A stretch of 64,000 nucleotides of DNA, from the NCBI GenBank assembly GCA_947497065.1, contig CANMEQ010000002.1, forward strand, positions 248,001 to 312,000, in the 5' to 3' direction. Each line of letters begins with the position of its first letter. The stretch's first letter is position 1. The translations under genes were made by a program, and so were the position numbers. Origin of the DNA: an uncultured Paracoccaceae bacterium (GTDB lineage: Bacteria > Pseudomonadota > Alphaproteobacteria > Rhodobacterales > Rhodobacteraceae). Below the pieces are notes generated by a model. It was not told where the DNA came from and did no database searches. It was given only the letters and a program-made list of their open reading frames with translations. Shown here piece by piece: positions 1 to 64,000 of this stretch.

Positions 1-728
1 ATGGCGGCATTTTTGGTGAAACAGGTGTGCGTGATTTTGCGGGCGGTCTTGTTGTTCACGAAACCGCTGGGATTGCCGCATTGGTTTTGGCGGTTGTCAT
101 CGGCCCGCGTATCAAACGCGGCTCCGTACCGCATAACCCCGGTATGGTCATGATGGGGGCCGCAATGCTCTGGGTCGGCTGGATTGGCTTTAATGGCGGA
201 TCCCGTTTGGTGGCCGATAGCACGACCGCCATGGCGGTGACCGTGACCATGGTGTCGGCGGCCATGTCATCCCTGACGTGGATGTTGTGGGAATACATAA
301 AAACGGGCCGCGCCACGATGGTTGGCATGGTGACCGGCACCCTAGCTGGCCTTGCCGCGATCACGCCTGCATCAGGCTTCGTCGGCCCAGCCTATGCCTT
401 GATGATCGGCGCGCTTGCGGGGATGGCCTGCCAAGAGGTTGTGTACCTGCTGCGGGACAAACTGGGCGTGGATGACAGTCTGGATGTTTTCGCGGTGCAT
501 GGTGCCGGTGGCATCTACGGGTCATTGATGATTGCACCTTTAGGTGCGACCAGCTGGGCCGCCCAACTTGGTGGGATTGCAATCGTAGGGGGCTATACCT
601 TGGTCGTCACACTGGTTTTGGTGTTCTTCTGCAAAGGCGTGGTCGGTATCCGCGTCACTGAAGAGGAGGAAGAGGCCGGATTGGATGAGGGCAATCAGGG
701 TTATAAAGCCTACAACCTATTTACCTAA
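1..728 (+). CDS. amt: Ammonium transporter, Amt family (3' part; start lies left of the window)
   Basis: The reading frame is open to the left edge, so only the C-terminal part (about 240 residues) is seen. It forms several hydrophobic membrane segments. Amt hallmarks are present: DFAGGLVVHETAG carries the first of the twin pore histidines, HNPGMVMMGAAMLWVGW is the typical central helix, and DVFAVHGAGG carries the second pore histidine. Proteins of this family form inner-membrane trimers that conduct ammonium or ammonia and are usually gated by a GlnK-type PII protein, whose gene would lie upstream and outside the window. The acidic C-terminal tail with EEEEEAG is the region PII proteins normally touch. 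A clear terminator follows the stop codon. Confidence 0.95.
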   Translation, partial: GGIFGETGVRDFAGGLVVHETAGIAALVLAVVIGPRIKRGSVPHNPGMVMMGAAMLWVGWIGFNGGSRLVADSTTAMAVTVTMVSAAMSSLTWMLWEYIKTGRATMVGMVTGTLAGLAAITPASGFVGPAYALMIGALAGMACQEVVYLLRDKLGVDDSLDVFAVHGAGGIYGSLMIAPLGATSWAAQLGGIAIVGGYTLVVTLVLVFFCKGVVGIRVTEEEEEAGLDEGNQGYKAYNLFT

Positions 729-755
729 CCAGGCCATTGACCCACGGACATGAAA

Positions 756-782
756 AAAGCCGCCCTGCGATAGGGCGGCTTT
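756..782. terminator. Bidirectional terminator between amt and the beta-oxidation operon
   Basis: The arms AAAGCCGCCCT and AGGGCGGCTTT form a perfect 11-bp stem around a 5-nt loop, with A-rich sequence on the left and T-rich sequence on the right. It lies between two convergent genes, so it can serve both strands. Confidence 0.9.
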
Positions 783-800
783 ACTGTTTTATAGGCTGGG

Positions 801-2993
801 TTAAGCGGCTTTGCTATCAACGCCTGTGCCGAACCGGCCATAGAACGTTTGCCCCTTGTCGGCCATCTCCCGCAACAGGGCAGGGCAGGCAAAGCGCTCG
901 CCAAACTTTTCGCTCAGCTCGTCACAGCGCGCCGCCGCATAGGGCGCGCCCAAGATGTCGAGCCAGCTGAACGGGCCGCCGGACCAAGGCGCAAAGCCCC
1001 AGCCAAGGATCGCCCCCACATCGCCTTCGCGGATGTCCATCAGCACGCCTTCTTCCAACGCGCGCACCGCTTCGAGGACCTGAGAGAACAGCAAACGGTG
1101 CTGTACTTCGGTCAGGTCAGGCTGCGTTTCCGCGGCGTCGTAGCGGTCGCCCAAACCGGACCACAGCAACTGACGTTTGCCCTTCTCGTCATAGTCGTAA
1201 AAGCCCGCGTTGGATTTGCGCCCCAAACGGCCTTCCTCAGCCATCCAGAAGATCAGCTCATCTGCGCTGTCGTCATAGGCATCGCCCATGGCGGCTTTGG
1301 TGGCCTTTGCGATTTTGACACCCAGATCGATCGAGGTCTCATCAGTCAATTGCAGTGGACCCAAGGGCATACCAACCAGTTTGGCCGCGTTCTCCACCAT
1401 GGCAGGCGCAACACCTTCTTGCACCATGCGCACGCCTTCGTTGACGTAAGGCAGGATGCAGCGGTTGGCGTAGAAGAACCGCTCGTCATTCACAACGATT
1501 GGCGTCTTGCGGATCTGGCGCACGAAATCGAGCGACTTGGCCACAGCAATATCGCCGGTTTCTTTGCCGCGGATGATTTCCACCAACAGCATTTTATCCA
1601 CCGGAGAGAAGAAGTGGATGCCGATGAACTGATCAGGCCTCACAGAGGCTTTCGCCAATTCAGTGATCGGCAAAGTAGATGTGTTTGTGGCAAAGATCGC
1701 GTCGTCGCCAATGATCGCTTCGACTTTCTTGGTCATCTCGGCCTTCACGCCCACGTCCTCGAAAACCGCTTCCACGATCAGGTCGCAGTCTTTCAACGCC
1801 TCCAGATCGGTCGTGGCGTTGATCAGGCCAAGCACGGCTTCTTTCTTTTCTTCGGTCGCCTTTTTGCGCGCAATCCCTTTGTCCATATAGGCAGTGGTGT
1901 AGGATTTGCCCTTGTCTGCGGCCGCCTGTTCGCGGTCGATCAGCACAACTTCGATGCCCGCCAAGGCAGACACAAGGCTGATGCCCGCGCCCATCATGCC
2001 CGCGCCCAAAACGCCAACTTTCTTGACCTTCTGATCCGCCACATCGGGGCGGTTCGCGCCCTTCTCCAGAGCTTCTTTGTTGATGAACAAAGACCGGATC
2101 ATCGCTTCAGACGATGGGTTGAGAAGAACATTGGTGAACCAGCGCGCTTCGATTTTCAGCGCGGTGTCAAATGGCACCATCGCCCCTTCGTAGATCGCGG
2201 AAAGCATGGCTTTCGCCGCAGGATACACGCCTTGCGTTTTGGAATTCACCATCGCGGATGCGCCGACGAAGGTCATGAAACCAGCAGGGTGAAACGGTTC
2301 ACCGCCGGGCATTTTGTAGCCCTTTTCATCCCATGGTTTCACAATCTTCGGCTCGGACAGAACCCAGTCTTTCGCAGCGGCCACCGGATCGGCCACAACT
2401 TCGTCCACAACACCCGCCGCTTTCGCTTTCTTGGGGTCGTTCATTTTGCCTTCCAGCAGCAAGGGGGAGGCCGCCATGGCGCCCATTTTGCGGACCAAAC
2501 GTGTGGTGCCGCCCATGCCTGGGAAAATACCAACCTGAATTTCCGGCAGGCCAATTTTGGCCTTCGGGTTGTCAGCGGCAAAAATGCGGTGGCAAGCCAG
2601 CGGAATTTCCAACCCAATCCCAAGCGCCGTGCCGGGCAGGGCGGCTGCAATCGGCTTGCCGCCTTTGTTGGTTTTCGGATCCATGCCTGCGCGTTCGATG
2701 TTGCGCAGAATGCCGTGGGATTTCATCAAACCATCCATGAGGCCTTGCGCAGGGTTATCCCCAGCAGAGGCTTTCATTTTCGCGATGATGTTCAAGTCCA
2801 TACCGCCTGCAAAGGTATCCTTGCCGGAGGTGATGATGATGCCTTTGACCGCGTCGTCTGCCAATGCGTCTTTCACGCAGGCATCCAGCTCGTCCCACCC
2901 TTCAAGGCTAAGAACGTTCATGGATTTATTGGGAACATCCCAAGTGATGATTGCAACGCCATCGGCGTCTGTTTTCATGGTAAAGTCAGTCAT
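801..2993 (-). CDS. fadJ: Bifunctional enoyl-CoA hydratase / 3-hydroxyacyl-CoA dehydrogenase (FadJ/FadB type)
   Basis: This 730-residue protein is the alpha subunit of the fatty-acid beta-oxidation complex. It hydrates 2-enoyl-CoA and oxidises the resulting 3-hydroxyacyl-CoA with NAD. The N-terminal half is a crotonase domain with two catalytic-site glutamates, in GLEIPLACHRI and GLPEIQVGIFPGMGG. Near residue 330 a Rossmann motif, VGVLGAGMMGAG, starts the dehydrogenase domain, followed by GIHFFSPVDKM and the paired C-terminal 3HCDH domains. Length matches the family. The gene ends just after a shared terminator and starts 12 nt downstream of the thiolase gene, so the two are one transcript, as is usual for FadB-FadA pairs. 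Exact chain-length preference cannot be read from the sequence. Confidence 0.93.
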   Translation of the reverse strand: MTDFTMKTDADGVAIITWDVPNKSMNVLSLEGWDELDACVKDALADDAVKGIIITSGKDTFAGGMDLNIIAKMKASAGDNPAQGLMDGLMKSHGILRNIERAGMDPKTNKGGKPIAAALPGTALGIGLEIPLACHRIFAADNPKAKIGLPEIQVGIFPGMGGTTRLVRKMGAMAASPLLLEGKMNDPKKAKAAGVVDEVVADPVAAAKDWVLSEPKIVKPWDEKGYKMPGGEPFHPAGFMTFVGASAMVNSKTQGVYPAAKAMLSAIYEGAMVPFDTALKIEARWFTNVLLNPSSEAMIRSLFINKEALEKGANRPDVADQKVKKVGVLGAGMMGAGISLVSALAGIEVVLIDREQAAADKGKSYTTAYMDKGIARKKATEEKKEAVLGLINATTDLEALKDCDLIVEAVFEDVGVKAEMTKKVEAIIGDDAIFATNTSTLPITELAKASVRPDQFIGIHFFSPVDKMLLVEIIRGKETGDIAVAKSLDFVRQIRKTPIVVNDERFFYANRCILPYVNEGVRMVQEGVAPAMVENAAKLVGMPLGPLQLTDETSIDLGVKIAKATKAAMGDAYDDSADELIFWMAEEGRLGRKSNAGFYDYDEKGKRQLLWSGLGDRYDAAETQPDLTEVQHRLLFSQVLEAVRALEEGVLMDIREGDVGAILGWGFAPWSGGPFSWLDILGAPYAAARCDELSEKFGERFACPALLREMADKGQTFYGRFGTGVDSKAA

Positions 2994-3005
2994 GATTTCT
3001 GCTCC

Positions 3006-4217
3006 TTACACGCGTTCGATGATTGTTGCCGCACCCATGCCGGAGGCGACGCAAAGTGTGGCCAAACCAACCTCTTTGTCGGAGCGCTCAAGCTCGTCCA
3101 GCAATGTGCCGATGATCATGGCGCCAGTGGCACCCAATGGGTGACCCATCGCGATGGACCCACCGTTCACGTTCACCTGCGAATGGTCGACGTTGAACGC
3201 CTGCATGAAGCGCAAAACAACGGAGGAGAAGGCTTCGTTGACTTCGAACAGATCGATGTCGCTGATTGCCATGCCAGAATCCGCAAGAATTTTATGGGTC
3301 ACGGGCACAGGGCCAGTCAGCATGATGGTCGGATCAGTGCCGATCTTCGCCGTCTGGCGGATGCGGGCCCGTGGTGTCAGGCCAAACTTCTCGCCAAATT
3401 CTTTCGACCCGATCAAAACACCGGCAGAGCCATCCACGATACCAGAGGAGTTACCGGCCGTGTGGATGTGGTTAATCCGCTCAAGGTGCGGGTATTTCAT
3501 CAAAGCGACTTTGTCGAAACCGGGCATCATTTCGCCCATGTCCTTGAACGCGGCCTTCAGCCCGCCCAAAGATTGCATATCGGTTTCAGGGCGCATGTAT
3601 TCGTCGTGCGCCAGAATCTCCAAACCGTTCTGGTCTTTCACCGGAACAACGGATTTCGCGAAACGATTGTCTTTCCAAGCCGCTTCCGCGCGCTGCTGGG
3701 ACGCCATCGCCAATTGGTCGGCGTCATCGCGTGTGAAACCATATTCGGTGGCGATGATGTCAGCCGAAATACCTTGGGGCACGAAATAGGTGTCCATGGC
3801 GATAGACGGGTCAACAGCAATCGCCGCCCCGTCAGACCCCATCGCCACGCGACCCATCATCTCTACACCGCCAGCAATGTAGGCTTCACCTGCGCCGCCC
3901 GCCACTTGGTTCGCGGCCAGGTTCACCGCTTCCATGCCAGAGGCGCAGAACCGGTTGATCGACAGGCCAGGAATGCGTTCGTCTAGGTTGGACGCCAGCA
4001 CAGATGTCCGCGCCAAACAGCCGCCCTGTTCTTTGACTTGGGTTGCATTGCCCCAGATCACGTCTTCGACAGCGTGACCTTCAAGGTTGTTGCGGTCTTT
4101 CAATGCGTTCAAAACGCCAGCCGACAGGCGTGCTGCGGTCACTTCATGCAGGCTGCCGTCTTTGCGGCCCTTGCCCCGCGGGGTGCGGATGGCATCATAA
4201 ATATATGCGTCTGTCAT
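3006..4217 (-). CDS. fadA: Acetyl-CoA C-acyltransferase (thiolase), beta-oxidation subunit
   Basis: This 403-residue thiolase catalyses the last step of beta-oxidation, the CoA-dependent cleavage of 3-ketoacyl-CoA. The nucleophilic cysteine is Cys91 in NRFCASGMEA. The active-site histidine is His359 in AMGHPLGATGA, and the second cysteine is Cys389 in LCVASGMGAA. Domain order and length are normal for the family. A good ribosome site (GGAGGC in the mRNA) precedes the ATG at 4217. It is the first gene of the thiolase-FadJ pair. A 14-bp palindrome 38 nt upstream of its start is a likely operator. A biosynthetic acetoacetyl-CoA thiolase is the main alternative, but the neighbours favour fatty-acid degradation. 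Confidence 0.93.
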   Translation of the reverse strand: MTDAYIYDAIRTPRGKGRKDGSLHEVTAARLSAGVLNALKDRNNLEGHAVEDVIWGNATQVKEQGGCLARTSVLASNLDERIPGLSINRFCASGMEAVNLAANQVAGGAGEAYIAGGVEMMGRVAMGSDGAAIAVDPSIAMDTYFVPQGISADIIATEYGFTRDDADQLAMASQQRAEAAWKDNRFAKSVVPVKDQNGLEILAHDEYMRPETDMQSLGGLKAAFKDMGEMMPGFDKVALMKYPHLERINHIHTAGNSSGIVDGSAGVLIGSKEFGEKFGLTPRARIRQTAKIGTDPTIMLTGPVPVTHKILADSGMAISDIDLFEVNEAFSSVVLRFMQAFNVDHSQVNVNGGSIAMGHPLGATGAMIIGTLLDELERSDKEVGLATLCVASGMGAATIIERV

Positions 4218-4254
4218 GTGGAAGCCTCCTACTTCGTATGCAAATTCTCTTGAT

Positions 4255-4268
4255 TGACGTTAACGTCA
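4255..4268 (-). promoter_or_regulatory. Palindromic operator candidate upstream of the thiolase gene
   Basis: TGACGTTAACGTCA is a perfect 14-bp palindrome in the 104-bp gap between the GST gene and the thiolase gene. Its core, ACGTTAACGT, is nearly repeated upstream of the MerR gene at 7594-7603 (ACGTAAACGT). MerR-type regulators of acyl-CoA metabolism in proteobacteria (the LiuR group) are known to use ACGT-rich palindromes, so control by the nearby MerR protein is a reasonable inference. Confidence 0.55.
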
Positions 4269-4321
4269 GGTCGTTTGGTTTCCCACCGTATCGTCACGTC
4301 ACATTCGGGGTGACGCTGGGG

Positions 4322-4954
4322 TCAGGCGCGATCGGCGGGCGAGCCTGGCATCAAATCATAGGGGTGTTTCCACCCCGGCGTGTTCGCTATCCGGTCAAGC
4401 CATGCGTCGATGTGCGGAAACGCCGCGCGATCAAACCCGAACGGTTCGGGGTAATACAGGTACCCGCAGTTGGCGATATCCGCGATCGTCAGATCATCAC
4501 CGGTTAAGTAAGGGGTCTGCTCAAGCTGGGTTTCCAGAATTTTCAACGCCCCCTGAAACCGCGCGGTCATAAAACCAATCACATCCGCGTTGCGTTTCTC
4601 TTCGGCCAGAAAGTTCATCAAGAACCGCAGGGGGCCATTCACACCGCTGACCTTGTGGTTGTCAAAAAACATCCAGCGCAACACATCGCGCCGCTCAGCC
4701 GCCGAACGCCCGCCAAGTTTGCCTGTCTTGGACGAGACATAATCTTGGATGACACCCGATTGCGTCAGCACCAGATCACCGTCTTCCATCACCGGCACTT
4801 CGCCCATGACATTCAGGGCCCGAAACGCATCTGTACGAGTCTCGCCGTTAAAGAAATCCACGTAAACCGGTTCCCACTCTGCGCCCGAAAGCTCCAGTGT
4901 GAGGGCGGCCTTATAGGCGTTTCCGCTTTCGCCAAAACAATGCAATTTGATCAT
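4322..4954 (-). CDS. Glutathione S-transferase family protein
   Basis: The 210-residue product has the two-domain GST layout. An N-terminal thioredoxin-like fold (about residues 1-75) contains the cis-proline segment GEVPVMED and the QSG glutathione-binding motif. An all-helical C-terminal domain follows, with LTIADIANCGYLYY as the conserved hydrophobic-core motif. It is a cytosolic protein that likely conjugates or reduces a glutathione substrate. It lies on the same strand as the beta-oxidation genes, between the acyl-CoA dehydrogenase and the thiolase. Its physiological substrate is unknown. The palindrome just downstream of its stop suggests the thiolase gene has its own promoter, so co-transcription is uncertain. 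Confidence 0.85.
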   Translation of the reverse strand: MIKLHCFGESGNAYKAALTLELSGAEWEPVYVDFFNGETRTDAFRALNVMGEVPVMEDGDLVLTQSGVIQDYVSSKTGKLGGRSAAERRDVLRWMFFDNHKVSGVNGPLRFLMNFLAEEKRNADVIGFMTARFQGALKILETQLEQTPYLTGDDLTIADIANCGYLYYPEPFGFDRAAFPHIDAWLDRIANTPGWKHPYDLMPGSPADRA

Positions 4955-5039
4955 GATATGATCCCTTCAAATGATCGGGCCAATTTCAGACCGGAAAGAT
5001 GTGTGGTGATGACCGATGTTGGGGCAGGGGGCGGGCATG

Positions 5040-5252
5040 TCATCGTTTGCGCGCTTCCAGTTCGGAATTGAACAGGCGCAAACGGTGCCCAAAGGTGTCT
5101 TCGTCTATGACACTGTCGAAGTTTTCGAACAAAAAAGAAAGCGCTTCCCCCTCATCCAAGCCAGCCTCTTGGGCGAATTTGCGAAGGCGGCGATAGCCAT
5201 CTTCGGTCATGGCGCAAGGAAAGCGTCGGGTGAGGCGAAAGCGTTTGGGCAT
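5040..5252 (-). CDS. Small conserved hypothetical protein (70 residues)
   Basis: I do not recognise a named family. The protein is charged and soluble, without a signal peptide or membrane segment. It begins with a basic stretch (MPKRFRLTRRF) and continues as likely helices rich in Glu and Arg. The ATG at 5252 has a good ribosome site, GGAGAAG four bases upstream. Its place between the acyl-CoA dehydrogenase and GST genes on the same strand suggests it belongs to the beta-oxidation group. The basic start followed by an acidic helix could fit a small ribbon-helix-helix or anti-toxin-like protein, but no motif proves that. Confidence 0.7.
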   Translation of the reverse strand: MPKRFRLTRRFPCAMTEDGYRRLRKFAQEAGLDEGEALSFLFENFDSVIDEDTFGHRLRLFNSELEARKR

Positions 5253-5273
5253 GGAACTTCTCCGGTAAAGTAG

Positions 5274-5293
5274 GGTGGGGGTCGCCCCCCACC
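5274..5293 (-). terminator. Intercistronic hairpin after the acyl-CoA dehydrogenase gene
   Basis: GGTGGGGG and CCCCCACC form a perfect 8-bp GC stem around a 4-nt loop. It begins 8 nt past the stop codon at 5301 on the minus strand. There is only a weak T-rich tail, so it may slow rather than stop transcription or protect the mRNA end. Confidence 0.5.
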
Positions 5294-5300
5294 GCTCACC

Positions 5301-7079
5301 TTAGAAGCTTGCTGCGTCCAATGCCATGACAGTATCGGCACCGGAATTGATCCGCGCCAAATGCATGCCCGTCGCAGGCAGTTGACGGGCCATGTAGTAA
5401 CGGCCAGTGGCGATCTTTGTCTCATGGAAATCGGTGTCGCTATCACCGTTCGCAAGAGCCTCCATAGACGCCTTCGCCATGCGGGCCCACATCAGGCCAA
5501 GGCAAACATGGCCCATCATGTGCATGAAGTCATAGGAGCCGGACAAGGCATTGTTCGGGTTCTTCATGCCGTTTTGCATGAAATACATGCCCGCCGCCTG
5601 CAGATCCTTAGATGCTGCTTTGAGCGGATCGAGGAAGTCTTTCTCGAACGCTTCATCGCCCTTGTTTTCGGAGGCGAATGTTTTGACCATCTCAAAGAAC
5701 GCCATCACGTGCTTGCCACCGTCTTGCGCCAACTTCCGGCCCACAAGGTCCAGCGCCTGAACGCCGTTTGCGCCTTCATAGATCATGGCGATACGCGCGT
5801 CGCGGGCGTATTGAGACATGCCCCACTCTTCGATGTAGCCGTGACCGCCGTAAACCTGCTGTGCGGCTGTCGCGTATTCAAAGCCTTTGTCGGTCAGGAA
5901 GCCTTTGATGACAGGTGTCATCAAGGAAATCAGGCCATCAGCCGCCTTGTCTTCGTTTTTGTGGGCGCGGTCGATCAGGTAAGCCCCCCAATATGTAAAC
6001 GCACGCGCCCCTTCGACGAAGGATTTCTGATCCATCAGGTTGCGGCGAATGTCGGGGTGCACGATCAGCGGATCAGCAGGGCCGTCCGGGTTTTTCGCGC
6101 CCGTTACATCACGCCCCTGCAGACGGTCGTTGGCGTAGGCAACAGCGTTTTGATAGGCAATCTCGGCTTGGGCGTAACCCTGAAGACCCACACCCAGACG
6201 CGCTTCGTTCATCATCGTGAACATCGCACGCATGCCTTTGTGCATCTCGCCAATCAAATAGCCCTTTGCACCGTCGTAGTTCATCACGCAGGTGGAGTTC
6301 CCGTGGATGCCCATTTTTTCTTCGATCTTGCCAACCGTCACAGGGTTGCGATCGCCCAAAGAGCCGTCTTCGTTGACGATGAATTTAGGCACGATGAACA
6401 GGCTGACACCTTTGATGCCCTCTGGTCCGCCTGGAATTTTCGCCAAAACAAGGTGAATGATGTTCTCTGAAAGATCGTGATCGCCAGCAGAGATAAAGAT
6501 TTTCTGACCGGTCACCGCGTAGGACCCGTCCTCTTGTGGTTCCGCTTTGGTCCGCATCAGGCCCAGATCCGTGCCGCAGTGCGGTTCGGTCAGGTTCATT
6601 GTGCCCGTCCATTCGCAGGTCACCATTTTGGGCAGGTACATCGCCTTTTGTTCATCGCTGCCGTGGGCGTGGATGGCGGAATAGGCACCGTGGGTCAGGC
6701 CCTGATACATGTTGAACGCCATGTTCGCCGAAACAAATGCCTCTTGGGCGGCGGTGTTCATCACATAGGGCAGGCCTTGGCCGCCATATTCTGGGTCACA
6801 ATCCATCGCGGTCCAGCCGCCGTCTTTCATCGCTTTAAACGCCGCATCAAAACCGGTCGGTGTGCGCACGATGCCGTTTTCCAATGTGCAACCTTCGGTG
6901 TCGCCCACCACGTTTAGCGGCAATAGAACCTCTGTCGCGACCTTGCCGGCCTCTTCCAATACCGCGCCCGTGAAATCCGGGTCCAACTCGTCAAATCCTG
7001 GAATGTCCTGTTCGCTGACCTTCAGAACATTATGAAGGATGAACTGCATGTCTTTGGTAGGTGCGGTATAGATGGGCAT
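5301..7079 (-). CDS. Acyl-CoA dehydrogenase, long form with extra C-terminal domain
   Basis: This 592-residue flavoenzyme introduces the first double bond into acyl-CoA, passing electrons to electron-transfer flavoprotein. The order is the N-terminal helical domain, the middle beta domain ([13 protein letters not shown], then [11 protein letters not shown]), and the C-terminal domain with [10 protein letters not shown]. The catalytic base is Glu435 in MIYEGANG. About 130 residues follow the core, as in the long subfamily that also contains DmdC (methylmercaptopropionyl-CoA dehydrogenase). The neighbours are general beta-oxidation genes with no other dmd genes in view, so a fatty acyl-CoA substrate is preferred, though DmdC-like activity is not excluded. 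It sits 39 nt downstream of a MerR gene on the same strand. Confidence 0.92.
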
Positions 7080-7118
7080 GGTGTTCTCTTCGTATTAGGG
7101 GGTATCGCGGCGCGCGTT

Positions 7119-7523
7119 TTACGACTTTGCGGTACCCTGTTTCTCATTGAGTTGCTTGAGCCGCGCCTGACCCCAATCCATCTGAGCTTTCAGCTCTGCG
7201 ATGGCGTCATCAAGTTCGGCGCGCTGGGATTGCATGTCCGCCAAGTGTTTCTCGGCCAGAACATAGGTTTCGCGCAGCTGTGTTTCCTGACTGTCATCCA
7301 TATAATACAGATCAAGAAGTTGACGAATTTCTTCCAACGAAAAGCCAAAGCGTTTGCCGCGCAAGATCAGCTTCAGCCGGACACGATCGCGTTTGCTGTA
7401 CAATCTTTTTTGTCCCTCACGCTGCGGGAAAAGCAGCTCTTTCGCCTCGTAGAAACGAAGCGTTCGTGGGGTGACATCAAATTCATCGCACATTTCGCGA
7501 ATAGTCATGATTGGTTCCGTCAT
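7119..7523 (-). CDS. MerR family transcriptional regulator (copy 1)
   Basis: The 134-residue protein has the MerR plan. A winged helix lies at residues 5-75 ([19 protein letters not shown], then RFGFSLEEIRQLL). A long dimerising coiled coil follows (about residues 80-130), rich in Glu, Gln and Leu, with no cysteine cluster, so it does not look like a metal sensor. MerR proteins of this short type that sit by acyl-CoA genes control fatty-acid or branched-chain degradation. It precedes the acyl-CoA dehydrogenase by 39 nt and probably shares its transcript. An ACGTAAACGT site lies 71 nt upstream of its ATG, and the related site is upstream of the thiolase gene. The ATG at 7523 has a GAGGA ribosome site. 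Confidence 0.88.
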   Translation of the reverse strand: MTEPIMTIREMCDEFDVTPRTLRFYEAKELLFPQREGQKRLYSKRDRVRLKLILRGKRFGFSLEEIRQLLDLYYMDDSQETQLRETYVLAEKHLADMQSQRAELDDAIAELKAQMDWGQARLKQLNEKQGTAKS

Positions 7524-7897
7524 TCAATTGTCCTCAAGCGGTTGGTATGCAGATGAGGCCGATGCCATCACCTTACATGAAGGGATGACGCGAACGTAAA
7601 CGTAACGCCGCGTCAAAATTTTAAGTTACGAAAGGTCAGGGTGGGTTTTACTGTTTGGTATTGGACTGAAGAAGAGGGAACACGCCCGTCAATTTCCCCG
7701 TACCCCCTTATTTTTATAGTGTTTTTGGTATGGTTTTCCTTACCCACCCCGAAATTCACGAACATTTCTTTACGGAAAAAGCTCACAACTTTTGGTTGCC
7801 ATTGCTACCCGAGCATCTCTGCGAGGCGGTCACAAATAGGTGTATCCGTGTTTTTTGTCATCTTTAGCTGCGGGAGTCTGCGTCGTTTGGGCGATAT
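7524..7897. other. Gene-free gap upstream of MerR copy 1
   Basis: These 374 bases separate the two MerR genes. The left part holds the ACGTAAACGT operator candidate and should contain the promoter of MerR copy 1. The middle (7690-7790) is clearly more AT-rich than the surroundings. The frames found here have no convincing start site or protein-like composition. I see no RNA gene and no strong terminator for MerR copy 2, which ends at 7898. Confidence 0.5.
7594..7603 (-). promoter_or_regulatory. Operator candidate upstream of MerR copy 1
   Basis: ACGTAAACGT lies in the longer stretch GAACGTAAACGTAAC and matches nine of ten positions of the core of the palindrome at 4257-4266. Its place 71 nt before the MerR start fits autoregulation of the MerR-acyl-CoA dehydrogenase unit. 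Confidence 0.5.
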
Positions 7898-8266
7898 TCA
7901 GCCAAGACTGTCCGCGGTCTCGTCACGCAGAGATTTCAGTTCTGCCATCGTCTCATCGAGTTGCTGACGCTGCTCGTCCAGCTCGGTCAACTGCCGGTCC
8001 GCCAGCTCCACCCAGGCTCGCATTTGCGCCTCGGTGCCCTCGTGTTCATAGATCAACAACCACTGACGGATATCTTCCAGCGGGAACCCAAACCTGCGGC
8101 CCCGAAGAATCAAGGTCATCCGTGCAAGCTCTTTCCCACCATAATAGCGCGAGCGTCCCTCGCGTTCAGGAGACAGCAATTCGATATATTCATAATATCG
8201 CAACGTGCGCGGTGTGACATCAAACTTGGCGCACATCTCTTTAAATGTCAGGCGTGGCTCGGTCAT
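7898..8266 (-). CDS. MerR family transcriptional regulator (copy 2)
   Basis: The product of 122 residues is clearly a paralogue of the MerR protein at 7119-7523. Both begin MTEP, share [11 protein letters not shown], and share [15 protein letters not shown]. The wing and recognition helix are followed by a shorter coiled coil. An upstream in-frame ATG exists at 8317, but the start at 8266 is preferred because it aligns with the paralogue and has GGAGAG 8 nt before it. The gene is divergent from the thioesterase pair starting at 8370, so it may regulate that pair. The effector is unknown. Confidence 0.85.
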
Positions 8267-8369
8267 TGGTGTCTCTCCTTCTGGGCAGACTGTAATCATC
8301 TCTGGGGGGCGGTTCAACGGGGCAGCGATTCATACTTGTGCAAAAGTACAGTTCAGGGTTCAAAAGGAT

Positions 8370-8810
8370 ATGGAAAATGACCGCAGATATTCTAACGCCC
8401 GCATGTTTATCGAGGCGCTGCCTCATGCCAAAGCCCTAGGCATGACCTTGGTCCACATCGGCGAGGGCGGGGCGACCATGTCCATGCCCTACGACGAACG
8501 TCTCGTCGGCGATCCCGACACAGGCGTTATTCATGGCGGGGCGGTGTCTGCCTTGCTCGACACCTGTAGCGGCACTGCGGTCATGTCTCACGGCAGCCAG
8601 CCAACGGGCACGGCTACACTGGATTTGCGCATCGATTACATGCGCCCCGCGAACCCGGGCGACACAATCACCGCAAAGGCCGAGTGTTACCACGTGACAC
8701 GCTCTGTCGCCTTTATACGGGCCACCGCGTTGGACGCGGATGAAAACCGGCCTGTCGCTACGGCAACCGGCGCCTTCACGGTGCAGCAAACACGAAAGGG
8801 CACGTCATGA
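8370..8810 (+). CDS. PaaI-type hotdog-fold thioesterase
   Basis: The 146-residue protein carries the hotdog signature [17 protein letters not shown], in which the HGG segment and following acidic residue shape the acyl-CoA thioesterase site, then [18 protein letters not shown]. Such enzymes hydrolyse acyl-CoA or aryl-CoA thioesters in the cytosol. The frame opens earlier, but the ATG at 8370 is chosen because it has AAGGA just upstream and gives the usual family length. Its stop overlaps the start of a second thioesterase by ATGA. The divergent MerR gene and the nearby beta-oxidation block suggest a role in recycling CoA from dead-end intermediates. Confidence 0.88.
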
Positions 8811-9289
8811 AGCGGCCCGAACCAGTCCAGGTGATCAAACAACGGCGCGACGCGACCTTGCAGGCGCTGATCAATGCGGTGCCTTATATTTCGTTTATGG
8901 GCTTCAAATTCGACCGCCGCGGGGACGAGCTGACAGGCATCATGCCCTACCGCGACGATCTTATCGGCAACCCCATGTTGCCCGCCTTGCACGGCGGCGC
9001 CACGGCTGCATTTTTAGAAACAACCGCGATCATCGAACTCAGCTGGGCAATGATCTGGGATCGGATGGAAGCGGGCGAAGACATGACCCACCCGCCGTTG
9101 CCCAAAACCATTGATCTCACGGTCGATTACCTGCGATCCGGCTTGCCCCGCGATGCCTACGCGCGCGCCACGGTCAACCGGTCGGGGCGCCGCTACGCCA
9201 GCGTTCACGTCGAGGCATGGCAGGACAATCGCAGCCGTCTGTTCGCTCAGGCCACGGGCCATTTCCTGATGCCCGCCCAAGGCGAGTGA
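8807..9289 (+). CDS. Second hotdog-fold thioesterase
   Basis: This 160-residue protein is related to the product of the gene before it and overlaps it by ATGA, so the two are translationally coupled. The hotdog motif reads [17 protein letters not shown], followed by [23 protein letters not shown]. The acidic residue after HGG is replaced by Glu one turn later, so the active-site details differ from the first copy. A heteromeric pair, or two enzymes with different acyl preference, are both possible. Substrates cannot be deduced. Confidence 0.86.
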
Positions 9290-9290
9290 G

Positions 9291-9353
9291 ATGTCACAAA
9301 CCCAGCCCTCCGCGCCCCTAAATCGTCACCTCGCGCCACGGCCGGTATCTTGA
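9291..9353 (+). CDS. Possible 20-codon leader ORF overlapping the MATE start
   Basis: An ATG directly after the thioesterase stop opens a 20-codon frame that ends with TGA at 9351-9353. The TTG start proposed for the MATE gene is at 9350-9352, so stop and start share TTGA. A ribosome-site-like GGCGAG lies just before the ATG. The peptide is Pro- and Ala-rich and has no known motif. It may simply couple translation from the thioesterases to the transporter. It could also be chance. Confidence 0.3.
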   Translation: MSQTQPSAPLNRHLAPRPVS

Positions 9354-10663
9354 CCGATCACATCCTCACCCATCGCCGTATTTTGAACATCGCCGTGCCG
9401 GTTGTGCTGGCAAACATCACCGTGCCGTTGCTGGGGCTGGTCGACACCGCCGTCGTCGGCCAAATGGGGCAGGCCGCACCCATCGGTGCCGTAGGCATCG
9501 GCGCGATAATCTTGACGGCCTTCTATTGGTTGTTCGGGTTCTTGCGGATGGGCACAACAGGGTTCGCCGCCCAAGCCCGTGGGGCAGGGGACGACAAGGA
9601 AACATCCGCCATTCTCATCCGGGCCTTGGGCATTGCGGCGGTTGGTGGTCTGGCTATCGTGGTGCTGCAATCTCCACTCTTTCGCCTAGGCTTCTGGATG
9701 TCGCCCGCCAGCGCAGAGGTGGAAACCCTTGCGCGCAGCTACATGGCAATCCGCGTCTGGTCGGCCCCCTTTCTGATCGCGACCTACGCTGTCACAGGCT
9801 GGCTGGTCGCCGCCGAACGCACGCGCGCAATTCTAGTCATTCAACTGCTGATGAATGGTACGAACATTGCCCTCGATCTGGTGTTCGTGTTGGGGCTTGG
9901 CTGGGGGGTGCAGGGCGTGGCCTTCGCCACGGTTATTGCCGAAATCGCCGGCTGTGGCTTGGGGCTGTGGTTTTGCCGTGATGGGCTGCGCCGCGACATC
10001 CTGCGCGATCGGGGGCGGCTTCTGGATGCAGATAAACTGCGCCGATTTGCCAGCGTGAACGCAGATATTTTGGTGCGCTCCCTGTTCTTGCAGGCCATTT
10101 TCATGTCGTTCTTGTTTTTCGGCGCGCGGTATGGCGACACGCGATTGGCCGCAAACCACATCCTCCTCCAATTCCTGACCTTTACCGCCTACGCGATGGA
10201 TGGCTTTGCATTCGCGGTCGAAAGCCTCGTCGGCCAAGCGTTGGGCCAAAAAAACCGCGCCGCGTTTCGGCGCGCCTCTGTGATGGTCTCGAAGTGGTGT
10301 TTTGCAATCGGCGCGGGGCTGGCTTTGCTGTTTGGCCTGCGGGGCGGCACCATCATTGATCTGATGACCACCGCTGCGGATGTCCGCACCGCCGCCCGCG
10401 ACTTTTTGATTTACATGACCCTTACCCCGTTTCTTTCCGCCGCGCCCTTTATGCTCGACGGAATATTCATCGGCGCCACGCGCACACGGGACATGCGCAA
10501 TATGATGATCGTGTCCGCAGCCCTTTATTTCGCCGCGGCCTTTGCGCTCATGCCGCTGTTGGGCAACCACGGACTATGGATCGCATTGCTGATCAGCTTT
10601 GCCGCGCGCGGCATCACATTGGGGCTGAAATACCCAAACCTCGAACGCTCGATCCCCGTCTAA
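9350..10663 (+). CDS. MATE family efflux transporter (DinF-like)
   Basis: The 437-residue protein is strongly hydrophobic with about twelve membrane segments. MATE hallmarks are LNIAVPVVLANITVPLLGLVDTAVVGQMG in the first helices and an internal repeat beginning near residue 225. Proteins of this family export cationic drugs or metabolites using sodium or proton gradients. The start is a TTG at 9350. No ATG lies near it in frame, and the protein from this TTG begins at the normal family N-terminus. It follows the thioesterase pair by 60 nt and may be in the same operon. Substrate unknown. Confidence 0.88.
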   Translation: MTDHILTHRRILNIAVPVVLANITVPLLGLVDTAVVGQMGQAAPIGAVGIGAIILTAFYWLFGFLRMGTTGFAAQARGAGDDKETSAILIRALGIAAVGGLAIVVLQSPLFRLGFWMSPASAEVETLARSYMAIRVWSAPFLIATYAVTGWLVAAERTRAILVIQLLMNGTNIALDLVFVLGLGWGVQGVAFATVIAEIAGCGLGLWFCRDGLRRDILRDRGRLLDADKLRRFASVNADILVRSLFLQAIFMSFLFFGARYGDTRLAANHILLQFLTFTAYAMDGFAFAVESLVGQALGQKNRAAFRRASVMVSKWCFAIGAGLALLFGLRGGTIIDLMTTAADVRTAARDFLIYMTLTPFLSAAPFMLDGIFIGATRTRDMRNMMIVSAALYFAAAFALMPLLGNHGLWIALLISFAARGITLGLKYPNLERSIPV

Positions 10664-10686
10664 ACGACGCGGGGCAGCGGCCTCAA

Positions 10687-11034
10687 TTATAGAATGTCCA
10701 GCACAGCAGCCGGTGGTCGCCCAAGCGCGGCTTTGCCATCGTGAAGAACCAAAGGCCGCTCGATCAGGATCGGATGGTCGGCCATCGCCGCGGTCAACGT
10801 GTCGTCGTCAGCATCGGCCAAGCCAAGCTCTTTGAACAGCTTTTCGCCTTTGCGCATCATATCAATCGGGGGCACGCCTAAGGCCTTTTGAACCGCGAAG
10901 ATATCCGCCTCCGATGGCGGATCCTTCAGATAAAGCCGCACCTGAGGCTCAAGACCCCGTGCTGTCAGCAAGGCCAAAGTTTCGCGGGATTTCGAACACC
11001 GCGGATTGTGCCAAATGTCCACCGTGCCAGCCAT
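10687..11034 (-). CDS. arsC: Arsenate reductase (glutaredoxin-type ArsC family)
   Basis: The 115-residue protein has the ArsC fold with the catalytic cysteine Cys13 in HNPRCSKSRETL. Further on are DPPSEADI and HPILIERPLVLHDGKAALGRPP, where the arginines bind the oxyanion in true arsenate reductases. The usual reaction reduces arsenate to arsenite with glutathione and glutaredoxin. No ars transporter or regulator is nearby, so a general thiol-reductase role is possible. The ATG at 11034 overlaps the stop of pyrD (TGATG). A TTG one codon earlier is a less likely start. It is the last gene of the DUF952-pyrD-arsC unit. Confidence 0.85.
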   Translation of the reverse strand: MAGTVDIWHNPRCSKSRETLALLTARGLEPQVRLYLKDPPSEADIFAVQKALGVPPIDMMRKGEKLFKELGLADADDDTLTAAMADHPILIERPLVLHDGKAALGRPPAAVLDIL

Positions 11035-12077
11035 CAAAGCCAGGCCTCTTTGTCGGTGCCAACGGCCTCGGCAACTGTCGCAAACCCATCTCTCTCAAGC
11101 AGCGCGTCAAGCCCTTTGGCAATGGTCGCCGGCAGTGAAATTCCGCCATAGACCAGCGCGGTATAAAGCTGAACCACACTCGCCCCCGCCCGAATTTTAG
11201 CATAGGCCTGCTCGGCAGATCCAACACCGCCAACCCCGATCAGCGGCACGTCCGTCAAGGTCGAAAGCTTCGCCAGAACCCGCGTGGATTTTTCAAACAC
11301 CGGCTGCCCGGACAGGCCACCGGCCTGATCTTTGTGGGGCGACGCCAGCCCGTCGCGCGACAAGGTGGTGTTGGTCGCAACCACCGCCGCAACTCCGCTG
11401 GAGGCCACAACCTCCGCCACATCGTTGATTTCGGCATCGGTCAAATCCGGTGCGATTTTCAAAAACACTGGAATGCCTGCATCATTTGCCGCCATCACAC
11501 CGCCCAAAAGCGCTTCCAACGCGTCCTTGCCTTGCAGATCACGCAGTTTTTCGGTGTTGGGCGACGAAACATTCACAGTCGCAAAATCAACAAACGGGCC
11601 ACAATGGCGCAAAACCTGCGCGAAATCTGCGGCACGGTCTTCGCTCGTTTTGTTGGCGCCAAGGTTAAGGCCCACAATCCGCCCGGCAGGGCGTGTGGCC
11701 AACCGCGCAGCGATCGGGTCCATGCCTTGGTTGTTGAACCCGAACCGGTTTATCGCAGCCTGATCTTCGGTCAGGCGGTACAACCGTGGGCGCGGATTGC
11801 CCTCTTGCGCACGCGGGGTGGCCGCACCCACTTCAAGAAACCCGAACCCCGTTTTCCCAAGCGCATCCAAGGCTTCCGCATTCTTGTCAAAACCAGCGGC
11901 CAACCCAATGGGATTAGGCAGCGCAAGTCCCGCGATGGAACAGGCCAAACGCGGCGATGTGACAGGCCCTGCTTTGGGCCCCAACCCAGCATTCAAAGCC
12001 TTGATCGACAGACCATGGGCCGTTTCAGGATCAAACAGACGCAGCGCGCGAAGGCCGATTTTCTCAACAATATTCAT
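11034..12077 (-). CDS. pyrD: Dihydroorotate dehydrogenase (quinone), class 2
   Basis: This 347-residue membrane-associated flavoprotein oxidises dihydroorotate to orotate in pyrimidine synthesis, passing electrons to the quinone pool. The N-terminal amphipathic helices ([21 protein letters not shown]) are the class-2 quinone and membrane tunnel. The catalytic serine is in NVSSPN (169-174). FMN-binding segments [13 protein letters not shown] and [12 protein letters not shown] are present. Start and stop are coupled to both neighbours by 4-nt and 1-nt overlaps, so all three genes form one operon. Length is normal for the family. Confidence 0.95.
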
Positions 12078-12409
12078 GACATATCCAACACGTGACGGCC
12101 CTCAACCAACGGCATCGGGCGGGCCCACACAACCTCCGACAGCTTCAGCGGACGGTTATAGATATGCGGGAATTCAGCCCCACCGCGTGACACCTCCCAG
12201 ATCAGGTCATCACCGTAGGTGTCACTGTCCAAGGCGGCCAACATTAGCCCATCTTGCCCCGCAAAATGCTTGTCAGTCGTCTCTTGCGCTTGCGCCGCGG
12301 TGGAGGTGTGAATGTAGCCATCCGCCAAATCAATTGGCGCACCGGCAAAGGTGCCTGTGCTCTCAAGGGTCGCCCATTGCTCGGACGTGAGTATTTTATA
12401 GATCAACAT
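12074..12409 (-). CDS. DUF952 family protein
   Basis: The 111-residue product matches the DUF952 pattern: [12 protein letters not shown] at the start, [14 protein letters not shown], and [12 protein letters not shown] near the end. The function of this small family is not established. It is often encoded next to pyrD, as here. The ATG at 12409 gives the normal family start. An upstream in-frame start at 12451 would add 14 residues that do not fit. The stop overlaps the pyrD ATG by ATGA. Confidence 0.88.
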
Positions 12410-12444
12410 ACCACCGAACTGCCGCGCGATTGGGCAAAGGTCAA

Positions 12445-12462
12445 GTGTCACGGACCTGTCAC
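12445..12462 (+). promoter_or_regulatory. Pho-box candidate (PhoB site) upstream of the 5'-nucleotidase gene
   Basis: GTGTCAC-GGAC-CTGTCAC is a direct repeat of two 7-mers with a 4-nt spacer. That gives the 11-bp period of the alphaproteobacterial PhoB consensus CTGTCAT-N4-CTGTCAT. It ends 94 nt before the ATG of a secreted 5'-nucleotidase, the type of gene PhoB controls under phosphate starvation. Confidence 0.65.
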
Positions 12463-12556
12463 AGGGTGACGTTACGACCTATTTTGCGCCATTGCTTTGA
12501 CTCTCCCACCCGACTCGACCCAAGCTGGCGCCAGAAAATAACCAACGGGGGCTAAA

Positions 12557-14119
12557 ATGCTTGCACGACTTCTATCCACGACCGCCGGTCTGACCCTTCT
12601 CGCGGGGACCGCCGCGGCCGATTACACCCTGCACATCGTTCACATCAACGATCTGCACAGCCGCATTGAGCCAATCAGCAAATACGACGGCACATGTAGC
12701 GCCGAAGACAACGCCGCAGGCGAATGCTTTGGCGGTGTTGCACGCGTCAAAACAATGATCGACCAACTGCGCGAAACGCTCGACGGTGAAAACGTGATCG
12801 TCATGGATGCGGGCGACCAATATCAGGGCAGCCTGATGTACACGACCTACAAAGGCGACGCCGAAATCGAATTCATGAACGCCATCGGTTTTGACGTTAT
12901 GGCCGTGGGCAACCACGAGTTTGATGATGGTGACGAAGGTCTTGCGAAGCTTACAGCTGGCGCGAACTTCCCGATCATCTCTGGCAACATTGACGTGAGC
13001 CAATCCAATGTTTTGGCGGGCTCTGTGCAGAACCACGTGGTTCTGGAAATCGGCGGCGAAAAAATCGGCGTCATCTCTGCGCTGGCCTCTGACACCGCTG
13101 AAACATCCTCACCGTCTGATGCCGTTATTTTCAGCGACGAAATTGAAAGCCTGCAGGCCGACGTTGATGCATTGACCGCAGAAGGCGTGACCAAAATCAT
13201 CGCGCTGAACCACGTTGGTGTCACACGTGACATGGCAATCGCCGAAGCTGTTGATGGCATCGACGTTGTCGTTGGCGGTCACTCGCACACGTTGTTCAAC
13301 AACTATGACGAGGGCGCGATGGCCTACCCGACAATGGTTGGTGATGTGCCTGTTGTTCAAGCCTACGCCTATTCCAAATACGTAGGTCACTTGATCGTTC
13401 AGTTTGACGATGAAGGAAATGTTCACACCGCCGAAGGCGAAGCGATTTTGTTGGACGCCTCTGTCGCGGAAGATGAAGCAATCGTCGCACGCGTGGCCGA
13501 GCTTGCTGGCCCGATCGAAGAGATGAAGACACAGATCGTGGCAGAATCTACCGACGTGATCGAAGGCGCGCGCGAAGTATGCCGTGCTACAGAATGCGCG
13601 ATGGGAAACCTCGTGGCTGACGCAATGCTGGCCCGCACTGCGGATCAAGGTGTTGTTGCCGCCCTGCAAAACGGTGGTGGTCTGCGTGCCTCCATCGACG
13701 CTGGCGAAATCACAATGGGCGAAGTGCTGACAGTTCTGCCGTTCCAAAACACATTGGCGACATTCGAAACAACTGGGGCCGATTTGATCGCCGCACTTGA
13801 AAACGGTGTGGGCCAGGTGGAAGAGGGCGCGGGCCGTTTCCCACAAGTGGCTGGCATGACATTCACTGTCGACCTGTCTGCAGAGCCAGGCAGCCGTATC
13901 TCTGATGTGACAATCGGTGGCGCGCCACTTGATGAAGCTGCAAGCTACCTGATGGCGACCAACAACTATGTTCGTAACGGCGGTGATGGCTACTCCATGT
14001 TCGAAACCGCTGCGAACGCCTATGACTTCGGTCCGGGCCTCGAGCAGGTTGTCGCGGATTATCTGGCTGAAAACGGCCCGTACACGCCATACACAGATGG
14101 TCGTATCACGGTCAAATAA
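12557..14119 (+). CDS. Secreted 5'-nucleotidase / UDP-sugar hydrolase (UshA family)
   Basis: The 520-residue protein starts with a signal peptide cut near residues 21-22 (GTAAA-DYT). A calcineurin-like metallophosphatase domain carries the two-metal ligands in NDLHSR (Asp32, His34), DAGDQ, GNHEFDDG and GGHSHT. The C-terminal 5'-nucleotidase domain has NGGGLRASI and NYVRNGGDGYSMF, which bind the nucleotide. It acts in the periplasm to release phosphate and nucleosides from nucleotides. The Pho-box upstream supports induction by phosphate limitation. The gene stands alone, with a strong terminator 21 nt downstream. Confidence 0.93.
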   Translation: MLARLLSTTAGLTLLAGTAAADYTLHIVHINDLHSRIEPISKYDGTCSAEDNAAGECFGGVARVKTMIDQLRETLDGENVIVMDAGDQYQGSLMYTTYKGDAEIEFMNAIGFDVMAVGNHEFDDGDEGLAKLTAGANFPIISGNIDVSQSNVLAGSVQNHVVLEIGGEKIGVISALASDTAETSSPSDAVIFSDEIESLQADVDALTAEGVTKIIALNHVGVTRDMAIAEAVDGIDVVVGGHSHTLFNNYDEGAMAYPTMVGDVPVVQAYAYSKYVGHLIVQFDDEGNVHTAEGEAILLDASVAEDEAIVARVAELAGPIEEMKTQIVAESTDVIEGAREVCRATECAMGNLVADAMLARTADQGVVAALQNGGGLRASIDAGEITMGEVLTVLPFQNTLATFETTGADLIAALENGVGQVEEGAGRFPQVAGMTFTVDLSAEPGSRISDVTIGGAPLDEAASYLMATNNYVRNGGDGYSMFETAANAYDFGPGLEQVVADYLAENGPYTPYTDGRITVK

Positions 14120-14140
14120 ATGACGCTCCTAGAGTGTTAG

Positions 14141-14179
14141 AGCCCCGTCGCACATTCGTGTGGCGGGGCTTTTCTTTTT
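14141..14179 (+). terminator. Rho-independent terminator after the 5'-nucleotidase gene
   Basis: AGCCCCGTCGCAC pairs with GTGTGGCGGGGCT (two G-U type pairs) around a short loop, followed by TTTCTTTTT. Confidence 0.92.
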
Positions 14180-14259
14180 GCGGTTAGGCGGGGCGCTGCA
14201 TTGTTTGAAAATAAGACGTCGCTATTATGCTGCCATATGCGCCCAAGAAAGGGATTTTT

Positions 14260-15108
14260 ATGCGATTGTTTTGTTTGATTTTCCTGATGTGGCAAACGGC
14301 GGCGGCTGCGCAAAATTATCCGCTGTATGACTCTATTGCGGTGAATGATTACGCTGATCTTCTACCTCCGCAAGATGAGGCCGATCTTACGCAGCGGTTG
14401 TTGGCTTTGAAAGCTGAGACCGGGGTTGAGATGACGTTGCTGACACTTGGCGCGCAAGCCGCATTTGCACCTGAACAATCGCTAGAAGAGTTTGTGACGG
14501 GTGTGTTTGACACTTGGGGGATTGGTGATCCCGAGTTGAACGATGGGGTTTTGGTGCTTGTCTTGCGGACTGACCGCGCGATGCGGATTGAACTGGGGGC
14601 AGGCTACGGGCGCGATTGGGATTTGGCGGCGCAGCGCGTGGTCGATCAACGTTTTTTGCCATTTTTCCGAGAAGACAAATACGCGGAGGGTATCGCGGAA
14701 GGGATGGATGCTGTCATCGAAGACATTGTGCTGCCGTTTAAGGGGGGCAAGGCGTCACCGGTGCGGGCGATCAACGGGCAAGAATTCTTGGCCATCTTGG
14801 GTGGTGTCATCGCAGGTTCGATTGCTATTTTGGTTGTGATCGTTCGGGTGTTTAAAACGATGGTCCGTCGGTTCCGCAAATGCCCACAGTGTGGACAGGG
14901 CGGGTTGAACAAAACCCGAATTGTCACGTCATCCGCATCGACCGTTGCAGATGGGCGCGGGATCAACCGGTTTCACTGCAACTTTTGTGACTATTCCGCA
15001 GATCGCGCATTTACGATATCAAAGGTACAGACCAGTTCCAACGGATCATCCGGCAGTGGCTTTAGTGGCGGGCGCTCTGGCGGGGGTGGTGCCTCTGGGC
15101 GTTGGTAG
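14260..15108 (+). CDS. TPM-domain membrane protein with signal peptide and Gly/Ser-rich tail
   Basis: The 282-residue product begins with a signal peptide (MRLFCLIFLMWQTAAAAQ). It continues with a TPM domain (about residues 25-165; PLYDSIAVNDYADLLPP, VLVLRTDRAMRIELGAGYG). One membrane helix near residues 185-205 follows. Then come two CxxC pairs (CPQCGQGG and CNFC) that could form a zinc ribbon, and finally a Ser/Gly-rich tail ending GGGGASGRW. The domain order matches the YgcG-type TPM proteins, whose role is linked to photosystem repair in plants and is unclear in bacteria. The start at 14260 has AAAGGGA 5 nt upstream. An earlier ATG at 14227 is less likely. Confidence 0.85.
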   Translation: MRLFCLIFLMWQTAAAAQNYPLYDSIAVNDYADLLPPQDEADLTQRLLALKAETGVEMTLLTLGAQAAFAPEQSLEEFVTGVFDTWGIGDPELNDGVLVLVLRTDRAMRIELGAGYGRDWDLAAQRVVDQRFLPFFREDKYAEGIAEGMDAVIEDIVLPFKGGKASPVRAINGQEFLAILGGVIAGSIAILVVIVRVFKTMVRRFRKCPQCGQGGLNKTRIVTSSASTVADGRGINRFHCNFCDYSADRAFTISKVQTSSNGSSGSGFSGGRSGGGGASGRW

Positions 15109-15125
15109 GTTTCGAAGAGGGTTTT

Positions 15126-15437
15126 ATGGCGCGGCATCCTTTGGAAGATTTGATAGATGCGCGCATTCGTGCGGCGCAGGCGGACGGGGCGTTCGACGAT
15201 TTGCCTGGCGCTGGCAAACCTTTGCCGCCGGAGAACGCCCTAGAGAATGCGCTCTTTGACCGGGTGGTTAAAGAAAACGGTGCGGTGCCTGAGTTTGTTT
15301 CGCTTAAACGTGAGCTTGAACGGTTGCGCGAGGAGCTGGCCGAAACCGGTGACAGGGCAAAGCGCCGGGAAATATTGAAAAACATGTCGATGATGGATGC
15401 ACGGATCGACTTGGCGCGAAAAGCGTATAGGCGGTAG
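15126..15437 (+). CDS. DUF1992 (DnaJ-C28-like) domain protein
   Basis: The 103-residue product matches DUF1992, the conserved domain of DnaJ homologue C28: HPLEDLIDARIRAAQADGAFDDLPGAGKPL, then a charged helical C-terminus. It lacks a J domain. The function in bacteria is unknown. The ATG at 15126 has GAAGAGG as ribosome site; a TTG eight codons earlier is weaker. It follows the TPM gene by 17 nt and precedes the SRAP gene by 4 nt, so the three are likely co-transcribed. Confidence 0.86.
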   Translation: MARHPLEDLIDARIRAAQADGAFDDLPGAGKPLPPENALENALFDRVVKENGAVPEFVSLKRELERLREELAETGDRAKRREILKNMSMMDARIDLARKAYRR

Positions 15438-15441
15438 GTAA

Positions 15442-16098
15442 ATGTGTGGACGAATGGCTGTTACATTGCCCCATGACGCTATGGTGAACGTCTTCGATGC
15501 GACACCTTCGAACGACTTGCCAGAGGTGCCCAACTTTAACGTCTGTCCCACCACGCAGGTCGGCGCGATCACGTCAGATTTGGGCACGCGACGTTGCAGG
15601 TCTATGCGTTGGGGCTTCGTGCCCCATTGGTACAAAGCGCCCAACGATGGCCCGCTTCTGATCAACGCGCGGGCAGAAACCATCGCCGAAAAGCCTGCGT
15701 TCAGGGCGGCGTGTCGGGCGCGGCGCTGCATCATTCCAGCCTCCGGTTTTTATGAATGGACGCGGCTGGAGGATGGCAGCAAATTGCCATGGTACATTCA
15801 GCGCGCGGATACCGCCCCGTTGGCCTTTGCCGCAATCTGGCAGGACTGGGGCGACCTCGGCGCAACAGCGGCGATTGTAACGACGGGGGCGAATGCTGCG
15901 ATGGGCGAAATCCACCACCGCATTCCGGTGATCTTAGAGGCGGATCAATACGCCCTATGGCTCGGCGAGGCGGGAAAAGGAGCCGCCACCTTGATGACGG
16001 CCACCGCCGAGGACACACTCAGCTTTCACCGCGTCGGAACTGCCGTAAATTCCAATCGGGCCTCGGGGCCGGAACTGATTGATCCGCTGGATATCTAG
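15442..16098 (+). CDS. SOS response-associated peptidase (SRAP, YedK/HMCES family)
   Basis: The 218-residue protein has the SRAP signature. The initiator Met is removed to expose Cys2 (MCGRMAVT), the nucleophile that forms a thiazolidine link with abasic sites in single-stranded DNA. NARAETIAEKPAFR binds DNA, RCIIPASGFYEW carries the catalytic glutamate, and IHHRIPVIL carries the histidine. It protects abasic sites during replication. No LexA box is evident just upstream, and the gene lies 4 nt after DUF1992. Its end overlaps the convergent permease gene by 4 nt. Confidence 0.94.
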   Translation: MCGRMAVTLPHDAMVNVFDATPSNDLPEVPNFNVCPTTQVGAITSDLGTRRCRSMRWGFVPHWYKAPNDGPLLINARAETIAEKPAFRAACRARRCIIPASGFYEWTRLEDGSKLPWYIQRADTAPLAFAAIWQDWGDLGATAAIVTTGANAAMGEIHHRIPVILEADQYALWLGEAGKGAATLMTATAEDTLSFHRVGTAVNSNRASGPELIDPLDI

Positions 16099-17468
16099 CC
16101 CAAAAGCCCCGCTTCAAGCGCTGCGAAAACACCAACCAAAACCAGATAGGCAAGCCCCCCATACCGCAGGTTCCACCCCCATGTCAGACGGGTCGGCGCA
16201 ATCTTGGTGGTGGCTGAAATCAGCAAAGTGGCGGTCGCATTGGGCGAGGCCAACATCGAGATTGCCCAGCCCGCGCTCAAGGCGAAAACAATGTGCGTCG
16301 GCTCGGCAGGCAAGGCGGGCACCATCTGAACAACTTGGCCGATGAACACCACAAGAATAATCGGGCTGAGCGCGATTTGCCCGCCCAATGTGATCAAAAT
16401 CGGCAAAACAGCCAAGAACAGCCAACCCGGAACATAGGCAAAATCGACAAGTGAAAGAAGCGGTTCAACGGGGATCACCTCCGCCAGTGTGCGACCGATA
16501 AAGCCGGAAAGCCCAAGTGCGATGGCTGATCGCGCCAGCCCTTGTGCATCCGCTGTCAAGGCGGGCCAAAACCCCTTTAAATGCTGGGCCATCCCCGTAT
16601 TTTGCGAGCGCTGGGCCACAAACCATATCGCCGTCACAGCCGGTGCGACAAACATCAAAGCCAGTGCCGTTGAAAACCCTGTTATGGCTTTCAACGCGGC
16701 CGTAGACAGGATCAACGTGGCGCAAACCGACATCACTTTCAGGACGTGCAGGAGTGGCACGGGCAGGGGCGGGGCAGAACTGGTCGGCGTTTTGCGCCAT
16801 TCAAAACGGTCGTAGAAAAGCCCGAGAAGGATCATGAGCACCGAGGTGCCAAGCCCGACCGCGAAGATTTTCCCTAGTTCAATATCGGTGAACAACGTCA
16901 AAAGCACCGCCTGCGACAGGGTCGTCGGAGCCCAAAGTAGGATCCAGGAAAAACCGCGCAGCAGTGCCGAAAGCTGCCGTCGTTCCATGTGGCGATCGAC
17001 GGTGCCATCATCACGTTTGGCGGCGTTTTGGATCAAGGGCGCCATAAGGCTGATCGCACCAAAATTCAGGAAAACCCCCAAAACATGCCCGCCCGAGGCC
17101 GTCGCTATAAAACGCGTGTTTGCGGGCTGCCTGATCAAAAACTGCCCCACGCGCAACACGGACGTGGACCGCTCCGCTGCGATTTTCAACGCCGTCAGCA
17201 AAACGATGAAGGCAGAAAAATAGGCTGCAAGGTCCAACCCCGATGCGATGGCTACGGTGTTTCCGGCTGCGAACAACACACCGCTAAGTGCGAGGGCTGC
17301 CACTGTCAAAACCCATTCGCGACTGGTTGCGCGCGGCAGGCTTGCACAACACAGCAACACGAATGCAAACTTTGATGCGATGGCGAAAACATCCCAAGTC
17401 AAAGTTTGGGCCGCTAAAACGCACCCCGACAACATGAGCAAGAGAGTGGCAACGATGGTCGCGCTCAT
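16095..17468 (-). CDS. Integral membrane protein, ion-transporter-like, unassigned
   Basis: The 457-residue protein has about twelve hydrophobic segments and no soluble domain. The glycine- and proline-containing segments ATASGGHVLGVFLNFGAISLMAP and ALSAGWAISMLASPNATATLLIS resemble the paired re-entrant loops of the ion transporter (IT) superfamily, such as ArsB, CitM and NhaD. There are no specific substrate motifs, and I could not assign a family. The stop overlaps the convergent SRAP gene by 4 nt. Upstream, its start is 35 nt from the divergent cupin gene at 17504. Confidence 0.7.
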   Translation of the reverse strand: MSATIVATLLLMLSGCVLAAQTLTWDVFAIASKFAFVLLCCASLPRATSREWVLTVAALALSGVLFAAGNTVAIASGLDLAAYFSAFIVLLTALKIAAERSTSVLRVGQFLIRQPANTRFIATASGGHVLGVFLNFGAISLMAPLIQNAAKRDDGTVDRHMERRQLSALLRGFSWILLWAPTTLSQAVLLTLFTDIELGKIFAVGLGTSVLMILLGLFYDRFEWRKTPTSSAPPLPVPLLHVLKVMSVCATLILSTAALKAITGFSTALALMFVAPAVTAIWFVAQRSQNTGMAQHLKGFWPALTADAQGLARSAIALGLSGFIGRTLAEVIPVEPLLSLVDFAYVPGWLFLAVLPILITLGGQIALSPIILVVFIGQVVQMVPALPAEPTHIVFALSAGWAISMLASPNATATLLISATTKIAPTRLTWGWNLRYGGLAYLVLVGVFAALEAGLLG

Positions 17469-17503
17469 GTAGCCTTCGCCCGAGCGCGAGATGGAGGGCC
17501 GAC

Positions 17504-18070
17504 ATGTTCATGACATTGACCGATATGGGATTTAACCAATATGTCCCCTCGCTTTGTGCGGGACATTGGGTTGAGGCACCGGAGCGCGGCGCTGGGTTTC
17601 CTGCGGGTCGTGCACTGCCTCAGGCAGGCCGCGGTTTGGGGGTCGTGGTCACCGAAACTGCGCTGTCTGGGGCTGGCGTATTGGGGTGCAAAGCGGTTGA
17701 TCTGCCGACAGAGGGGTGGGCGTTGCGCATGGACGAGGTTGCGTTTCCGGTTGGGGCCGTGGCGCACCGCCATACCCATTCGGGGGCCGGATGGCGCTAC
17801 CTTGTGTCTGGTTCGTTGCGGATAGAAAGCGCCGCGGGCGAACAGGTCATGCGCAAGGGCGACTGCTGGTTCGAGCCCGAGAACACGCCCGTGCGCGCCG
17901 TCGCGTTGCACCAAAGTGGGATCACGCGGTTCGTCCGCGCGATGGTGATCCCCCTGAGTGCAATGGGCCAATCCACATTCCAATTGTGTGACCCATCGGA
18001 TGGCGATCTGCCCCGTTTGCAAGTGACACACCGCCATTTTGATCAGCCCTATCAGGTGGATGCCGGATAG
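17504..18070 (+). CDS. Cupin-domain protein
   Basis: The 188-residue protein contains one cupin barrel. Motif 1 is VGAVAHRHTHSGAGWRYLVSGSL (metal-binding His residues), and motif 2 is KGDCWFEPENTPVRA. Cupins of this kind bind a metal and act as dioxygenases, isomerases or sugar sensors. I cannot name the substrate. It starts at an ATG with GGAGG 6 nt upstream. The end overlaps the convergent GlcG gene by 19 nt. There is no signal peptide. Confidence 0.78.
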   Translation: MFMTLTDMGFNQYVPSLCAGHWVEAPERGAGFPAGRALPQAGRGLGVVVTETALSGAGVLGCKAVDLPTEGWALRMDEVAFPVGAVAHRHTHSGAGWRYLVSGSLRIESAAGEQVMRKGDCWFEPENTPVRAVALHQSGITRFVRAMVIPLSAMGQSTFQLCDPSDGDLPRLQVTHRHFDQPYQVDAG

Positions 18071-18549
18071 TGATCCGACAGCGAAGATGTGCGCCAGTCG
18101 GGGTTTGGTTCAGCGGGTTCTGAAACAAAGCCCGCCGATTTGATGGCTTCAATGGCGCAGTACTCATCTTTGTCAGATGTGTCGCCCGAAATGCCCACAG
18201 CGCCTAGTGTGACGCCGTCTGAATTTTCAACCAACACACCACCTGGCACAGGGATGAACTGCCCACCCGATGCCGCCGCGATGGCGTTTTGAAATGCGGG
18301 GCGTTCCGATAGGCGATCGCGGATCAATCGGCTAGAAATACCCATGCCCAACGCGCCATAGGCTTTGCCGAATGCGATTTCGAACCGCACCAAACCGGAC
18401 CCATCTTCGGATTGCATGGCCACCAGTTTGCCGCCCGCATCAATCACCACCACCGTGAGCGGCAACAGCGATGCCGCGCGACCCCGCGACAGTGCTTCGG
18501 CGATGATTTTATTGGCCTTGTCCAGAGGCAGGGATGTTTGCAATCGCAT
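18052..18549 (-). CDS. GlcG/HbpS family protein (heme-binding fold)
   Basis: The 165-residue protein matches the GlcG/HbpS family. The N-terminus has LDKANKIIAEALSRG and VVVIDAGGKLVAM, and the centre has GQFIPVPGGVLV and GAVGISGDTSDKDE. The fold binds heme in HbpS of Streptomyces. GlcG is found in glycolate, glycerol and related operons, but its role is unsettled. Here it is the last gene of the malonate operon, 9 nt after dctM. It may bind the transporter's ligand or a cofactor. Confidence 0.85.
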   Translation of the reverse strand: MRLQTSLPLDKANKIIAEALSRGRAASLLPLTVVVIDAGGKLVAMQSEDGSGLVRFEIAFGKAYGALGMGISSRLIRDRLSERPAFQNAIAAASGGQFIPVPGGVLVENSDGVTLGAVGISGDTSDKDEYCAIEAIKSAGFVSEPAEPNPDWRTSSLSDHYPAST

Positions 18550-18558
18550 GTTGTTTCC

Positions 18559-19914
18559 TTACTGGCTGGCAGCCCAAAGGCCGGCCCACCATGCTTCAAA
18601 ATCAAAGTTTGGCAACCATGTGACGATCTCTGGGAACATCAGCAATGCGGCGATGGTGATCACATCTGCGATGAAAAACAAAGCAACGCCCCGAAAGATT
18701 GTGCCCAGTGGAATGTCGGGTCGCACGCCATTCACGACGAAACAGTTCAATCCGATGGGCGGCGTGATCAGGCAAACTTCGGCCATTTTCACGGCGATAA
18801 TTCCGAACCAGATGGGGTCGAACCCAAGGGCGATCACGGCAGGGTAGACCACTGGGAGGGTCAAAAGCAGCATCCCTATAGCATCCATGAACATGCCCAA
18901 AACAGCATATCCCAACAGAATGCAGATCATGATAGTCATTGGCGCCACGTCGAGGCCTACGATCCATTCTGTGAACGCGCCGGGGATGCCGGAAAAGCCC
19001 AAAAACCGCACAAAGATGAGGACGCCCCAAATCAGGGAGAAAATCATCACGGTGAGTTTTGCACTTTCCATCAGACTGTCTTTGATGGACTTCAAAGGCG
19101 TGCCGCGCACGAGCGCCAAAATGAGAACCACAGCCGCGCCCAATGCGCCTGCTTCGGTGGGGGTGGCCCAGCCGCCATAGATTGAGGTCATGATAATGAT
19201 GACGACCAACAAAATGGGGGAGATGCCCGGCAAAGTACGCACGCGCTCGCGCCAGGTGAACCCTTTGACAGATGGAGCCGATCCGGGTTTGACCATGGCC
19301 CAAACCACGATAATGCCTGCATAAACGATGGCCGAGAAAATGCCGGGCAAGAAGCCTGCCAACAACAATTTCCCAACCGATTGTTCAACGATAATCGCAT
19401 AGATCACCAAAATCGCGGAGGGCGGAATGAGGGTCGCCAGCGTGCCTGCGGATGCCACAACACCAGCGGCCATACGCCGGTCGTAACCGTATTTGAGCAT
19501 TTCGGGGATCGCCACGCGGCTGAACACAGCTGCCGTTGCTGTGGAGGCGCCGGACACTGCGGCGAACCCTGCTGTTGCAAATACGGTTGCGACAGCTAAT
19601 CCGCCTGGCATCCAGCCCAGCCATTTTCGTGCGGCGTCGAACAATTGCTGGGTCATCCCGGCGTGGAACGCAAGAAACCCAATAAAGATGAACATCGGCA
19701 AAACGGACAGCGCATAGGCCGATGATTTGGAATGAGGGATCGTGCCTACGATTCCAGCTGCAGGCCCCCAACCGCGCAGCTCAACCAGCCCAAGCAGGCC
19801 AACTACAGCCGCGGCAAAAACGACGCGGACGCCGAGGAGGATCAGCAGCAGCAACAAGCCGAGCGTGATCATGCCCACCAAAAATGGGTCGGACATTCCG
19901 ATACCTAAGATCAT
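18559..19914 (-). CDS. dctM: TRAP transporter large membrane subunit (DctM), malonate cluster
   Basis: The 451-residue protein has about twelve membrane segments of the DctM type, with SGASTATAAVFSRVAIPEM and SAGTLATLIPPSAILVIYA as hallmarks. It forms the sodium-coupled translocation pore with DctQ. The start at 19914 overlaps the dctQ stop by ATGA; a second ATG at 19896 is also possible. The context (malonyl-CoA enzymes upstream, GlcG downstream) points to malonate or a close C3/C4 dicarboxylate as cargo, as in the matPQM systems of rhizobia. Confidence 0.92.
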   Translation of the reverse strand: MILGIGMSDPFLVGMITLGLLLLLILLGVRVVFAAAVVGLLGLVELRGWGPAAGIVGTIPHSKSSAYALSVLPMFIFIGFLAFHAGMTQQLFDAARKWLGWMPGGLAVATVFATAGFAAVSGASTATAAVFSRVAIPEMLKYGYDRRMAAGVVASAGTLATLIPPSAILVIYAIIVEQSVGKLLLAGFLPGIFSAIVYAGIIVVWAMVKPGSAPSVKGFTWRERVRTLPGISPILLVVIIIMTSIYGGWATPTEAGALGAAVVLILALVRGTPLKSIKDSLMESAKLTVMIFSLIWGVLIFVRFLGFSGIPGAFTEWIVGLDVAPMTIMICILLGYAVLGMFMDAIGMLLLTLPVVYPAVIALGFDPIWFGIIAVKMAEVCLITPPIGLNCFVVNGVRPDIPLGTIFRGVALFFIADVITIAALLMFPEIVTWLPNFDFEAWWAGLWAASQ

Positions 19915-20546
19915 GATTTGCCCTCCGGGTCGGGGAGATCTGCATCGTCACCCATAACTTCGTGAATTTCGTCTTGGGCCTGTTCGGCGACATCTTTGGC
20001 GATCACCACACCGACCGGCGCGAGATCTGGATTGGCAAAAAGCCGGAGAGAGCCGGCGAACTGGATCGCCAACCTGATCCACCAGATCGCAAACGCGATT
20101 GGCACCAGCAGTTTCGAGGGCCAGGTGACGTATTCAGCATCCATCGTTGTGTCACCGGTGGTGTAGGCGCGCAGAAAATGGCCGTACCCGTAATAGATCA
20201 GCACCCCGATGATAAACATCGCGACAGCCGCACCAAAGGCTTCGGTGGCCCACAACATGCGCCCTTTTAGACGCCCGGCCAGCAGTTCCATCCGGATATG
20301 GCTGCCCAAACGTTGGCAATACGCGGCGCCCAAAAACGCCATAGAGGCCATCGAAAGCTCGACGAGATCGATGTACCCTTTGATGGGTGAATTGAAGAGA
20401 GTTCGCGCCACAATTTGGGTCACACCCAGAAGCATCAGAGCGACAATAGCAAACGCGGCAATCAAATTTGCCAGGTCTTCGATTGGCATCATGCCCCGAT
20501 GCACGCGGCCCAATAGCCCACCATTTTGGTCTGAATTTACAGCCAT
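19911..20546 (-). CDS. dctQ: TRAP transporter small membrane subunit (DctQ), malonate cluster
   Basis: The 211-residue protein has four membrane segments (about residues 25-180) with the DctQ pattern (VARTLFNSPIKGYIDLVELSM, LGSHIRMELL). Both tails are hydrophilic, and the C-terminal tail is unusually long and acidic (about 35 residues ending DADLPDPEGKS). It couples the binding protein to DctM. It lies 81 bp downstream of dctP, with a strong hairpin between them. Confidence 0.9.
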   Translation of the reverse strand: MAVNSDQNGGLLGRVHRGMMPIEDLANLIAAFAIVALMLLGVTQIVARTLFNSPIKGYIDLVELSMASMAFLGAAYCQRLGSHIRMELLAGRLKGRMLWATEAFGAAVAMFIIGVLIYYGYGHFLRAYTTGDTTMDAEYVTWPSKLLVPIAFAIWWIRLAIQFAGSLRLFANPDLAPVGVVIAKDVAEQAQDEIHEVMGDDADLPDPEGKS

Positions 20547-20586
20547 CCCCGCCCCCTAAGATGTCTTAGAATGAATCATTCATGCG

Positions 20587-20620
20587 GGTCTGGCCCCTGC
20601 ATTAGACGCGGGGCCAGACC
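20587..20620 (-). promoter_or_regulatory. Strong intercistronic hairpin between dctP and dctQ
   Basis: GGTCTGGCCCC and GGGGCCAGACC form a perfect 11-bp stem with a 12-nt loop, beginning 7 nt past the dctP stop. No T-run follows. Such hairpins typically stabilise the binding-protein message so that DctP exceeds the membrane subunits. Confidence 0.7.
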
Positions 20621-20627
20621 GTCAGTC

Positions 20628-21656
20628 TTATTGGTTTTTCGCTTCTTCTGCGTAGGCCCAAACAGCGTCGAACACTGCTTGTGCATCAAAATCGCCTTGG
20701 TTGGCTTCGATCCAGGCGTCCCAAACAGGCTGGCCAGCCACTTCGCGGAATTCTGCGATTTGTTCGTCCGAATATGTGACCGCTTCAAGCGTTTCGTTGA
20801 AAACAGGCAGGTTCTTCTCGTCCTGCTCGGCGTAGGCCGCTTGTTCAACTTCCATGCCCATATCGCGAAGGCCCATCAGCAAAGATTGGTACTGCTCAGG
20901 CAATGCGTCATAGGCGGTTTTGTTGAACACCCAACCACACTCTGACGTGCCGGGCGTGAGGTTCGCTGTGAACCAATCCGCCTCTTCAGAAATACCGAAA
21001 GACACGTGGGCATAGGTAAACGGGAATGCCGCCGCATCAACAGCGCCACGTTGGAAAGCCGTTGACGTTTCACCAGCCGGTAATGAGGTCGGCACGGCGC
21101 CCAATGCTTCCATTGCGGACCCTAGACCACCGCCTGCACGCACGCGAAGGCCATCCCAATCGCTCAGCTCCGTCGGGGCGTCGCCTTTGCCGAGGATCTC
21201 ATACTGCGGCAAAAGGCCGGACATGTAGGGGATCGCGTTCCACTGTTCCATGTCCGCAACGATAGCGGGGTGTTCGAACATTTTCGCGCGCACGTAACGG
21301 TCTACGTCTGGGTCACCCAGTGGCAGGAACGGCAATGAAAACACCATCCAAGCCGGGTTCTTACCCGGGTGATAGAAGTTGCAGATCGCAGCGCCTTCGA
21401 AGGCGTTCAATTGCAGCCCATCGAGATTTTCACGTGATGCAGACAGCTGCGCACCGTAGAAAATTTCGATGTTAAAGTTGCCGCCGGTCTGTTCGCGAAC
21501 TTCGTCAGCGACGGCTTCCATGCCCGCAGACAGTGCGCGTGGGTTGCCCCACATGGAAAAGCTCCAGTTCACTTCAGGACCTTCGACAGTCTGCGCAAAA
21601 GCAGCCGTTGAGGCCAGCAACGTGGTTGCCATGGTAAGTGCTTTAAGGGTCTTCAT
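20628..21656 (-). CDS. dctP: TRAP transporter solute-binding protein (DctP), malonate cluster
   Basis: The 342-residue protein starts with a signal peptide (MKTLKALTMATTLLASTAAFAQ). The mature part has the DctP fold, with WDGLRVRAGGGLGSAMEALGAVPTSL in the usual place of the Arg that binds a carboxylate. The ATG at 21656 has GGGAGGA 5 nt upstream; the frame extends further up but without a signal. It delivers the ligand to DctQM. Malonate is inferred from the adjacent malonyl-CoA synthetase and decarboxylase, not from the sequence. Confidence 0.92.
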   Translation of the reverse strand: MKTLKALTMATTLLASTAAFAQTVEGPEVNWSFSMWGNPRALSAGMEAVADEVREQTGGNFNIEIFYGAQLSASRENLDGLQLNAFEGAAICNFYHPGKNPAWMVFSLPFLPLGDPDVDRYVRAKMFEHPAIVADMEQWNAIPYMSGLLPQYEILGKGDAPTELSDWDGLRVRAGGGLGSAMEALGAVPTSLPAGETSTAFQRGAVDAAAFPFTYAHVSFGISEEADWFTANLTPGTSECGWVFNKTAYDALPEQYQSLLMGLRDMGMEVEQAAYAEQDEKNLPVFNETLEAVTYSDEQIAEFREVAGQPVWDAWIEANQGDFDAQAVFDAVWAYAEEAKNQ

Positions 21657-21752
21657 TGTATCCTCCCAGATATGTTGGGCGTTCGCCCGTTTGATTCTCC
21701 CTCCACCATTGAGCCTGTTCGAATAGGCTTTTGGCAAGCTAACTCTCCTCAA

Positions 21753-23243
21753 TCAGCTGCTATAGGTGGCGCGAAGAACGTTTTTCTGAACCTTCCCCAT
21801 GGTGTTGCGGGGCAGTGCATCCAGCAAAATATAGCGACGCGGGTGTTTGAACCGCGCGAGGTGGGGCTCGACCAATGCGCGGATTGCGTCATCTGTCAGA
21901 TTGGCGTCTTCTAGAACAACAGCTGCCAAAACGCTTTCGCCGAAATCCGCATTCGGGATGCCAAACACAGCGCTTTCCAGAACACCTGCGACATCGTTGA
22001 TCACGTCTTCAATTTCTTTCGGGTAGATATTGTATCCACCTGAAATGATTAAATCTTTCTGTCGGCCGACAATGCTGATGCGTCCGTCTGCGTCTTTAAC
22101 ACCCAAATCGCCCGTGATGAAAAATCCGGTGTCGCGCAGTTCTTCGGCCGTCTTTTCCGGCATGTTCCAATAGCCTTGGAACACATTGTCGCCCCGGACC
22201 TCGATCATGCCGACGTCGCCCGCGGCAATTGGCGTGCCGTTGTCGGTTATTTCCACCTCCGTGCCGGGAAGCGGATAGCCGACCGTTCCCGCTACGCGGT
22301 CTCCGTCAAACGGGTTGGAGGTGATCATATTTGTTTCCGTCATCCCGTATCGTTCCAAAATACGGTGGCCGGTACGGTCCTCGAATGCGGTGTGCGTTTC
22401 GGCCAGCAGCGGCGCTGAGCCTGAGACAAACACACGCATCTTTGCCACCAAATCTTTCGTCAGGCGTGCATCGCCTAGCAGACGGGTGTAAAAGGTGGGC
22501 ACGCCCATCATCATCGTCGATTTTGGAAGCTCATCGACGATCACATCTACATCGAAGGCATTCATGAAACGAACCCGCGCACCCGAAAGCAGTGAGGTGT
22601 TCATGGCCACAAACAGGCCATGGGTGTGAAAGATTGGGAGGGCGTGGATCAGCCGGTCAGCGTTTGTGATTTGCCACAGATCAGTCAGTGAAATTGCGTT
22701 GGAGAGTAGGTTTTTATGGCTCAGCATCGCGCCTTTTGAGCGGCCTGTCGTGCCCGATGTGTACAGCAATGCGGCCAAATCATCCGGTCCGCGTGTCACG
22801 GTCGTGAAGGACGTGGGCTGATCGTTGGCCTGACGGCTAAGTGTGCCCGATGCATCATTCGACAACGTCATCACCTGCCTTCCGTCGCCGCAAATGTCTC
22901 TCATTTCATCAGCGTTTTGCGGGGCGCAAACAACCACGCGTGGCGCCGCGTCCGTGATGAAGTAGCTGACCTCTGATTTTGTGTAGGCGGTGTTGAGCGG
23001 CAGATAAACCGCCCCCGCCTGAACCGCCGCGCCGTATAATGCGATTGCATCAGCCGTTTTGGGGCCTTGTACCACAACGCGGTCCCCAGGGGTGACGCCA
23101 GCGTTCACCAAAACATGGGCCAGCTGCGCAACACGGGCGACGAACTGCGCGTAGGTCACGGATGTTCCATCGTCGAGGTCTAAGAAGACGGCCTCGTTTT
23201 GGGCATGTGGGGCAATCAGCGCATCGTAAAGTGTATTGGTCAC
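21753..23243 (-). CDS. matB: Malonyl-CoA synthetase (MatB)
   Basis: This 496-residue adenylate-forming enzyme converts malonate, ATP and CoA to malonyl-CoA. The P-loop is YTSGTTGRSKGA. HALPIFHTHGLFVAMN is characteristic of MatB, the A5 motif is YGMTETNM, and the A7/A8 region is GDLGVKDADGRISIVGRQKDLI. The catalytic lysine is in RNTMGKVQK at the C-terminus. The start overlaps the malonyl-CoA decarboxylase stop by ATGA. The pairing with MatA and a TRAP importer makes malonate use the best interpretation. Confidence 0.93.
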   Translation of the reverse strand: MTNTLYDALIAPHAQNEAVFLDLDDGTSVTYAQFVARVAQLAHVLVNAGVTPGDRVVVQGPKTADAIALYGAAVQAGAVYLPLNTAYTKSEVSYFITDAAPRVVVCAPQNADEMRDICGDGRQVMTLSNDASGTLSRQANDQPTSFTTVTRGPDDLAALLYTSGTTGRSKGAMLSHKNLLSNAISLTDLWQITNADRLIHALPIFHTHGLFVAMNTSLLSGARVRFMNAFDVDVIVDELPKSTMMMGVPTFYTRLLGDARLTKDLVAKMRVFVSGSAPLLAETHTAFEDRTGHRILERYGMTETNMITSNPFDGDRVAGTVGYPLPGTEVEITDNGTPIAAGDVGMIEVRGDNVFQGYWNMPEKTAEELRDTGFFITGDLGVKDADGRISIVGRQKDLIISGGYNIYPKEIEDVINDVAGVLESAVFGIPNADFGESVLAAVVLEDANLTDDAIRALVEPHLARFKHPRRYILLDALPRNTMGKVQKNVLRATYSS

Positions 23244-24541
23244 GACGTAGGTTCCTTGGGTTTGGTGACAAAGGCCGCAGTGATCAACGATTGAACTGTG
23301 CGAGACATCGCAACACTTCCACCTCGGGCAAAGTCTTCGTGGTTTTTCTCAGTCTGGCTGAGATCGTAAAGGTAATTCACCATCGCGCCACTTGATTGTT
23401 TGCGCCCATTTTCTGAGCTGTCCGCATTGGCATGAACATCGTGAATTTCCGCGCCGTTGCCGAGGTGAAAGCGGGCTACGGGATCAACGGGTTGATCTGT
23501 GTCACCGCGTTTCGCCGTCGCCAAATACCGTGCGGCCAGGGCCCGGACATCCGTTTCAGGGGCTGTGCCGTCCAGAACTGCGCGTGCCACGGGGGCGAGG
23601 GCTGGGTCGTCCTCCTGTTGGGTCAACCATCGGTTCAATCCCGGAATAGGAGATAGGGTCACGAAATTTTCGATCTGTGGGTATTCAAGCGCCAGTTCGG
23701 CGGCCACTTGTTTGATCAAAAGGTTTCCGAAACTGATGCCAGCCAAGCCACGTTGGCAGTTTGAAATAGAATAATACACCGCCACTTTCGCGTCTTCCGC
23801 CTGCAAGGGCTCGCGCCCTTCTGACAGAACATCATCAATCGATCCCGGCAAGCTGTCGGTTAGGGCGACCTCGACAAAAATGAGCGGCTCGTCGGGCATA
23901 GCGGGATGGAAAAACGCGAAACATCGGCGATCTGGCGGGTCCAGACGGCGGCGCAGATCGTCGAGGTCATCGATTTCGTGAACCGCTTCATAGGCGACGA
24001 TTTTATCGAGCACGCGCGCGGGCGTGTCCCAGTTGATTTGTTTAAGTACCAGAAAACCGCGATTGAACCAGCTGCTGAGAAGATGAACGAAATCAATGTT
24101 TGTGCGCAGCAAGTCTTTGTTGCTTTTGGCCAAACGCAAAAGATCGACCCGCATCGAAACCAAATCAGATGTGGCGCCCATTGGCTGGTTCAAACGTCGC
24201 AAAAGCTCTTGGCGTTTCGGTTCGGCTGCCTTTGATAGTTTTTCAAAAATGTCTGTGGTGGGCGAGTGTTCGTAAACCTTGGCCAATGCACCAAGCGCGC
24301 TTGCGTCGATGTCGAGTTCCGTGTTCAGAAATTCGAAAAATGCTAGTTTTTCGGCTTCGGAGAGCTGACGGTACTGCGCCAATATAGCTGTCGCCAGCTT
24401 TTGCCCCGACACATCGCCTTCTTTGGACAGTAATGCGCGACACAATTGATGAATGTCGCGGGCATCATCCTCTTTGGACCAAACGCTGCGCCGATCAAAA
24501 AGTGTCGACAACATATCCGTTAAGAATCGATTGCGTTGCAT
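23240..24541 (-). CDS. matA: Malonyl-CoA decarboxylase (MatA)
   Basis: The 433-residue protein matches the MCD family. It has an N-terminal helical domain (about residues 1-180) and a catalytic GNAT-like domain with HPAMPDEPLIFVEVAL, YYSISNCQRGLAGISFGN, FVTLSPIPGLNRWL and ARFHLGNGA. The serine in TLSPIPG and the histidine in FHLGNG correspond to the catalytic residues of the human enzyme. The reaction turns malonyl-CoA into acetyl-CoA and CO2. The ATG at 24541 has GGAGA upstream. A 12-bp palindrome lies 36-47 nt upstream of the start. Confidence 0.93.
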   Translation of the reverse strand: MQRNRFLTDMLSTLFDRRSVWSKEDDARDIHQLCRALLSKEGDVSGQKLATAILAQYRQLSEAEKLAFFEFLNTELDIDASALGALAKVYEHSPTTDIFEKLSKAAEPKRQELLRRLNQPMGATSDLVSMRVDLLRLAKSNKDLLRTNIDFVHLLSSWFNRGFLVLKQINWDTPARVLDKIVAYEAVHEIDDLDDLRRRLDPPDRRCFAFFHPAMPDEPLIFVEVALTDSLPGSIDDVLSEGREPLQAEDAKVAVYYSISNCQRGLAGISFGNLLIKQVAAELALEYPQIENFVTLSPIPGLNRWLTQQEDDPALAPVARAVLDGTAPETDVRALAARYLATAKRGDTDQPVDPVARFHLGNGAEIHDVHANADSSENGRKQSSGAMVNYLYDLSQTEKNHEDFARGGSVAMSRTVQSLITAAFVTKPKEPTS

Positions 24542-24576
24542 CGTGCGTCTCCAAGGGTCTTGAAAGACGCTCCCAT

Positions 24577-24588
24577 AAAATCGATTTT
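24577..24588 (-). promoter_or_regulatory. Operator candidate upstream of matA
   Basis: AAAATCGATTTT is a perfect 12-bp palindrome in the 78-bp gap between the GntR gene and matA. The same AAAATCGAT core returns at 25732-25740 in the divergent promoter region of the next cluster. It is a candidate binding site for the GntR protein or for another shared regulator. Confidence 0.45.
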
Positions 24589-24619
24589 ACTGCAAATGAA
24601 TTATTTAAATCGCTAAAAA

Positions 24620-25291
24620 TCAAAGGTCACTCAAGGGGGCTGTCAAGTAGTCGCCCGTTACCCGGTAGTGGTTCATCAAGGCGTCACTCGCAGCTGATGC
24701 ATCTCCGCGCACAGCGGCGTCTAGAATGTCTTCGTGTTCTGAAGCGACGTTGCGTTTGCGGTAGTTTGTGCCGGCGGCGGCAAGATAGCGGTAGCGAATG
24801 TTCAGATCATAGAGCTGGCCACAATATCGTAGCAAAATCGGTGAATCGGCATTGTCGAGCAGCGCCATGTGGAAGGCTTTGTGGGCTTCCTCGAATTCGG
24901 GAATGCCTCCATCGGCTGTGGCGCGTTTCATCCGGTGATGGGATAGGACCAATTTTTCTTCCCAATCGGGCGTCGCATTGGCAATGGATTGGCGCAACGC
25001 CATGTCTTCCAATGCGCAACGCAAGGTTAGAATTTCTTGGAAATTGGCCAAGCTGGCCGGGGCGGCCCGAAACCCCCTTTGGTCTAACCGCTCTACCAAC
25101 ATATCTGATGTCAGCAGGCTAAGCGCCTCACGGACGGGGGAGGCGCCAGTGTCCAGCCGCGTACGAAGTTGTTCGATTTTGAGCTTTTCGCCCGCCGCCA
25201 GTTCACCTGTTAGAATCATTTGTCGCAACGTGAGGTATGCGGTGCGTGTGGCAGATGTTTCTTTGCCATCGGAGTGTTGCATCAAGTTCAT
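24620..25291 (-). CDS. GntR family regulator, FCD subfamily
   Basis: The 223-residue protein has an N-terminal winged helix (about residues 12-75; TLRQMILTGELAAGEKLKIEQL, ASPVREALSLL) and a C-terminal FCD effector domain. Its metal-binding-type His residues are in HKAFHMALL, SEHEDIL and MNHYRVTGD. FCD regulators usually bind small organic acids and repress catabolic genes. It sits just before matA, as MatR does in rhizobia, and just after the YCII gene, so it could govern the malonate operon, the aromatic-like cluster, or both. The ATG at 25291 has GAAGGGA upstream. Confidence 0.88.
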   Translation of the reverse strand: MNLMQHSDGKETSATRTAYLTLRQMILTGELAAGEKLKIEQLRTRLDTGASPVREALSLLTSDMLVERLDQRGFRAAPASLANFQEILTLRCALEDMALRQSIANATPDWEEKLVLSHHRMKRATADGGIPEFEEAHKAFHMALLDNADSPILLRYCGQLYDLNIRYRYLAAAGTNYRKRNVASEHEDILDAAVRGDASAASDALMNHYRVTGDYLTAPLSDL

Positions 25292-25323
25292 AGTATCCCT
25301 TCCGCGCGTTTGAACTGTCCCAT

Positions 25324-25707
25324 TCAGGTGAGACCGACAGTCTTTTTCGACAGGCCAACCGACAACGTCAGCGATCCTTCATTTATCATCCATCGCCGTA
25401 AGGTAAATGTGCGTGCTCCGGATTGATGCATCGGATCGGATTCAGCCAATTTACGCGCGGTTTCTATGCTGTCGGCACGGTAAATGATCATTCCCATGCC
25501 TTGCATCAATTCGCCCGTGTCGTCCGACATAGGCCCGGCGAAGGCCAATGCGCCGCTTTCCTCAAGCTCTGCCTGATAGGCGAGGTGGGCGGGAAGGTTC
25601 GCTTTCACGTCTTCTGGCGCTTTTGCTGGGGTGCTGAGCGCCACGAAAAGTTCCAAAGCCAACGCGCCGCGTTCTTTCGCGTGTTGGTGATACTCCGACC
25701 ATTTCAT
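25324..25707 (-). CDS. YCII-related protein, possible chlorohydroxyquinol dehydrochlorinase relative
   Basis: The 127-residue protein fits the YCII fold, a ferredoxin-like alpha/beta dimer. The conserved stretch is LPAHLAYQAELEESGALAFAGPMSDD, in which His41 is the likely acid/base residue. It has an unusual Lys-rich C-terminus (GLSKKTVGLT). TftG, the 5-chlorohydroxyhydroquinone dehydrochlorinase of Burkholderia AC1100, belongs to this superfamily and works next to a hydroxyquinol dioxygenase, as this gene does here. That parallel is inference. A general YCII protein of unknown role is the safe call. The start at 25707 has GGGGGA 6 nt upstream. Confidence 0.75.
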   Translation of the reverse strand: MKWSEYHQHAKERGALALELFVALSTPAKAPEDVKANLPAHLAYQAELEESGALAFAGPMSDDTGELMQGMGMIIYRADSIETARKLAESDPMHQSGARTFTLRRWMINEGSLTLSVGLSKKTVGLT

Positions 25708-25730
25708 GGCAATTCCCCCTAGTTTTGATA

Positions 25731-25751
25731 AAAAATCGATATTTGTTGACA
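25731..25751. promoter_or_regulatory. Divergent control region of the YCII and FAH genes
   Basis: AAAATCGATATT (25732-25743) is a near-palindrome sharing AAAATCGAT with the matA operator candidate. A consensus -35 hexamer TTGACA overlaps next to it at 25746-25751 on the plus strand, 50 nt before the FAH ATG. The matching -10 box is not clear. The 94-bp gap must contain promoters for both directions. Confidence 0.4.
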
Positions 25752-25801
25752 TTTGATCTGATTGTAGTCAGAAATTTTTGAAACTTACAAGGATTGGTTC
25801 G

Positions 25802-26686
25802 ATGAAATATCTGGTTGGCACAACTTCTGAGGGCACCTGCGTCTTTGCTGTAAAGGGCGATATGGCTGTAAACCTTACGGCTTTGGACAGCGCGGTGGGG
25901 GCGGATCTCTCGGCGTTGATTGCCACACCGGGGTTGGCAGAATCACTGGAGGGAAAGCTGGATGGTGCGCCATCGGTTCCGGTCTCATCGATCACACCTG
26001 CGTTGCCCGTCGCAAAGCCTGGTACGATCATTTGTATGGGGTTGAACTACACAGATCACATCAAAGAGGGTGGCTATGATATCCCCGAATATCCAGCGCT
26101 GTTCATGCGTGGTAAAAATTCGATCATGGCCGCGGGTGCGCCACTGGTGCGGCCAGCGTGTTCTGAGAAGTTGGACTATGAGGCCGAGTTGATGATCATC
26201 GTCGGCACGGGGGGGCGGCACATTAAAAAGGCTGACGCCTTAGATCACGTGTTTGGGTATACCGTTTTCAACGATGGCTCTGTGCGCGACTATCAGCGCA
26301 AAACCCACCAATGGACGCCCGGAAAGAACTTTGACAACACAGGCGCGATTGGACCGTTCACGGTGACCCCTGACGAGGTGCCTGCAGGGGCTGCAGGATT
26401 GAAAATCGAGAGCCGGGTCGGTGATGAAATTCTACAGTCTTCAAACACGGCGAATATGATTTGGGATGTGGCGACGGTGATTGAAACCGTGTCAGAATAT
26501 ACGACGCTAGAGCCGGGGGATCTGATTGCGATGGGAACACCTCCGGGGGTTGGTCACGCCAAAAAGCCAGAGCCGCGTTGGTTGAAGCCGGGCGAAGTGG
26601 TCGACATCGAGATCGAAGGTATCGGGATTTGTTCGAACCCGATCGTGGATGAGGCGGATTTTAACGCATCGGTAGCGGCACAATGA
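25802..26686 (+). CDS. Fumarylacetoacetate hydrolase (FAH) family enzyme
   Basis: The 294-residue protein has the FAH metal-binding pattern. Glu127 and Glu129 lie in DYEAELMIIVG, and Asp158 in GYTVFNDGSVRDYQ. The ring near ICMGLNYTDHI and PPGVGHA completes the active site. FAH-family enzymes cleave C-C bonds of acylpyruvates or hydrate and decarboxylate oxo-enoates in aromatic catabolism. Here it is the first gene of the divergent cluster that ends with an intradiol dioxygenase, so it may process a ring-fission product. The ATG at 25802 has AAGGA upstream. The next gene overlaps it by ATGA. Confidence 0.9.
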   Translation: MKYLVGTTSEGTCVFAVKGDMAVNLTALDSAVGADLSALIATPGLAESLEGKLDGAPSVPVSSITPALPVAKPGTIICMGLNYTDHIKEGGYDIPEYPALFMRGKNSIMAAGAPLVRPACSEKLDYEAELMIIVGTGGRHIKKADALDHVFGYTVFNDGSVRDYQRKTHQWTPGKNFDNTGAIGPFTVTPDEVPAGAAGLKIESRVGDEILQSSNTANMIWDVATVIETVSEYTTLEPGDLIAMGTPPGVGHAKKPEPRWLKPGEVVDIEIEGIGICSNPIVDEADFNASVAAQ

Positions 26687-27348
26687 GCGCGCCTACAGGA
26701 GCAGAACTGGGCGCATTGCGCGCCAAGGCCCAACAGGACCACCGCGATTTGCGGTCGCGCATCGCACGACTGGACGCCGATTCCATCGATCTGATATTGC
26801 GTGATGCGCGGTCTCATTACGCATGGACCGACAAGCCTATTCCTGACGGGCTGCTTGAAGAGATCTTCGATATTACAATCAATGGTGCGACGTCGATGAA
26901 CACGTTGCCCGCGCGGTTTGTTTTCGTGAAAACGCCTGAAGGAAAAGAGCGGCTGGCAAAATCGCTAAAGCCGCAGAACGTTTCCAAAATGATGGGCGCG
27001 CCGGTAACCGCGATTATCGCACAGGACATGAACTTCTGGCACGAACTGCCGTTTTTGTTCCCGCACGAAGACCGTCGACACCTGTTTGATGGAAACGAGG
27101 CCTACTGTCAGGATACGGCTGATCGGAACGCGACGCTGCAAGGCGCGTATTTCATGATTGCTGCGCGGGCTGTCGGGCTGGATGTCGGGGCCATGTCAGG
27201 TTTCTCCAACCAGATTGTTGATGAGGAATTTTTTAAAGGCACTAGCCTGAAATCAAATTTCCTGTGCAACATAGGGTATGCTGACGAAACCGCGTTGTTT
27301 CAAAAACTACCGCGTTTTCCATTCGATAAAGTATGCAGCTACGCCTGA
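26683..27348 (+). CDS. RutE/HadB-like nitroreductase family protein
   Basis: The 221-residue FMN protein resembles RutE, the malonic semialdehyde reductase of pyrimidine degradation. Shared stretches are ARFVFVKTPEGKERL, APVTAIIAQD, LPFLFPHEDRR, GLDVGAMSGF and STLKSN-type LKSNFLCNIGY. It should bind FMN and use NAD(P)H. In this setting two roles are plausible: reduction of malonic semialdehyde, which would tie it to the malonate block, or reduction of a quinone or nitroaromatic intermediate, which would tie it to the dioxygenase. It has an extra N-terminal helix of about 25 residues. Confidence 0.85.
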   Translation: MSAPTGAELGALRAKAQQDHRDLRSRIARLDADSIDLILRDARSHYAWTDKPIPDGLLEEIFDITINGATSMNTLPARFVFVKTPEGKERLAKSLKPQNVSKMMGAPVTAIIAQDMNFWHELPFLFPHEDRRHLFDGNEAYCQDTADRNATLQGAYFMIAARAVGLDVGAMSGFSNQIVDEEFFKGTSLKSNFLCNIGYADETALFQKLPRFPFDKVCSYA

Positions 27349-27364
27349 GGAGGGGCGGACGTTC

Positions 27365-27823
27365 ATGGCCATCAAAGCGAAAACCGTTGTGACATATCGT
27401 GCGACTGCGCAATGTCCGACACATGCGCGCACGGAAATTCCGGTGCGAAACCTCGATGTGATCATCGACGAACCTGAAGAGCGGGGCGGTACCAATTTGG
27501 GCCCGACCCCAACCGAAGCTGCGATGACTGCGTTGATCGCCTGCACCAATGTGATTGGCCACAAAAACGCCAAACGACTTGGGGTGGATTTGGGGCAGGT
27601 CACGATTGATGCGGCCTGTCAGTTCGATCGCCGCGGTGTGTTGATGCAAGAAGAAATCGATGTGCCGTTTCCCGCCGTTACGCTGACTGTGAATTGCGAC
27701 ACGGAGGCCAGTTTGGAGGAACTGGAGGCCGTGGGCGTTGAAACAGCCAAGTACTGCGCGATTGCCAAGTTGTTTGAAGGCGCGGGGACCGACCTGACCG
27801 TAAATTGGGTGAAGGCAAATTAA
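27365..27823 (+). CDS. OsmC family protein
   Basis: The 152-residue protein has the OsmC fold with the two redox cysteines in TALIACTNVIGHKNAKR and TAKYCAIAKLFEGAG. The family reduces organic hydroperoxides with thiols, though several members in catabolic operons have unknown tasks. The ATG at 27365 has GGAGGGG upstream, so the longer upstream frame is not used. It lies 16 nt after the nitroreductase gene and 54 nt before the TRAP genes. It might protect against peroxides formed by ring-cleavage chemistry; this is a guess. Confidence 0.85.
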   Translation: MAIKAKTVVTYRATAQCPTHARTEIPVRNLDVIIDEPEERGGTNLGPTPTEAAMTALIACTNVIGHKNAKRLGVDLGQVTIDAACQFDRRGVLMQEEIDVPFPAVTLTVNCDTEASLEELEAVGVETAKYCAIAKLFEGAGTDLTVNWVKAN

Positions 27824-27877
27824 GTAAACTAAAAACGGGGTGGAGGAGCCCCATCATGTTTCTGGGAGGAAAACAAC

Positions 27878-28951
27878 ATGATCAACTGGACCAAAAAAAC
27901 ACTGGCTGGTGCAGCCTTGGCAACGCTCACGGCGCTGCCTGTTGCGGCACAAGAGACCGTTTCTGCTGTCGTGATTGACGGCTATCCGGACCGCGCCCTT
28001 TGGGTGCGCGAGTTTACGAACTTCTTTATCCCTGAAGTCGACCGTCGCTTGGCAGAAGCCGGTAACTACGAAATGGATTGGCAAGAAAACTACGGCGGTT
28101 CCATTGTGAAACCACGTGGTGTTCTCGAAGGCGTTCAGTTGGGTTTGGGCGATATCGGTATCGTTACAACGATTTTCCACAGCTCGAAGTTACCAAGCCA
28201 AGGCATTTCAGGGTCAACGCCATTCGTCGCCTCTGATGCGCGCGCAGTTGCGCAAGCGGTTGACGAGATTGCACGCGAATACCCTGCGATGAACAATGAG
28301 TTCGAAGCGCAAAACCAAGTGTATCTTGCGACCGGCGTTGTTTTGGACAGCTATCAGATGTTCTGCTCTGAAGAGGTCGCGTCGACCTCCGACCTTGATG
28401 GTATGAAAATCGCAGGCGCGGGTTTGAACCTACGGTACTTGGAGGGTCTGAATGATGCCGCAGGTGTGCGTGGCGGCCTGACCGATTTCTACAACATGTT
28501 GCAAACGGGCTTGGTTGATTGTGGGATGTTGTGGCCAGAAGCGGCTGCGACCTTCAAGATTTCTGAGGTTGCTCCTTACATGATGCGTACGGATTTTGGG
28601 GCGGTGAATTCTAAAACCATCACTGTGAACGCGGACTATTGGGCAGGTCTCCCCGATGAGGTCAAAGAAGTTCTTCAGGCGGTTGCGATTGATTACCGCG
28701 ATCACCTTGCCGGCATCGCAATGGACCGTGCCGCGGCCTCTGAAGCCGCTTATGTTGAATCAGGTGGCACGATCATTGAAGTGCCCGCAGCGGACCGTGA
28801 AGCTTGGGCCAATGCCATGCCAAACATTGCGCAGGAATGGGCCACAACCCTGAACGACGCAGGCGAGCCGGGCACGGAAATGCTCGAAGCCTATTTGGGC
28901 AAGCTTGAAGCAGCCGGTTTCACCGGTGTTCGTGACTGGACGGCTGAATAA
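27878..28951 (+). CDS. dctP: TRAP transporter solute-binding protein (DctP), second system
   Basis: The 357-residue protein begins with a signal peptide (MINWTKKTLAGAALATLTALPVAAQ). It is only distantly similar to the DctP of the malonate cluster. The ligand loop is SDLDGMKIAGAGLNLRYLEGLNDAAG, without the usual RVPG-type arginine at that exact spot, so a non-standard or aromatic acid ligand is possible. It is the first gene of a full TRAP set that ends with a dioxygenase gene. Cargo unknown. Confidence 0.9.
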   Translation: MINWTKKTLAGAALATLTALPVAAQETVSAVVIDGYPDRALWVREFTNFFIPEVDRRLAEAGNYEMDWQENYGGSIVKPRGVLEGVQLGLGDIGIVTTIFHSSKLPSQGISGSTPFVASDARAVAQAVDEIAREYPAMNNEFEAQNQVYLATGVVLDSYQMFCSEEVASTSDLDGMKIAGAGLNLRYLEGLNDAAGVRGGLTDFYNMLQTGLVDCGMLWPEAAATFKISEVAPYMMRTDFGAVNSKTITVNADYWAGLPDEVKEVLQAVAIDYRDHLAGIAMDRAAASEAAYVESGGTIIEVPAADREAWANAMPNIAQEWATTLNDAGEPGTEMLEAYLGKLEAAGFTGVRDWTAE

Positions 28952-28984
28952 GCCACGAAAAGCGACCTGAAAGGGGCTCAATTC

Positions 28985-29536
28985 ATGCTAAATTCGGCAT
29001 TCTCTGGCCTCTCTCGGGTCGCCAATTTTTTCGCAATCATTGCCAACGCCTTAGGGACCCTTGTGGTCTTGGCGTTGGTGGTGATCCTCAATCTGGACGT
29101 CATCGCACGGGGGGTGTTTTCCGAACCGATCCCCGGTGTCTATGAAATGGTCCAGTTCTCGGTCGTGTTGATCGTGTTTTTACAGCTGGCAGACGTGGTG
29201 CGCGTTGATCGGTTGACGCGATCTGACGGGTTCTTGACCGTGATTGGCGGCAAACGCCCCCACATTGCCGCGAATATGCGGCGAATAATAAACGCGGTGT
29301 CAGCGATTTTTATGGGGTTGGTAGCCTACATCACATTCCCCGAATTCCTGCACATGTGGGACACCCAAGATTATTTCGGCGTGCCAGGCTTGTTCACCTT
29401 GCCGTGGTGGCCCGTCAAACTGGTCATTTCATTCGGGACCGCACTGTCGTGCCTCGTGTTCGTGATCAAAGTTATTTCCGCGCAGGACCGCCCTCAGCTG
29501 GTTCGCGCCCCAGAACATGAAGAGACGTCCAAATGA
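28985..29536 (+). CDS. dctQ: TRAP transporter small membrane subunit (DctQ), second system
   Basis: The 183-residue protein has four membrane segments. DctQ features are VILNLDVIARGVFSEPIPGVYEMVQFSVVLIVFLQLADVV and the later LPWWPVKLVISFGTALSCLVF. It starts 33 nt after dctP and overlaps dctM by ATGA. It links the binding protein to the DctM pore. Confidence 0.9.
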   Translation: MLNSAFSGLSRVANFFAIIANALGTLVVLALVVILNLDVIARGVFSEPIPGVYEMVQFSVVLIVFLQLADVVRVDRLTRSDGFLTVIGGKRPHIAANMRRIINAVSAIFMGLVAYITFPEFLHMWDTQDYFGVPGLFTLPWWPVKLVISFGTALSCLVFVIKVISAQDRPQLVRAPEHEETSK

Positions 29537-30837
29537 CCCCCATTGAGATCGGCCTCATCTCGGTCGTTGCTATCGTTTTCCTGATCTATTCGGGTGTCTA
29601 TATTCCGATCGCGCTGGGCATGGTGTCCTTCGTGTCGATTTGGCTGATGCGGGATAATTTCACGCTTGCGCTGAACCTTCTGAAGATCGCCGTGGGCGAC
29701 AGTGCGATGGAATATTCCTTTGCCACGATCCCGTTGTTTACCTTCATGGGATTAATCGTGTCGAAGGCGGGATTAGGGCGCGATATCTATGAAGTCATGA
29801 CGATGCGGTTCCGCAAAGTGAAGGGCGGGATCGGGATGGCCACCGTGGGCGCAAACGCCGTATTTGCCGCGGTGACAGGATCGTCCATCGCGTCGGCATC
29901 GGTGTTTACGAAAGTATCTGTGCCGCAGATGATCGCCCAAGATTACAATCCACGGTTTGCCGTGGGCGTCGTTGCGGGGTCGTCCGTATTGGGCATGATC
30001 ATTCCGCCATCGGCGATGTTGATCATCTATTCCTTTGTCGCAGAACAATCTGTCGGTGACATGTTCTTGGCTGGTGTAATTCCTGGCATCATGCTGGCTG
30101 TCGCCTATGTCGCGGCCATTTGGTTTATGGGGCGCTTCACCCCAAATTTCGTGGGGGGGCGTGTGGTGGAAGACACCGAGTGGATGTCACGCCGCGAGAT
30201 TGCTTCTAAAACGTTGCCGACGTTGGCGTTGATCACCATCGTCCTAGGCGGGATCTACACCGGTTGGATGACCGCTGTGGAAGCAGGGGCCACTGGCGCG
30301 TTGGTCGCCCTCATCATCGCCTTGGTGCGTCGTTCGATGACACTCAAAACCTTTTGGGAGGCCTTGTTGGAGACAGGCCATATCACGGCGGCGATCTTGT
30401 TCCTGATCACAGCAGCTTCGATTTATAGCCGGATGTTGGGATTAGCCGGATTGCCAAACCAGTTGCAAGATATTTTGGCCGGAAACTCAGCATCCTTTTG
30501 GTCGATTATGTTGCTCTACGTACTCTTGATGCTGTTCTTGGGCACCTTGCTGGACACCGCATCAATCATCTTGATTGTCGTCCCGCTGTTCTTGCCACTT
30601 GTCGAAGCGTTGGATCTGTCTTTGATCTGGTTTGGCATCGTGACGGTTGTGGGGGCTGAAATTGGCCTGCTCACGCCGCCGCTGGGGATATCGTGTTTCG
30701 TGATCAAATCGACGATCAACGATGATCGGATTTCACTGAAGGATGTGTTCATGGGCGCGTTGCCGTTCGCCTTTGTGATGCTCATCATTCTCTTCATTTT
30801 GATCGAATTCCCGATCCTCAGCCTCGCTCTACTGTAA
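29533..30837 (+). CDS. dctM: TRAP transporter large membrane subunit (DctM), second system
   Basis: The 434-residue protein has about twelve membrane segments. DctM hallmarks are AVTGSSIASASVFTKVSVPQM and SSVLGMIIPPSAMLIIYSFVAEQS. It forms the sodium-coupled pore. Its stop is 12 nt before the dioxygenase gene, so uptake and ring cleavage are on one transcript. The sequence differs clearly from the first DctM, so the two systems are not a recent duplication. Confidence 0.92.
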   Translation: MTPIEIGLISVVAIVFLIYSGVYIPIALGMVSFVSIWLMRDNFTLALNLLKIAVGDSAMEYSFATIPLFTFMGLIVSKAGLGRDIYEVMTMRFRKVKGGIGMATVGANAVFAAVTGSSIASASVFTKVSVPQMIAQDYNPRFAVGVVAGSSVLGMIIPPSAMLIIYSFVAEQSVGDMFLAGVIPGIMLAVAYVAAIWFMGRFTPNFVGGRVVEDTEWMSRREIASKTLPTLALITIVLGGIYTGWMTAVEAGATGALVALIIALVRRSMTLKTFWEALLETGHITAAILFLITAASIYSRMLGLAGLPNQLQDILAGNSASFWSIMLLYVLLMLFLGTLLDTASIILIVVPLFLPLVEALDLSLIWFGIVTVVGAEIGLLTPPLGISCFVIKSTINDDRISLKDVFMGALPFAFVMLIILFILIEFPILSLALL

Positions 30838-30849
30838 GGACCACACTCT

Positions 30850-31722
30850 ATGCGTAATGTTACCAAAGACAACATCACAGACGTTTTCAAAGGCTACATG
30901 GCCGATGATATGGCCCCGCGTACACGCGAGATTATGTCATCTCTGGTTCAGCATTTGCATGACTTCGCCCGCGAAACCAATTTGACCCATGACGAATGGC
31001 GGGCAGGTATCGCGTTTCTTGAAGGCTGTGCGGCCATCGAAACAGAGGACCGCCACGAGTTTGTTTTGGCATCTGATGTATTGGGCCTGTCGTCGTTGGT
31101 AGACATGCTTCATTCCAAGCCAGAGGCAACGTCTTCGTCCGTTCTGGGGCCGTTTCACGTGTCAGGTGCGCCGCCTTTGGCCTATGGCGGCGATATGAAA
31201 CGCCATTACGGTGGTCCGATCCTGTTGGCAGAAGGGACAGTGAAAGACGTTGATGGAAACCCAATCGCGGGGGCTGAATTAGATATTTGGCAGACCGCGC
31301 CGAACGGACTCTATGCTAGCCAAGACGACGAACAGGAAACATTTTCGTTCCATGGCTTGATGACAGTGGGCGATGATGGGCGATATGCGTTCACAACCGT
31401 GAAACCTGTTGAATACACGGTGCCCTCGGATGGGCCGGTGGGTGATATCCTGCGGGCCTGTGGGCGTCATCCATGGCGGCCCTCGCACCTGCATTACATC
31501 ATCACAGCGCCGGGCTATAAATCATTGGTCACTGAAATCTTCCCCGAAGATGATCCGTATTTGGACCAAGATACTGTTTTCGGTGTCCGTGACGATTTGG
31601 TGATGACCTATGTTGAAAAGCCCGCGTCAGCGTTTCCTGAAGGTTTAGAATTGTCAGGCAAAATATCTGACGAGACATTTTTGCATGTCGAGTTTGACGT
31701 TACCCTGGCCGCAGCAGAATAA
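30850..31722 (+). CDS. Intradiol ring-cleavage dioxygenase, hydroxyquinol 1,2-dioxygenase type
   Basis: The 290-residue protein has the N-terminal helical dimerisation domain of the catechol/hydroxyquinol class (REIMSSLVQHLHDFARE) and a catalytic beta-sandwich. The four ferric-iron ligands are visible: Tyr155 in NGLYASQD, Tyr189 in VEYTVPSDGPVG, and His213 and His215 in RPSHLHY. Hydroxyquinol dioxygenases open 1,2,4-trihydroxybenzene to maleylacetate. The exact substrate (hydroxyquinol, catechol or a substituted catechol) is not fixed by these motifs. It is the last gene of the TRAP-FAH-nitroreductase-OsmC cluster. No maleylacetate reductase is present here. Confidence 0.9.
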   Translation: MRNVTKDNITDVFKGYMADDMAPRTREIMSSLVQHLHDFARETNLTHDEWRAGIAFLEGCAAIETEDRHEFVLASDVLGLSSLVDMLHSKPEATSSSVLGPFHVSGAPPLAYGGDMKRHYGGPILLAEGTVKDVDGNPIAGAELDIWQTAPNGLYASQDDEQETFSFHGLMTVGDDGRYAFTTVKPVEYTVPSDGPVGDILRACGRHPWRPSHLHYIITAPGYKSLVTEIFPEDDPYLDQDTVFGVRDDLVMTYVEKPASAFPEGLELSGKISDETFLHVEFDVTLAAAE

Positions 31723-31734
31723 AGCGTGTTTGGA

Positions 31735-31763
31735 GAGGGCAGGTCATGCTTGACCTCGCCCTC
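31735..31763 (+). terminator. Hairpin after the dioxygenase gene
   Basis: GAGGGCAGGTCA pairs with TGACCT-C-GCCCTC (one bulged C) around a 4-nt loop, 13 nt past the stop. No T-run follows, so it may be a weak terminator or an mRNA-end stabiliser. Confidence 0.5.
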
Positions 31764-31790
31764 ACCGTGTCCTAACAACCGCTACACGGC

Positions 31791-31865
31791 GCGGGTGTTG
31801 TGTAATGGTTAAGACCCCAGTTTTCCAAACTGGAGATGAGGGTTCGATTCCCTCCACCCGCTCCA
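31791..31865 (+). tRNA. tRNA-Gly (anticodon TCC)
   Basis: A full cloverleaf is seen: acceptor GCGGGTG/CACCCGC, anticodon stem CCAGT/ACTGG with loop TTTCCAA (anticodon TCC), T-arm GAGGG-TTCGATT-CCCTC, and an encoded 3' CCA. Confidence 0.97.
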
Positions 31866-32023
31866 AAACTCCCCAAGACTATGTGTTTGATTGAGGGTAA
31901 GTATCAGCCCCCTTCGGTTCCGGTTTGCCCAACCAACCGCGGACGTGGGCATCTGTCGCTGTTGTACCTGCTTAAATGCGGGTTTATGGCAAGCGGGACT
32001 GAGAGACATCCCAAGGATATGAC

Positions 32024-33817
32024 ATGGCCGACGCCCCCAGATTAGCTGAGCAGGATCGCGAGACGTCCAAAAGAATTGGCGCGCTCAAGGCTTTGTGGCC
32101 TTTTATGAAACCTTATGGAGGGATGATCGCATTGGCCGGTACGGCATTGTTGCTGACGGCCTTGGTGTCGTTGGTTTTGCCGCTGGCGGTGCGTCGCGTG
32201 ATCGATAATTTTGAGACGGCTGATGTGGCCCTTCTGGATGGCTATTTCAGCGCAGCGATTGGGATTGCGTTGTTGTTGGCCGTTGGAACCGCCTGTCGGT
32301 ACTATTTCGTGACCCGTTTGGGCGAACGCGTTGTGGCCGACATTCGTGTAGCGGTGTTCAACCGCATGATCGGGATGAGCCCTGCATTCTACGAAAAAAT
32401 CATGACCGGTGAGGTCCTGAGCCGCATCACCACGGATACAACTTTGATCCTGTCTGTGATCGGGTCTTCGGTGTCAGTGGCGTTGCGGAATGTGGTGATT
32501 TTGATTGGCGGCATTGCGTTGATGCTTTTCACCTCTGCGAAAATGTCCTTGATGGTTTTGTGGCCCATTCCAGTGATCGTGTTTCCGATCATTATTTTGG
32601 GGCGGCGCGTGCGACGACTGGGGAAAGAGAACCAAGACTGGATCGCCCAATCCTCCGGCGAAGCCTCCGAGCAATTGCTCAGCGCGCAAACTGTTCAGGC
32701 CTTCACACATGAGGGGCCAAGCCGTCAGAAATTTCAGTTTGTGACGGAGCAAAGTTTCAACGTTGCGCTGCGCCGCATTGCGACCCGGGCTCTGTTGACG
32801 GCGATTGTCATTTTTATCGTGTTTAGCGCCGTGGTCGGGTTTTTGTGGATTGGCGCGTCTGACGTGCGGGCAGGCGTCATCACCGCCGGCGAATTGGCGC
32901 AGTTTTTAATCTATACAATTATGGTCGCGGGGGCTGTCGGCGCGTTGACCGAAATTTGGTCAGAGTTGCAGCGTGCGGCAGGGGCGACTGAACGGTTGGT
33001 TGAGTTGTTGACCGCAGAAGATGGTGTTCAAGATCCCGAAATCAGCACGGACTGGCCCGAAGCGCGAAACGGCGAAATCACCTTTCAGGATGTGACGTTC
33101 GCCTATCCAGCCCGCCCAGATACGGCCGCATTGAACGCGGTGTCCTTCACCGTCTCGCGCGGTGAAACGGTGGCCCTCGTCGGCCCGTCCGGCGCTGGCA
33201 AGACGACCATCATTCAGCTTCTTTTGCGGTTCTACGACCCTTCGACGGGCAAAATTACATTCGACGGGGATGATTTGCGCGATCTTCAGCGCGGCGATTT
33301 CCGCCGCCACATCGCATTGGTCCCGCAGGATCCAGTGATCTTTGCAGCCTCGGCCCGCGAGAATATTCGCTATGGCCGCCCAGATGCAACGGATGCCGAG
33401 GTCGAGGCTGCTGCGAAAGCTGCTGCGGCTCATGACTTCTTGGTGGCTTTGCCTGAGGGGTATGAGTCTTACGTTGGTGAGCGGGGTGTCATGTTGTCAG
33501 GCGGGCAAAAACAACGGATCGCCATCGCGCGCGCGATTTTGCGGGATGCGCCGGTATTGCTGTTGGATGAAGCCACCAGTGCATTGGATGCAGAATCGGA
33601 GCGCGCGGTGCAGGCGGCTGTGGATGTCCTGTCGCAGGATCGAACGACACTGATTGTTGCGCACCGTTTGGCGACGGTTAAGAAAGCGGACCGCATTATC
33701 GTTTTCGAAGAGGGTCAGATTGCTGCAACCGGCACACATGATGATCTTGTGGCGCAAGGCGGGCTTTATGCGCGACTGGCGCGGTTGCAGTTCACCGATG
33801 GCACAGATGCTGCCTAG
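32024..33817 (+). CDS. ABC exporter, fused membrane and ATPase domains (MsbA-like)
   Basis: The 597-residue half-transporter has six membrane helices (about residues 25-310) followed by an ATPase domain with Walker A GPSGAGKTT, the signature LSGGQKQR, Walker B LLLDEATSALD, and the switch histidine in IVAHRLATV. It should work as a homodimer, exporting lipids or drugs from the inner membrane. No dedicated partner is nearby. The ATG at 32024 has AAGGA upstream. It lies 158 nt after the tRNA-Gly gene. Confidence 0.92.
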   Translation: MADAPRLAEQDRETSKRIGALKALWPFMKPYGGMIALAGTALLLTALVSLVLPLAVRRVIDNFETADVALLDGYFSAAIGIALLLAVGTACRYYFVTRLGERVVADIRVAVFNRMIGMSPAFYEKIMTGEVLSRITTDTTLILSVIGSSVSVALRNVVILIGGIALMLFTSAKMSLMVLWPIPVIVFPIIILGRRVRRLGKENQDWIAQSSGEASEQLLSAQTVQAFTHEGPSRQKFQFVTEQSFNVALRRIATRALLTAIVIFIVFSAVVGFLWIGASDVRAGVITAGELAQFLIYTIMVAGAVGALTEIWSELQRAAGATERLVELLTAEDGVQDPEISTDWPEARNGEITFQDVTFAYPARPDTAALNAVSFTVSRGETVALVGPSGAGKTTIIQLLLRFYDPSTGKITFDGDDLRDLQRGDFRRHIALVPQDPVIFAASARENIRYGRPDATDAEVEAAAKAAAAHDFLVALPEGYESYVGERGVMLSGGQKQRIAIARAILRDAPVLLLDEATSALDAESERAVQAAVDVLSQDRTTLIVAHRLATVKKADRIIVFEEGQIAATGTHDDLVAQGGLYARLARLQFTDGTDAA

Positions 33818-33959
33818 GGCCGTCTCTTGCCGAAATCCGTCCGGTATCCTCGGTTTTTCGTAGCGTCAGACTTGCGCGGGGCGGCAAAGCGCCACATCTT
33901 AATCTTTAGGGACACGAAGCCACCGGAGGAGGTGGCCCAAACATATGGGAGGTACGACC

Positions 33960-35867
33960 ATGACCTTTGCGTCTATGGCCGATCGCAATGCAATCGAAAA
34001 CGAAATGACCTGGGACGAGCGGGAAATGCCCCATTCTGTCTGGTCACAATTGAGCGCGACAGCAGGCAAGTTTGGAGATCGCAAAGCGGTCACCTTCCAG
34101 ATGTTTTCTGGCCCAAATGATCCGGATGAAACGTTAACGTGGTCGGAATTGCAGGGCAAAGTTGCGCAAACGGCAAACCTATTTCGGTCGCTTGGGGTCG
34201 GGTCTGATGATGTTGTGGCGTTCTTGCTGCCCAATTCGATGGAAACGGTGCTGACTTATTTGGGCGGCGCTGTTGCGGGTATCGTTAACCCCATCAACCC
34301 ACTGCTGGAAGCGGACCAGATCGGGTCGATCCTGAAAGAAACCAATGCGAAAGTTTTGGTGACATTGAAGGCGTTTCCAAAGACCGATGTGGCGCAGAAA
34401 GCGGCTGAAGCTGTGGATCATGCCCCCAACGTCAAACATGTCGTTGAAGTCGATCTGTTGAAATACCTCACTGGTCTAAAGAAGCTTATTGTACCGCTGA
34501 TCCGCCCTAAAAATCCCGTCAATCACGGTGCAAATGTTCTGGATTTCAATAAATCCATCGCCAAGCAACCAACGACATTGAGGTTTGAGGACCCGAAAGA
34601 AGATCGAGTGGCCGCCTATTTCCACACAGGTGGCACCACGGGTATGCCCAAAGTGGCGCAGCACTGCAATTCAGGGATTATTTACAACGCGTGGCTCGGT
34701 GATCGTTTGCTGTTTACCGAGGAAGACGTGCAGATGGTGCCTTTGCCGCTGTTTCACGTTTTTGCAACGATCGTCGCAATGGGGGCATCTTTGTCATCGG
34801 GCGCGCAAATCGTTTTCCCGACGCCGCAAGGATACCGTGGTGATGGCGTGTTCGACAATTTCTGGAAACTCATTGAACGTCACAAAGCCACATTCATGAT
34901 TACCGTGCCAACGGCGATGTCCGCGTTGATGCAGCGGCCTGTGAACGCGAACATCGAAACCTTGCGTTTGGCGTTTTGTGGCTCAGCACCGCTGCCGCTG
35001 GAGCTGTACAAAAAGTTCGAAGCGGCTGCTGGTGTGACGATTTGCGAAGGTTACGGTCTGACGGAGGCAACTTGTCTTGTTTCGATCAACCCACCTACGG
35101 GTGAAAAGAAAGTCGGCTCGATCGGGTGCCCGTTCCCCTACACAGATGTCCGCATCGTTGACCCTGTAACAAACCTTGATGTTGAGGGTGGGGGCATTGG
35201 TGAAATTTGCGTGCATTCTCCCGGCGTTTACGAGGGTAATACCTATACCGAAGCCGCCAAGAACGTTGATTTGTTCTACCCGCCCAAAAAAGGTGGAAAA
35301 GGGCTGGATCGCCAATACTTGCGCACCGGTGATTTGGGGCGGATCGACGAGGACGGCTACCTTTGGATCACGGGCCGAGCCAAAGATCTGATCATTCGTG
35401 GCGGCCACAACATCGATCCGGCTGAGATTGAAGAAGCGTTGGCCGGACACGCGCAGGTCGCATTTGCGGGTGCGATTGGCCAACCGGATATTCACGCGGG
35501 CGAGTTGCCTGCCGCCTACGTCGAGTTGACGGATGGTGCGACGGTGACCAAGGAAGAGCTGATGGCCTTCGCAGAGAAGCACATCCACGAACGAGCAGCT
35601 TTCCCGAAATACCTAGAAATCATGGACGAGCTTCCGAAGACAGCCGTTGGCAAGATCTTCAAGCCAGATCTCCGTAAGTCCGCGATTACACGAGTTTATA
35701 ACGCGGCTCTCGCCAAAGCAGGCGTGCCGGCTGAGGTGTCTCACGTTGTGGAAGATAAAAAACGCGGTTTGGTTGCACAGATTTCGAAGACCGGTGATGT
35801 GACTGAAGACCAAGTTGGCGATGTTTTGGGAGGCTTCACCCGCCCTTGGGAGTGGGCCGCGGCCTAA
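33960..35867 (+). CDS. Acyl-CoA synthetase (AMP-forming), long variant
   Basis: The 635-residue adenylate-forming enzyme activates a carboxylic acid as its CoA thioester. The P-loop is FHTGGTTGMPKVAQ, the A5 motif is GYGLTEATC, the A7/A8 region is TGDLGRIDEDGYLWITGRAKDLI, and the catalytic lysine is in KTAVGKIFK. It carries extra residues near 440-460 (PPKKGGKGLD) and a C-terminal extension of about 50 residues. The start at 33960 has GGGAGG 7 nt upstream; the ATG at 33945 is poorly placed. A GCCACC/GGTGGC hairpin (33919-33936) lies just upstream of the start region. Fatty-acid or aryl-acid substrate cannot be decided. Confidence 0.9.
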   Translation: MTFASMADRNAIENEMTWDEREMPHSVWSQLSATAGKFGDRKAVTFQMFSGPNDPDETLTWSELQGKVAQTANLFRSLGVGSDDVVAFLLPNSMETVLTYLGGAVAGIVNPINPLLEADQIGSILKETNAKVLVTLKAFPKTDVAQKAAEAVDHAPNVKHVVEVDLLKYLTGLKKLIVPLIRPKNPVNHGANVLDFNKSIAKQPTTLRFEDPKEDRVAAYFHTGGTTGMPKVAQHCNSGIIYNAWLGDRLLFTEEDVQMVPLPLFHVFATIVAMGASLSSGAQIVFPTPQGYRGDGVFDNFWKLIERHKATFMITVPTAMSALMQRPVNANIETLRLAFCGSAPLPLELYKKFEAAAGVTICEGYGLTEATCLVSINPPTGEKKVGSIGCPFPYTDVRIVDPVTNLDVEGGGIGEICVHSPGVYEGNTYTEAAKNVDLFYPPKKGGKGLDRQYLRTGDLGRIDEDGYLWITGRAKDLIIRGGHNIDPAEIEEALAGHAQVAFAGAIGQPDIHAGELPAAYVELTDGATVTKEELMAFAEKHIHERAAFPKYLEIMDELPKTAVGKIFKPDLRKSAITRVYNAALAKAGVPAEVSHVVEDKKRGLVAQISKTGDVTEDQVGDVLGGFTRPWEWAAA

Positions 35868-35895
35868 AGATTTAGGGCGAATAAGTTGAAAAGAG

Positions 35896-35925
35896 GGGGC
35901 GCAGTGTTACCACTGCGCCCCTTTT
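35896..35925. terminator. Bidirectional terminator
   Basis: GGGGCGCAGTG and CACTGCGCCCC form a perfect 11-bp stem with a 4-nt loop. A T-run follows on the plus strand, and AAAAG precedes it, giving a T-rich tail on the minus strand too. It separates two convergent genes. Confidence 0.92.
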
Positions 35926-35941
35926 CAGTTCTTATTGCATG

Positions 35942-36427
35942 TTACTGCAGTTTTTCGACTACGTTGTCGGCAAAACCGTCCAGCATCGCAGAATAGATTT
36001 CGACGCTATTGATGTTTGGTGCCACGATACGATTTTCTTCAGGGATGTATTGCAGAACGTCTAACGCACTGACCGAGAGGTCGTAGGCCTCATCAAAATA
36101 GCCACCGACGCCGTAGAGCGTCACCTTACCTGCAAGTTCTGCATCCTCAAGTCCTGCGACCTGCTCAAAATTGTTGGCCAGGGAAATCTCGTCGATATCG
36201 ACTTCGATTTTACCGCCACCTTCAACAAAATCGGCATTCAAACGTGTCTCCAATCGACGCTCGAGGTCTTCTGGAAGGCTCTGCCAAATCGTAGCAGCCT
36301 CATAGTTTGCCACGGCTTCCATGTCTGCTGTGACTTCGATTTCCTCAATCGGTGTCATCGCCATTGTGGCTGTTGCGATCATGGCTGCTGCAGATGCTGC
36401 GAGGGTCGTTTTCAATGTACGTTTCAT
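35942..36427 (-). CDS. Small periplasmic protein of unknown function
   Basis: The 161-residue product starts with a signal peptide (MKRTLKTTLAASAAAMIATATMAM). The mature part is acidic and soluble, with alternating short helices and strands and no cysteines. I do not recognise a family. The ATG at 36427 has AAAGGAG upstream; an earlier frame extension has no signal. It is alone, between two terminator-bounded or divergent genes. Confidence 0.75.
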   Translation of the reverse strand: MKRTLKTTLAASAAAMIATATMAMTPIEEIEVTADMEAVANYEAATIWQSLPEDLERRLETRLNADFVEGGGKIEVDIDEISLANNFEQVAGLEDAELAGKVTLYGVGGYFDEAYDLSVSALDVLQYIPEENRIVAPNINSVEIYSAMLDGFADNVVEKLQ

Positions 36428-36612
36428 TGGATTGCTCCTTTGTTGCGTTGGGTCATGTAACGATTGCACCAAAGGTTAAGTTCCGAGTTTCTTTTTGGGC
36501 AGGGCATTGGATTGGGCCGATGTGCTGCTTTTCGCGGGCCGTCAGTTTATTGTCTTGGCGTGAGGTTGAGGGAGGGGTATTGAGACGGTCCGGACAATAA
36601 TAGGACCTCGCT

Positions 36613-38925
36613 ATGACCCTTCTCGAAGACCGTATTGCGCGTATGATTGCCACTGATATCGATGCGCGCCCACAGCAGGTTGCGGCGACGGTTGCGTTGT
36701 TGGATGCAGGCGACACTGTTCCTTTCGTTGCGCGCTACCGCAAAGAGGTGACCGGTGGTTTGGATGATACTCAGCTGCGCCGTCTGGCTGAGCGTTTGTC
36801 GTATTTGCGCGAGCTTGAAAAGCGGCGCGAGAGCATTTTGGCGCAAGTGAAAGAGCAAGGAAAGTTGACGGATGAGTTGGCTAAATCCATTGCCGCTGCC
36901 GATACGAAAGCGTTGCTTGAGGATTTGTATTTACCGTTCAAACCGAAACGCAGAACGCGTGCCATGATTGCCCGTGAGAATGGGTTGGAACCATTGCTGC
37001 GGTCAATTTTCGAGGATCGGGCCGCTGTTCCGGAGGAGCTGGCAAAAGCCTACATTTCGGATGAAGTTGCGACCGTTAAAGACGCGCTAAATGGTGCACG
37101 GGATATTTTGGTAGAAGAGTTGGGCGAGAATGCCGCGTTGCTGGGCCGTTTGCGGGAGGTGATGCAAAAAGAAGCACATGTAACGGCCCGCGTGAATTCT
37201 GGCAAAGAAACAGCGGGTGCGAAGTTTTCTGACTATTTTGCCCATAGCGAAAAGTGGGCGACGATTCCGTCTCACCGTGCGCTGGCTATTCTACGGGGTG
37301 CCAAAGAAGAGATTTTGACGGTCGATATTGCGCCTGCAGATGAAGAGGCGGTTGAGCGTGTTGTTGGTGTTGTCGAAAGCCATATTGGCATTTCCGGGCG
37401 CGGCGCAGGTGACACATGGCTGCGTGCGGCAGCGGGGTGGGCATGGCGCATCAAGCTGAGCCTTTCAATGTATATCGATTTGATGACCGAGCTGCGGCAG
37501 CGCGCTCATGCGACGGCCATTGATGTATTTGCGCGCAATTTGCGGGATCTGTTGTTGGCTGCCCCGGCGGGGGCGCGTGCGACCCTTGGTCTGGATCCGG
37601 GCATTCGAACCGGGTGCAAAATCGCGGTTGTGGATGAAACTGGAAAGCTGTTGGAAACAGCAACGATTTATCCGTTTCAACCTCGCATGGATGTGCAGGG
37701 CGCGCAGGAAACGATCCTGCATCTTATTCGCAAACATGGGGTCGCATTGGTGGCTGTCGGGAATGGGACGGCCAGTCGCGAGTCAGAGCGGTTGGTTGCG
37801 GATGTGTTGAAGCGTTTGCCAAGCGACGTGGAACGGCCGACCCAAGTGATCGTGTCAGAGGCGGGTGCATCGGTGTATTCAGCATCTGAATTGGCCGCGC
37901 GAGAGTTTCCGGAGTTGGATGTGTCCTTGCGCGGGGCCGTTTCCATCGCGCGGCGGTTGCAAGATCCTTTGGCGGAGTTGGTGAAGATTGAGCCACAGTC
38001 TATCGGCGTTGGGCAATATCAGCACGATGTGGACCAGCGGCAATTGGATCAATCGTTGGCCGCTGTGGTTGAGGATGCGGTGAATGCGGTGGGTGTGGAT
38101 TTGAACATGGCGTCGGCGCCGCTGCTTTCACATATCGCGGGGCTTGGCCCCTCTTTGGCGCAAAGCATTGTTGCGCACCGCGATGCAAATGGCCCGTTTG
38201 ATAGCCGTGACGCGTTGCTCAGCGTGGCAGGATTGGGGCCGAAAGCGTTTGAGCAATGCGCCGGATTTTTGCGTATTTCGGACGGGGCCGAGCCTCTCGA
38301 TGCGTCTTCGGTTCACCCAGAGGCCTACGGTGTTGCGCGCAGAATTGTGCAAGCTTGTGGCAAGGATGTGCGGGCAATTATGGGCAATAGCGAAGTGTTG
38401 TCAGGGGTGCGTGCTGAACAGTTTGTCGATGATAATTTCGGCCTGCCAACGGTGCGCGATATTTTGTCAGAGCTTGAAAAGCCCGGGCGCGACCCCAGGC
38501 CCGCGTTTAAAACAGCGACTTTTGTTGAAGGCGTTGAGGCGATCTCCGACCTTAAGGCGGGCATGTCCCTAGAGGGGACTGTGACCAACGTGGCGGCATT
38601 TGGTGCCTTCGTTGATATCGGCGTGCACCAAGACGGATTGGTGCACGTGAGCCAACTGGCGGATCGTTTTGTGAAAGACCCACATGAGGTTGTGAAAGCC
38701 GGCGATATCGTGCGCGTTCGTGTCACGGAGGTCGATGTCGCGCGTAAACGTATTGGTTTGACGATGCGTAAAGATAACAGTGCCGAAGCGGCGCCGTCGA
38801 AACGAGGGGCTGCGGGAGGTAAGGCAAAAGCGGCACGCGGCAAGTCAAACGCTGGCCCCAAAAATGCAAAGCCGACGGAAAGTGCTTTGGGGTCTGCGTT
38901 AGCCGAGGCGTTGAAGAAGAGGTGA
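36613..38925 (+). CDS. tex: Tex family RNA-binding transcription accessory protein
   Basis: The 770-residue protein has the Tex order. A helical N-terminus (about residues 1-200) is followed by an RNase-H-like YqgF domain (ATLGLDPGIRTGCKIAVVDETGKLL) and helix-hairpin-helix repeats (LSVAGLGPKAFEQCAGF). A C-terminal S1 domain follows (LEGTVTNVAAFGAFVDIGVHQDGLVHVSQL). A basic Lys/Ala-rich tail of about 45 residues ends the protein. Tex binds nucleic acids and affects transcription and stress survival. It stands alone. Confidence 0.95.
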   Translation: MTLLEDRIARMIATDIDARPQQVAATVALLDAGDTVPFVARYRKEVTGGLDDTQLRRLAERLSYLRELEKRRESILAQVKEQGKLTDELAKSIAAADTKALLEDLYLPFKPKRRTRAMIARENGLEPLLRSIFEDRAAVPEELAKAYISDEVATVKDALNGARDILVEELGENAALLGRLREVMQKEAHVTARVNSGKETAGAKFSDYFAHSEKWATIPSHRALAILRGAKEEILTVDIAPADEEAVERVVGVVESHIGISGRGAGDTWLRAAAGWAWRIKLSLSMYIDLMTELRQRAHATAIDVFARNLRDLLLAAPAGARATLGLDPGIRTGCKIAVVDETGKLLETATIYPFQPRMDVQGAQETILHLIRKHGVALVAVGNGTASRESERLVADVLKRLPSDVERPTQVIVSEAGASVYSASELAAREFPELDVSLRGAVSIARRLQDPLAELVKIEPQSIGVGQYQHDVDQRQLDQSLAAVVEDAVNAVGVDLNMASAPLLSHIAGLGPSLAQSIVAHRDANGPFDSRDALLSVAGLGPKAFEQCAGFLRISDGAEPLDASSVHPEAYGVARRIVQACGKDVRAIMGNSEVLSGVRAEQFVDDNFGLPTVRDILSELEKPGRDPRPAFKTATFVEGVEAISDLKAGMSLEGTVTNVAAFGAFVDIGVHQDGLVHVSQLADRFVKDPHEVVKAGDIVRVRVTEVDVARKRIGLTMRKDNSAEAAPSKRGAAGGKAKAARGKSNAGPKNAKPTESALGSALAEALKKR

Positions 38926-39151
38926 GTGCGGTTGCTCAAATCGGTGGAGTGGCGTGTTTCGGTCGTCGAACCTCTAGTCGAAACGCTTATGATTGTGTTG
39001 AGAAAACCTAGGTGCTGGGCCAGATAAGAAAGCTTACCGCCTAGGCATCAACAATTGTATTCAAGGCAAAAATCATGGAAACAAAGTCATTTGTATCAAC
39101 CCGTTGAGAACAGATCACGGACGTAAGTGCTCAAACATGATAGCGTTTAAA

Positions 39152-39226
39152 TGGTGCCCGGGGGCGGAATCGAACCACCGACACGAGGATTTTCAATCCA
39201 CTGCTCTACCCCTGAGCTACCCAGGC
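39152..39226 (-). tRNA. tRNA-Phe (anticodon GAA)
   Basis: The cloverleaf has acceptor GCCTGGG/CCCGGGC (one G-U pair), D-arm GCTC/GAGC, anticodon loop TTGAAAA, T-arm GGTGG-TTCGATT-CCGCC, and an encoded CCA. The anticodon stem GTGGA/TCCTC has a U-U mismatch at 28-42. The 226 bases between tex and this gene hold nothing I can identify. Confidence 0.95.
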
Positions 39227-39332
39227 ACTGGAAGGGGCTAACCCCTTGGGTGTGGGCGTTTTAGGGGGGCTACGCAGGACTGTCCAGACCCAAATTCAAA
39301 ACAAACGACCAAAGTCGAAATTACTTTTGCGA

Positions 39333-39530
39333 TTACGACAAACGTGGCGGAGTTTCTTCGGATTTTGCCTTTTCCAACTCGTCCATCAGCTCGTCGAAAT
39401 CATCAGGATTTTCGGAGGGAATCGCATAAGATCCGCCCAGCCATTTTGCCAAATCGACGTCCGCGCATCGTTTGGAGCAGAAGGGGCGAAATGATGGGTT
39501 GGTTTCAGCGTGGCATATTGGGCAGGTCAT
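39333..39530 (-). CDS. yacG: DNA gyrase inhibitor YacG
   Basis: The 65-residue zinc-finger protein has the four cysteines in CPICHAE and FCSKRCADVDLAKWL. YacG binds GyrB and inhibits gyrase in E. coli. Length is normal when the start at 39530 is used; the frame runs further up without a fitting N-terminus. The ATG overlaps the stop of the RNase E/G gene by ATGA, and it is the last gene of the housekeeping run. Confidence 0.92.
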   Translation of the reverse strand: MTCPICHAETNPSFRPFCSKRCADVDLAKWLGGSYAIPSENPDDFDELMDELEKAKSEETPPRLS

Positions 39531-40558
39531 CCGGCGAGCCCCTTGGGGAGGGGTAAGCGTTCGCGTTTGCGCTGTAACTCGTAGTGACCCAGTGGGGTCC
39601 ACCCCACCAAGGCGGTATCAACCGAATCTGTCTTCAAAGCAGAGCGCAAAGCGGATTCGATTTGTTTTCTGTGGGCCTTAGACATCGGTGCCATGTCGAT
39701 CACGATCTGGCCGCCCAAGCCACGCAGACGCAGTGCGCGGGGTAGGGCCGAGCAAGCAGACAGGTTGGCTTTCAGGGTTGATGCCGGGGACGTGTCACCA
39801 CCGGTGTTTACATCAACGGCGATCAGTGCCCGGGTAGGCTCAACGTACATAAATGACGGGCCATCAAGGCCAACACGTGGATTATCTAAAGCGATCATTT
39901 GATCCAAAACACCGTGCGTCTCGAAGCTGCCTGCATCCGTGATAATCGTGGCCGGTTCGACCCATTCGCGCCATGCAAGCCCATGGGGGCCGTCGCCTTC
40001 GGTCAAAGCCTCGGCATCGCTCGTCGTGTCGGCCATGACGGCAGAGGCGAGGGCCATCATCGCGGCGATGTCTTCGATGATGTCGTCATCGGCGGCTTCG
40101 GCGCAGCAAGAGCGCAGGATCAGCCCGTATCCTTCCACCAATTCAACCTCATGGGCACAGGCGAGGATACGTTCACGTGCGTCGTCATCTTTGATTTGCC
40201 GGCTGACGTTTATACCGGGTTTCCCAGGCGTCACAATCGCATAGCGAGACTTGAAGAGAACCCGATCTGTGACGGGGACGGCTTTTCCATCATCCGCGTA
40301 CCCTGTGACCTGCACGAGCAAAGCTTGCCCAGGCGCCAGCCCTTTCGCTTGGCGCAAGAAGGCGGTTTCGCCGTCTGGCAAACGCAGCATCATGCCGCCC
40401 ATGCCTTTGATAGGGCGGTCGCAGATGGCGCGATAGATCGCTCCGGGGCGCGGAGCGCTGTCATTGTCCACCAAGAGATCTTGAAGCTTTCCGTCCACCA
40501 TCAACGCAGCGGCTTCGCGACCCTCTAAGTGGTCGAGAACGATCATACGTCCCTTCAT
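39527..40558 (-). CDS. Compact ribonuclease E/G family protein
   Basis: The 343-residue protein has the RNase E/G core: an N-terminal S1-like part ([38 protein letters not shown]) and the DNase-I-like catalytic part with [11 protein letters not shown] and IVIDMAPM, which carry the metal-binding aspartates. It is shorter than RNase G and ends soon after the core ([17 protein letters not shown]). The CPxC zinc link of RNase E is absent. The short form is typical of Rhodobacterales. The ATG at 40558 overlaps the maf stop by ATGA. Confidence 0.88.
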
Positions 40559-41133
40559 GTCCATATCCTTATTCCAGCCGCTTGCAGCATGTTTGATGTT
40601 TCGACCAACGGGAGCCCCATGACAGCGGCGAACGAGCCGCCAATCCATGGAATGAACGCCCCGGCAGGCCCTTGGATACCGTAGCCGCCGGCTTTGCCGC
40701 GCCAATCGTTCGTCGCCAGATATCCCACGATCTCTTGGTCGCTGAGGCGTTTCATTTTCACGTCTGTGACGACATCTTTCACAGAAATTCCCGAAAACGT
40801 CTTTACCGAAAGAGCGGTGATCACCCGGTGCCTGCGGCCCGACATCAATTGCAAAAACGCGGCGGCCTGGTTTGCATCTTCGGGCTTGCCCAAAATGCGC
40901 CGGCCGACAGCTACGGTGGTGTCTGCACACAGCACAACCTCGTCCGCCGCACATCTGGAGGCTTGCGCCTTTTCCAGCGCCATACGTCGCACATAGTCGC
41001 GTGGCTTTTCATCACCAACCGGGTCTTCGTTGATGTCGGGCGCGCGCACGGCAGTGGGGGTAAGCCCCAGTTGTGCCAAAAGCTCCAGTCGCCGAGGCGA
41101 TCCGGAGCCGAGGATAAGTTTGGGACCAGTCAT
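40555..41133 (-). CDS. maf: Maf family nucleotide pyrophosphatase
   Basis: The 192-residue protein has the Maf motifs [14 protein letters not shown], the [18 protein letters not shown] stretch, and [13 protein letters not shown]. Maf enzymes hydrolyse dTTP, UTP or modified nucleotides and slow septum formation when in excess. The ATG at 41133 fits the family start; the TTG 15 codons earlier does not. It lies 81 nt after infA and overlaps the RNase gene by ATGA. Confidence 0.92.
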
Positions 41134-41195
41134 TCGCTCTACCTGAAACGGGGCGCGGCTGCTGTTGGCCAAAGGCAAACGTCGAGCTCACGCGC

Positions 41196-41214
41196 AGCGA
41201 AACTGCGTTTCGCT
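41196..41214 (-). promoter_or_regulatory. Hairpin between infA and maf
   Basis: AGCGAAAC and GTTTCGCT form a perfect 8-bp stem with a 3-nt loop, directly after the infA stop codon. Without a T-run it probably trims or protects the infA mRNA rather than ending it. Confidence 0.5.
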
Positions 41215-41433
41215 TTACTTAAATCGATAGTTGATCCGACCTTTGGTCAAATCATAGGGGGTCATTTCAACCTGTACTTTGTCGCCTGCCAGAACGCGGA
41301 TGCGGTTTTTGCGCATCTTGCCTGCCGTGTGTGCGATGATCGTATGGCCGTTTTCCAGCTCGACCAGGAATGTCGCATTCGGCAGGAGTTCCTTAACGAC
41401 ACCGGGAAATTCGAGCAGTTCTTCCTTGGCCAT
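41215..41433 (-). CDS. infA: Translation initiation factor IF-1
   Basis: The 72-residue S1/OB-fold protein is nearly invariant in bacteria: [63 protein letters not shown]. It binds the ribosomal A site during initiation. The ATG at 41433 is the family start. The 183-bp gap above it should contain its promoter. Confidence 0.97.
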
Positions 41434-41616
41434 GTTCTCTCCAACACTAAAATCCGCGAAACTGCGGACGTTGCTTAAATGCGCTGGGATGGGCGGGTTT
41501 TCAAGCCCTAAGTGACGCATTGGCAGGCAATGCGGGCGTCAAACAATGACAAAATTGGCCTTACTATTCGATTTTGCGGCGCGTCTGCGCATTTCGGGGT
41601 ACCACTGCGGACGGCG

Positions 41617-42069
41617 TCACGGTTTTCCGAGGCCCCACCTTTGGGTTAACCGAGCCATAATCTGGTCGCGCGCCTGCCTGTAAGAAACAAGCCGATCTTC
41701 GCGGCCCTCGCCCAGGCCTGTCGGGTCCAGGATAGGCCAGTATTCGACCTGCAAATGACTGTGTCGAGTGAGCTCCAAAGCTCGGCGTTGGCTGGCGGGT
41801 GAGAGAGCGATGATAAGGTCGAATGAAGACAGATCGTCGCCCCAATCCTCCATTTCATCAAAGCTGCGGCTGCGATGGCGGGATAATTCAACATCAATTT
41901 CTTGGCAGACGGCAACCGCAAATCCATCTATATCAAGGTCGGATTTTACACCGGCTGACTGAATGTAAGCCTCTGTACCATATAGTTTTTTCGTAATTCC
42001 TTCTGCCATAGGCGAGCGGACGGAATTGTGGTCACAACAAAAGAGGATTGATTGTGGCAACGGCTCCAA
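41617..42069 (-). CDS. Low-molecular-weight protein-tyrosine phosphatase family protein
   Basis: The 150-residue protein has the P-loop CDHNSVR (nucleophile Cys12, Arg18) and the general-acid aspartate in PILDPTG. Family members dephosphorylate phosphotyrosine or reduce arsenate. The Roseobacter members next to infA and hisD have no proven role. The start is a TTG at 42069, backed by a perfect GGAGG five bases upstream; no ATG lies before the P-loop. It follows the UPF0262 gene by 1 nt. Confidence 0.87.
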   Translation of the reverse strand: MEPLPQSILFCCDHNSVRSPMAEGITKKLYGTEAYIQSAGVKSDLDIDGFAVAVCQEIDVELSRHRSRSFDEMEDWGDDLSSFDLIIALSPASQRRALELTRHSHLQVEYWPILDPTGLGEGREDRLVSYRQARDQIMARLTQRWGLGKP

Positions 42070-42070
42070 T

Positions 42071-42553
42071 TCAGCCTCCGAAATGCAAAACGCAGATTAA
42101 CGTAAACAGACGGCGGGCCGTGTCATTGTCGACCTCAGCCTTGCCTTCAAGGCGCTCTGCCAGAATGCGGGCACCTTCGTTGTGAATGCCGCGGCGCGCC
42201 ATGTCGATGGTTTCGATCTGGCTTGGGGCCGCAGATTTGACAGCATCAAAGTAGCTTTCGCAGATCTGAAAGTAGTCCTTCACAACCTGCCGAAAGGGAC
42301 CCAATGATAAATGGAACTCGCCAGCCTCATTGGCGCTTTCCGTCGATATCTCGAACACCAACCGCTTTTGCCGGATGGACAGCCCCAAACGGTAGGGGCC
42401 TTGGGGCACCGTTTTATCGTCGCGTTGAGGGAGGATAAACGAATTGTCCTCCAACAGATCGAACATCGCCACTTTGCGTTCTTGCTCGATTTCCGGTGTC
42501 GGTGGCGGCAAGGCGCTGTCGTCCAGTTCGATGTGAATTATCTTTGACATCAT
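42071..42553 (-). CDS. UPF0262 family protein
   Basis: The 160-residue protein matches UPF0262, a family of alphaproteobacteria with no known function. Conserved stretches are ERKVAMFDLLEDNSF, YRLGLSIRQKRLVFEI, LGPFRQVVKDYFQICESY and DMARRGIHNEGARIL. The start at 42553 overlaps the hisD stop by ATGA. The constant place next to hisD is typical for the group. Confidence 0.92.
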   Translation of the reverse strand: MMSKIIHIELDDSALPPPTPEIEQERKVAMFDLLEDNSFILPQRDDKTVPQGPYRLGLSIRQKRLVFEISTESANEAGEFHLSLGPFRQVVKDYFQICESYFDAVKSAAPSQIETIDMARRGIHNEGARILAERLEGKAEVDNDTARRLFTLICVLHFGG

Positions 42554-43857
42554 TCAGTCCTGTTCAAACGGTCCAGCCGCGCCCGCACACTTAGCCCATG
42601 AGCCTCTAAACTCTCGGAAATTGCAAGCCGTTCTGCAGCGGGCCCTATTTTTGCGAGTGCCTCAGGCGTCATGCGAGACAATGTGGTGCGTTTGACAAAA
42701 TCCATCACCGACAATCCGCTGGAGAACCGTGCAGAGCGTGCGGTGGGCAAGACGTGGTTTGGGCCGCCCACATAATCGCCTATCGCTTCGGGGGTCCATC
42801 CTCCGATAAAAATCGCACCGGCATGGGTGATTTTTGCTGTCATATCATCGGCGTCTGCTGTGCAAATCTCGAGGTGTTCGGGGGCAATGCGGTCCGATAA
42901 TTCAACAGCTTGCTCCATGTTCTCAACGACAATGACCGCGCCGTAGTCGCGCCAACTAGGGCCCGCGATGTCGCGACGCTCGAGTGTTTCCAATCGTTTC
43001 GCAACTGCATCCATTACCGCTTGGCCAAAGGATGCATCGTCCGTGATCAAAAGGGATTGTGCGCTTTCGTCGTGTTCCGCTTGTGACAACAGGTCCAGCG
43101 CGATCCAATCGGGGTCATTGTCCTTGTCGGCGATGACCAAGATTTCCGAGGGCCCCGCGATCATGTCGATGCCGACCTTGCCGAATACGCGACGTTTGGC
43201 AGCGGCCACAAAGGCATTGCCAGGGCCTGTGATTTTGTCGACCGATGCGATGGTTTGCGTGCCATAGGCTAATGCCGCGACGGCCTGCGCACCGCCTACG
43301 CGGTACACTTCGTCAATCCCTGCGATTTTCGCAGCCATCAAAACAAGGGGGTTCACGGCCCCGTCAGGTGTCGGCACGACCATGGCCAAGCGGCCAACGC
43401 CGGCGACTTTTGCAGGGATCGCATTCATCAAGACGCTGCTGGGGTAGGTTGCCAACCCGCCGGGCACGTAAAGGCCCGCGGCTGAAACTGGTGTCCATCG
43501 CCAGCCCAATGAAGCGCCAGTTTCGTCTTCCCAAAAGGCGTCTTCTGGCAGTTGGCGCGCGTGGTAGGCGCGGATGCGGTCGGCGGCCAATTCTAGGGCG
43601 GCTTTGTCTTCGCTCGACACGACTGCACAGTAGGCTTCGATTTCCGCGTCTGAAAACCGAAGCTTATCGGCGGTTAACTCTAGACGGTCAAACTTGGCTG
43701 TCAGCTCGAGAACAGCGTCATCCCCGCGCGCGCGGACGTCTGCGATGATGTCCGCGACGACGGCATCCACATCAGGGCTGTCTTCGCGTTTTGCGCCCAG
43801 CAGGGCTTGGAATTTGGGTTCGAAATCCGCGTCTGTGATGTTCAAAAACTGTGGCAT
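42550..43857 (-). CDS. hisD: Histidinol dehydrogenase
   Basis: The 435-residue zinc enzyme carries out the last two steps of histidine synthesis, histidinol to histidine with two NAD. Motifs are GPGNAFVAAAKRRVFG, GPSEILVIAD, QAEHDESAQSLLIT (catalytic Glu and His), and APEHLEI. The ATG at 43857 has GGAGGG upstream. The gene lies 120 nt after the DUF2948 gene. Confidence 0.96.
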   Translation of the reverse strand: MPQFLNITDADFEPKFQALLGAKREDSPDVDAVVADIIADVRARGDDAVLELTAKFDRLELTADKLRFSDAEIEAYCAVVSSEDKAALELAADRIRAYHARQLPEDAFWEDETGASLGWRWTPVSAAGLYVPGGLATYPSSVLMNAIPAKVAGVGRLAMVVPTPDGAVNPLVLMAAKIAGIDEVYRVGGAQAVAALAYGTQTIASVDKITGPGNAFVAAAKRRVFGKVGIDMIAGPSEILVIADKDNDPDWIALDLLSQAEHDESAQSLLITDDASFGQAVMDAVAKRLETLERRDIAGPSWRDYGAVIVVENMEQAVELSDRIAPEHLEICTADADDMTAKITHAGAIFIGGWTPEAIGDYVGGPNHVLPTARSARFSSGLSVMDFVKRTTLSRMTPEALAKIGPAAERLAISESLEAHGLSVRARLDRLNRTE

Positions 43858-43977
43858 TGCGCCCTCCGTGTTGCGGCTCAAATAAACTGACGGGCAGGGG
43901 GCTTCAATGGGGGCGGCACCACGTCGCATAGATTGGTGCCGCATGGGATGCTGCCAAAACCTGCCTGATATTGCAAT

Positions 43978-44454
43978 CTAGGCTGGATGGTTTGGTTTTG
44001 ATTTTGAGGGGGCCACATAGGGGCGCGTTACGTCTTTAAGGACGACTTCGAGCGCTTCGACTTCTACGCGGATGGCACCATCGCCTGCCAACGTCAGCTC
44101 AAGGTGCCCTGCGCCATCCTCTGTTGCGGTGAATGCAAGCGAAAGCAGGGACAGCACCATATCGCTATCACTTGGGTCGACCCCTTGGGATTGTACCTTG
44201 AGCGCATCTTCGATCACCAAAACGGATTGGACACGCTCGTACTCCCGGTTGCGACGTTCCGCTTTGGGCGCGTCTTCCCAGCGAAAACGGTTTAGCAACA
44301 GCGCGAAACGGCGTGCTTTGCGGTCCCATTTGATTTCGGACGCGGGGAAGACCGCGTCCTGCACCAAACCGGACAAAACGCCCAGATCATCGGTATCGAG
44401 AGCCTTTAGGCGCAGGGGTTTTTCGGCCCCATCTTCAAAGGTTGCGTCGCTCAT
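43978..44454 (-). CDS. DUF2948 family protein
   Basis: The 158-residue protein matches DUF2948 of alphaproteobacteria: [42 protein letters not shown], and the C-terminal [16 protein letters not shown]. No function is known. It overlaps murA by ATGA. Confidence 0.9.
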
Positions 44455-45722
44455 GAGCCTGGCACGCGTTCAATGTCGGCGCCAACGCCGCCCAGTTTGC
44501 CGGCCACGTCTTCGTAGCCGCGATCAAGGTGGTAGACGCGGTTCACTTGGGTTTCGCCTTCGGCTTTCAATCCTGCCAGAATCAAGGAAACAGACGCACG
44601 CAAATCTGTGGCCATAACCGGCGCCCCTTTCATGGCATCGACCCCTGTAACCGAAGCTGTGCCGCCGTGGACTTCGATGTTGGCCCCCATCCGCACTAAT
44701 TCCGGCGCGTGCATGAAGCGGTTTTCGAAAATCCGTTCTTCGAGGACGGATGTTCCATCTGCAAAGCAGAGCATCGCCATCATTTGCGCCTGCAAATCCG
44801 TTGGGAAGCCAGGGAAAGGTTCGGTGGTCACATTGACCGCCTTGGGCCGGTCACCTTTGAGTTTCACTTTCAAGCCGGCGGTTGTTTCTTCAACTGACAC
44901 GCCAGCTGCGTCCAGCTTTTCGGCGAAGGAGGCGACGAGCGACATTCGGCCGCCCAAACATTCCACCTCGCCGCCCGCGATGACGGGGGCCAGCATGTAC
45001 GTGCCCAGCTCGATCCGGTCGGTGACAACAGGGTGGGTCGCGCCGTGCAAACGGTCGACGCCTTGAATGGTGATAGACGATGTTCCGTCGCCTTCAATTT
45101 GTGCGCCCATTTTCCGCAGGCAATCCGCGAGATCGACGATCTCAGGCTCGCGCGCTGCGTTGTTAATCACAGTCGTCCCTTTGGCCAAAGTCGCGGCCAT
45201 CATTATGTTTTCTGTGGCACCAACTGAGGCAAACGGGAAATCAATGACCGCGCCTTTCAGTTTGCCACCCTCTGCTTTCGCGTGAAGGTAGCCGTCTTTC
45301 AGGTCAATCTCGGCGCCCATTTTGGTCAGGCCGTCGGTGTGAATATCCATCGGGCGCGCACCAATCGCGCAACCGCCTGGCAAGGATACGATTGCATGGC
45401 CTTCGCGTGCCAGTAGTGGGCCCAACACAAGGTTGGACGCCCGCATTTTGCGCACGATATCGTAATCGGCCGTGGTGTTGATGGCCCCATGGCAAGACAT
45501 GGTCTGAACTTTGCCATCCTGAAGGGATGAAATTTCAGCGCCAAGCGATTCCAACAACAGCGTCATCGTTTTGATATCTGACAAACGGGGGGTGTTTGTC
45601 AGTGTTAGCGGCTCATCTGACAACAGAGTTGCAGGCATCAATGTTAACGCGGCGTTCTTTGCGCCAGCGATTTCGATTTGCCCTGACAGCGTTTTGCCGC
45701 CCCGTACTACGATGGAATCCAT
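44451..45722 (-). CDS. murA: UDP-N-acetylglucosamine 1-carboxyvinyltransferase
   Basis: The 423-residue protein performs the first committed step of peptidoglycan synthesis, transfer of enolpyruvate from PEP to UDP-GlcNAc. The catalytic, fosfomycin-reactive cysteine is Cys118 in [21 protein letters not shown] and the RGYE-type [13 protein letters not shown] near the end are also present. It starts 5 nt after the small basic protein gene. Confidence 0.96.
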
Positions 45723-45727
45723 GCCTG

Positions 45728-45889
45728 TTACTCTTTCTTATCAGCGGCTTGATCGCCTGCTTGTTTGGGGGTTGCCGATTGCTGCCGGGCCCGTGCCTGT
45801 GCCTTTCGCCGTCCCATGTTGGCCTTCAACGCGGCCTTTAGGCGGTCTTCGCGTGTTTGGGCTGCAGAGGATGGTTTTTTGTTTGTCAT
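45728..45889 (-). CDS. Small basic hypothetical protein (53 residues)
   Basis: The short product is rich in Lys, Arg and Ala ([33 protein letters not shown]) and is likely disordered or helical. No domain is recognised. It sits just upstream of murA on the same strand. Its composition could suit nucleic-acid binding, but nothing shows it. The longer frame starting at 45937 is not favoured. Confidence 0.65.
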
Positions 45890-45973
45890 ACCGCTTGTTA
45901 CCTCAAGGTATAAAAACCGTCCAGAGAGGGCTTGCAAGGAGAGGAATTTGCGTCTACTTCCCGCGCCACGGTC

Positions 45974-46048
<75 letters not shown>

Positions 46049-46072
46049 CTTCCCGCATCTTCATCGCTTAGG

Positions 46073-46486
46073 TTAGGACATCGCTTTGCCTGCGAGGATC
46101 ATGAAGACTATGCCCAAAAGAATGCACAATGGGGCGTAGTAGGTCTCATCAAGTTTGCGAAATGGCTGTTCAGGTGTCGCGCGTTTCATAAAGGGGGCGT
46201 AGGCGATGATGGCGCGCAGTTGGAACACGATTGCGATTATGAACAACCCTAGCCCCTTTATGGGGGTATCTGGAAACCAAGGCCATGCTGCTGCGAACAA
46301 CAACGCAACAACGACGATTGAGCATGGCACAGCGCCCGGCATGGATTGGATGCCTTTTGTGCCCACAACGGCCCGTGCCAGTTCTGCTTCGTCTTTGATT
46401 GGCCACCAGAAGCCTATTGCCCAAAGCAGATGAATGGCTGCGATTACGACCAGTATCGTGGACGCGAAAAGGGCAAGCAGGGTCAT
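46073..46486 (-). CDS. DUF3995 family membrane protein
   Basis: The 137-residue protein has four hydrophobic segments and the DUF3995 start pattern (VIAAIHLLWAIGFWWPIKDEAELARAVVG). The function is unknown. It begins 9 nt after sitD on the same strand, so it may be co-transcribed with the manganese transporter. Confidence 0.85.
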   Translation of the reverse strand: MTLLALFASTILVVIAAIHLLWAIGFWWPIKDEAELARAVVGTKGIQSMPGAVPCSIVVVALLFAAAWPWFPDTPIKGLGLFIIAIVFQLRAIIAYAPFMKRATPEQPFRKLDETYYAPLCILLGIVFMILAGKAMS

Positions 46487-46495
46487 GTCGAGGCC

Positions 46496-47329
46496 TTAGA
46501 TCGTGCGTGATGAATGTGATTTGTTCGCGATCAGACGGTAGATGAAGGCGATCAGGAAAAGAAGAGTGAGCACAAGGATCACTGTTGGCCCGGCATCTGA
46601 GCCGATCCAAAAGCTAAGGTAAACGCCGCCCACCAAGGATGCGGTCGATGCTATGACCGCAACAATCAACATGTGTTGGAACTGACGCGTCACCAAAAAT
46701 GCAATGGCGCCTGGTGCGATTAACAAGCCGATTGCCAAGATTAGGCCAACCGCTTTGAGGGTCGCAACGATTGTCAGCGAGAGTACGGTGAGCAAGCCGT
46801 AGTGAAGAACCTGTACGGGCAACCCGATCGCGCGCGCCTGGGCTGGGTCGAACGCATTCAGGAGCAGGTCTTTCCAGCTGATCAACAGCGCCCCGCACAC
46901 CAACAGCCCGATCAGGCCCGATGTCCATAAATCGGCAGAATTGACGCCCAACATATTGCCAAACAGGATGTGATCGAGGTGCACGTTGGTTTCGATCTTG
47001 GTGTACATCACAAGGCCCAAACCAAACATGCCCGAAAACACAACGCCCATGACCGTATCTTGCCTGACCCGCGAATTGGCATCGAGGTATCCGGTGAGCA
47101 CTGAGCAAAACATGCCTGCGATAAATGCGCCGACAATCAGAGGCAGGCCGATGATGTAGGCCAGAACAATGCCCGGCAGGACCGCGTGGGAAACAGCGTC
47201 GCCCATCAGGGACCAGCCTTTGAGCACCAAAAAACACGATAGCATTGCTGTCGGTGGCCCGATCAACAGCGCGATGTAGAACGCGCCATGCATGAAGGGG
47301 AACTGGAACGGAAGCAGGAGGTCGGTCAT
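46496..47329 (-). CDS. sitD: Manganese/iron ABC transporter permease (SitD)
   Basis: The 277-residue membrane protein has about eight segments and the ABC-3 permease pattern GWSLMGDAVSHAVLPGIVLAYIIG. It is related to the next gene (sitC) and forms a heterodimer pore with it. The ATG at 47329 overlaps the sitC stop by ATGA; the frame further up is not the gene. The operator before sitA supports manganese control. Confidence 0.9.
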   Translation of the reverse strand: MTDLLLPFQFPFMHGAFYIALLIGPPTAMLSCFLVLKGWSLMGDAVSHAVLPGIVLAYIIGLPLIVGAFIAGMFCSVLTGYLDANSRVRQDTVMGVVFSGMFGLGLVMYTKIETNVHLDHILFGNMLGVNSADLWTSGLIGLLVCGALLISWKDLLLNAFDPAQARAIGLPVQVLHYGLLTVLSLTIVATLKAVGLILAIGLLIAPGAIAFLVTRQFQHMLIVAVIASTASLVGGVYLSFWIGSDAGPTVILVLTLLFLIAFIYRLIANKSHSSRTI

Positions 47330-48177
47330 GTGCGCAGCGCCTGTGCTGCGCGGCGGCGGGCCGCGAACAGCCCATGTTTGGGCGCGAGGAAAAAGGCCAA
47401 GATAAAAATCAGAGTTTGGAGGCAGATGATGACACCGCCTGTGGCACCATCCAGAAAATAGGAAATATAGGCGCCGACAAAACTGGAAATTGAGCCGATT
47501 GCCACCGCGATGATCAAAAGACGTGGAAAGCGGTCTGTCAGCAAATAGGCCGTGGCCCCGGGCGTGATCACCATGGCGATAACGAGAAACGCACCAACAG
47601 TCTGCAGGGCCGCAACGCATGCCGCAGATAGAAGTACGAAAAACACAAAGCGCAGCCGCTCAGGGCGTAGGCCGATGGATCGTGCGTGGTTTTCATCAAA
47701 AAAGGAAACCATCAGGTCTTTCCATTTGGCCAGAAGAACCACCAAGCAGACAATCCCGATGATGGCCAGCTGCAGGGTGTCCGCCGGGGTGATTGCCAAG
47801 ATATTGCCGAGTATAATAGTCTGAACATTCACCTCGACCGGCGAAACAGAGACCATAAACAGCCCCAAGCCGAAAAAACTGGTAAAGATCAGGCCGATGA
47901 TCGCGTCTTCCTTCAATCCGGTACGTTGGTTCAAAAACAACATTGCAGAGGCCGCCAAGCCGCCGGACAAAAACGCCCCCAACGCGAATGGGAGCCCCAG
48001 CATATAGGCCCCCGCCACGCCCGGCACGATCGAGTGCGATAAGGCATCGCCGATCAAAGACCAGCCTTTGAGCATAAGGTAGCACGACAAAAACGCGCAA
48101 ACCGCACCAACCAGTGCGGAGACGAACATGGCGTTCAACATGAATCCATAGGTAAACGGTTCTAGCAAAACGGTCAT
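47326..48177 (-). CDS. sitC: Manganese/iron ABC transporter permease (SitC)
   Basis: The 283-residue permease has about eight membrane segments with [24 protein letters not shown], and the C-terminal [21 protein letters not shown]. It overlaps both sitB and sitD by ATGA. The pair of different permease genes is typical of sitABCD-type systems. Confidence 0.9.
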
Positions 48178-49082
48178 TCTTGCCCCGCTTTGGTGCGCGT
48201 TTTGTCGTCGTAAATAACAAAGGGGCGTTCGTCGTCGGTCAGAATTGTGACTTTGCGTTCATCGTCATCATCATGAAGGTCAGCGCCCCCCAGAACGAAG
48301 TGACGCAGAACACCGCCAAAGGCCGCTTCGAGGTTGTCTTTTGTGAAAACTTCTTCGGTCGGGCCGAAGTTCAGCACCGTTCCTTTCACCAAAACCGTTT
48401 GATCGCAAAATTCAGGCACAGAACCGAGGTTATGGGTCGATACAAGCATCACGCGCCCTTCGTCCCTCAGCTCTTGCAGCAGGGTGATGATCGCTTCTTC
48501 GGTTTGAACATCGACGCCTGTGAATGGTTCATCAAGTAAAATAACCTGACCGTTTTGGGCCAAGGCGCGCGCTAGAAAAACCCGTTTGCGTTGCCCGCCT
48601 GACAGCTCGCCGATCTGGCGGTCGCGAAAATCCGACATGCCAACACGGGCCAATGCATCCGAGACCGCGGCGTGATCTGCGGTTTTGGGGCGACGCAACA
48701 GCCCCATGTGGCCATACCGGCCCATCATCACGACGTCTTCGACCAAAACAGGGAAAGACCAGTCAACCTCTTCGGCCTGTGGGACATAGGCGACAATGCC
48801 TGCCTTAATCGCTTGCCGTACCGTTTGCCCCAAAATCCCGATCTCGCCGCTGGCTGCGGGAAGAAACCCCATGATCGCCTTGAACAATGTTGATTTGCCC
48901 GCGCCATTTACACCAACCAAGGCCGCAATTGTCCCACGTGGGATCGCGAATGACGCGTCTTTCAATGCGGTGTGCCCGTTGCGGTAAGTTACAGTCACGC
49001 CGTCAGCATAAAGGCCCGCTTGGTTCTTTGAGGTTTGATGCGGGGCGGGCGGGGGCAGGGTGCTGGCATCGGGCGGCGTCAC
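48174..49082 (-). CDS. sitB: Manganese/iron ABC transporter ATPase (SitB)
   Basis: The 302-residue ATPase has Walker [10 protein letters not shown], signature LSGGQRKRV, Walker [13 protein letters not shown], and the switch His in [10 protein letters not shown]-terminal extension of about 50 residues (HDDDDERKV) is His/Asp-rich and might sense metal. The start overlaps the sitA stop by ATGA. Confidence 0.92.
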
Positions 49083-49954
49083 TGTGTGAGGCCCTCCACG
49101 ACGGTTTCAGTCGTTACACGAAGAAGGTCGAGGTAGGTTGGAACCGCGCCATCCTCTGCCGACAGACTGTCAACATAAAGCACCCCACCATAGGCGGCCC
49201 CTGTTTCACGGGCCACTTGCTCAGCCGGGTCGGTGTTTACCGTGCTTTCACAAAATACGGCGGGAATGTCATTCGTGCGGACCGTATCAATCACGGCACG
49301 GACCTGTTGTGGCGTGCCGGTTTGGTCTGCGTTCATTGGCCAGAGATAAGCTTCCTGAAGCCCGAAGTCGCGGGCCAAATAGCTGAACGCGCCTTCGCAG
49401 GTGACCAGCCACCTTTGCGCATCAGGAATGGTTTGAATTTCTGCGCGCAGCGGTGCGATCGCCTCCGTGATTTCAGCCTTATACGTCTCGGCATTTGCAG
49501 CATAGGTTTCGGCGTTGTCTGGGTCGCCTTCAGACATCGCTGAAGCGATATTGTCGATGTAAATGAGGGCATTATCCAAAGACATCCAAGCATGGGGGTT
49601 TGGCAATCCCTCATAGCTGCCTTCGCGGATTGCGACCGGTTCAATACCTTCCGATATCGTCGCGGATGGGATCGGGCCTAGGTTGTCAGTGAATTGTTCA
49701 AACCAAAGCTCAAGGTTCATGCCATTCCACAGAATGAGGTCGGCATCTGATGCGCGCAATAGATCGCGGGGGGTGGGCTGATAGCCGTGGATTTCCGCAC
49801 CTGGTCGGGTGATCGATTCTACGATTGCGACGTCACCGGCAACGTTTCGGGCCATGTCAGCAATGACAGTGAATGTTGTGACCACTTTGAACTGGTCTGC
49901 GGTGGCGGGTGCGGCAAAGGCCAGCAAGGCGAGTGTCGAAATGGTACGTTTCAT
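49079..49954 (-). CDS. sitA: Manganese-binding periplasmic protein (SitA)
   Basis: The 291-residue cluster A-I binding protein starts with a signal peptide ([19 protein letters not shown]). Predicted metal ligands are His56 in [10 protein letters not shown], His121 in NPHAWMS, Glu187 in TCEGAFSYL and Asp262 in VDSLSAE. The 2-His, Glu, Asp set fits manganese or iron better than zinc. No His-rich loop is present, which also argues against zinc. Transcription starts under the palindrome at 50017. Confidence 0.92.
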
Positions 49955-49984
49955 GGTTTCACGTCTCCAATCTGTGTTGATTGA

Positions 49985-50013
49985 GGATATGAATCGATCT
50001 TGAGGTTTGTCAA
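49985..50013 (-). promoter_or_regulatory. Promoter candidate of sitABCD
   Basis: On the minus strand, TTGACA (50013-50008) is a consensus -35 hexamer. The -10 near 49985-49991 (ATATCC or CATATC) is weak. The metal-regulator box lies just upstream of this -35. Confidence 0.4.
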
Positions 50014-50016
50014 TGC

Positions 50017-50037
50017 AATTGAGAATTATTCTCAATT
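50017..50037 (-). promoter_or_regulatory. Fur/Mur-type operator before sitABCD
   Basis: The arms AATTGAGAAT and ATTCTCAATT form a perfect 21-bp dyad around one central T. The sequence resembles Fur and Mur (manganese uptake regulator) boxes, and sitABCD is the known Mur target in Rhodobacterales. It ends 63 nt before the sitA ATG. Confidence 0.8.
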
Positions 50038-50050
50038 AATCGCGCAAACA

Positions 50051-51286
50051 TCAATATTCGTTAGCGTTTTTGTACCAGCTGACCAGCGCAAGTCGCTCTT
50101 CGTCGGTGATGTAAGTGACATTGGCCGGGGGCATCGCATGGCTGACGCCAGCATGCAGGTAGATCGCACGGGCGTTGCGGGCGATGTCGGCAGGTGTGTC
50201 CAAAACGACCGCTTTCGGGGCCCACAACAGCGTGTCCGACCAGAACTGCTCTTGCGCGTGGCACATCGAACACCGCCCCATCACGATGGTATGCGCGGCG
50301 TCGAACCCCTCTGCAGCCATGAATGTCTCTTCATATGCATTGGGCACGCGGGCCTCTGTCGTCGCACCATCGCCCCACGTGTTCGCAGTGCTGAGCCATG
50401 CAATCGCAATGAACAACAATGCGGTCGCAGCCCAGGTCCAATGGGGGCCCGTGCCGGTGCGGTGCATCGTGTTGAAATAGTGCCGAATGGTGACGCCCAT
50501 CAAGAACACAAGCGCGGCAATGATCCAGCTAAATTGGGTCGCGAACGCCAGCGGATAGTGGTTGCTCAGCATCAAGAAAATAACAGGCAAGGTCAGGTAG
50601 TTGTTATGGGTCGACCGAAGTTTTGCAATCTTGCCGTATTTGGCATCCGGCGTGCGACCTGCCTTGAGATCGGCCACGACAATACGCTGGTTTGGCATAA
50701 TGATAAAAAAGACATTCGCCGTCATGATTGTGGCCGTGAACGCCCCGAGATGCAGCATCGCGGCGCGACCGGTGAACACCTGATGGTAGCCCCAGGACAT
50801 GACGACCAGCATCACGAACAACAGCAGCATCAATGCGGTCGGCGTATCGCCCAGCTTAGACTTGCATAAAAAGTCGTAAATCACCCAGCCAAGCGTCAAC
50901 GACGCGCCTGAAATCAAAATTCCAGTAAACAACGATAAATCGGCTTTGGCCGTATCGATGAGGTACAGCTCTCCGCCGACCCAATAGACAATCATCAACA
51001 AGGCAGCGCCTGACAGCCATGTCCAATAGCTTTGCCATTTGTGCCATGTCAGATGCTCGGGCATTCGTGCTGGGGCGACCATGAATTTTGTGGTGTGGTA
51101 AAACCCGCCACCATGGACTTCCCATTCTTCGCCAGTGGCCCCCTCTGGCATGTCATCCGCCGGTTTCAGCATCAAATCCAACGCGATGAAATAGAACGAG
51201 GCGCCAATCCAAGCCATGGCCGTGATGACATGCAACCAGCGGACCGCAAATGCGAACCAGTCCCATAAAATCGCCGCGTCATACAT
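50051..51286 (-). CDS. puuD: Urate hydroxylase PuuD (membrane protein with cytochrome c domain)
   Basis: The 411-residue protein has about eight membrane segments (residues 1-300) of the PuuD/DUF989 type and a C-terminal cytochrome c domain with Cys339 and Cys342 in CSMCHA and a later Met ligand in HAMPPANVT. PuuD oxidises urate to 5-hydroxyisourate and feeds electrons into the respiratory chain. It replaces soluble uricase. It is divergent from a LysR regulator. Confidence 0.92.
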   Translation of the reverse strand: MYDAAILWDWFAFAVRWLHVITAMAWIGASFYFIALDLMLKPADDMPEGATGEEWEVHGGGFYHTTKFMVAPARMPEHLTWHKWQSYWTWLSGAALLMIVYWVGGELYLIDTAKADLSLFTGILISGASLTLGWVIYDFLCKSKLGDTPTALMLLLFVMLVVMSWGYHQVFTGRAAMLHLGAFTATIMTANVFFIIMPNQRIVVADLKAGRTPDAKYGKIAKLRSTHNNYLTLPVIFLMLSNHYPLAFATQFSWIIAALVFLMGVTIRHYFNTMHRTGTGPHWTWAATALLFIAIAWLSTANTWGDGATTEARVPNAYEETFMAAEGFDAAHTIVMGRCSMCHAQEQFWSDTLLWAPKAVVLDTPADIARNARAIYLHAGVSHAMPPANVTYITDEERLALVSWYKNANEY

Positions 51287-51382
51287 GTCTGTGTTTCCTT
51301 CTGGTTTTTACCAAGACTACCTTTGGGCATTTTGTTTTGCTATTCCATCAAATACTGAGTCTCTATCAAGAAATGCAAAATA

Positions 51383-52315
51383 ATGTCCTATCTCGATAAT
51401 ATCCGCACATTCGTTCGCGTCTATGAGCTTGGGTCGATGTCTGCTGCAGGCCGCGACTTACGGGTTTCTCCGGCGGTGACGTCGTCACGGATATCGGCCT
51501 TGGAAGAGCATCTCAATGTGCGCTTGTTCCAGCGGACCACCCGCAGTTTGACCCCGACAGAGCAGGGACGGGCTTTTTACTCCGGGGCAGTTGCGGTTCT
51601 GGATGCTGTTGATGAGGCCGAAGGTCAGGTGGCGGGAATTACGGAGAACCCCAAGGGATCGCTCTATGTCGCGGCCCCGTTAGGTGTGGGGCGGCGGCTG
51701 GTAGCCCCGCGCATCCCGGATTTCGGGGTGCGCTATCCGCTTATCGATTTGCGGTTACGACTGACTGATCGCAAGGTGGACATCACAACTGAAGGCCTTG
51801 ATATAGCGTTCTTTTTAGGCGATCCGGAAGATAGCAATCTGCGTATCCGCGCGATTGCTGACTGTGAACGCGTGTTGGTAGCCTCGCCAGACTATGTGGC
51901 GAAATTTGGTAACCCGGTGGATGGCGATGCGCTGCTTCAGGACAACCATAATTGTTTGAATTTGCGCTATCCTGGGGCGACCGAATTCAAATGGAGACTG
52001 AAAACCCAAGAGGGCCCCAAACGGTTTCGGGTTGATGGGCGGTATGAATGTGATGACGGAGATGTTTTAACGGAATGGGCCTTGGCGGGCGAAGGCATCG
52101 CGTTGAAGCCTGTGTTCGAGGTGGCAGACGATTTAAATGCCGGACGTCTGGTGCCCGTGGCGGAAAAGACCCCGCCGATGCCCATTCAAATGGCTTGTCT
52201 CTATACCCACCGCCGGAGGCAAGACCCGAAGGCTCGCCTGTTTATGGAATTTATGACTGCGCGTGTCGGTTTTGCCGTGCGCGCGGCCCAAGACAGCGTT
52301 CAACTGCCACGATAG
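51383..52315 (+). CDS. LysR family regulator of the ureide genes (inferred)
   Basis: The 310-residue protein has the N-terminal helix-turn-helix (GSMSAAGRDLRVSPAVTSSRISALEEHLNVRLFQRTTR) and the periplasmic-protein-like effector domain. It sits between puuD and the HIU hydrolase gene, and its end overlaps that gene by 16 nt, so it probably controls purine-catabolic genes. The 96-bp gap to puuD should hold its sites. Its own ribosome site is weak. Confidence 0.88.
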   Translation: MSYLDNIRTFVRVYELGSMSAAGRDLRVSPAVTSSRISALEEHLNVRLFQRTTRSLTPTEQGRAFYSGAVAVLDAVDEAEGQVAGITENPKGSLYVAAPLGVGRRLVAPRIPDFGVRYPLIDLRLRLTDRKVDITTEGLDIAFFLGDPEDSNLRIRAIADCERVLVASPDYVAKFGNPVDGDALLQDNHNCLNLRYPGATEFKWRLKTQEGPKRFRVDGRYECDDGDVLTEWALAGEGIALKPVFEVADDLNAGRLVPVAEKTPPMPIQMACLYTHRRRQDPKARLFMEFMTARVGFAVRAAQDSVQLPR

Positions 52316-52656
52316 GTGGAGTATCCGAAGGGCGATAGCAGAAGTGGCACGTGATAATGTGCGCCCGGATCATCCATCCCGAACCTGATTGGGATCTGGT
52401 CCAGAAACTTCAGCTCGCCAGCCGCCACTCCGTTGGTTTCCAAATAATCGCCACAGAAAAAGACAAGTTCGTATTGGCCTATTTCAAAATCATCTGTTGG
52501 TAAAATCGGGCTATCGGTTCGACCATCTGCATTTGTCACTGTCTCGGCGATCTTTTGGTGCGACTGTCCATTGATCCGGTAGAGTTCAATTTTGATGCCA
52601 TGCGCAGGCACGCCGCGCGCAGTATCGAGGACGTGGGTCGTTAGATATCCAGACAT
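52300..52656 (-). CDS. uraH: 5-hydroxyisourate hydrolase (transthyretin-like)
   Basis: The 118-residue protein has the HIUase landmarks: LTTHVLDTARGVPAHG at the start with the catalytic His, RTDSPIL in the centre, and the C-terminal YSTYRGS. It hydrolyses the urate oxidation product to OHCU. It is the second step of the pathway encoded around it. Confidence 0.95.
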   Translation of the reverse strand: MSGYLTTHVLDTARGVPAHGIKIELYRINGQSHQKIAETVTNADGRTDSPILPTDDFEIGQYELVFFCGDYLETNGVAAGELKFLDQIPIRFGMDDPGAHYHVPLLLSPFGYSTYRGS

Positions 52657-52799
52657 AAATGGGCCTCCGTTTTGGGCACCCTAACGTTGAGGGGGTGAAT
52701 GACAAGGCAGACACGGGTAATCTGACAGTCTTTCAAGAATTCCCTATAAATGTTCAAAAGGGAAATGGGTTAACAGTTGCAAAACAATAGGGGCCAAGA

Positions 52800-54206
52800 A
52801 TGACCAATCCACCACGTTACCCGCGAGATATGACGGGCTATGGCGCAACGCCAGTTGAGGCTCAATGGCCGGGCGGGGCGCGCATCGCGGTTCAGATTGT
52901 GCTGAACTACGAGGAAGGTGGCGAGAATAATATCCTGCACGGCGATCCTGCGTCAGAGGCGTTTTTGTCTGAAATCGTAGGTGCAGCGGCGTGGCCGGGC
53001 CAACGTCATGCAAATATGGAATCAATTTACGAATATGGCGCACGGGCCGGATTTTGGCGTTTGCACCGGATGCTAAACCACTTGCCGGTTACGGTGTACG
53101 GCGTTGCGACGGCACTGGCCCGCGCGCCAGAACAGGTGGCTGCTATGAAATCGGCAGGCTGGGAAATTGCGTCGCACGGTTTGAAATGGGTCGAACACAA
53201 AGACATGCCCGAAGAACAAGAGCGGGCGCAGATCGCGAAGGCCATTGCTCTGCACGAAGAGGTTGTTGGGTCGCGTCCGCGTGGATGGTACACGGGGCGG
53301 TCATCTGAAAACACAATCCGTTTGGCTGCCGAAGAGGGTGGTTTCAAATACGTCGCCGACGCCTATGCCGACGACCTACCTTACTGGTCAGAGTGGGGCG
53401 AGACCGAACAGCTGATCGTGCCCTACACATTGGATTGTAACGACATGCGGTTTGCGACGCCGCAAGGGTTCAACGCAGGCGCACAATTTTTGGATTATTT
53501 GAAAGCCACCTTCGATGAGCTTTATGCAGAAGGCGGTCGTATGATGTCGATTGGTTTGCATTGCCGATTGGTCGGGCGGCCAGGGCGGGCGCAGGCGTTA
53601 CGGCGGTTTATTGAATATGCGCAAGGCCATGCGGATGTTTGGTTCGCCACCCGAGAAGAGATTGCCGATCATTGGGCGCAGGTTAACCCGAACCCGCGCA
53701 AACCGCGACCATCTGAGATGTCGCAGGACGATTTTGTATCTGCCTATGGCGGAATTTTCGAGAATTCGCCGTGGGTCGCGATGCGCGCGCACGGGCTTGA
53801 GCTGGGGCCCACACATGACACCGCAATCGGCGTTCATTCGGCGCTGTGTCGGGTTTTCCGCAAGGCAAGCCACGAGGAACGTTTGGAGGTTTTGCGAGCA
53901 CACCCTGATTTGGCAGGCAAATTGGCTGCAGCGAAAAAGCTCACGGCTGAAAGTACCGCGGAACAAGCGGGCGCTGGGCTGGATGCCTTGACCGATGAAG
54001 AGCGGGAGAAGTTCCAATCGCTCAACGCGGCCTACGTGGAAAAACATGGCTTTCCATTCATTATTGCAGTGCGGGATCATACCAAAACCTCCATTGTTCA
54101 GAATTTTGAGACACGGATCGCACACAGTACCGAGACTGAATTTGCCGAAGCCTGCCGCCAGGTTGAGCGCATCGCCGAGTTTCGGTTGATGGACATCTTC
54201 GCATGA
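52800..54206 (+). CDS. puuE: Fused allantoinase (PuuE type) and OHCU decarboxylase
   Basis: The 468-residue protein joins two activities. Residues 1-300 are a polysaccharide-deacetylase-like PuuE allantoinase (WPGGARIAVQIVLNYEEGGE, SHGLKWVEHKDM, GWYTGRSS). Residues 305-468 are an OHCU decarboxylase with the catalytic His368 in AHPDLAGKLA and FPFIIAV at 418-424. One chain can thus make S-allantoin from OHCU and open it to allantoate. The stop overlaps the next gene by ATGA. Confidence 0.93.
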   Translation: MTNPPRYPRDMTGYGATPVEAQWPGGARIAVQIVLNYEEGGENNILHGDPASEAFLSEIVGAAAWPGQRHANMESIYEYGARAGFWRLHRMLNHLPVTVYGVATALARAPEQVAAMKSAGWEIASHGLKWVEHKDMPEEQERAQIAKAIALHEEVVGSRPRGWYTGRSSENTIRLAAEEGGFKYVADAYADDLPYWSEWGETEQLIVPYTLDCNDMRFATPQGFNAGAQFLDYLKATFDELYAEGGRMMSIGLHCRLVGRPGRAQALRRFIEYAQGHADVWFATREEIADHWAQVNPNPRKPRPSEMSQDDFVSAYGGIFENSPWVAMRAHGLELGPTHDTAIGVHSALCRVFRKASHEERLEVLRAHPDLAGKLAAAKKLTAESTAEQAGAGLDALTDEEREKFQSLNAAYVEKHGFPFIIAVRDHTKTSIVQNFETRIAHSTETEFAEACRQVERIAEFRLMDIFA

Positions 54207-54694
54207 CGCAGATCAAAGCGCAGAGGTTAACGGCGAAAGCATTCGCCCCCTTCGGTGATGTGCTCGACTGCGCTGGTGAGGCCGACCAGATCATCAACCA
54301 AGGGTTCTGCGGCCGGTTTCATGATCGTGCTGCCCTGAGTTTCGGAGAGGGTCGCGCTGGTATCAGCCTTTTCAACGCCCAGCCCCGCAATTTTCCGTAC
54401 ACTTTAGACTTGATGGAGCGTCATCCGCTGGGGTCGCAGGCGTTCATTCCGATGCACCAGAACCCGTTCTTGGTCATTGTCGCAGGCGACGCAGGTGGCG
54501 CACCAGGTACGCCGCAGGCTTTCATCACGGATGCTGGCCAGGCGATCAATATCCATCAAAATGTCTGGCATGGTGTGCTTACACCGCTGGCCAACCCCGG
54601 ACTATTTGCCGTAGTTGATCGAATAGGTTGTGGGGTAAACCTCCAAGAACACGCCTTTGCGCGTCCCTATATCGTTGTCCGCGAAGGGGGCTAA
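54203..54694 (+). CDS. allA: Ureidoglycolate lyase
   Basis: The 163-residue cupin-like protein matches AllA: AKAFAPFGDVLDCAGEADQIINQG, MERHPLGSQAFIPM, and NIHQNVWHGVLTPL. It splits ureidoglycolate into glyoxylate and urea, the last step here. It overlaps puuE by ATGA and is convergent with the following gene. Confidence 0.94.
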   Translation: MTQIKAQRLTAKAFAPFGDVLDCAGEADQIINQGFCGRFHDRAALSFGEGRAGISLFNAQPRNFPYTLDLMERHPLGSQAFIPMHQNPFLVIVAGDAGGAPGTPQAFITDAGQAINIHQNVWHGVLTPLANPGLFAVVDRIGCGVNLQEHAFARPYIVVREGG

Positions 54695-54712
54695 CCGTCG
54701 CATGCCCCCCCT

Positions 54713-55528
54713 TCAAAGGCCGGGATGGCGGTTTACATCTTTGTAGAGCAGATAACGGAAGGGGCCGGGGCCCGCTGCATAACAGGCTTGCGGGCAAAAG
54801 GCGCGCAGCCACATGAAATCACCCGCTTCAACCTCGACCCAATCTTGGTTCAACCGGTAGGCGGCTTTCCCCTCCAAGACGTATAAACCGTGTTCCATCA
54901 CATGAGTTTCCAGAAAAGGTATCACGCCACCGGGTTGGAAGGTGACGATCGTAACGGCCATGTCGTGGCGCATATCATTTGGGTCCACAAAGCGTGTGGT
55001 CGCCCAGACGCCGTCCGTGTCCGGCATGGGGGTTGGAGGTACGTCAGCATCGCACGTCACAACGGGATCTGGTGCGGGAATACCATCGACCGCTTCGTAT
55101 GCCTTTCTGATCCAGTGAAAGGTGCAGCCTGCATCTGGGCCAGTTTTGAACGACCACGGCACGCCTGCTGGCACGTAGGCAAAGCTACCCTCTGACAGGC
55201 TGTGGTCCACCCCATCTATTGTGAGTGTCGCAGCCCCTTTGGTGACGAAGAGGGCGGCTTGGGCTTCAGGCTCTGTTTCTGGCCGGTCGGAGCCACCGTT
55301 TGGCGCGACTTCTACGATGTATTGGCTAAATGTTTCGGCAAAGCCGGACAAAGGCCGCGCGAGTATCCACGCGCGTGTTTTGTCCCAAAAAGGCAGATTC
55401 GATACAACAATGTCGCGCATCACTCCTTTCGGAATAACAGCGTAACTGTCTGTAAAAACAGCGCGATCTGTCAGAAGCTGTGTCTGCGGGGGGAGGCCAC
55501 CACTTGGTGTGAAATATTTTGATGTCAT
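54713..55528 (-). CDS. allE: (S)-ureidoglycine aminohydrolase
   Basis: The 271-residue bicupin matches the UGHY/YlbA family: MTSKYFTPSGGLPPQTQLLTDRAVF, TKGAATLTIDGVDH, then the manganese-binding second cupin HVMEHGLYVLEGKAAYRL and DFMWLRAFCPQACY. It releases ammonia from ureidoglycine. The start at 55528 gives the family N-terminus; an ATG at 55582 does not. Allantoate amidohydrolase, the step between PuuE and this enzyme, is not in the window. Confidence 0.93.
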   Translation of the reverse strand: MTSKYFTPSGGLPPQTQLLTDRAVFTDSYAVIPKGVMRDIVVSNLPFWDKTRAWILARPLSGFAETFSQYIVEVAPNGGSDRPETEPEAQAALFVTKGAATLTIDGVDHSLSEGSFAYVPAGVPWSFKTGPDAGCTFHWIRKAYEAVDGIPAPDPVVTCDADVPPTPMPDTDGVWATTRFVDPNDMRHDMAVTIVTFQPGGVIPFLETHVMEHGLYVLEGKAAYRLNQDWVEVEAGDFMWLRAFCPQACYAAGPGPFRYLLYKDVNRHPGL

Positions 55529-55673
55529 GGCGCCAGTGTAGGCATCTTGCGCCCTAGGCCAATACCAAAGCGAGCATAACATTTGATTGAAAGTCTTGAA
55601 AATATCCGCACCAAAACACCTAGTTTAGACGAAGAAACATCTATCTGTTGCTAGGTTTTTGGATGGTCCCAAA

Positions 55674-55748
55674 TGGCAGTCCCTAGGGGAATCGAACCCC
55701 TCTTTCCAGGTTGAAAACCTGGCGTCCTAACCGATAGACGAAGGGACC
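55674..55748 (-). tRNA. tRNA-Glu (anticodon TTC)
   Basis: The cloverleaf has acceptor GGTCCCT, anticodon stem CCAGG/CCTGG with loop TTTTCAA (anticodon TTC), a normal T-arm (AGGGG-TTCGATT-CCCCT), discriminator G and encoded CCA. Confidence 0.97.
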
Positions 55749-55822
55749 GCTGTTTGGTGAGGCGTATTTAGGAAAACCCGACGGGGGGCGCAAGTGGATT
55801 CTTTCAAAAATTTCGGATTTTT

Positions 55823-57589
55823 TTAATTCGTCAAAACAGCGTCTTCTAAACGCAGTTGGGGGCTCTGTCGGCCTTGCCAAGTATTGACCTCCAAACGGCC
55901 AGCAAGATGGAAGCGCGCGCCATTGTGGTTCATCAACATGGGGCCGAGCGGGCCGTCCATAGCACCGAAACAAATTGCATCAACGCGGGCGCTTAGGCCG
56001 TCGCCGAAGGTGATTTTTAGATGGTTGGCGCCAACCTGTTTGGCAAAGTGTATAGTGCAATCTGGAAAAACGAACCGTGGTGCCGGTGCGCCTGCGCCGA
56101 AGGGCCCGGCTTGCTCGATCTGTTCAATCAGTTCGACCGTCGCGGCCCCCGGCATCAGCAGGCCGTCTACTTTCAAATCAGCAGGGCCGATGTCACCGGC
56201 CCCTTGCTTCTCCAAAAGCTCTGACAAGCGTTCCATTGCGGGTTCAAGTTTGTCGCGCGCCACGGTCAAACCCGCCGCCATTTTATGCCCGCCGCCTTTG
56301 ATCAATAGTCCCTCGGCAGCGCAGCGTTGAATAGCGGCGCCCAGATCAATCCCCGAAACCGATCGCCCTGATCCTTTGCCTTCGTCGCCATCTAGGCCAA
56401 TCACGACCGCAGGACGGTTCGTTTTTTCTTTCAGCCTCGAGGCAACGATCCCGACCACGCCTGGATGCCAGCCTTCGCCAGCGGCCCAAACGAGCGGACC
56501 GTCCAGCCCGCGCGCTTCGGCCTGTTCCGACGCCATCTCACGCACCTGATTTTCGATTTCGCGGCGTTCTGTGTTCAATTCGTCCAGCCGCTCCGCCATG
56601 GATTGGGCTTCACGCGGGTCAGTTGTTGCCAATAGGCGCGCGCCAAGGTCGGACTTGCCGATCCGTCCGCCCGCGTTCACGCGTGGCCCCAGCAAGAACC
56701 CAAGGTGATAAGAGGATGGCGCGGTGTCCATCCGTGACACATCCGATAGCGCCACAACACCGGGGCGTTGGCGGCGCGCCATTACTGTCAAACCTTGCCG
56801 AACGAAGGCACGGTTTACCCCCACCAACGGTGCCACATCTGCCACCGTCCCAAGGGCAACCAAATCCAGGAGACTCATCAAATCGGGCGTTTTCTGACCC
56901 GTTTCGCGCAGCTGACGGTTTGTCTCAACCAAGCACAAAAACACAACCCCGGCCGCACACAGATGCGCAAGGTCGCCTGTTTCATCTTGCCGGTTCGGGT
57001 TAACCACGGCATGCGCCTCGGGCAGGGTTTCCCCACCGAGGTGGTGATCCAAAACCACCACGTCTGCGCCGACGGCGGCAGCGATCGGGCCATGGGACAG
57101 CGTTCCGCAATCGACGCAAATGATCAGATCGTGATCACGGGCAAGTGCCGACATTGCTTCATCATTGGGCCCGTATCCTTCGTCGATACGGTCGGGGACG
57201 TATAATGTGGGTGTGTTGCCGAAGGCGCGAAGCCAATTAATCAACAGGGCTGCTGACGTTCCACCGTCGACGTCATAGTCCGCAAAGATAGCGATTTTTT
57301 CACGATTAAGCGCTGCGGCGACCACGCGCGCGGCTGCTTTTTCCATATCCAACAGTGATCGCGGGTCAGGCATGAGGTCGCGCAGCGTCGGTGCGAGGAA
57401 CGCCACGGCCTCTTGGGCAGGCACGCCACGTCTTACCAAAGTCCGGCAAACGGGCAGGGGCAGTCCGGTGGCTTGCGCCATCGCTTCGCTTTGACGGTCA
57501 TCTTCGACGCTGGGGCCAACCCAGCGGCGGCCCGTGGCGGAGGTGGCGACATCCAGAAAGGCGCGCCCAATATGTTGTGTGTCTGTCAT
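55823..57589 (-). CDS. recJ: Single-stranded-DNA-specific exonuclease RecJ
   Basis: The 588-residue protein has the DHH motifs (IFADYDVDGGTSAALL, VDCGT, VVLDHHLGGE), the DHHA1 domain with KGGGHKMAAGL, and the OB domain near the C-terminus. It degrades single strands 5' to 3' in repair and recombination. The ATG at 57589 is used; a TTG three codons earlier is weaker. Confidence 0.95.
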   Translation of the reverse strand: MTDTQHIGRAFLDVATSATGRRWVGPSVEDDRQSEAMAQATGLPLPVCRTLVRRGVPAQEAVAFLAPTLRDLMPDPRSLLDMEKAAARVVAAALNREKIAIFADYDVDGGTSAALLINWLRAFGNTPTLYVPDRIDEGYGPNDEAMSALARDHDLIICVDCGTLSHGPIAAAVGADVVVLDHHLGGETLPEAHAVVNPNRQDETGDLAHLCAAGVVFLCLVETNRQLRETGQKTPDLMSLLDLVALGTVADVAPLVGVNRAFVRQGLTVMARRQRPGVVALSDVSRMDTAPSSYHLGFLLGPRVNAGGRIGKSDLGARLLATTDPREAQSMAERLDELNTERREIENQVREMASEQAEARGLDGPLVWAAGEGWHPGVVGIVASRLKEKTNRPAVVIGLDGDEGKGSGRSVSGIDLGAAIQRCAAEGLLIKGGGHKMAAGLTVARDKLEPAMERLSELLEKQGAGDIGPADLKVDGLLMPGAATVELIEQIEQAGPFGAGAPAPRFVFPDCTIHFAKQVGANHLKITFGDGLSARVDAICFGAMDGPLGPMLMNHNGARFHLAGRLEVNTWQGRQSPQLRLEDAVLTN

Positions 57590-57643
57590 CAAGCACAACC
57601 ATATGCCTCGACGTAGGGATTCGCCATGTCGATGTTGCGGTGT

Positions 57644-58885
57644 TTATCGGCGCGCGGGTGGAGTTGCCTCCAGCGCAATTTTGCGCGCCGCAATTGTCAG
57701 GGTCAAAATCGCAGCAACGCCAAGGCCGGTCGCAACAGAGAGGATAGCTTGGATGTCAGCGTAAGGCATCTCGCCAACATCTGTCGTTGAAATTGCGCCA
57801 ATGGTCAGCGCAAAGGCAAAAAGCAAACGGCCCATGAAACTTTGTACGGATAGCCATGTTGCGCGGTTTGCATCCGTCAAAAGCGGTTGAATGCGCGCTA
57901 ATATGAACGGCCGCGTCAGGGCATCTGGTACCATCCGCAGCATCAAAATGGCCACAACAACGGTACTGTCGGTCAGCGCCATAATGCCCGAAATCGCAAT
58001 TTGCAGACCGAGAGACCCGATAAGTAGCTTAGGCAGGCCCAGCGCAATGCGCAGGCGGACAGCGAATAAGGAAACACACACGGATAAGGCCATCATCGTC
58101 GCAGTGATTGTGCCGCTGACCATGGGCGCCGATTCTTCCAAATTCATGGTTTCCAACGCATTCAAGATAAACGGTTGACCAAAGACAAATGGAAGATGGC
58201 TAAACGCATATAGCAAGACAGTCAGCGCGAAAAACCACATCAGAACTGGATCGCGCGGGGTGTTTAAGATTTGCCGCCAAGGCTTGCTTTCGGGGCTTCC
58301 AACATGCGGCGTCGAATGCGGTGGTTCAACCATCATCCACGTGACCAAAGTGAGGGCCGCAAACGAAAACACAACCGCAATATAGGCCAGCTTCATGTTG
58401 ATCATCGCGAGTGCCCCGCCCGCGACCGCAGAAAGGGCAAGGGCGATGAACGACGCACGCCAGGCCAAAACTTCTTGCTGTTCGATCTCGGTTGCACGAC
58501 CGGATGCGACAAGGCTTTCGTAAAGGATGGCCTCGTCTGTTCCACTTGAAAACGCGATGCTTGCACCAAACAGCATCGTAGCGATGGCAAAAACCAAAAA
58601 GGTTTCGCCGTAAACAAACAAGATCGCAGCGAGGAGACCCGAGACACCGCTGGCGAGCAACGTAAAACGGCGCCCTAACCTGTCTGACATGTATCCAGAC
58701 GGAACCTCAAGAACCGTGGTTGCGATATCTGTCAGCGCATAAAGCAGGATTGCATCCGCGGCCGAAAGAACATCTTGGTAATACAGAAACCAAATGGCCT
58801 GCCAAAACAGGAGACTCCGCAAGAAGCGGGTCCACGGATAAAGGGCAATATTGCGCGACAATGCATTTGGGTTGGGGTGCGTCAT
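57644..58885 (-). CDS. MFS transporter
   Basis: The 413-residue protein has about twelve membrane helices. The loop after helix 2 reads SGYMSDRLGRRFTLL, the MFS motif A. Substrate unknown. It lies 54 nt upstream of recJ and 26 nt downstream of the homoserine dehydrogenase gene on the same strand, so hom-MFS-recJ may share a transcript. Confidence 0.88.
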   Translation of the reverse strand: MTHPNPNALSRNIALYPWTRFLRSLLFWQAIWFLYYQDVLSAADAILLYALTDIATTVLEVPSGYMSDRLGRRFTLLASGVSGLLAAILFVYGETFLVFAIATMLFGASIAFSSGTDEAILYESLVASGRATEIEQQEVLAWRASFIALALSAVAGGALAMINMKLAYIAVVFSFAALTLVTWMMVEPPHSTPHVGSPESKPWRQILNTPRDPVLMWFFALTVLLYAFSHLPFVFGQPFILNALETMNLEESAPMVSGTITATMMALSVCVSLFAVRLRIALGLPKLLIGSLGLQIAISGIMALTDSTVVVAILMLRMVPDALTRPFILARIQPLLTDANRATWLSVQSFMGRLLFAFALTIGAISTTDVGEMPYADIQAILSVATGLGVAAILTLTIAARKIALEATPPARR

Positions 58886-58911
58886 GCCCTCAACCTATCA
58901 GGGTTTACGTG

Positions 58912-60198
58912 TCAGTCGACCGTTTCGATCCGGATTGCAACAGGGTCGCCCACAACAACCGACGCATCCATATTTTGCAATGCTTCGTCCAGTGCCACGC
59001 GAGGTGTTTTATGCGTAACGATCAGCACAGGCGCCGACGTGTCGTTATGACCATACTGGCGCATCCGGTCGATCGACACGCCTGCATCGCCCAAAACGGC
59101 TGCGACTTTTGCAAGCGCGCCGGGTTTGTCCACCAATTGCATGCGAATGTAATAGGGGGCTGGAATGGCCGCCTGCGCTGGCCGTGCTGTTTTCAGCGTC
59201 GTTGCAGGTTGGCCGAATGTCGGCAGGCGTAGACCGCGTGCAATATCGATGATGTCTGACAAGACGGCGCTGGCCGTCGGCCCTTCGCCGGCACCTGCAC
59301 CGCGCAATACAATCTGGCCGACGGCATCGCCTTCGATGACAACCATATTGGTGCCGCCTTCTAGCTGACCGAGTGGCGAGGTAGACGGTACCAAACAGGG
59401 TGACATCCGCTGTTCCAGCCCGCGGCCAGTCATCTGAGCGACCCCCAGCAATTTGATGCGATAGCCCATGTCGTCGGCAGCATCGATGTCTTCCAAGGTG
59501 ATGTTTTGAATGCCTTCAAGCTCGACCGAATCGAAATCGACTTGCGTGCCAAACGCAACAGACGACAGCAACGCCAGCTTGTGGCCTGCATCAATTCCAC
59601 CCACGTCTAGATTAGGATCAGCTTCGAGGTAGCCCAGTTTGTCGGCTTCGGCGAAAAGGGCGTTGTACCCCTGACGGGTCGCCTGCATTTGGGTCAAAAT
59701 GTAGTTACATGTGCCGTTCATAACACCCATGACACGGGTAATGTCGTTGCCGGCCAACCCTTCGGTGAGCGCTTTCATCACGGGTATCCCGCCAGCGACA
59801 GCGGCTTCGTACCGGATCACACGGCCGGCGCTTTCCGCGGTTTCCGCCAACGCTTGGCCGTGATGTGCCAGCATGGCCTTGTTCGCTGTAACAACGTCTT
59901 TGCCAGCGGCAAGGGCTGCTTCTGTCGCGTCTTTCGCGGGGCCTGCATCGCCGCCCATCAATTCCACAAAAACGTCGACATCGTCTCGTTCTGCTAATGC
60001 AACAGGATCGTCTTCCCAGGCATAATCTGACAGCGGAACGCCGCGGTCTTTGTCTTTGCTGCGGGCAGAGACGGCGGTGATGGCAATTTTTCGACCAGTC
60101 CGGGCCTCTAGCAGGGCAGCTTGTTGGCGGATAATCCGCACCACGCCGACACCAACGGTGCCTAAGCCAGCGATGCCAAGACGAAGAGGATCAGACAT
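58912..60198 (-). CDS. hom: Homoserine dehydrogenase
   Basis: The 428-residue enzyme reduces aspartate semialdehyde to homoserine for threonine and methionine. The NAD-binding motif is GIAGLGTVGVGVVRII, GKDVVTANKAML lies next to it, the catalytic domain has GTCNYILTQM and LGYLEADPNLDVGGIDAGHKLALL, and a C-terminal ACT domain (VDKPGALAKVAAVLGDAGVSID) allows feedback by threonine. Confidence 0.96.
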   Translation of the reverse strand: MSDPLRLGIAGLGTVGVGVVRIIRQQAALLEARTGRKIAITAVSARSKDKDRGVPLSDYAWEDDPVALAERDDVDVFVELMGGDAGPAKDATEAALAAGKDVVTANKAMLAHHGQALAETAESAGRVIRYEAAVAGGIPVMKALTEGLAGNDITRVMGVMNGTCNYILTQMQATRQGYNALFAEADKLGYLEADPNLDVGGIDAGHKLALLSSVAFGTQVDFDSVELEGIQNITLEDIDAADDMGYRIKLLGVAQMTGRGLEQRMSPCLVPSTSPLGQLEGGTNMVVIEGDAVGQIVLRGAGAGEGPTASAVLSDIIDIARGLRLPTFGQPATTLKTARPAQAAIPAPYYIRMQLVDKPGALAKVAAVLGDAGVSIDRMRQYGHNDTSAPVLIVTHKTPRVALDEALQNMDASVVVGDPVAIRIETVD

Positions 60199-60255
60199 GA
60201 GGGTATTCCTTGCGCAAGGTCGTTTGATGCCTGTTAGCCTGTCAGCGACAGGGAT

Positions 60256-60537
60256 TCAACGCACGCCGCGCAGCATTCGCGCACGTGTGGCAGGATCAAT
60301 CACCGGGCCGCGCAACCTAGTCGCGCGATTTTGAAGATTTGACAGGCGCGTTTCCAGATTTCCAATGACCGCGTCCGCCGGTGTAGTCGACCTATTTGCA
60401 CGCTCGATCAAACCGGCCAGCGGGATCAATTCGGGTGGCGTTGTGTTTGATGTATCGGGCGCAATTGTGCCGTCCAGTTCTGGGAACTGGGTGCAGGCCG
60501 AAAGAGCTGCAATCAGGGCAAGTGCGAAGCGCATCAT
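60256..60537 (-). CDS. Small predicted lipoprotein
   Basis: The 93-residue product has a lipoprotein signal (MMRFALALIAALSAC, lipobox LSAC). The rest is a charged, probably helical, 75-residue domain with a repeated PADAVIGNLETRLSNLQNRATRLRG stretch. No family is recognised. It sits before hom on the same strand with a 57-nt gap. Confidence 0.75.
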   Translation of the reverse strand: MMRFALALIAALSACTQFPELDGTIAPDTSNTTPPELIPLAGLIERANRSTTPADAVIGNLETRLSNLQNRATRLRGPVIDPATRARMLRGVR

Positions 60538-60679
60538 AATTGGTCCATTTGTCGTCGCGCGACCATAGAAGCGACGACGCGAAGGGGCAAGCAATTGCCC
60601 GTGGTGGTGCGGAGGGAGCAAAGGGTTTTCAACAGATCAGGGGCCAGATAGGTAGGCTTTGCGAAATAGGGGGCACCAC

Positions 60680-61150
60680 ATGTCAGACGATACAGTTATA
60701 ACAACTTTGCAGGCATCTGCGCCACGTCGACTTTTTGCGTATGGGGCGGTTTTCGCGCTGGGCGCGTTGCTCGTTCTGCTGGCGTTTTTTCAACCCCCAG
60801 CGTTCGGCTGGCAGCTCTTTCTTATCGCGCTCGGAGCAGCCACATTGGTGCTGGCGGAACGCTTGCGCCGCTCCAGCCGGCTTGGACTTATCCTGACAGA
60901 GACAGACCTGCGTGATACGAGTGGTGTGGTTTTGACCACTTTGGATAACGTGAAAGGTGTTGATCGCGGTGCCTTGGCGTTTAAGCCCTCAAACGGATTT
61001 GTTTTACGTCTGAAAACGCCACAAGAACGTTCATGGGTTCCCGGTCTTTGGTGGCGCTATTCGAAACGGATTGGCGTCGGTGGGGTCACACCATCAGGAG
61101 CGTCCAAATTCATGGCCGAACAAATCGCAATGCGTATCGACAACGACTAG
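60680..61150 (+). CDS. Conserved hypothetical protein with two membrane helices
   Basis: The 156-residue protein has two hydrophobic helices (about residues 20-60), then a soluble domain of about 95 residues (LILTETDLRDTSGVVLTTLDNVKGVD). The arrangement resembles small bacterial PH-like membrane proteins, but I cannot assign it. The ATG at 60680 has AGGGGG upstream; the TTG seven codons earlier is not needed. Confidence 0.7.
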   Translation: MSDDTVITTLQASAPRRLFAYGAVFALGALLVLLAFFQPPAFGWQLFLIALGAATLVLAERLRRSSRLGLILTETDLRDTSGVVLTTLDNVKGVDRGALAFKPSNGFVLRLKTPQERSWVPGLWWRYSKRIGVGGVTPSGASKFMAEQIAMRIDND

Positions 61151-61162
61151 GAGCGTTCGCGC

Positions 61163-61756
61163 CTAGGTCCCAATTGGGCAGGTGCGTGTATCCTCATTGC
61201 CGCTGTAGCTGTAGCAAAGCTGTGGCGCAAATCGTGGTCTGGTGAAAATCATGTTTTCAAAGTTGAAAGACCGCAAGCCAATGGTGAATGCTGGCGTGTA
61301 GTTGACTGCCGTTTGAACGATGATCAACGTGTCTAAGTGGGGCATAACTGGTATTTGGTCATTGGTCACAAGCTTGTCCAACATCCCTTGCGTCATCTCA
61401 CCCATTCCGCCCTTTGAAGCTGACCAAGACACAAGGTGCTGTTTGTTGACATCGTCATACTGAATAACAGTTACCCGCAGCCGTGTGAGCGTTTGGGAGT
61501 TGGACAGGAAACGGTGAAGACGCCAAGAATTAACAATATAGTTATTGTCGATAGTCTGCTCTTCTCGGCTGAGCGCATCTGAAATTGTATAGGCGGCCTT
61601 TAGGTTGATCGATTGGTTTCGAAATGCATCGAAAAATACGAACATCGCGATCACACAGGCGATCAGCATCGGGATCATGATGACGGCTTCGATAATGATC
61701 GATCCCTCGTCATCCGAGCGGAATTTGCGCAGGCGCGAAGCAGCATGATTTTTCAT
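61163..61756 (-). CDS. TadE-like pilus assembly protein (second copy)
   Basis: The 197-residue protein has a short basic N-terminus and one membrane helix after a TadE-type segment (DDEGSIIIEAVIMIPMLIACVIAMFVFFDAF), then an extracytoplasmic domain. It is part of a Tad/Flp pilus gene group with the next two genes. It lies 1 nt after the related gene at 61758. Confidence 0.85.
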   Translation of the reverse strand: MKNHAASRLRKFRSDDEGSIIIEAVIMIPMLIACVIAMFVFFDAFRNQSINLKAAYTISDALSREEQTIDNNYIVNSWRLHRFLSNSQTLTRLRVTVIQYDDVNKQHLVSWSASKGGMGEMTQGMLDKLVTNDQIPVMPHLDTLIIVQTAVNYTPAFTIGLRSFNFENMIFTRPRFAPQLCYSYSGNEDTRTCPIGT

Positions 61757-61757
61757 G

Positions 61758-62327
61758 TTATAAAGGCTCCATTACAAATGCGGACAGGGCAACAAGCCGA
61801 TACAGTCCATCATCAGGATCTGCCAAAAACGACCCGAGACCAAACTTGGGAAGCATTGGTGAGAAAACGCCGCAAGCGCGGACGATCATAACTTCATTGT
61901 CAACGCCAGCTTCAAAGTTGCGCGCTGGCTGAAATGGGTCGCTGATGTCGACACAAGATGCCTCTGAAGGGATCTCATTGTCTGCGTTTGCTCCAGAGTG
62001 GAACAGGTCAATTGGCCTCATTTCCAAACGAACACTGGTAAGGCAGTTGGGTAAAATTCCCGCATGATTGCAAACAGCCTTCTTCAAAGTATCTTCGGTC
62101 ACATCATCGTTTGTGTTCAACCGCACTTCACGAATGGCGATATCAAGACCGCGTTCCAGCATTGCGTGGCGTGTCATTAAAAGCCCCATTTCGAACCCAG
62201 CAACGGGTAGGACGACGAAAGGGAAGAACACAATGACGAATTCGACAGATGGGCCGCCGTCTTCTGCACGGCGAAAACCGCGCAGAAGGAATCCAAAGAA
62301 TTTGAGAACATATGTCATGAAACGCAC
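61758..62327 (-). CDS. TadE-like pilus assembly protein
   Basis: The 189-residue protein has the TadE-type start (FRRAEDGGPSVEFVIVFFPFVVLPVAGFEMGLLMTRHAML) with Glu in the SVEF motif, then a soluble domain with two cysteine pairs that could form disulfides (CNHAGILPNC). It is 1 nt from the TadG-like gene and from the second TadE-like gene, so the three form an operon. Confidence 0.86.
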   Translation of the reverse strand: MRFMTYVLKFFGFLLRGFRRAEDGGPSVEFVIVFFPFVVLPVAGFEMGLLMTRHAMLERGLDIAIREVRLNTNDDVTEDTLKKAVCNHAGILPNCLTSVRLEMRPIDLFHSGANADNEIPSEASCVDISDPFQPARNFEAGVDNEVMIVRACGVFSPMLPKFGLGSFLADPDDGLYRLVALSAFVMEPL

Positions 62328-62328
62328 C

Positions 62329-64000
62329 TTACTGTGTCAATTTCAATGCGCGGATATCAGACGCAATTGCGCTGAAGGCTTCGGTGATATCTTTACCATC
62401 GACGTCGAAGTAGTGACTGGTAGAACTCGCACAGTTCCGAAGGGCCGTTTGACCGTTGGTCGGTGCTTCGAATGCGACAGTATAGATAACAATCTGTTCG
62501 TCGCGAGCAGCTTGGCAGAGATCTTCAAGCCGATCATCGGCGTCACTGGAGTATACCGTGCCTGTTACTCCATAGTCTGCGTCGATGTAGTCGGGCAGGT
62601 AAATTTGGTAAGATGAGCCAGATTCAGGCCGAGCCCATCCGGTTCCTGCGCTGTATGGTAAAATGCGGTTTCGGTTCAGCTTCGTGTTGTAGGCGTCGTA
62701 CAACAGTTCATTGTTGATGCGATTATATTCCCAATTCGCGTAGAGTTCCTGCCAGGAGGCTTTACGCACATTATCTGTAAATGTCGGGCCGTTCCCTGAA
62801 TTGCCCACGTGGAGCGACGTGTCTTCCTCGAGGTCTTCGTATTCCTCTTCAGTCACTTCAGAGCCGTCCATGGTTACAACAATCGGACCGTTCTCCATAG
62901 CATCAACGTATTCCGAACGACTGCTATAGCCGCGCGGATAGCTGTAAAGAGGGTAACTGCTGCTAGAGCCGTTCCAGAAGAATGCATCGTCCGTGTAGTC
63001 ATCTGGCGTCAATTGGCCGGAGTACTGGATCGAAATGTCATTGTCGCGCACGTCACTCAGCTGAACGTCGTGGTCATAGTCTTTGAGATCAAACCAGACG
63101 AATGAATCCCCATCTTTGAAACGATCGATCAAGTCGAACTGGGTTGTATTTTCACCATCGGTCATCAGAACGACCACTTTCAGTACATCAGGCTCCGAGA
63201 ACGCATAGGGCCGGCCAGATGCTGGGGCCTCAACGCTGTTATCGCTTGTCGCGGCTAAATCGGTGATGATGTCCCGTGTACTCGGGTCCAGAAGCCCCAC
63301 GCCCCACTTCATGCCCATATCAATTGCTGTGTTCCCGAACGGAGTAAGGGCATCAATCGCTGTATGAAGCATATCTTCATTGGACGTCATGGGGATAATG
63401 GCATTTTCTTCGCCGACGAAGCACCATGGATCACCGACAATAAAGTGTGAAACATGGTCGTATGACTTATCCAGATCCAAGACCGTTGTTTCAAACACAG
63501 TATCATCGTCAAACTGTGGGCAGGTCGAATAGGAATGTGTTCTGTTGATATCCAAATACGGATCACCGTTGCTGTCCGCGGCGTTTGCGATGTCAGGTCC
63601 AACATTGACGACCGCACTGTAGGGCACCATCGAAACGGTAATCAGCCCCTGCGGCGCATTGGTGTTATTTGCCAGAACGGTTGTCACAAATTCCTTTGCC
63701 GCTGAGCGAAGGTTCGTGATGCGACCATTGCTGTCCATGGACGTTGAAACGTCAAGCACCAAAGAGATCTCCACATCACTCACACGTTCTTCGGCGACAG
63801 ACACGCCGCTGACGTTCAAGGTCGTCAAACCCGGTTCGAACGGTTCAGAGAAAATGCGCGGGATGTCGTAGAAGAACAACGGCATATCGGCGGAGGCGCT
63901 TGCCGTGACCGTCTTGTAATTCAGGCCTGTGTCACAATCGACGTCGTCGAGAAAAGTCAGCATCCCAGCCTTGTCAAAGTAATCGTTGACGACACCTTCG
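62329..64000 (-). CDS. TadG-like protein with von Willebrand A domain (start lies right of the window)
   Basis: The frame is open at the right edge, so the N-terminus (probably a TadE-like membrane helix) is missing. The visible part, about 556 residues, has a VWA domain with the metal-site motif DVSTSM and MTDGENT. A long inserted segment between the VWA strands is rich in Tyr, Ser and Asp (SSSSYPLYSYPRGYSS) and is typical of roseobacter TadG. TadG acts in assembly of Flp pili at the envelope. The stop is 1 nt from the TadE-like gene. Confidence 0.88.
   Translation of the reverse strand, partial: EGVVNDYFDKAGMLTFLDDVDCDTGLNYKTVTASASADMPLFFYDIPRIFSEPFEPGLTTLNVSGVSVAEERVSDVEISLVLDVSTSMDSNGRITNLRSAAKEFVTTVLANNTNAPQGLITVSMVPYSAVVNVGPDIANAADSNGDPYLDINRTHSYSTCPQFDDDTVFETTVLDLDKSYDHVSHFIVGDPWCFVGEENAIIPMTSNEDMLHTAIDALTPFGNTAIDMGMKWGVGLLDPSTRDIITDLAATSDNSVEAPASGRPYAFSEPDVLKVVVLMTDGENTTQFDLIDRFKDGDSFVWFDLKDYDHDVQLSDVRDNDISIQYSGQLTPDDYTDDAFFWNGSSSSYPLYSYPRGYSSRSEYVDAMENGPIVVTMDGSEVTEEEYEDLEEDTSLHVGNSGNGPTFTDNVRKASWQELYANWEYNRINNELLYDAYNTKLNRNRILPYSAGTGWARPESGSSYQIYLPDYIDADYGVTGTVYSSDADDRLEDLCQAARDEQIVIYTVAFEAPTNGQTALRNCASSTSHYFDVDGKDITEAFSAIASDIRALKLTQ

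Follow-up and report, generated by a model that had tools for sequence, protein, structure and literature searches.

A marine bacterial gene cluster that may tie cleavage of a polyhydroxylated benzene ring to malonate assimilation

A conserved gene set, with YCII on one divergent arm and FAH, a RutE-like flavoprotein, OsmC, DctPQM and an intradiol dioxygenase on the other, could well be a regulon through which an uncharged polyhydroxylated benzene is broken down, a reading we put a little short of an even chance. The simplest predicted substrate is 1,2,3,5-tetrahydroxybenzene (THB) or a precursor. The set lies in a 64,000-nucleotide stretch from an uncultured Paracoccaceae bacterium (contig CANMEQ010000002.1), here called the window, to which the following coordinates refer.

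18052..18549, minus: HbpS-like gene (PF03928, 96.1 bits), which ends the second TRAP run and extends the minus arm
18559..21656, minus: second TRAP transporter, presumed malonate importer (PF06808, PF04290, PF03480), adjoining MatB/MCD; DctM 18559-19914, DctQ 19911-20546, DctP about 20628-21656 (start by codon-usage call)
21753..23243, minus: MatB, malonyl-CoA synthase (NF005702, 746.9 bits, cut-off 558)
23240..24541, minus: MCD, malonyl-CoA decarboxylase (PF05292, 305.7 bits; PF17408, 75.1 bits)
24576..24589, unstranded: operator-like palindrome TAAAATCGATTTTA in the GntR-MCD gap (18.4 bits)
24620..25291, minus: GntR/FCD regulator (PF00392 and PF07729)
25324..25707, minus: YCII protein (PF03795, 51.9 bits; 127-aa start by alignment)
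25731..25744, unstranded: operator-like palindrome AAAAATCGATATTT in the divergent promoter (26.1 bits)
25802..26686, plus: FAH-superfamily hydrolase, proposed 2,4-dioxoadipate hydrolase (PF01557, 219.9 bits)
26683..27348, plus: RutE-type nitroreductase-fold flavoprotein, proposed quinone reductase (NF003768, 250.2 bits, cut-off 152)
27365..27823, plus: OsmC-family protein, proposed peroxidase (PF02566, 46 bits, scanned as ORF 27278-27823)
27878..28951, plus: DctP TRAP binding protein without the carboxylate-binding Arg (A179)
28985..29536, plus: DctQ TRAP small permease (PF04290)
29533..30837, plus: DctM TRAP large permease (PF06808, 281.9 bits)
30850..31722, plus: hydroxyquinol-type intradiol dioxygenase, type-1 clade (PF00775 and PF04444)

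Gene content and conservation

Every family named in the preliminary description (YCII, RutE-like, FAH, OsmC, TRAP and dioxygenase) was found in its place by domain matches, and the reported ATGA overlaps do join FAH to the nitroreductase and DctQ to DctM. The divergent layout also stands, but the minus arm does not end at YCII; from 25291 down to 18052 it continues through GntR, MCD, MatB, a second TRAP set and the HbpS-like gene. The probable starts of YCII (127 aa) and FAH (294 aa) are internal to the called ORFs.

The expectation that relatives would keep the genes together was borne out around the dioxygenase in 80 named loci, which are the best 80 of 317 matches and hence close relatives, include loci at contig edges, and are not independent samples. 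At 45% identity or higher, counterparts near the dioxygenase were found for YCII in 70 of these loci, FAH in 69, the nitroreductase in 71, OsmC in 65, DctP in 74, and DctQ and DctM in 77 each, with a GntR/FCD regulator near the cluster in 70. In L034 and L043 the dioxygenase stands without the other genes. The gene set was found in many marine bacteria.

Malonate genes and a shared palindrome

MatB and/or MCD lie 5-196 bp from YCII, GntR or FAH in 52 of the 80 named loci, all close relatives, in orders that include MatB-MCD-GntR-YCII, MatB-MCD-YCII, MCD-YCII and MCD-MatB-YCII. To illustrate, a rearranged locus (L139) runs HQD-FAH-MCD-MatB on one strand with gaps of 91, 5 and 34 bp, and five loci have GntR then MatB without MCD in the stretch. 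Neither gene is nearby in the other 28, of which eight are cut inside or at the cluster and 20 are not cut there. MCD falls within the stretch in 8/18 genus-level type-1 loci. Genome-wide, 15 of the 18 type-1 genomes have it and so do 35 of the 131 others (Fisher p 5e-6); the other three type-1 genomes have no match at E 1e-30. On an MCD tree of 27 cluster and 20 non-cluster rows, the cluster/non-cluster label needs four changes, and the starred branches force four.

With MCD, MatB, a TRAP transporter and a GntR regulator together, the window resembles the mat malonate-utilisation operons (TRAP-MCD-MatB), from which it differs in that MatB and MCD are joined to a ring-cleavage set. Beside the 20 non-cluster MCDs are MatB in 18 cases and a TRAP DctM relative in 16, and no cluster gene. 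The second TRAP is presumed from its gene position to be specific for malonate; its DctP has the usual arginine (R-V-R), which is present in 3/3 DctPs of this type, and an HbpS-like gene adjoins the same TRAP genes in L038, L047 and L141 as well. On the minus arms of 51 loci, MatB/MCD are followed by the second TRAP DctP in three and by some other gene in 42 (opposite strand in 16 of these), and six stretches end there. Because that DctP comes next in only 3/51, MatB and MCD usually persist with no malonate importer next to them.

A palindrome with the consensus AAATATCGATATTA occurs in 63 of 69 divergent YCII-FAH promoters. It is also present in 13 of 45 GntR-MCD/MatB gaps, whereas random 110-bp stretches contain it in 0.7-0.9% of cases; of the 45 gaps, 20 are only 2-3 bp long, and 12 longer ones are without a site. 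A matrix built from the 63 promoters scores the window's GntR-MCD gap site at 18.4 bits. In the 3.25 Mb genome the exact pattern has three occurrences, two of them at this cluster. Through the shared palindrome, the GntR/FCD protein is a probable regulator of both arms.

Malonate might also be a co-released nutrient instead of a ring fragment, either imported as a malonyl conjugate or met alongside. The palindrome common to both arms would suit this, as would the window's second TRAP in the same arm beside MatB/MCD, with which external malonate is probably used too. Nevertheless, no esterase or amidase domain was found among the cluster proteins scanned, and the 42 of 51 relatives with some other gene beyond MatB/MCD also count against it; we regard it as improbable.

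Ring cleavage, quinone reduction and import

The dioxygenase has Dioxygenase_N and Dioxygenase_C domains, and its four iron ligands (Tyr155, Tyr189, His213 and His215) are invariant in 17/17 aligned orthologues. Sequence comparison agrees with the earlier assignment as hydroxyquinol-type, not catechol-type (PnpC 5.3e-71 and hydroxyquinol dioxygenase 1TMX 5.1e-67, versus 8.5e-35 for the best catechol dioxygenase). Within the hydroxyquinol family, the type-1 enzymes form one clade of their own (100/98), distinct from the enzymes that adjoin maleylacetate reductase. A motif that presumably lines the pocket, although not a formal family criterion, reads Y[PS]IP in 8/9 maleylacetate-reductase-linked enzymes and in PnpC and 1TMX; the window's enzyme has Y-T-V-P instead, and Y[TEMK]VP is found in 17/17 type-1 enzymes.

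YCII has the superfamily domain and fold, the latter matching HI0828 YciI, TftG and ClcF. ClcF, like TftG, is a dehalogenating enzyme, and a route of the Tft kind for halogenated aromatics would have YCII dehalogenate, the RutE-like protein reduce the quinone and the dioxygenase open hydroxyquinol. The tft 2,4,5-T pathway likewise has a YCII-superfamily protein, TftG, and a hydroxyquinol-type dioxygenase, TftH, as far as described in PMC3975901; a YciI gene is also mentioned for pnp clusters in PMC6063337. The specific analogy with TftG is nevertheless not supported, with kinship confined to the superfamily: the profile gives generic YciI HI0828 21.1 bits and TftG 20.2 bits, and a single-sequence comparison with TftG gives E 0.17. 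The HpaB family (TftD/TcpA) has no match in 17 of 18 type-1 genomes, the window's included, and a partial one in the other, which leaves a Tft/Tcp-type start unsupported. Together with the lack of a maleylacetate reductase, this makes the halogenated route highly improbable.

The RutE-like protein passes the NCBIfam cut-off for malonic semialdehyde reductase, from which a Rut-like pathway with reduction of malonic semialdehyde could be proposed. Its identity to E. coli RutE (47%), however, is much the same as to the nitroreductase of a tcp-type cluster (48%), and RutA exceeds its cut-off in none of the 18 genomes (weaker matches in 14). MCD and MatB, moreover, have malonate and not malonic semialdehyde on their substrate side, and we give this pathway almost no chance. 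A role as quinone reductase, suggested earlier, gains support by analogy, since the 48% homologue directly precedes a same-family dioxygenase in a tcp-type Cupriavidus cluster. The 2,4,6-trichlorophenol pathway (tcpRXABCYD, an order seen in L172) is alike in that a nitroreductase-type quinone reductase (TcpB, so described in PMC4264193) adjoins a (chloro)hydroxyquinol dioxygenase. It differs in having its own HpaB-type monooxygenase, a flavin reductase and an Fe-ADH from the maleylacetate reductase family, and the seven genes scanned include no TRAP, FAH, OsmC, YCII, MCD or MatB.

The plus-arm DctP was earlier taken to bind an aromatic acid. Its conserved ligand-binding arginine is replaced by alanine (A179) in 39/39 aligned type-1 DctPs and is likewise absent in 23/23 rows of three cluster types, which on sequence grounds argues against a carboxylate ligand. 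Its nearest folds are aromatic-acid binders; the nearest solved structures, the coumarate and cinnamate TRAP binding proteins (TarP), are 21-22% identical and have a K-I-R motif whose Arg is the Ala of type-1 DctPs. Only 3% of DctP proteins are given as lacking the Arg in PMC4646407, which describes one such protein that binds ethanolamine and a SiaP mutant without Arg still functional at high ligand concentration.

A candidate route to pyruvate and malonate

No maleylacetate reductase was found in the window's whole genome at E 1e-30, in keeping with the expectation of a lower pathway without it; it is missing from 17/18 type-1 genomes, and in the one exception some 2 kb separate the gene from a second dioxygenase match. 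The preliminary description holds in part: dioxygenase type, quinone-reductase role, synteny and lower pathway are supported, and the TftG analogy and Tft/Tcp-type start are not. Its view of FAH and OsmC as extra is less apt for FAH once the overlooked MatB and MCD are counted in, and the three together suggest a malonate-yielding lower pathway. FAH matches no characterised NCBIfam subfamily above cut-off, acylpyruvate hydrolase included (the best, 2,4-didehydro-3-deoxy-L-rhamnonate hydrolase, reaches 190.8 of the 500 bits required); its H-x-x-E pair, which we take to be catalytic, is conserved in 15/15 rows.

In the proposed THB route, the Arg-less DctPQM would import a neutral polyphenol. 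YCII, which has no obvious place in this scheme, might conceivably act on the quinol or quinone, for example by halogen removal or water addition; the RutE-like flavoprotein would, like TcpB, return autoxidised hydroxyquinone to quinol, as its family and the tcp-type pairing suggest, and OsmC could remove autoxidation peroxide. THB is 6-hydroxyhydroxyquinol. The dioxygenase would cut between vicinal OH groups, and the extra OH beside the cleaved pair would give 2-hydroxymaleylacetate, that is, 2,4-dioxoadipate. This is an acylpyruvate, the usual kind of FAH substrate, which FAH may hydrolyse to pyruvate and malonate; maleylacetate reductase would therefore not be needed. The linked MatB and MCD would convert malonate through malonyl-CoA to acetyl-CoA. 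No THB-making enzyme was recognised among the cluster genes.

An ordinary hydroxyquinol pathway with an unusual end would instead make maleylacetate, which FAH would hydrolyse to fumarate and acetate or decarboxylate, leaving the malonate genes, under the same regulator, to serve a nutrient that occurs alongside. (Apart from its Tft-type start, the preliminary description had this route.) The dioxygenase family is named for hydroxyquinol, and the same nitroreductase pairing goes with the maleylacetate route in the tcp-type cluster and in L065, where YCII, the RutE-like protein and TRAP are joined to an Fe-ADH of the maleylacetate reductase type and an enzyme of the 3-oxoadipate type. A beta-keto acid cleavage enzyme (BKACE), likewise of the 3-oxoadipate type, is present in L144 and better fits 3-oxoadipate or maleylacetate. 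Neither L144 nor the FAH-less type-1 loci are simply explained by conversion of THB to malonate; in five of the latter (L037, L039, L040, L047 and L147), FAH gives way to an HMGL/isopropylmalate-synthase-like gene close to the regulator, and L141 has neither. Maleylacetate, however, is not an acylpyruvate, the type-1 enzymes are a separate clade with a changed motif, and the repeated MatB/MCD linkage and the HQD-FAH-MCD-MatB run of L139 would go unexplained. On balance we find the ordinary pathway rather doubtful.

The THB route shares its proposed ring-cleavage substrate with the fungal central pathway of Martins et al. 2024, as described in PMC13094099 and PMC12388069. There, a DUF3500 protein (printed as DUF3550 in PMC13094099) is the proposed ring opener, yielding 5-hydroxydienelactone, whereas an intradiol enzyme is proposed here; the pathway is said to be seemingly confined to fungi.

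We tentatively suggest, with slightly less confidence than for the regulon itself, a bacterial THB pathway with intradiol cleavage and FAH hydrolysis to pyruvate and malonate, an Arg-less TRAP for neutral polyphenols such as algal phlorotannin fragments, and malonate assimilation recruited into the regulon several times. For a cluster that had been an orphan, the analysis corrects the automatic labels (malonic semialdehyde reductase, C4-dicarboxylate binding protein, dioxygenase) and offers a few candidate substrates that can be tested. If true, the proposal would give bacteria their own form of a ring-degradation route hitherto described as fungal and link ring cleavage with malonate. It would also assign a function to a set of TRAP binding proteins without the hallmark arginine, and show how members of the Roseobacter group complete the degradation of a polyhydroxylated ring when they have no maleylacetate reductase.

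Organization and conservation of the cluster

The gene families of the preliminary description are all present where it had placed them. The plus-strand arm runs FAH, RutE-like nitroreductase, OsmC, DctP, DctQ, DctM and dioxygenase, with two ATGA overlaps, and is followed by:

31791-31865 of the window, directly after the dioxygenase gene: tRNA-Gly(TCC)

YCII lies on the divergent minus-strand arm, as had been described, but that arm does not end there. GntR follows after 32 bp, malonyl-CoA decarboxylase (MCD) after a further 78 bp, and malonyl-CoA synthase (MatB) with a 4 bp overlap of MCD; beyond MatB are a second TRAP set and then an HbpS-like gene.

Among 149 genomes of the same family, the window's own included, 56 have some dioxygenase match. 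From this point on, type-1 genomes are the 17 with long matches (54-100% identity) plus G035, which has a fragment at 59%; G014, with a 97-residue fragment at 55%, was excluded. Loci were fetched for context from the other 17 type-1 genomes and for 23 lower-identity dioxygenase matches. The gene set is present in most type-1 loci, with OsmC absent from several and FAH from four of the genus-level set (L037, L039, L040, and L047). In loci L034 and L043 the type-1 dioxygenase occurs alone, the rest of the cluster being absent; that of L043 adjoins genes for an alpha/beta hydrolase, 3-oxoacid CoA-transferase subunits, acetate kinase, and phosphate acetyltransferase (10781-15641). The dioxygenase, DctM and nitroreductase of the G035 locus (L048, 9535-14486) are each in several pieces, reflecting either a decaying copy or an assembly error.

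That the genes are kept together in relatives, a check proposed at the outset, is borne out by a scan of named genomes. Among the best 80 of 317 encoded dioxygenase relatives (70-93% identical), homologs with at least 45% identity were found for DctM in 77, DctQ in 77, DctP in 74, nitroreductase in 71, YCII in 70, GntR in 70, FAH in 69, OsmC in 65, MatB in 47, and MCD in 46. Such counts rest on tblastn matches and gene callers; longest-ORF calling, which produced many false antisense genes, was replaced by a codon-usage caller. The 80 are mainly of the Roseobacter group, alongside Roseibium and a few MAGs that carry other labels (L130, L139, and L143). The set from Pacificitalea manganoxidans, MatB and MCD included, lies on plasmid pDY25-C (L173, 1-18855), and the cluster can therefore sit on a plasmid; annotated there are malonyl-CoA synthase, malonyl-CoA decarboxylase, YciI, FAH, malonic semialdehyde reductase, TRAP, dioxygenase and GntR, with no OsmC annotated. 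A Ruegeria locus (L079, 10886-13193) has amidohydrolase-like, weakly YtkA-like, and di-haem cytochrome peroxidase (MauG-type) genes 3' of the dioxygenase, the family of the first of these occurring in 16 loci.

The dioxygenase, YCII and RutE-like proteins

All 17 aligned orthologs retain the iron ligands named in the preliminary description (Tyr155, Tyr189, His213, and His215). The window dioxygenase is nearest to PnpC and the hydroxyquinol enzyme of Nocardioides (1TMX), and far from catechol enzymes. In a 54-row tree, type-1 dioxygenases form one clade (100/98) and a second group, designated type 2, forms another (100/100), both apart from the dioxygenases adjacent to maleylacetate reductase. 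The motif Y[TEMK]VP occurs in all type-1 (17/17) and type-2 (8/8) sequences, and Y[PS]IP is found at the same place in PnpC, 1TMX, and eight of nine maleylacetate-reductase-linked rows.

YCII had been proposed as a TftG analog, a proposal judged here by profile comparison in place of a tree. The structural model (pLDDT 90.8) has HI0828 YciI as its top match, followed by TftG and ClcF. Because a profile of 44 sequences scores HI0828 at 21.1 bits and TftG at 20.2 bits, the analogy is not upheld: YCII could have a TftG function, but these scores do not point to one. At the thresholds used, maleylacetate reductase and an HpaB-family monooxygenase are missing from the type-1 genomes, save for one reductase homolog (1/18; one query, E 1e-30) and one partial HpaB match (1/18). 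The sole genome with the reductase, G142, has a second dioxygenase match about 2 kb from it on the same contig. Other alcohol dehydrogenases could serve as substitutes. A whole Tft-type pathway was rejected on these three grounds: YCII is not nearer TftG than generic YciI, and the reductase and monooxygenase are each confined to a single genome.

Automatic annotation names the nitroreductase a malonic semialdehyde reductase. The Rut pathway was discarded, as RutA exceeds its cut-off in none of the 18 type-1 genomes. In Cupriavidus oxalaticus, a 48% homolog of the nitroreductase lies directly 5' of the dioxygenase in a tcp-type cluster, which also has genes for LysR, flavin reductase, HpaB monooxygenase, and Fe-ADH; TcpB is described as a quinone reductase (PMC4264193). 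A RutE-like gene in a Roseibium aggregatum plasmid cluster (L175, 6980-7573), beside 4-oxalomesaconate tautomerase and aldolase genes, hints at a wider quinone-reductase role.

A shared palindrome and the malonate genes

A palindrome with consensus AAATATCGATATTA occurs in 63 of 69 YCII-FAH promoters. Of the same 69 regions, 63 contain the 8-mer ATATCGAT on one strand or the other, against a maximum of 6 in plain shuffles of these related loci. The palindrome recurs in the window's GntR-MCD gap and in 13 of 45 GntR-MCD/MatB gaps of the named loci, compared with 0.7-0.9% of random 110-bp stretches; the remaining 32 gaps comprise 12 longer ones without it and 20 of 2-3 bp, a spacing that suggests a single transcript. 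The exact pattern WAAATCGATWTTW has three occurrences in the 3.25-Mb genome, of which two fall in the window's cluster, and its reversed control pattern has none. The third copy (C7:49170) adjoins cobalamin-synthesis genes (TP_methylase and CbiG) and was read as chance. GntR probably binds the palindromes, which are putative sites.

At 52 of the best 80 of 317 loci, one or both malonate genes (MatB, MCD) are separated from YCII, GntR or FAH by 5-196 bp. Of the 18 type-1 loci in the genus-level set, 8 carry MCD within the fetched stretch. The order of malonate and cluster genes differs among lineages. In the metagenome contig L139, dioxygenase, FAH, MCD and MatB share one strand and are separated by 91, 5, and 34 bp in turn; its FAH, MCD and MatB are only 47, 42, and 56% identical to those of the window. 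Five loci have MatB after GntR and lack MCD within the stretch, including L115, which ends 188 bp past MatB. In 51 loci the minus arm carries MatB/MCD; the gene that comes next beyond them is DctP of the second TRAP set in 3 and a different gene in 42, of which 16 lie on the other strand, while in 6 the stretch ends there.

MCD occurs in 15 of 18 type-1 genomes versus 35 of 131 others (Fisher p 5e-6). For 20 non-cluster MCDs fetched, MatB adjoins 18 and a TRAP DctM relative adjoins 16. In a 47-row MCD tree, in which gains and losses are not separable and two rows (L139 and L046) have long branches, the cluster label has to change four times, with four changes forced by starred branches; Roseibium cluster MCDs nest among non-cluster ones. 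Even with the long-branch rows, a single neighborly accident is an improbable origin for the linkage.

Substrate, transport and variant loci

An aromatic acid had been suggested as the imported substrate, an assignment that the binding protein disfavors. At the TRAP arginine place, set by alignment to solved relatives, all 39 aligned type-1 DctPs carry Ala; 38 of these had been selected from the 71 found in named loci. The arginine is in none of 23 DctPs from type-1, type-2 and L065 (a variant locus) clusters, and in 3 of 3 of the second-TRAP type. As reported in PMC4646407, 3% of 6142 DctP sequences lack this arginine, one such protein binds ethanolamine, and an Arg-less SiaP mutant still functions at high ligand concentration. 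The DctP model (pLDDT 82.8, residues 75-92 poor) best matches TarP and marine aromatic-acid binders; from this and the arginine loss, we infer an uncharged aromatic ligand.

FAH enzymes hydrolyze beta-diketones, e.g. acylpyruvates. By our own derivation, intradiol cleavage of 1,2,3,5-tetrahydroxybenzene (THB) would give 2-hydroxymaleylacetate, which is 2,4-dioxoadipate, and FAH-type hydrolysis would convert this to malonate and pyruvate; among simple tetrahydroxybenzenes, only the 1,2,3,5- isomer was found to give malonate this way. THB is 6-hydroxyhydroxyquinol, analogous to 6-chlorohydroxyquinol, a substrate of TcpC-type enzymes, and brown-algal phlorotannins are a marine source of such polyphenols. 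THB is thus put forward, tentatively, as a plausible substrate of the type-1 cluster, each reaction of the route being likewise conjectural. The fungal THB pathway is described as seemingly restricted to fungi (PMC13094099), and a DUF3500 protein is proposed there as ring opener (PMC12388069), whereas ours would be an intradiol dioxygenase. Tetrahydroxybenzene appears as co-substrate in anaerobic pyrogallol breakdown (PMC13039779) and, in PMC12366328, in a reference title; PMC12442348 concerns 4-hydroxybenzoate. In PMC10673129, lake lineages are reported to be enriched in hydroxyquinol dioxygenase together with maleylacetate reductase, and marine lineages in genes for malonyl-CoA degradation. 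At least one paper in the open-licence PMC literature combines hydroxyquinol with YciI, and none of the matches listed there, by title or abstract start, describes the cluster, which may still have been reported in print.

Several loci fit the THB reading poorly.

L037 43-1257; L147 934-2148: HMGL (isopropylmalate-synthase-like) gene, domains checked in these two
L144 5196-6005: 3-oxoadipate-type beta-keto acid cleavage enzyme (BKACE) at the FAH position, 468 bits (cut-off 350)
L050 3320-13731; also L051-L054, L057, L063: type-2 clusters, dioxygenase divergent from citryl-CoA-lyase-like and CoA-transferase III genes
L065 from 8736 on: RutE-like, YCII and Arg-less TRAP with maleylacetate reductase-type Fe-ADH and 3-oxoadipate enzyme

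The HMGL-like gene is beside or near the regulator in the FAH-less type-1 loci L037, L039, L040, L047 and L147, four of which have MCD beside YCII and no MatB in the stretch examined; it is absent from all FAH-bearing type-1 loci examined, genus-level and named, and is a possible non-homologous replacement. It is also in L042, a short FAH-less contig. L141 has neither FAH nor the HMGL-like gene, and neither a RutE-like protein nor YCII was found in the L144 stretch. Type-2 clusters hold CoA-transferase III, citryl-CoA-lyase-like, flavin reductase-type, FAH, YCII and Arg-less TRAP genes in varying combinations; several have amidohydrolase and methionine-synthase-like genes too.

Replacement of maleylacetate reductase by the RutE-like protein was rejected, since L065 carries both. 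L065 is the same upper module with a classical lower route, and its joining of YCII, nitroreductase and TRAP to the Fe-ADH and BKACE favors a maleylacetate route. Such a route, with type-1 enzymes perhaps acting on plain hydroxyquinol, is an alternative that we rank below THB and consider rather unlikely. Given the FAH-less, L144, type-2 and L065 variants, the upper module is common and the lower routes differ.
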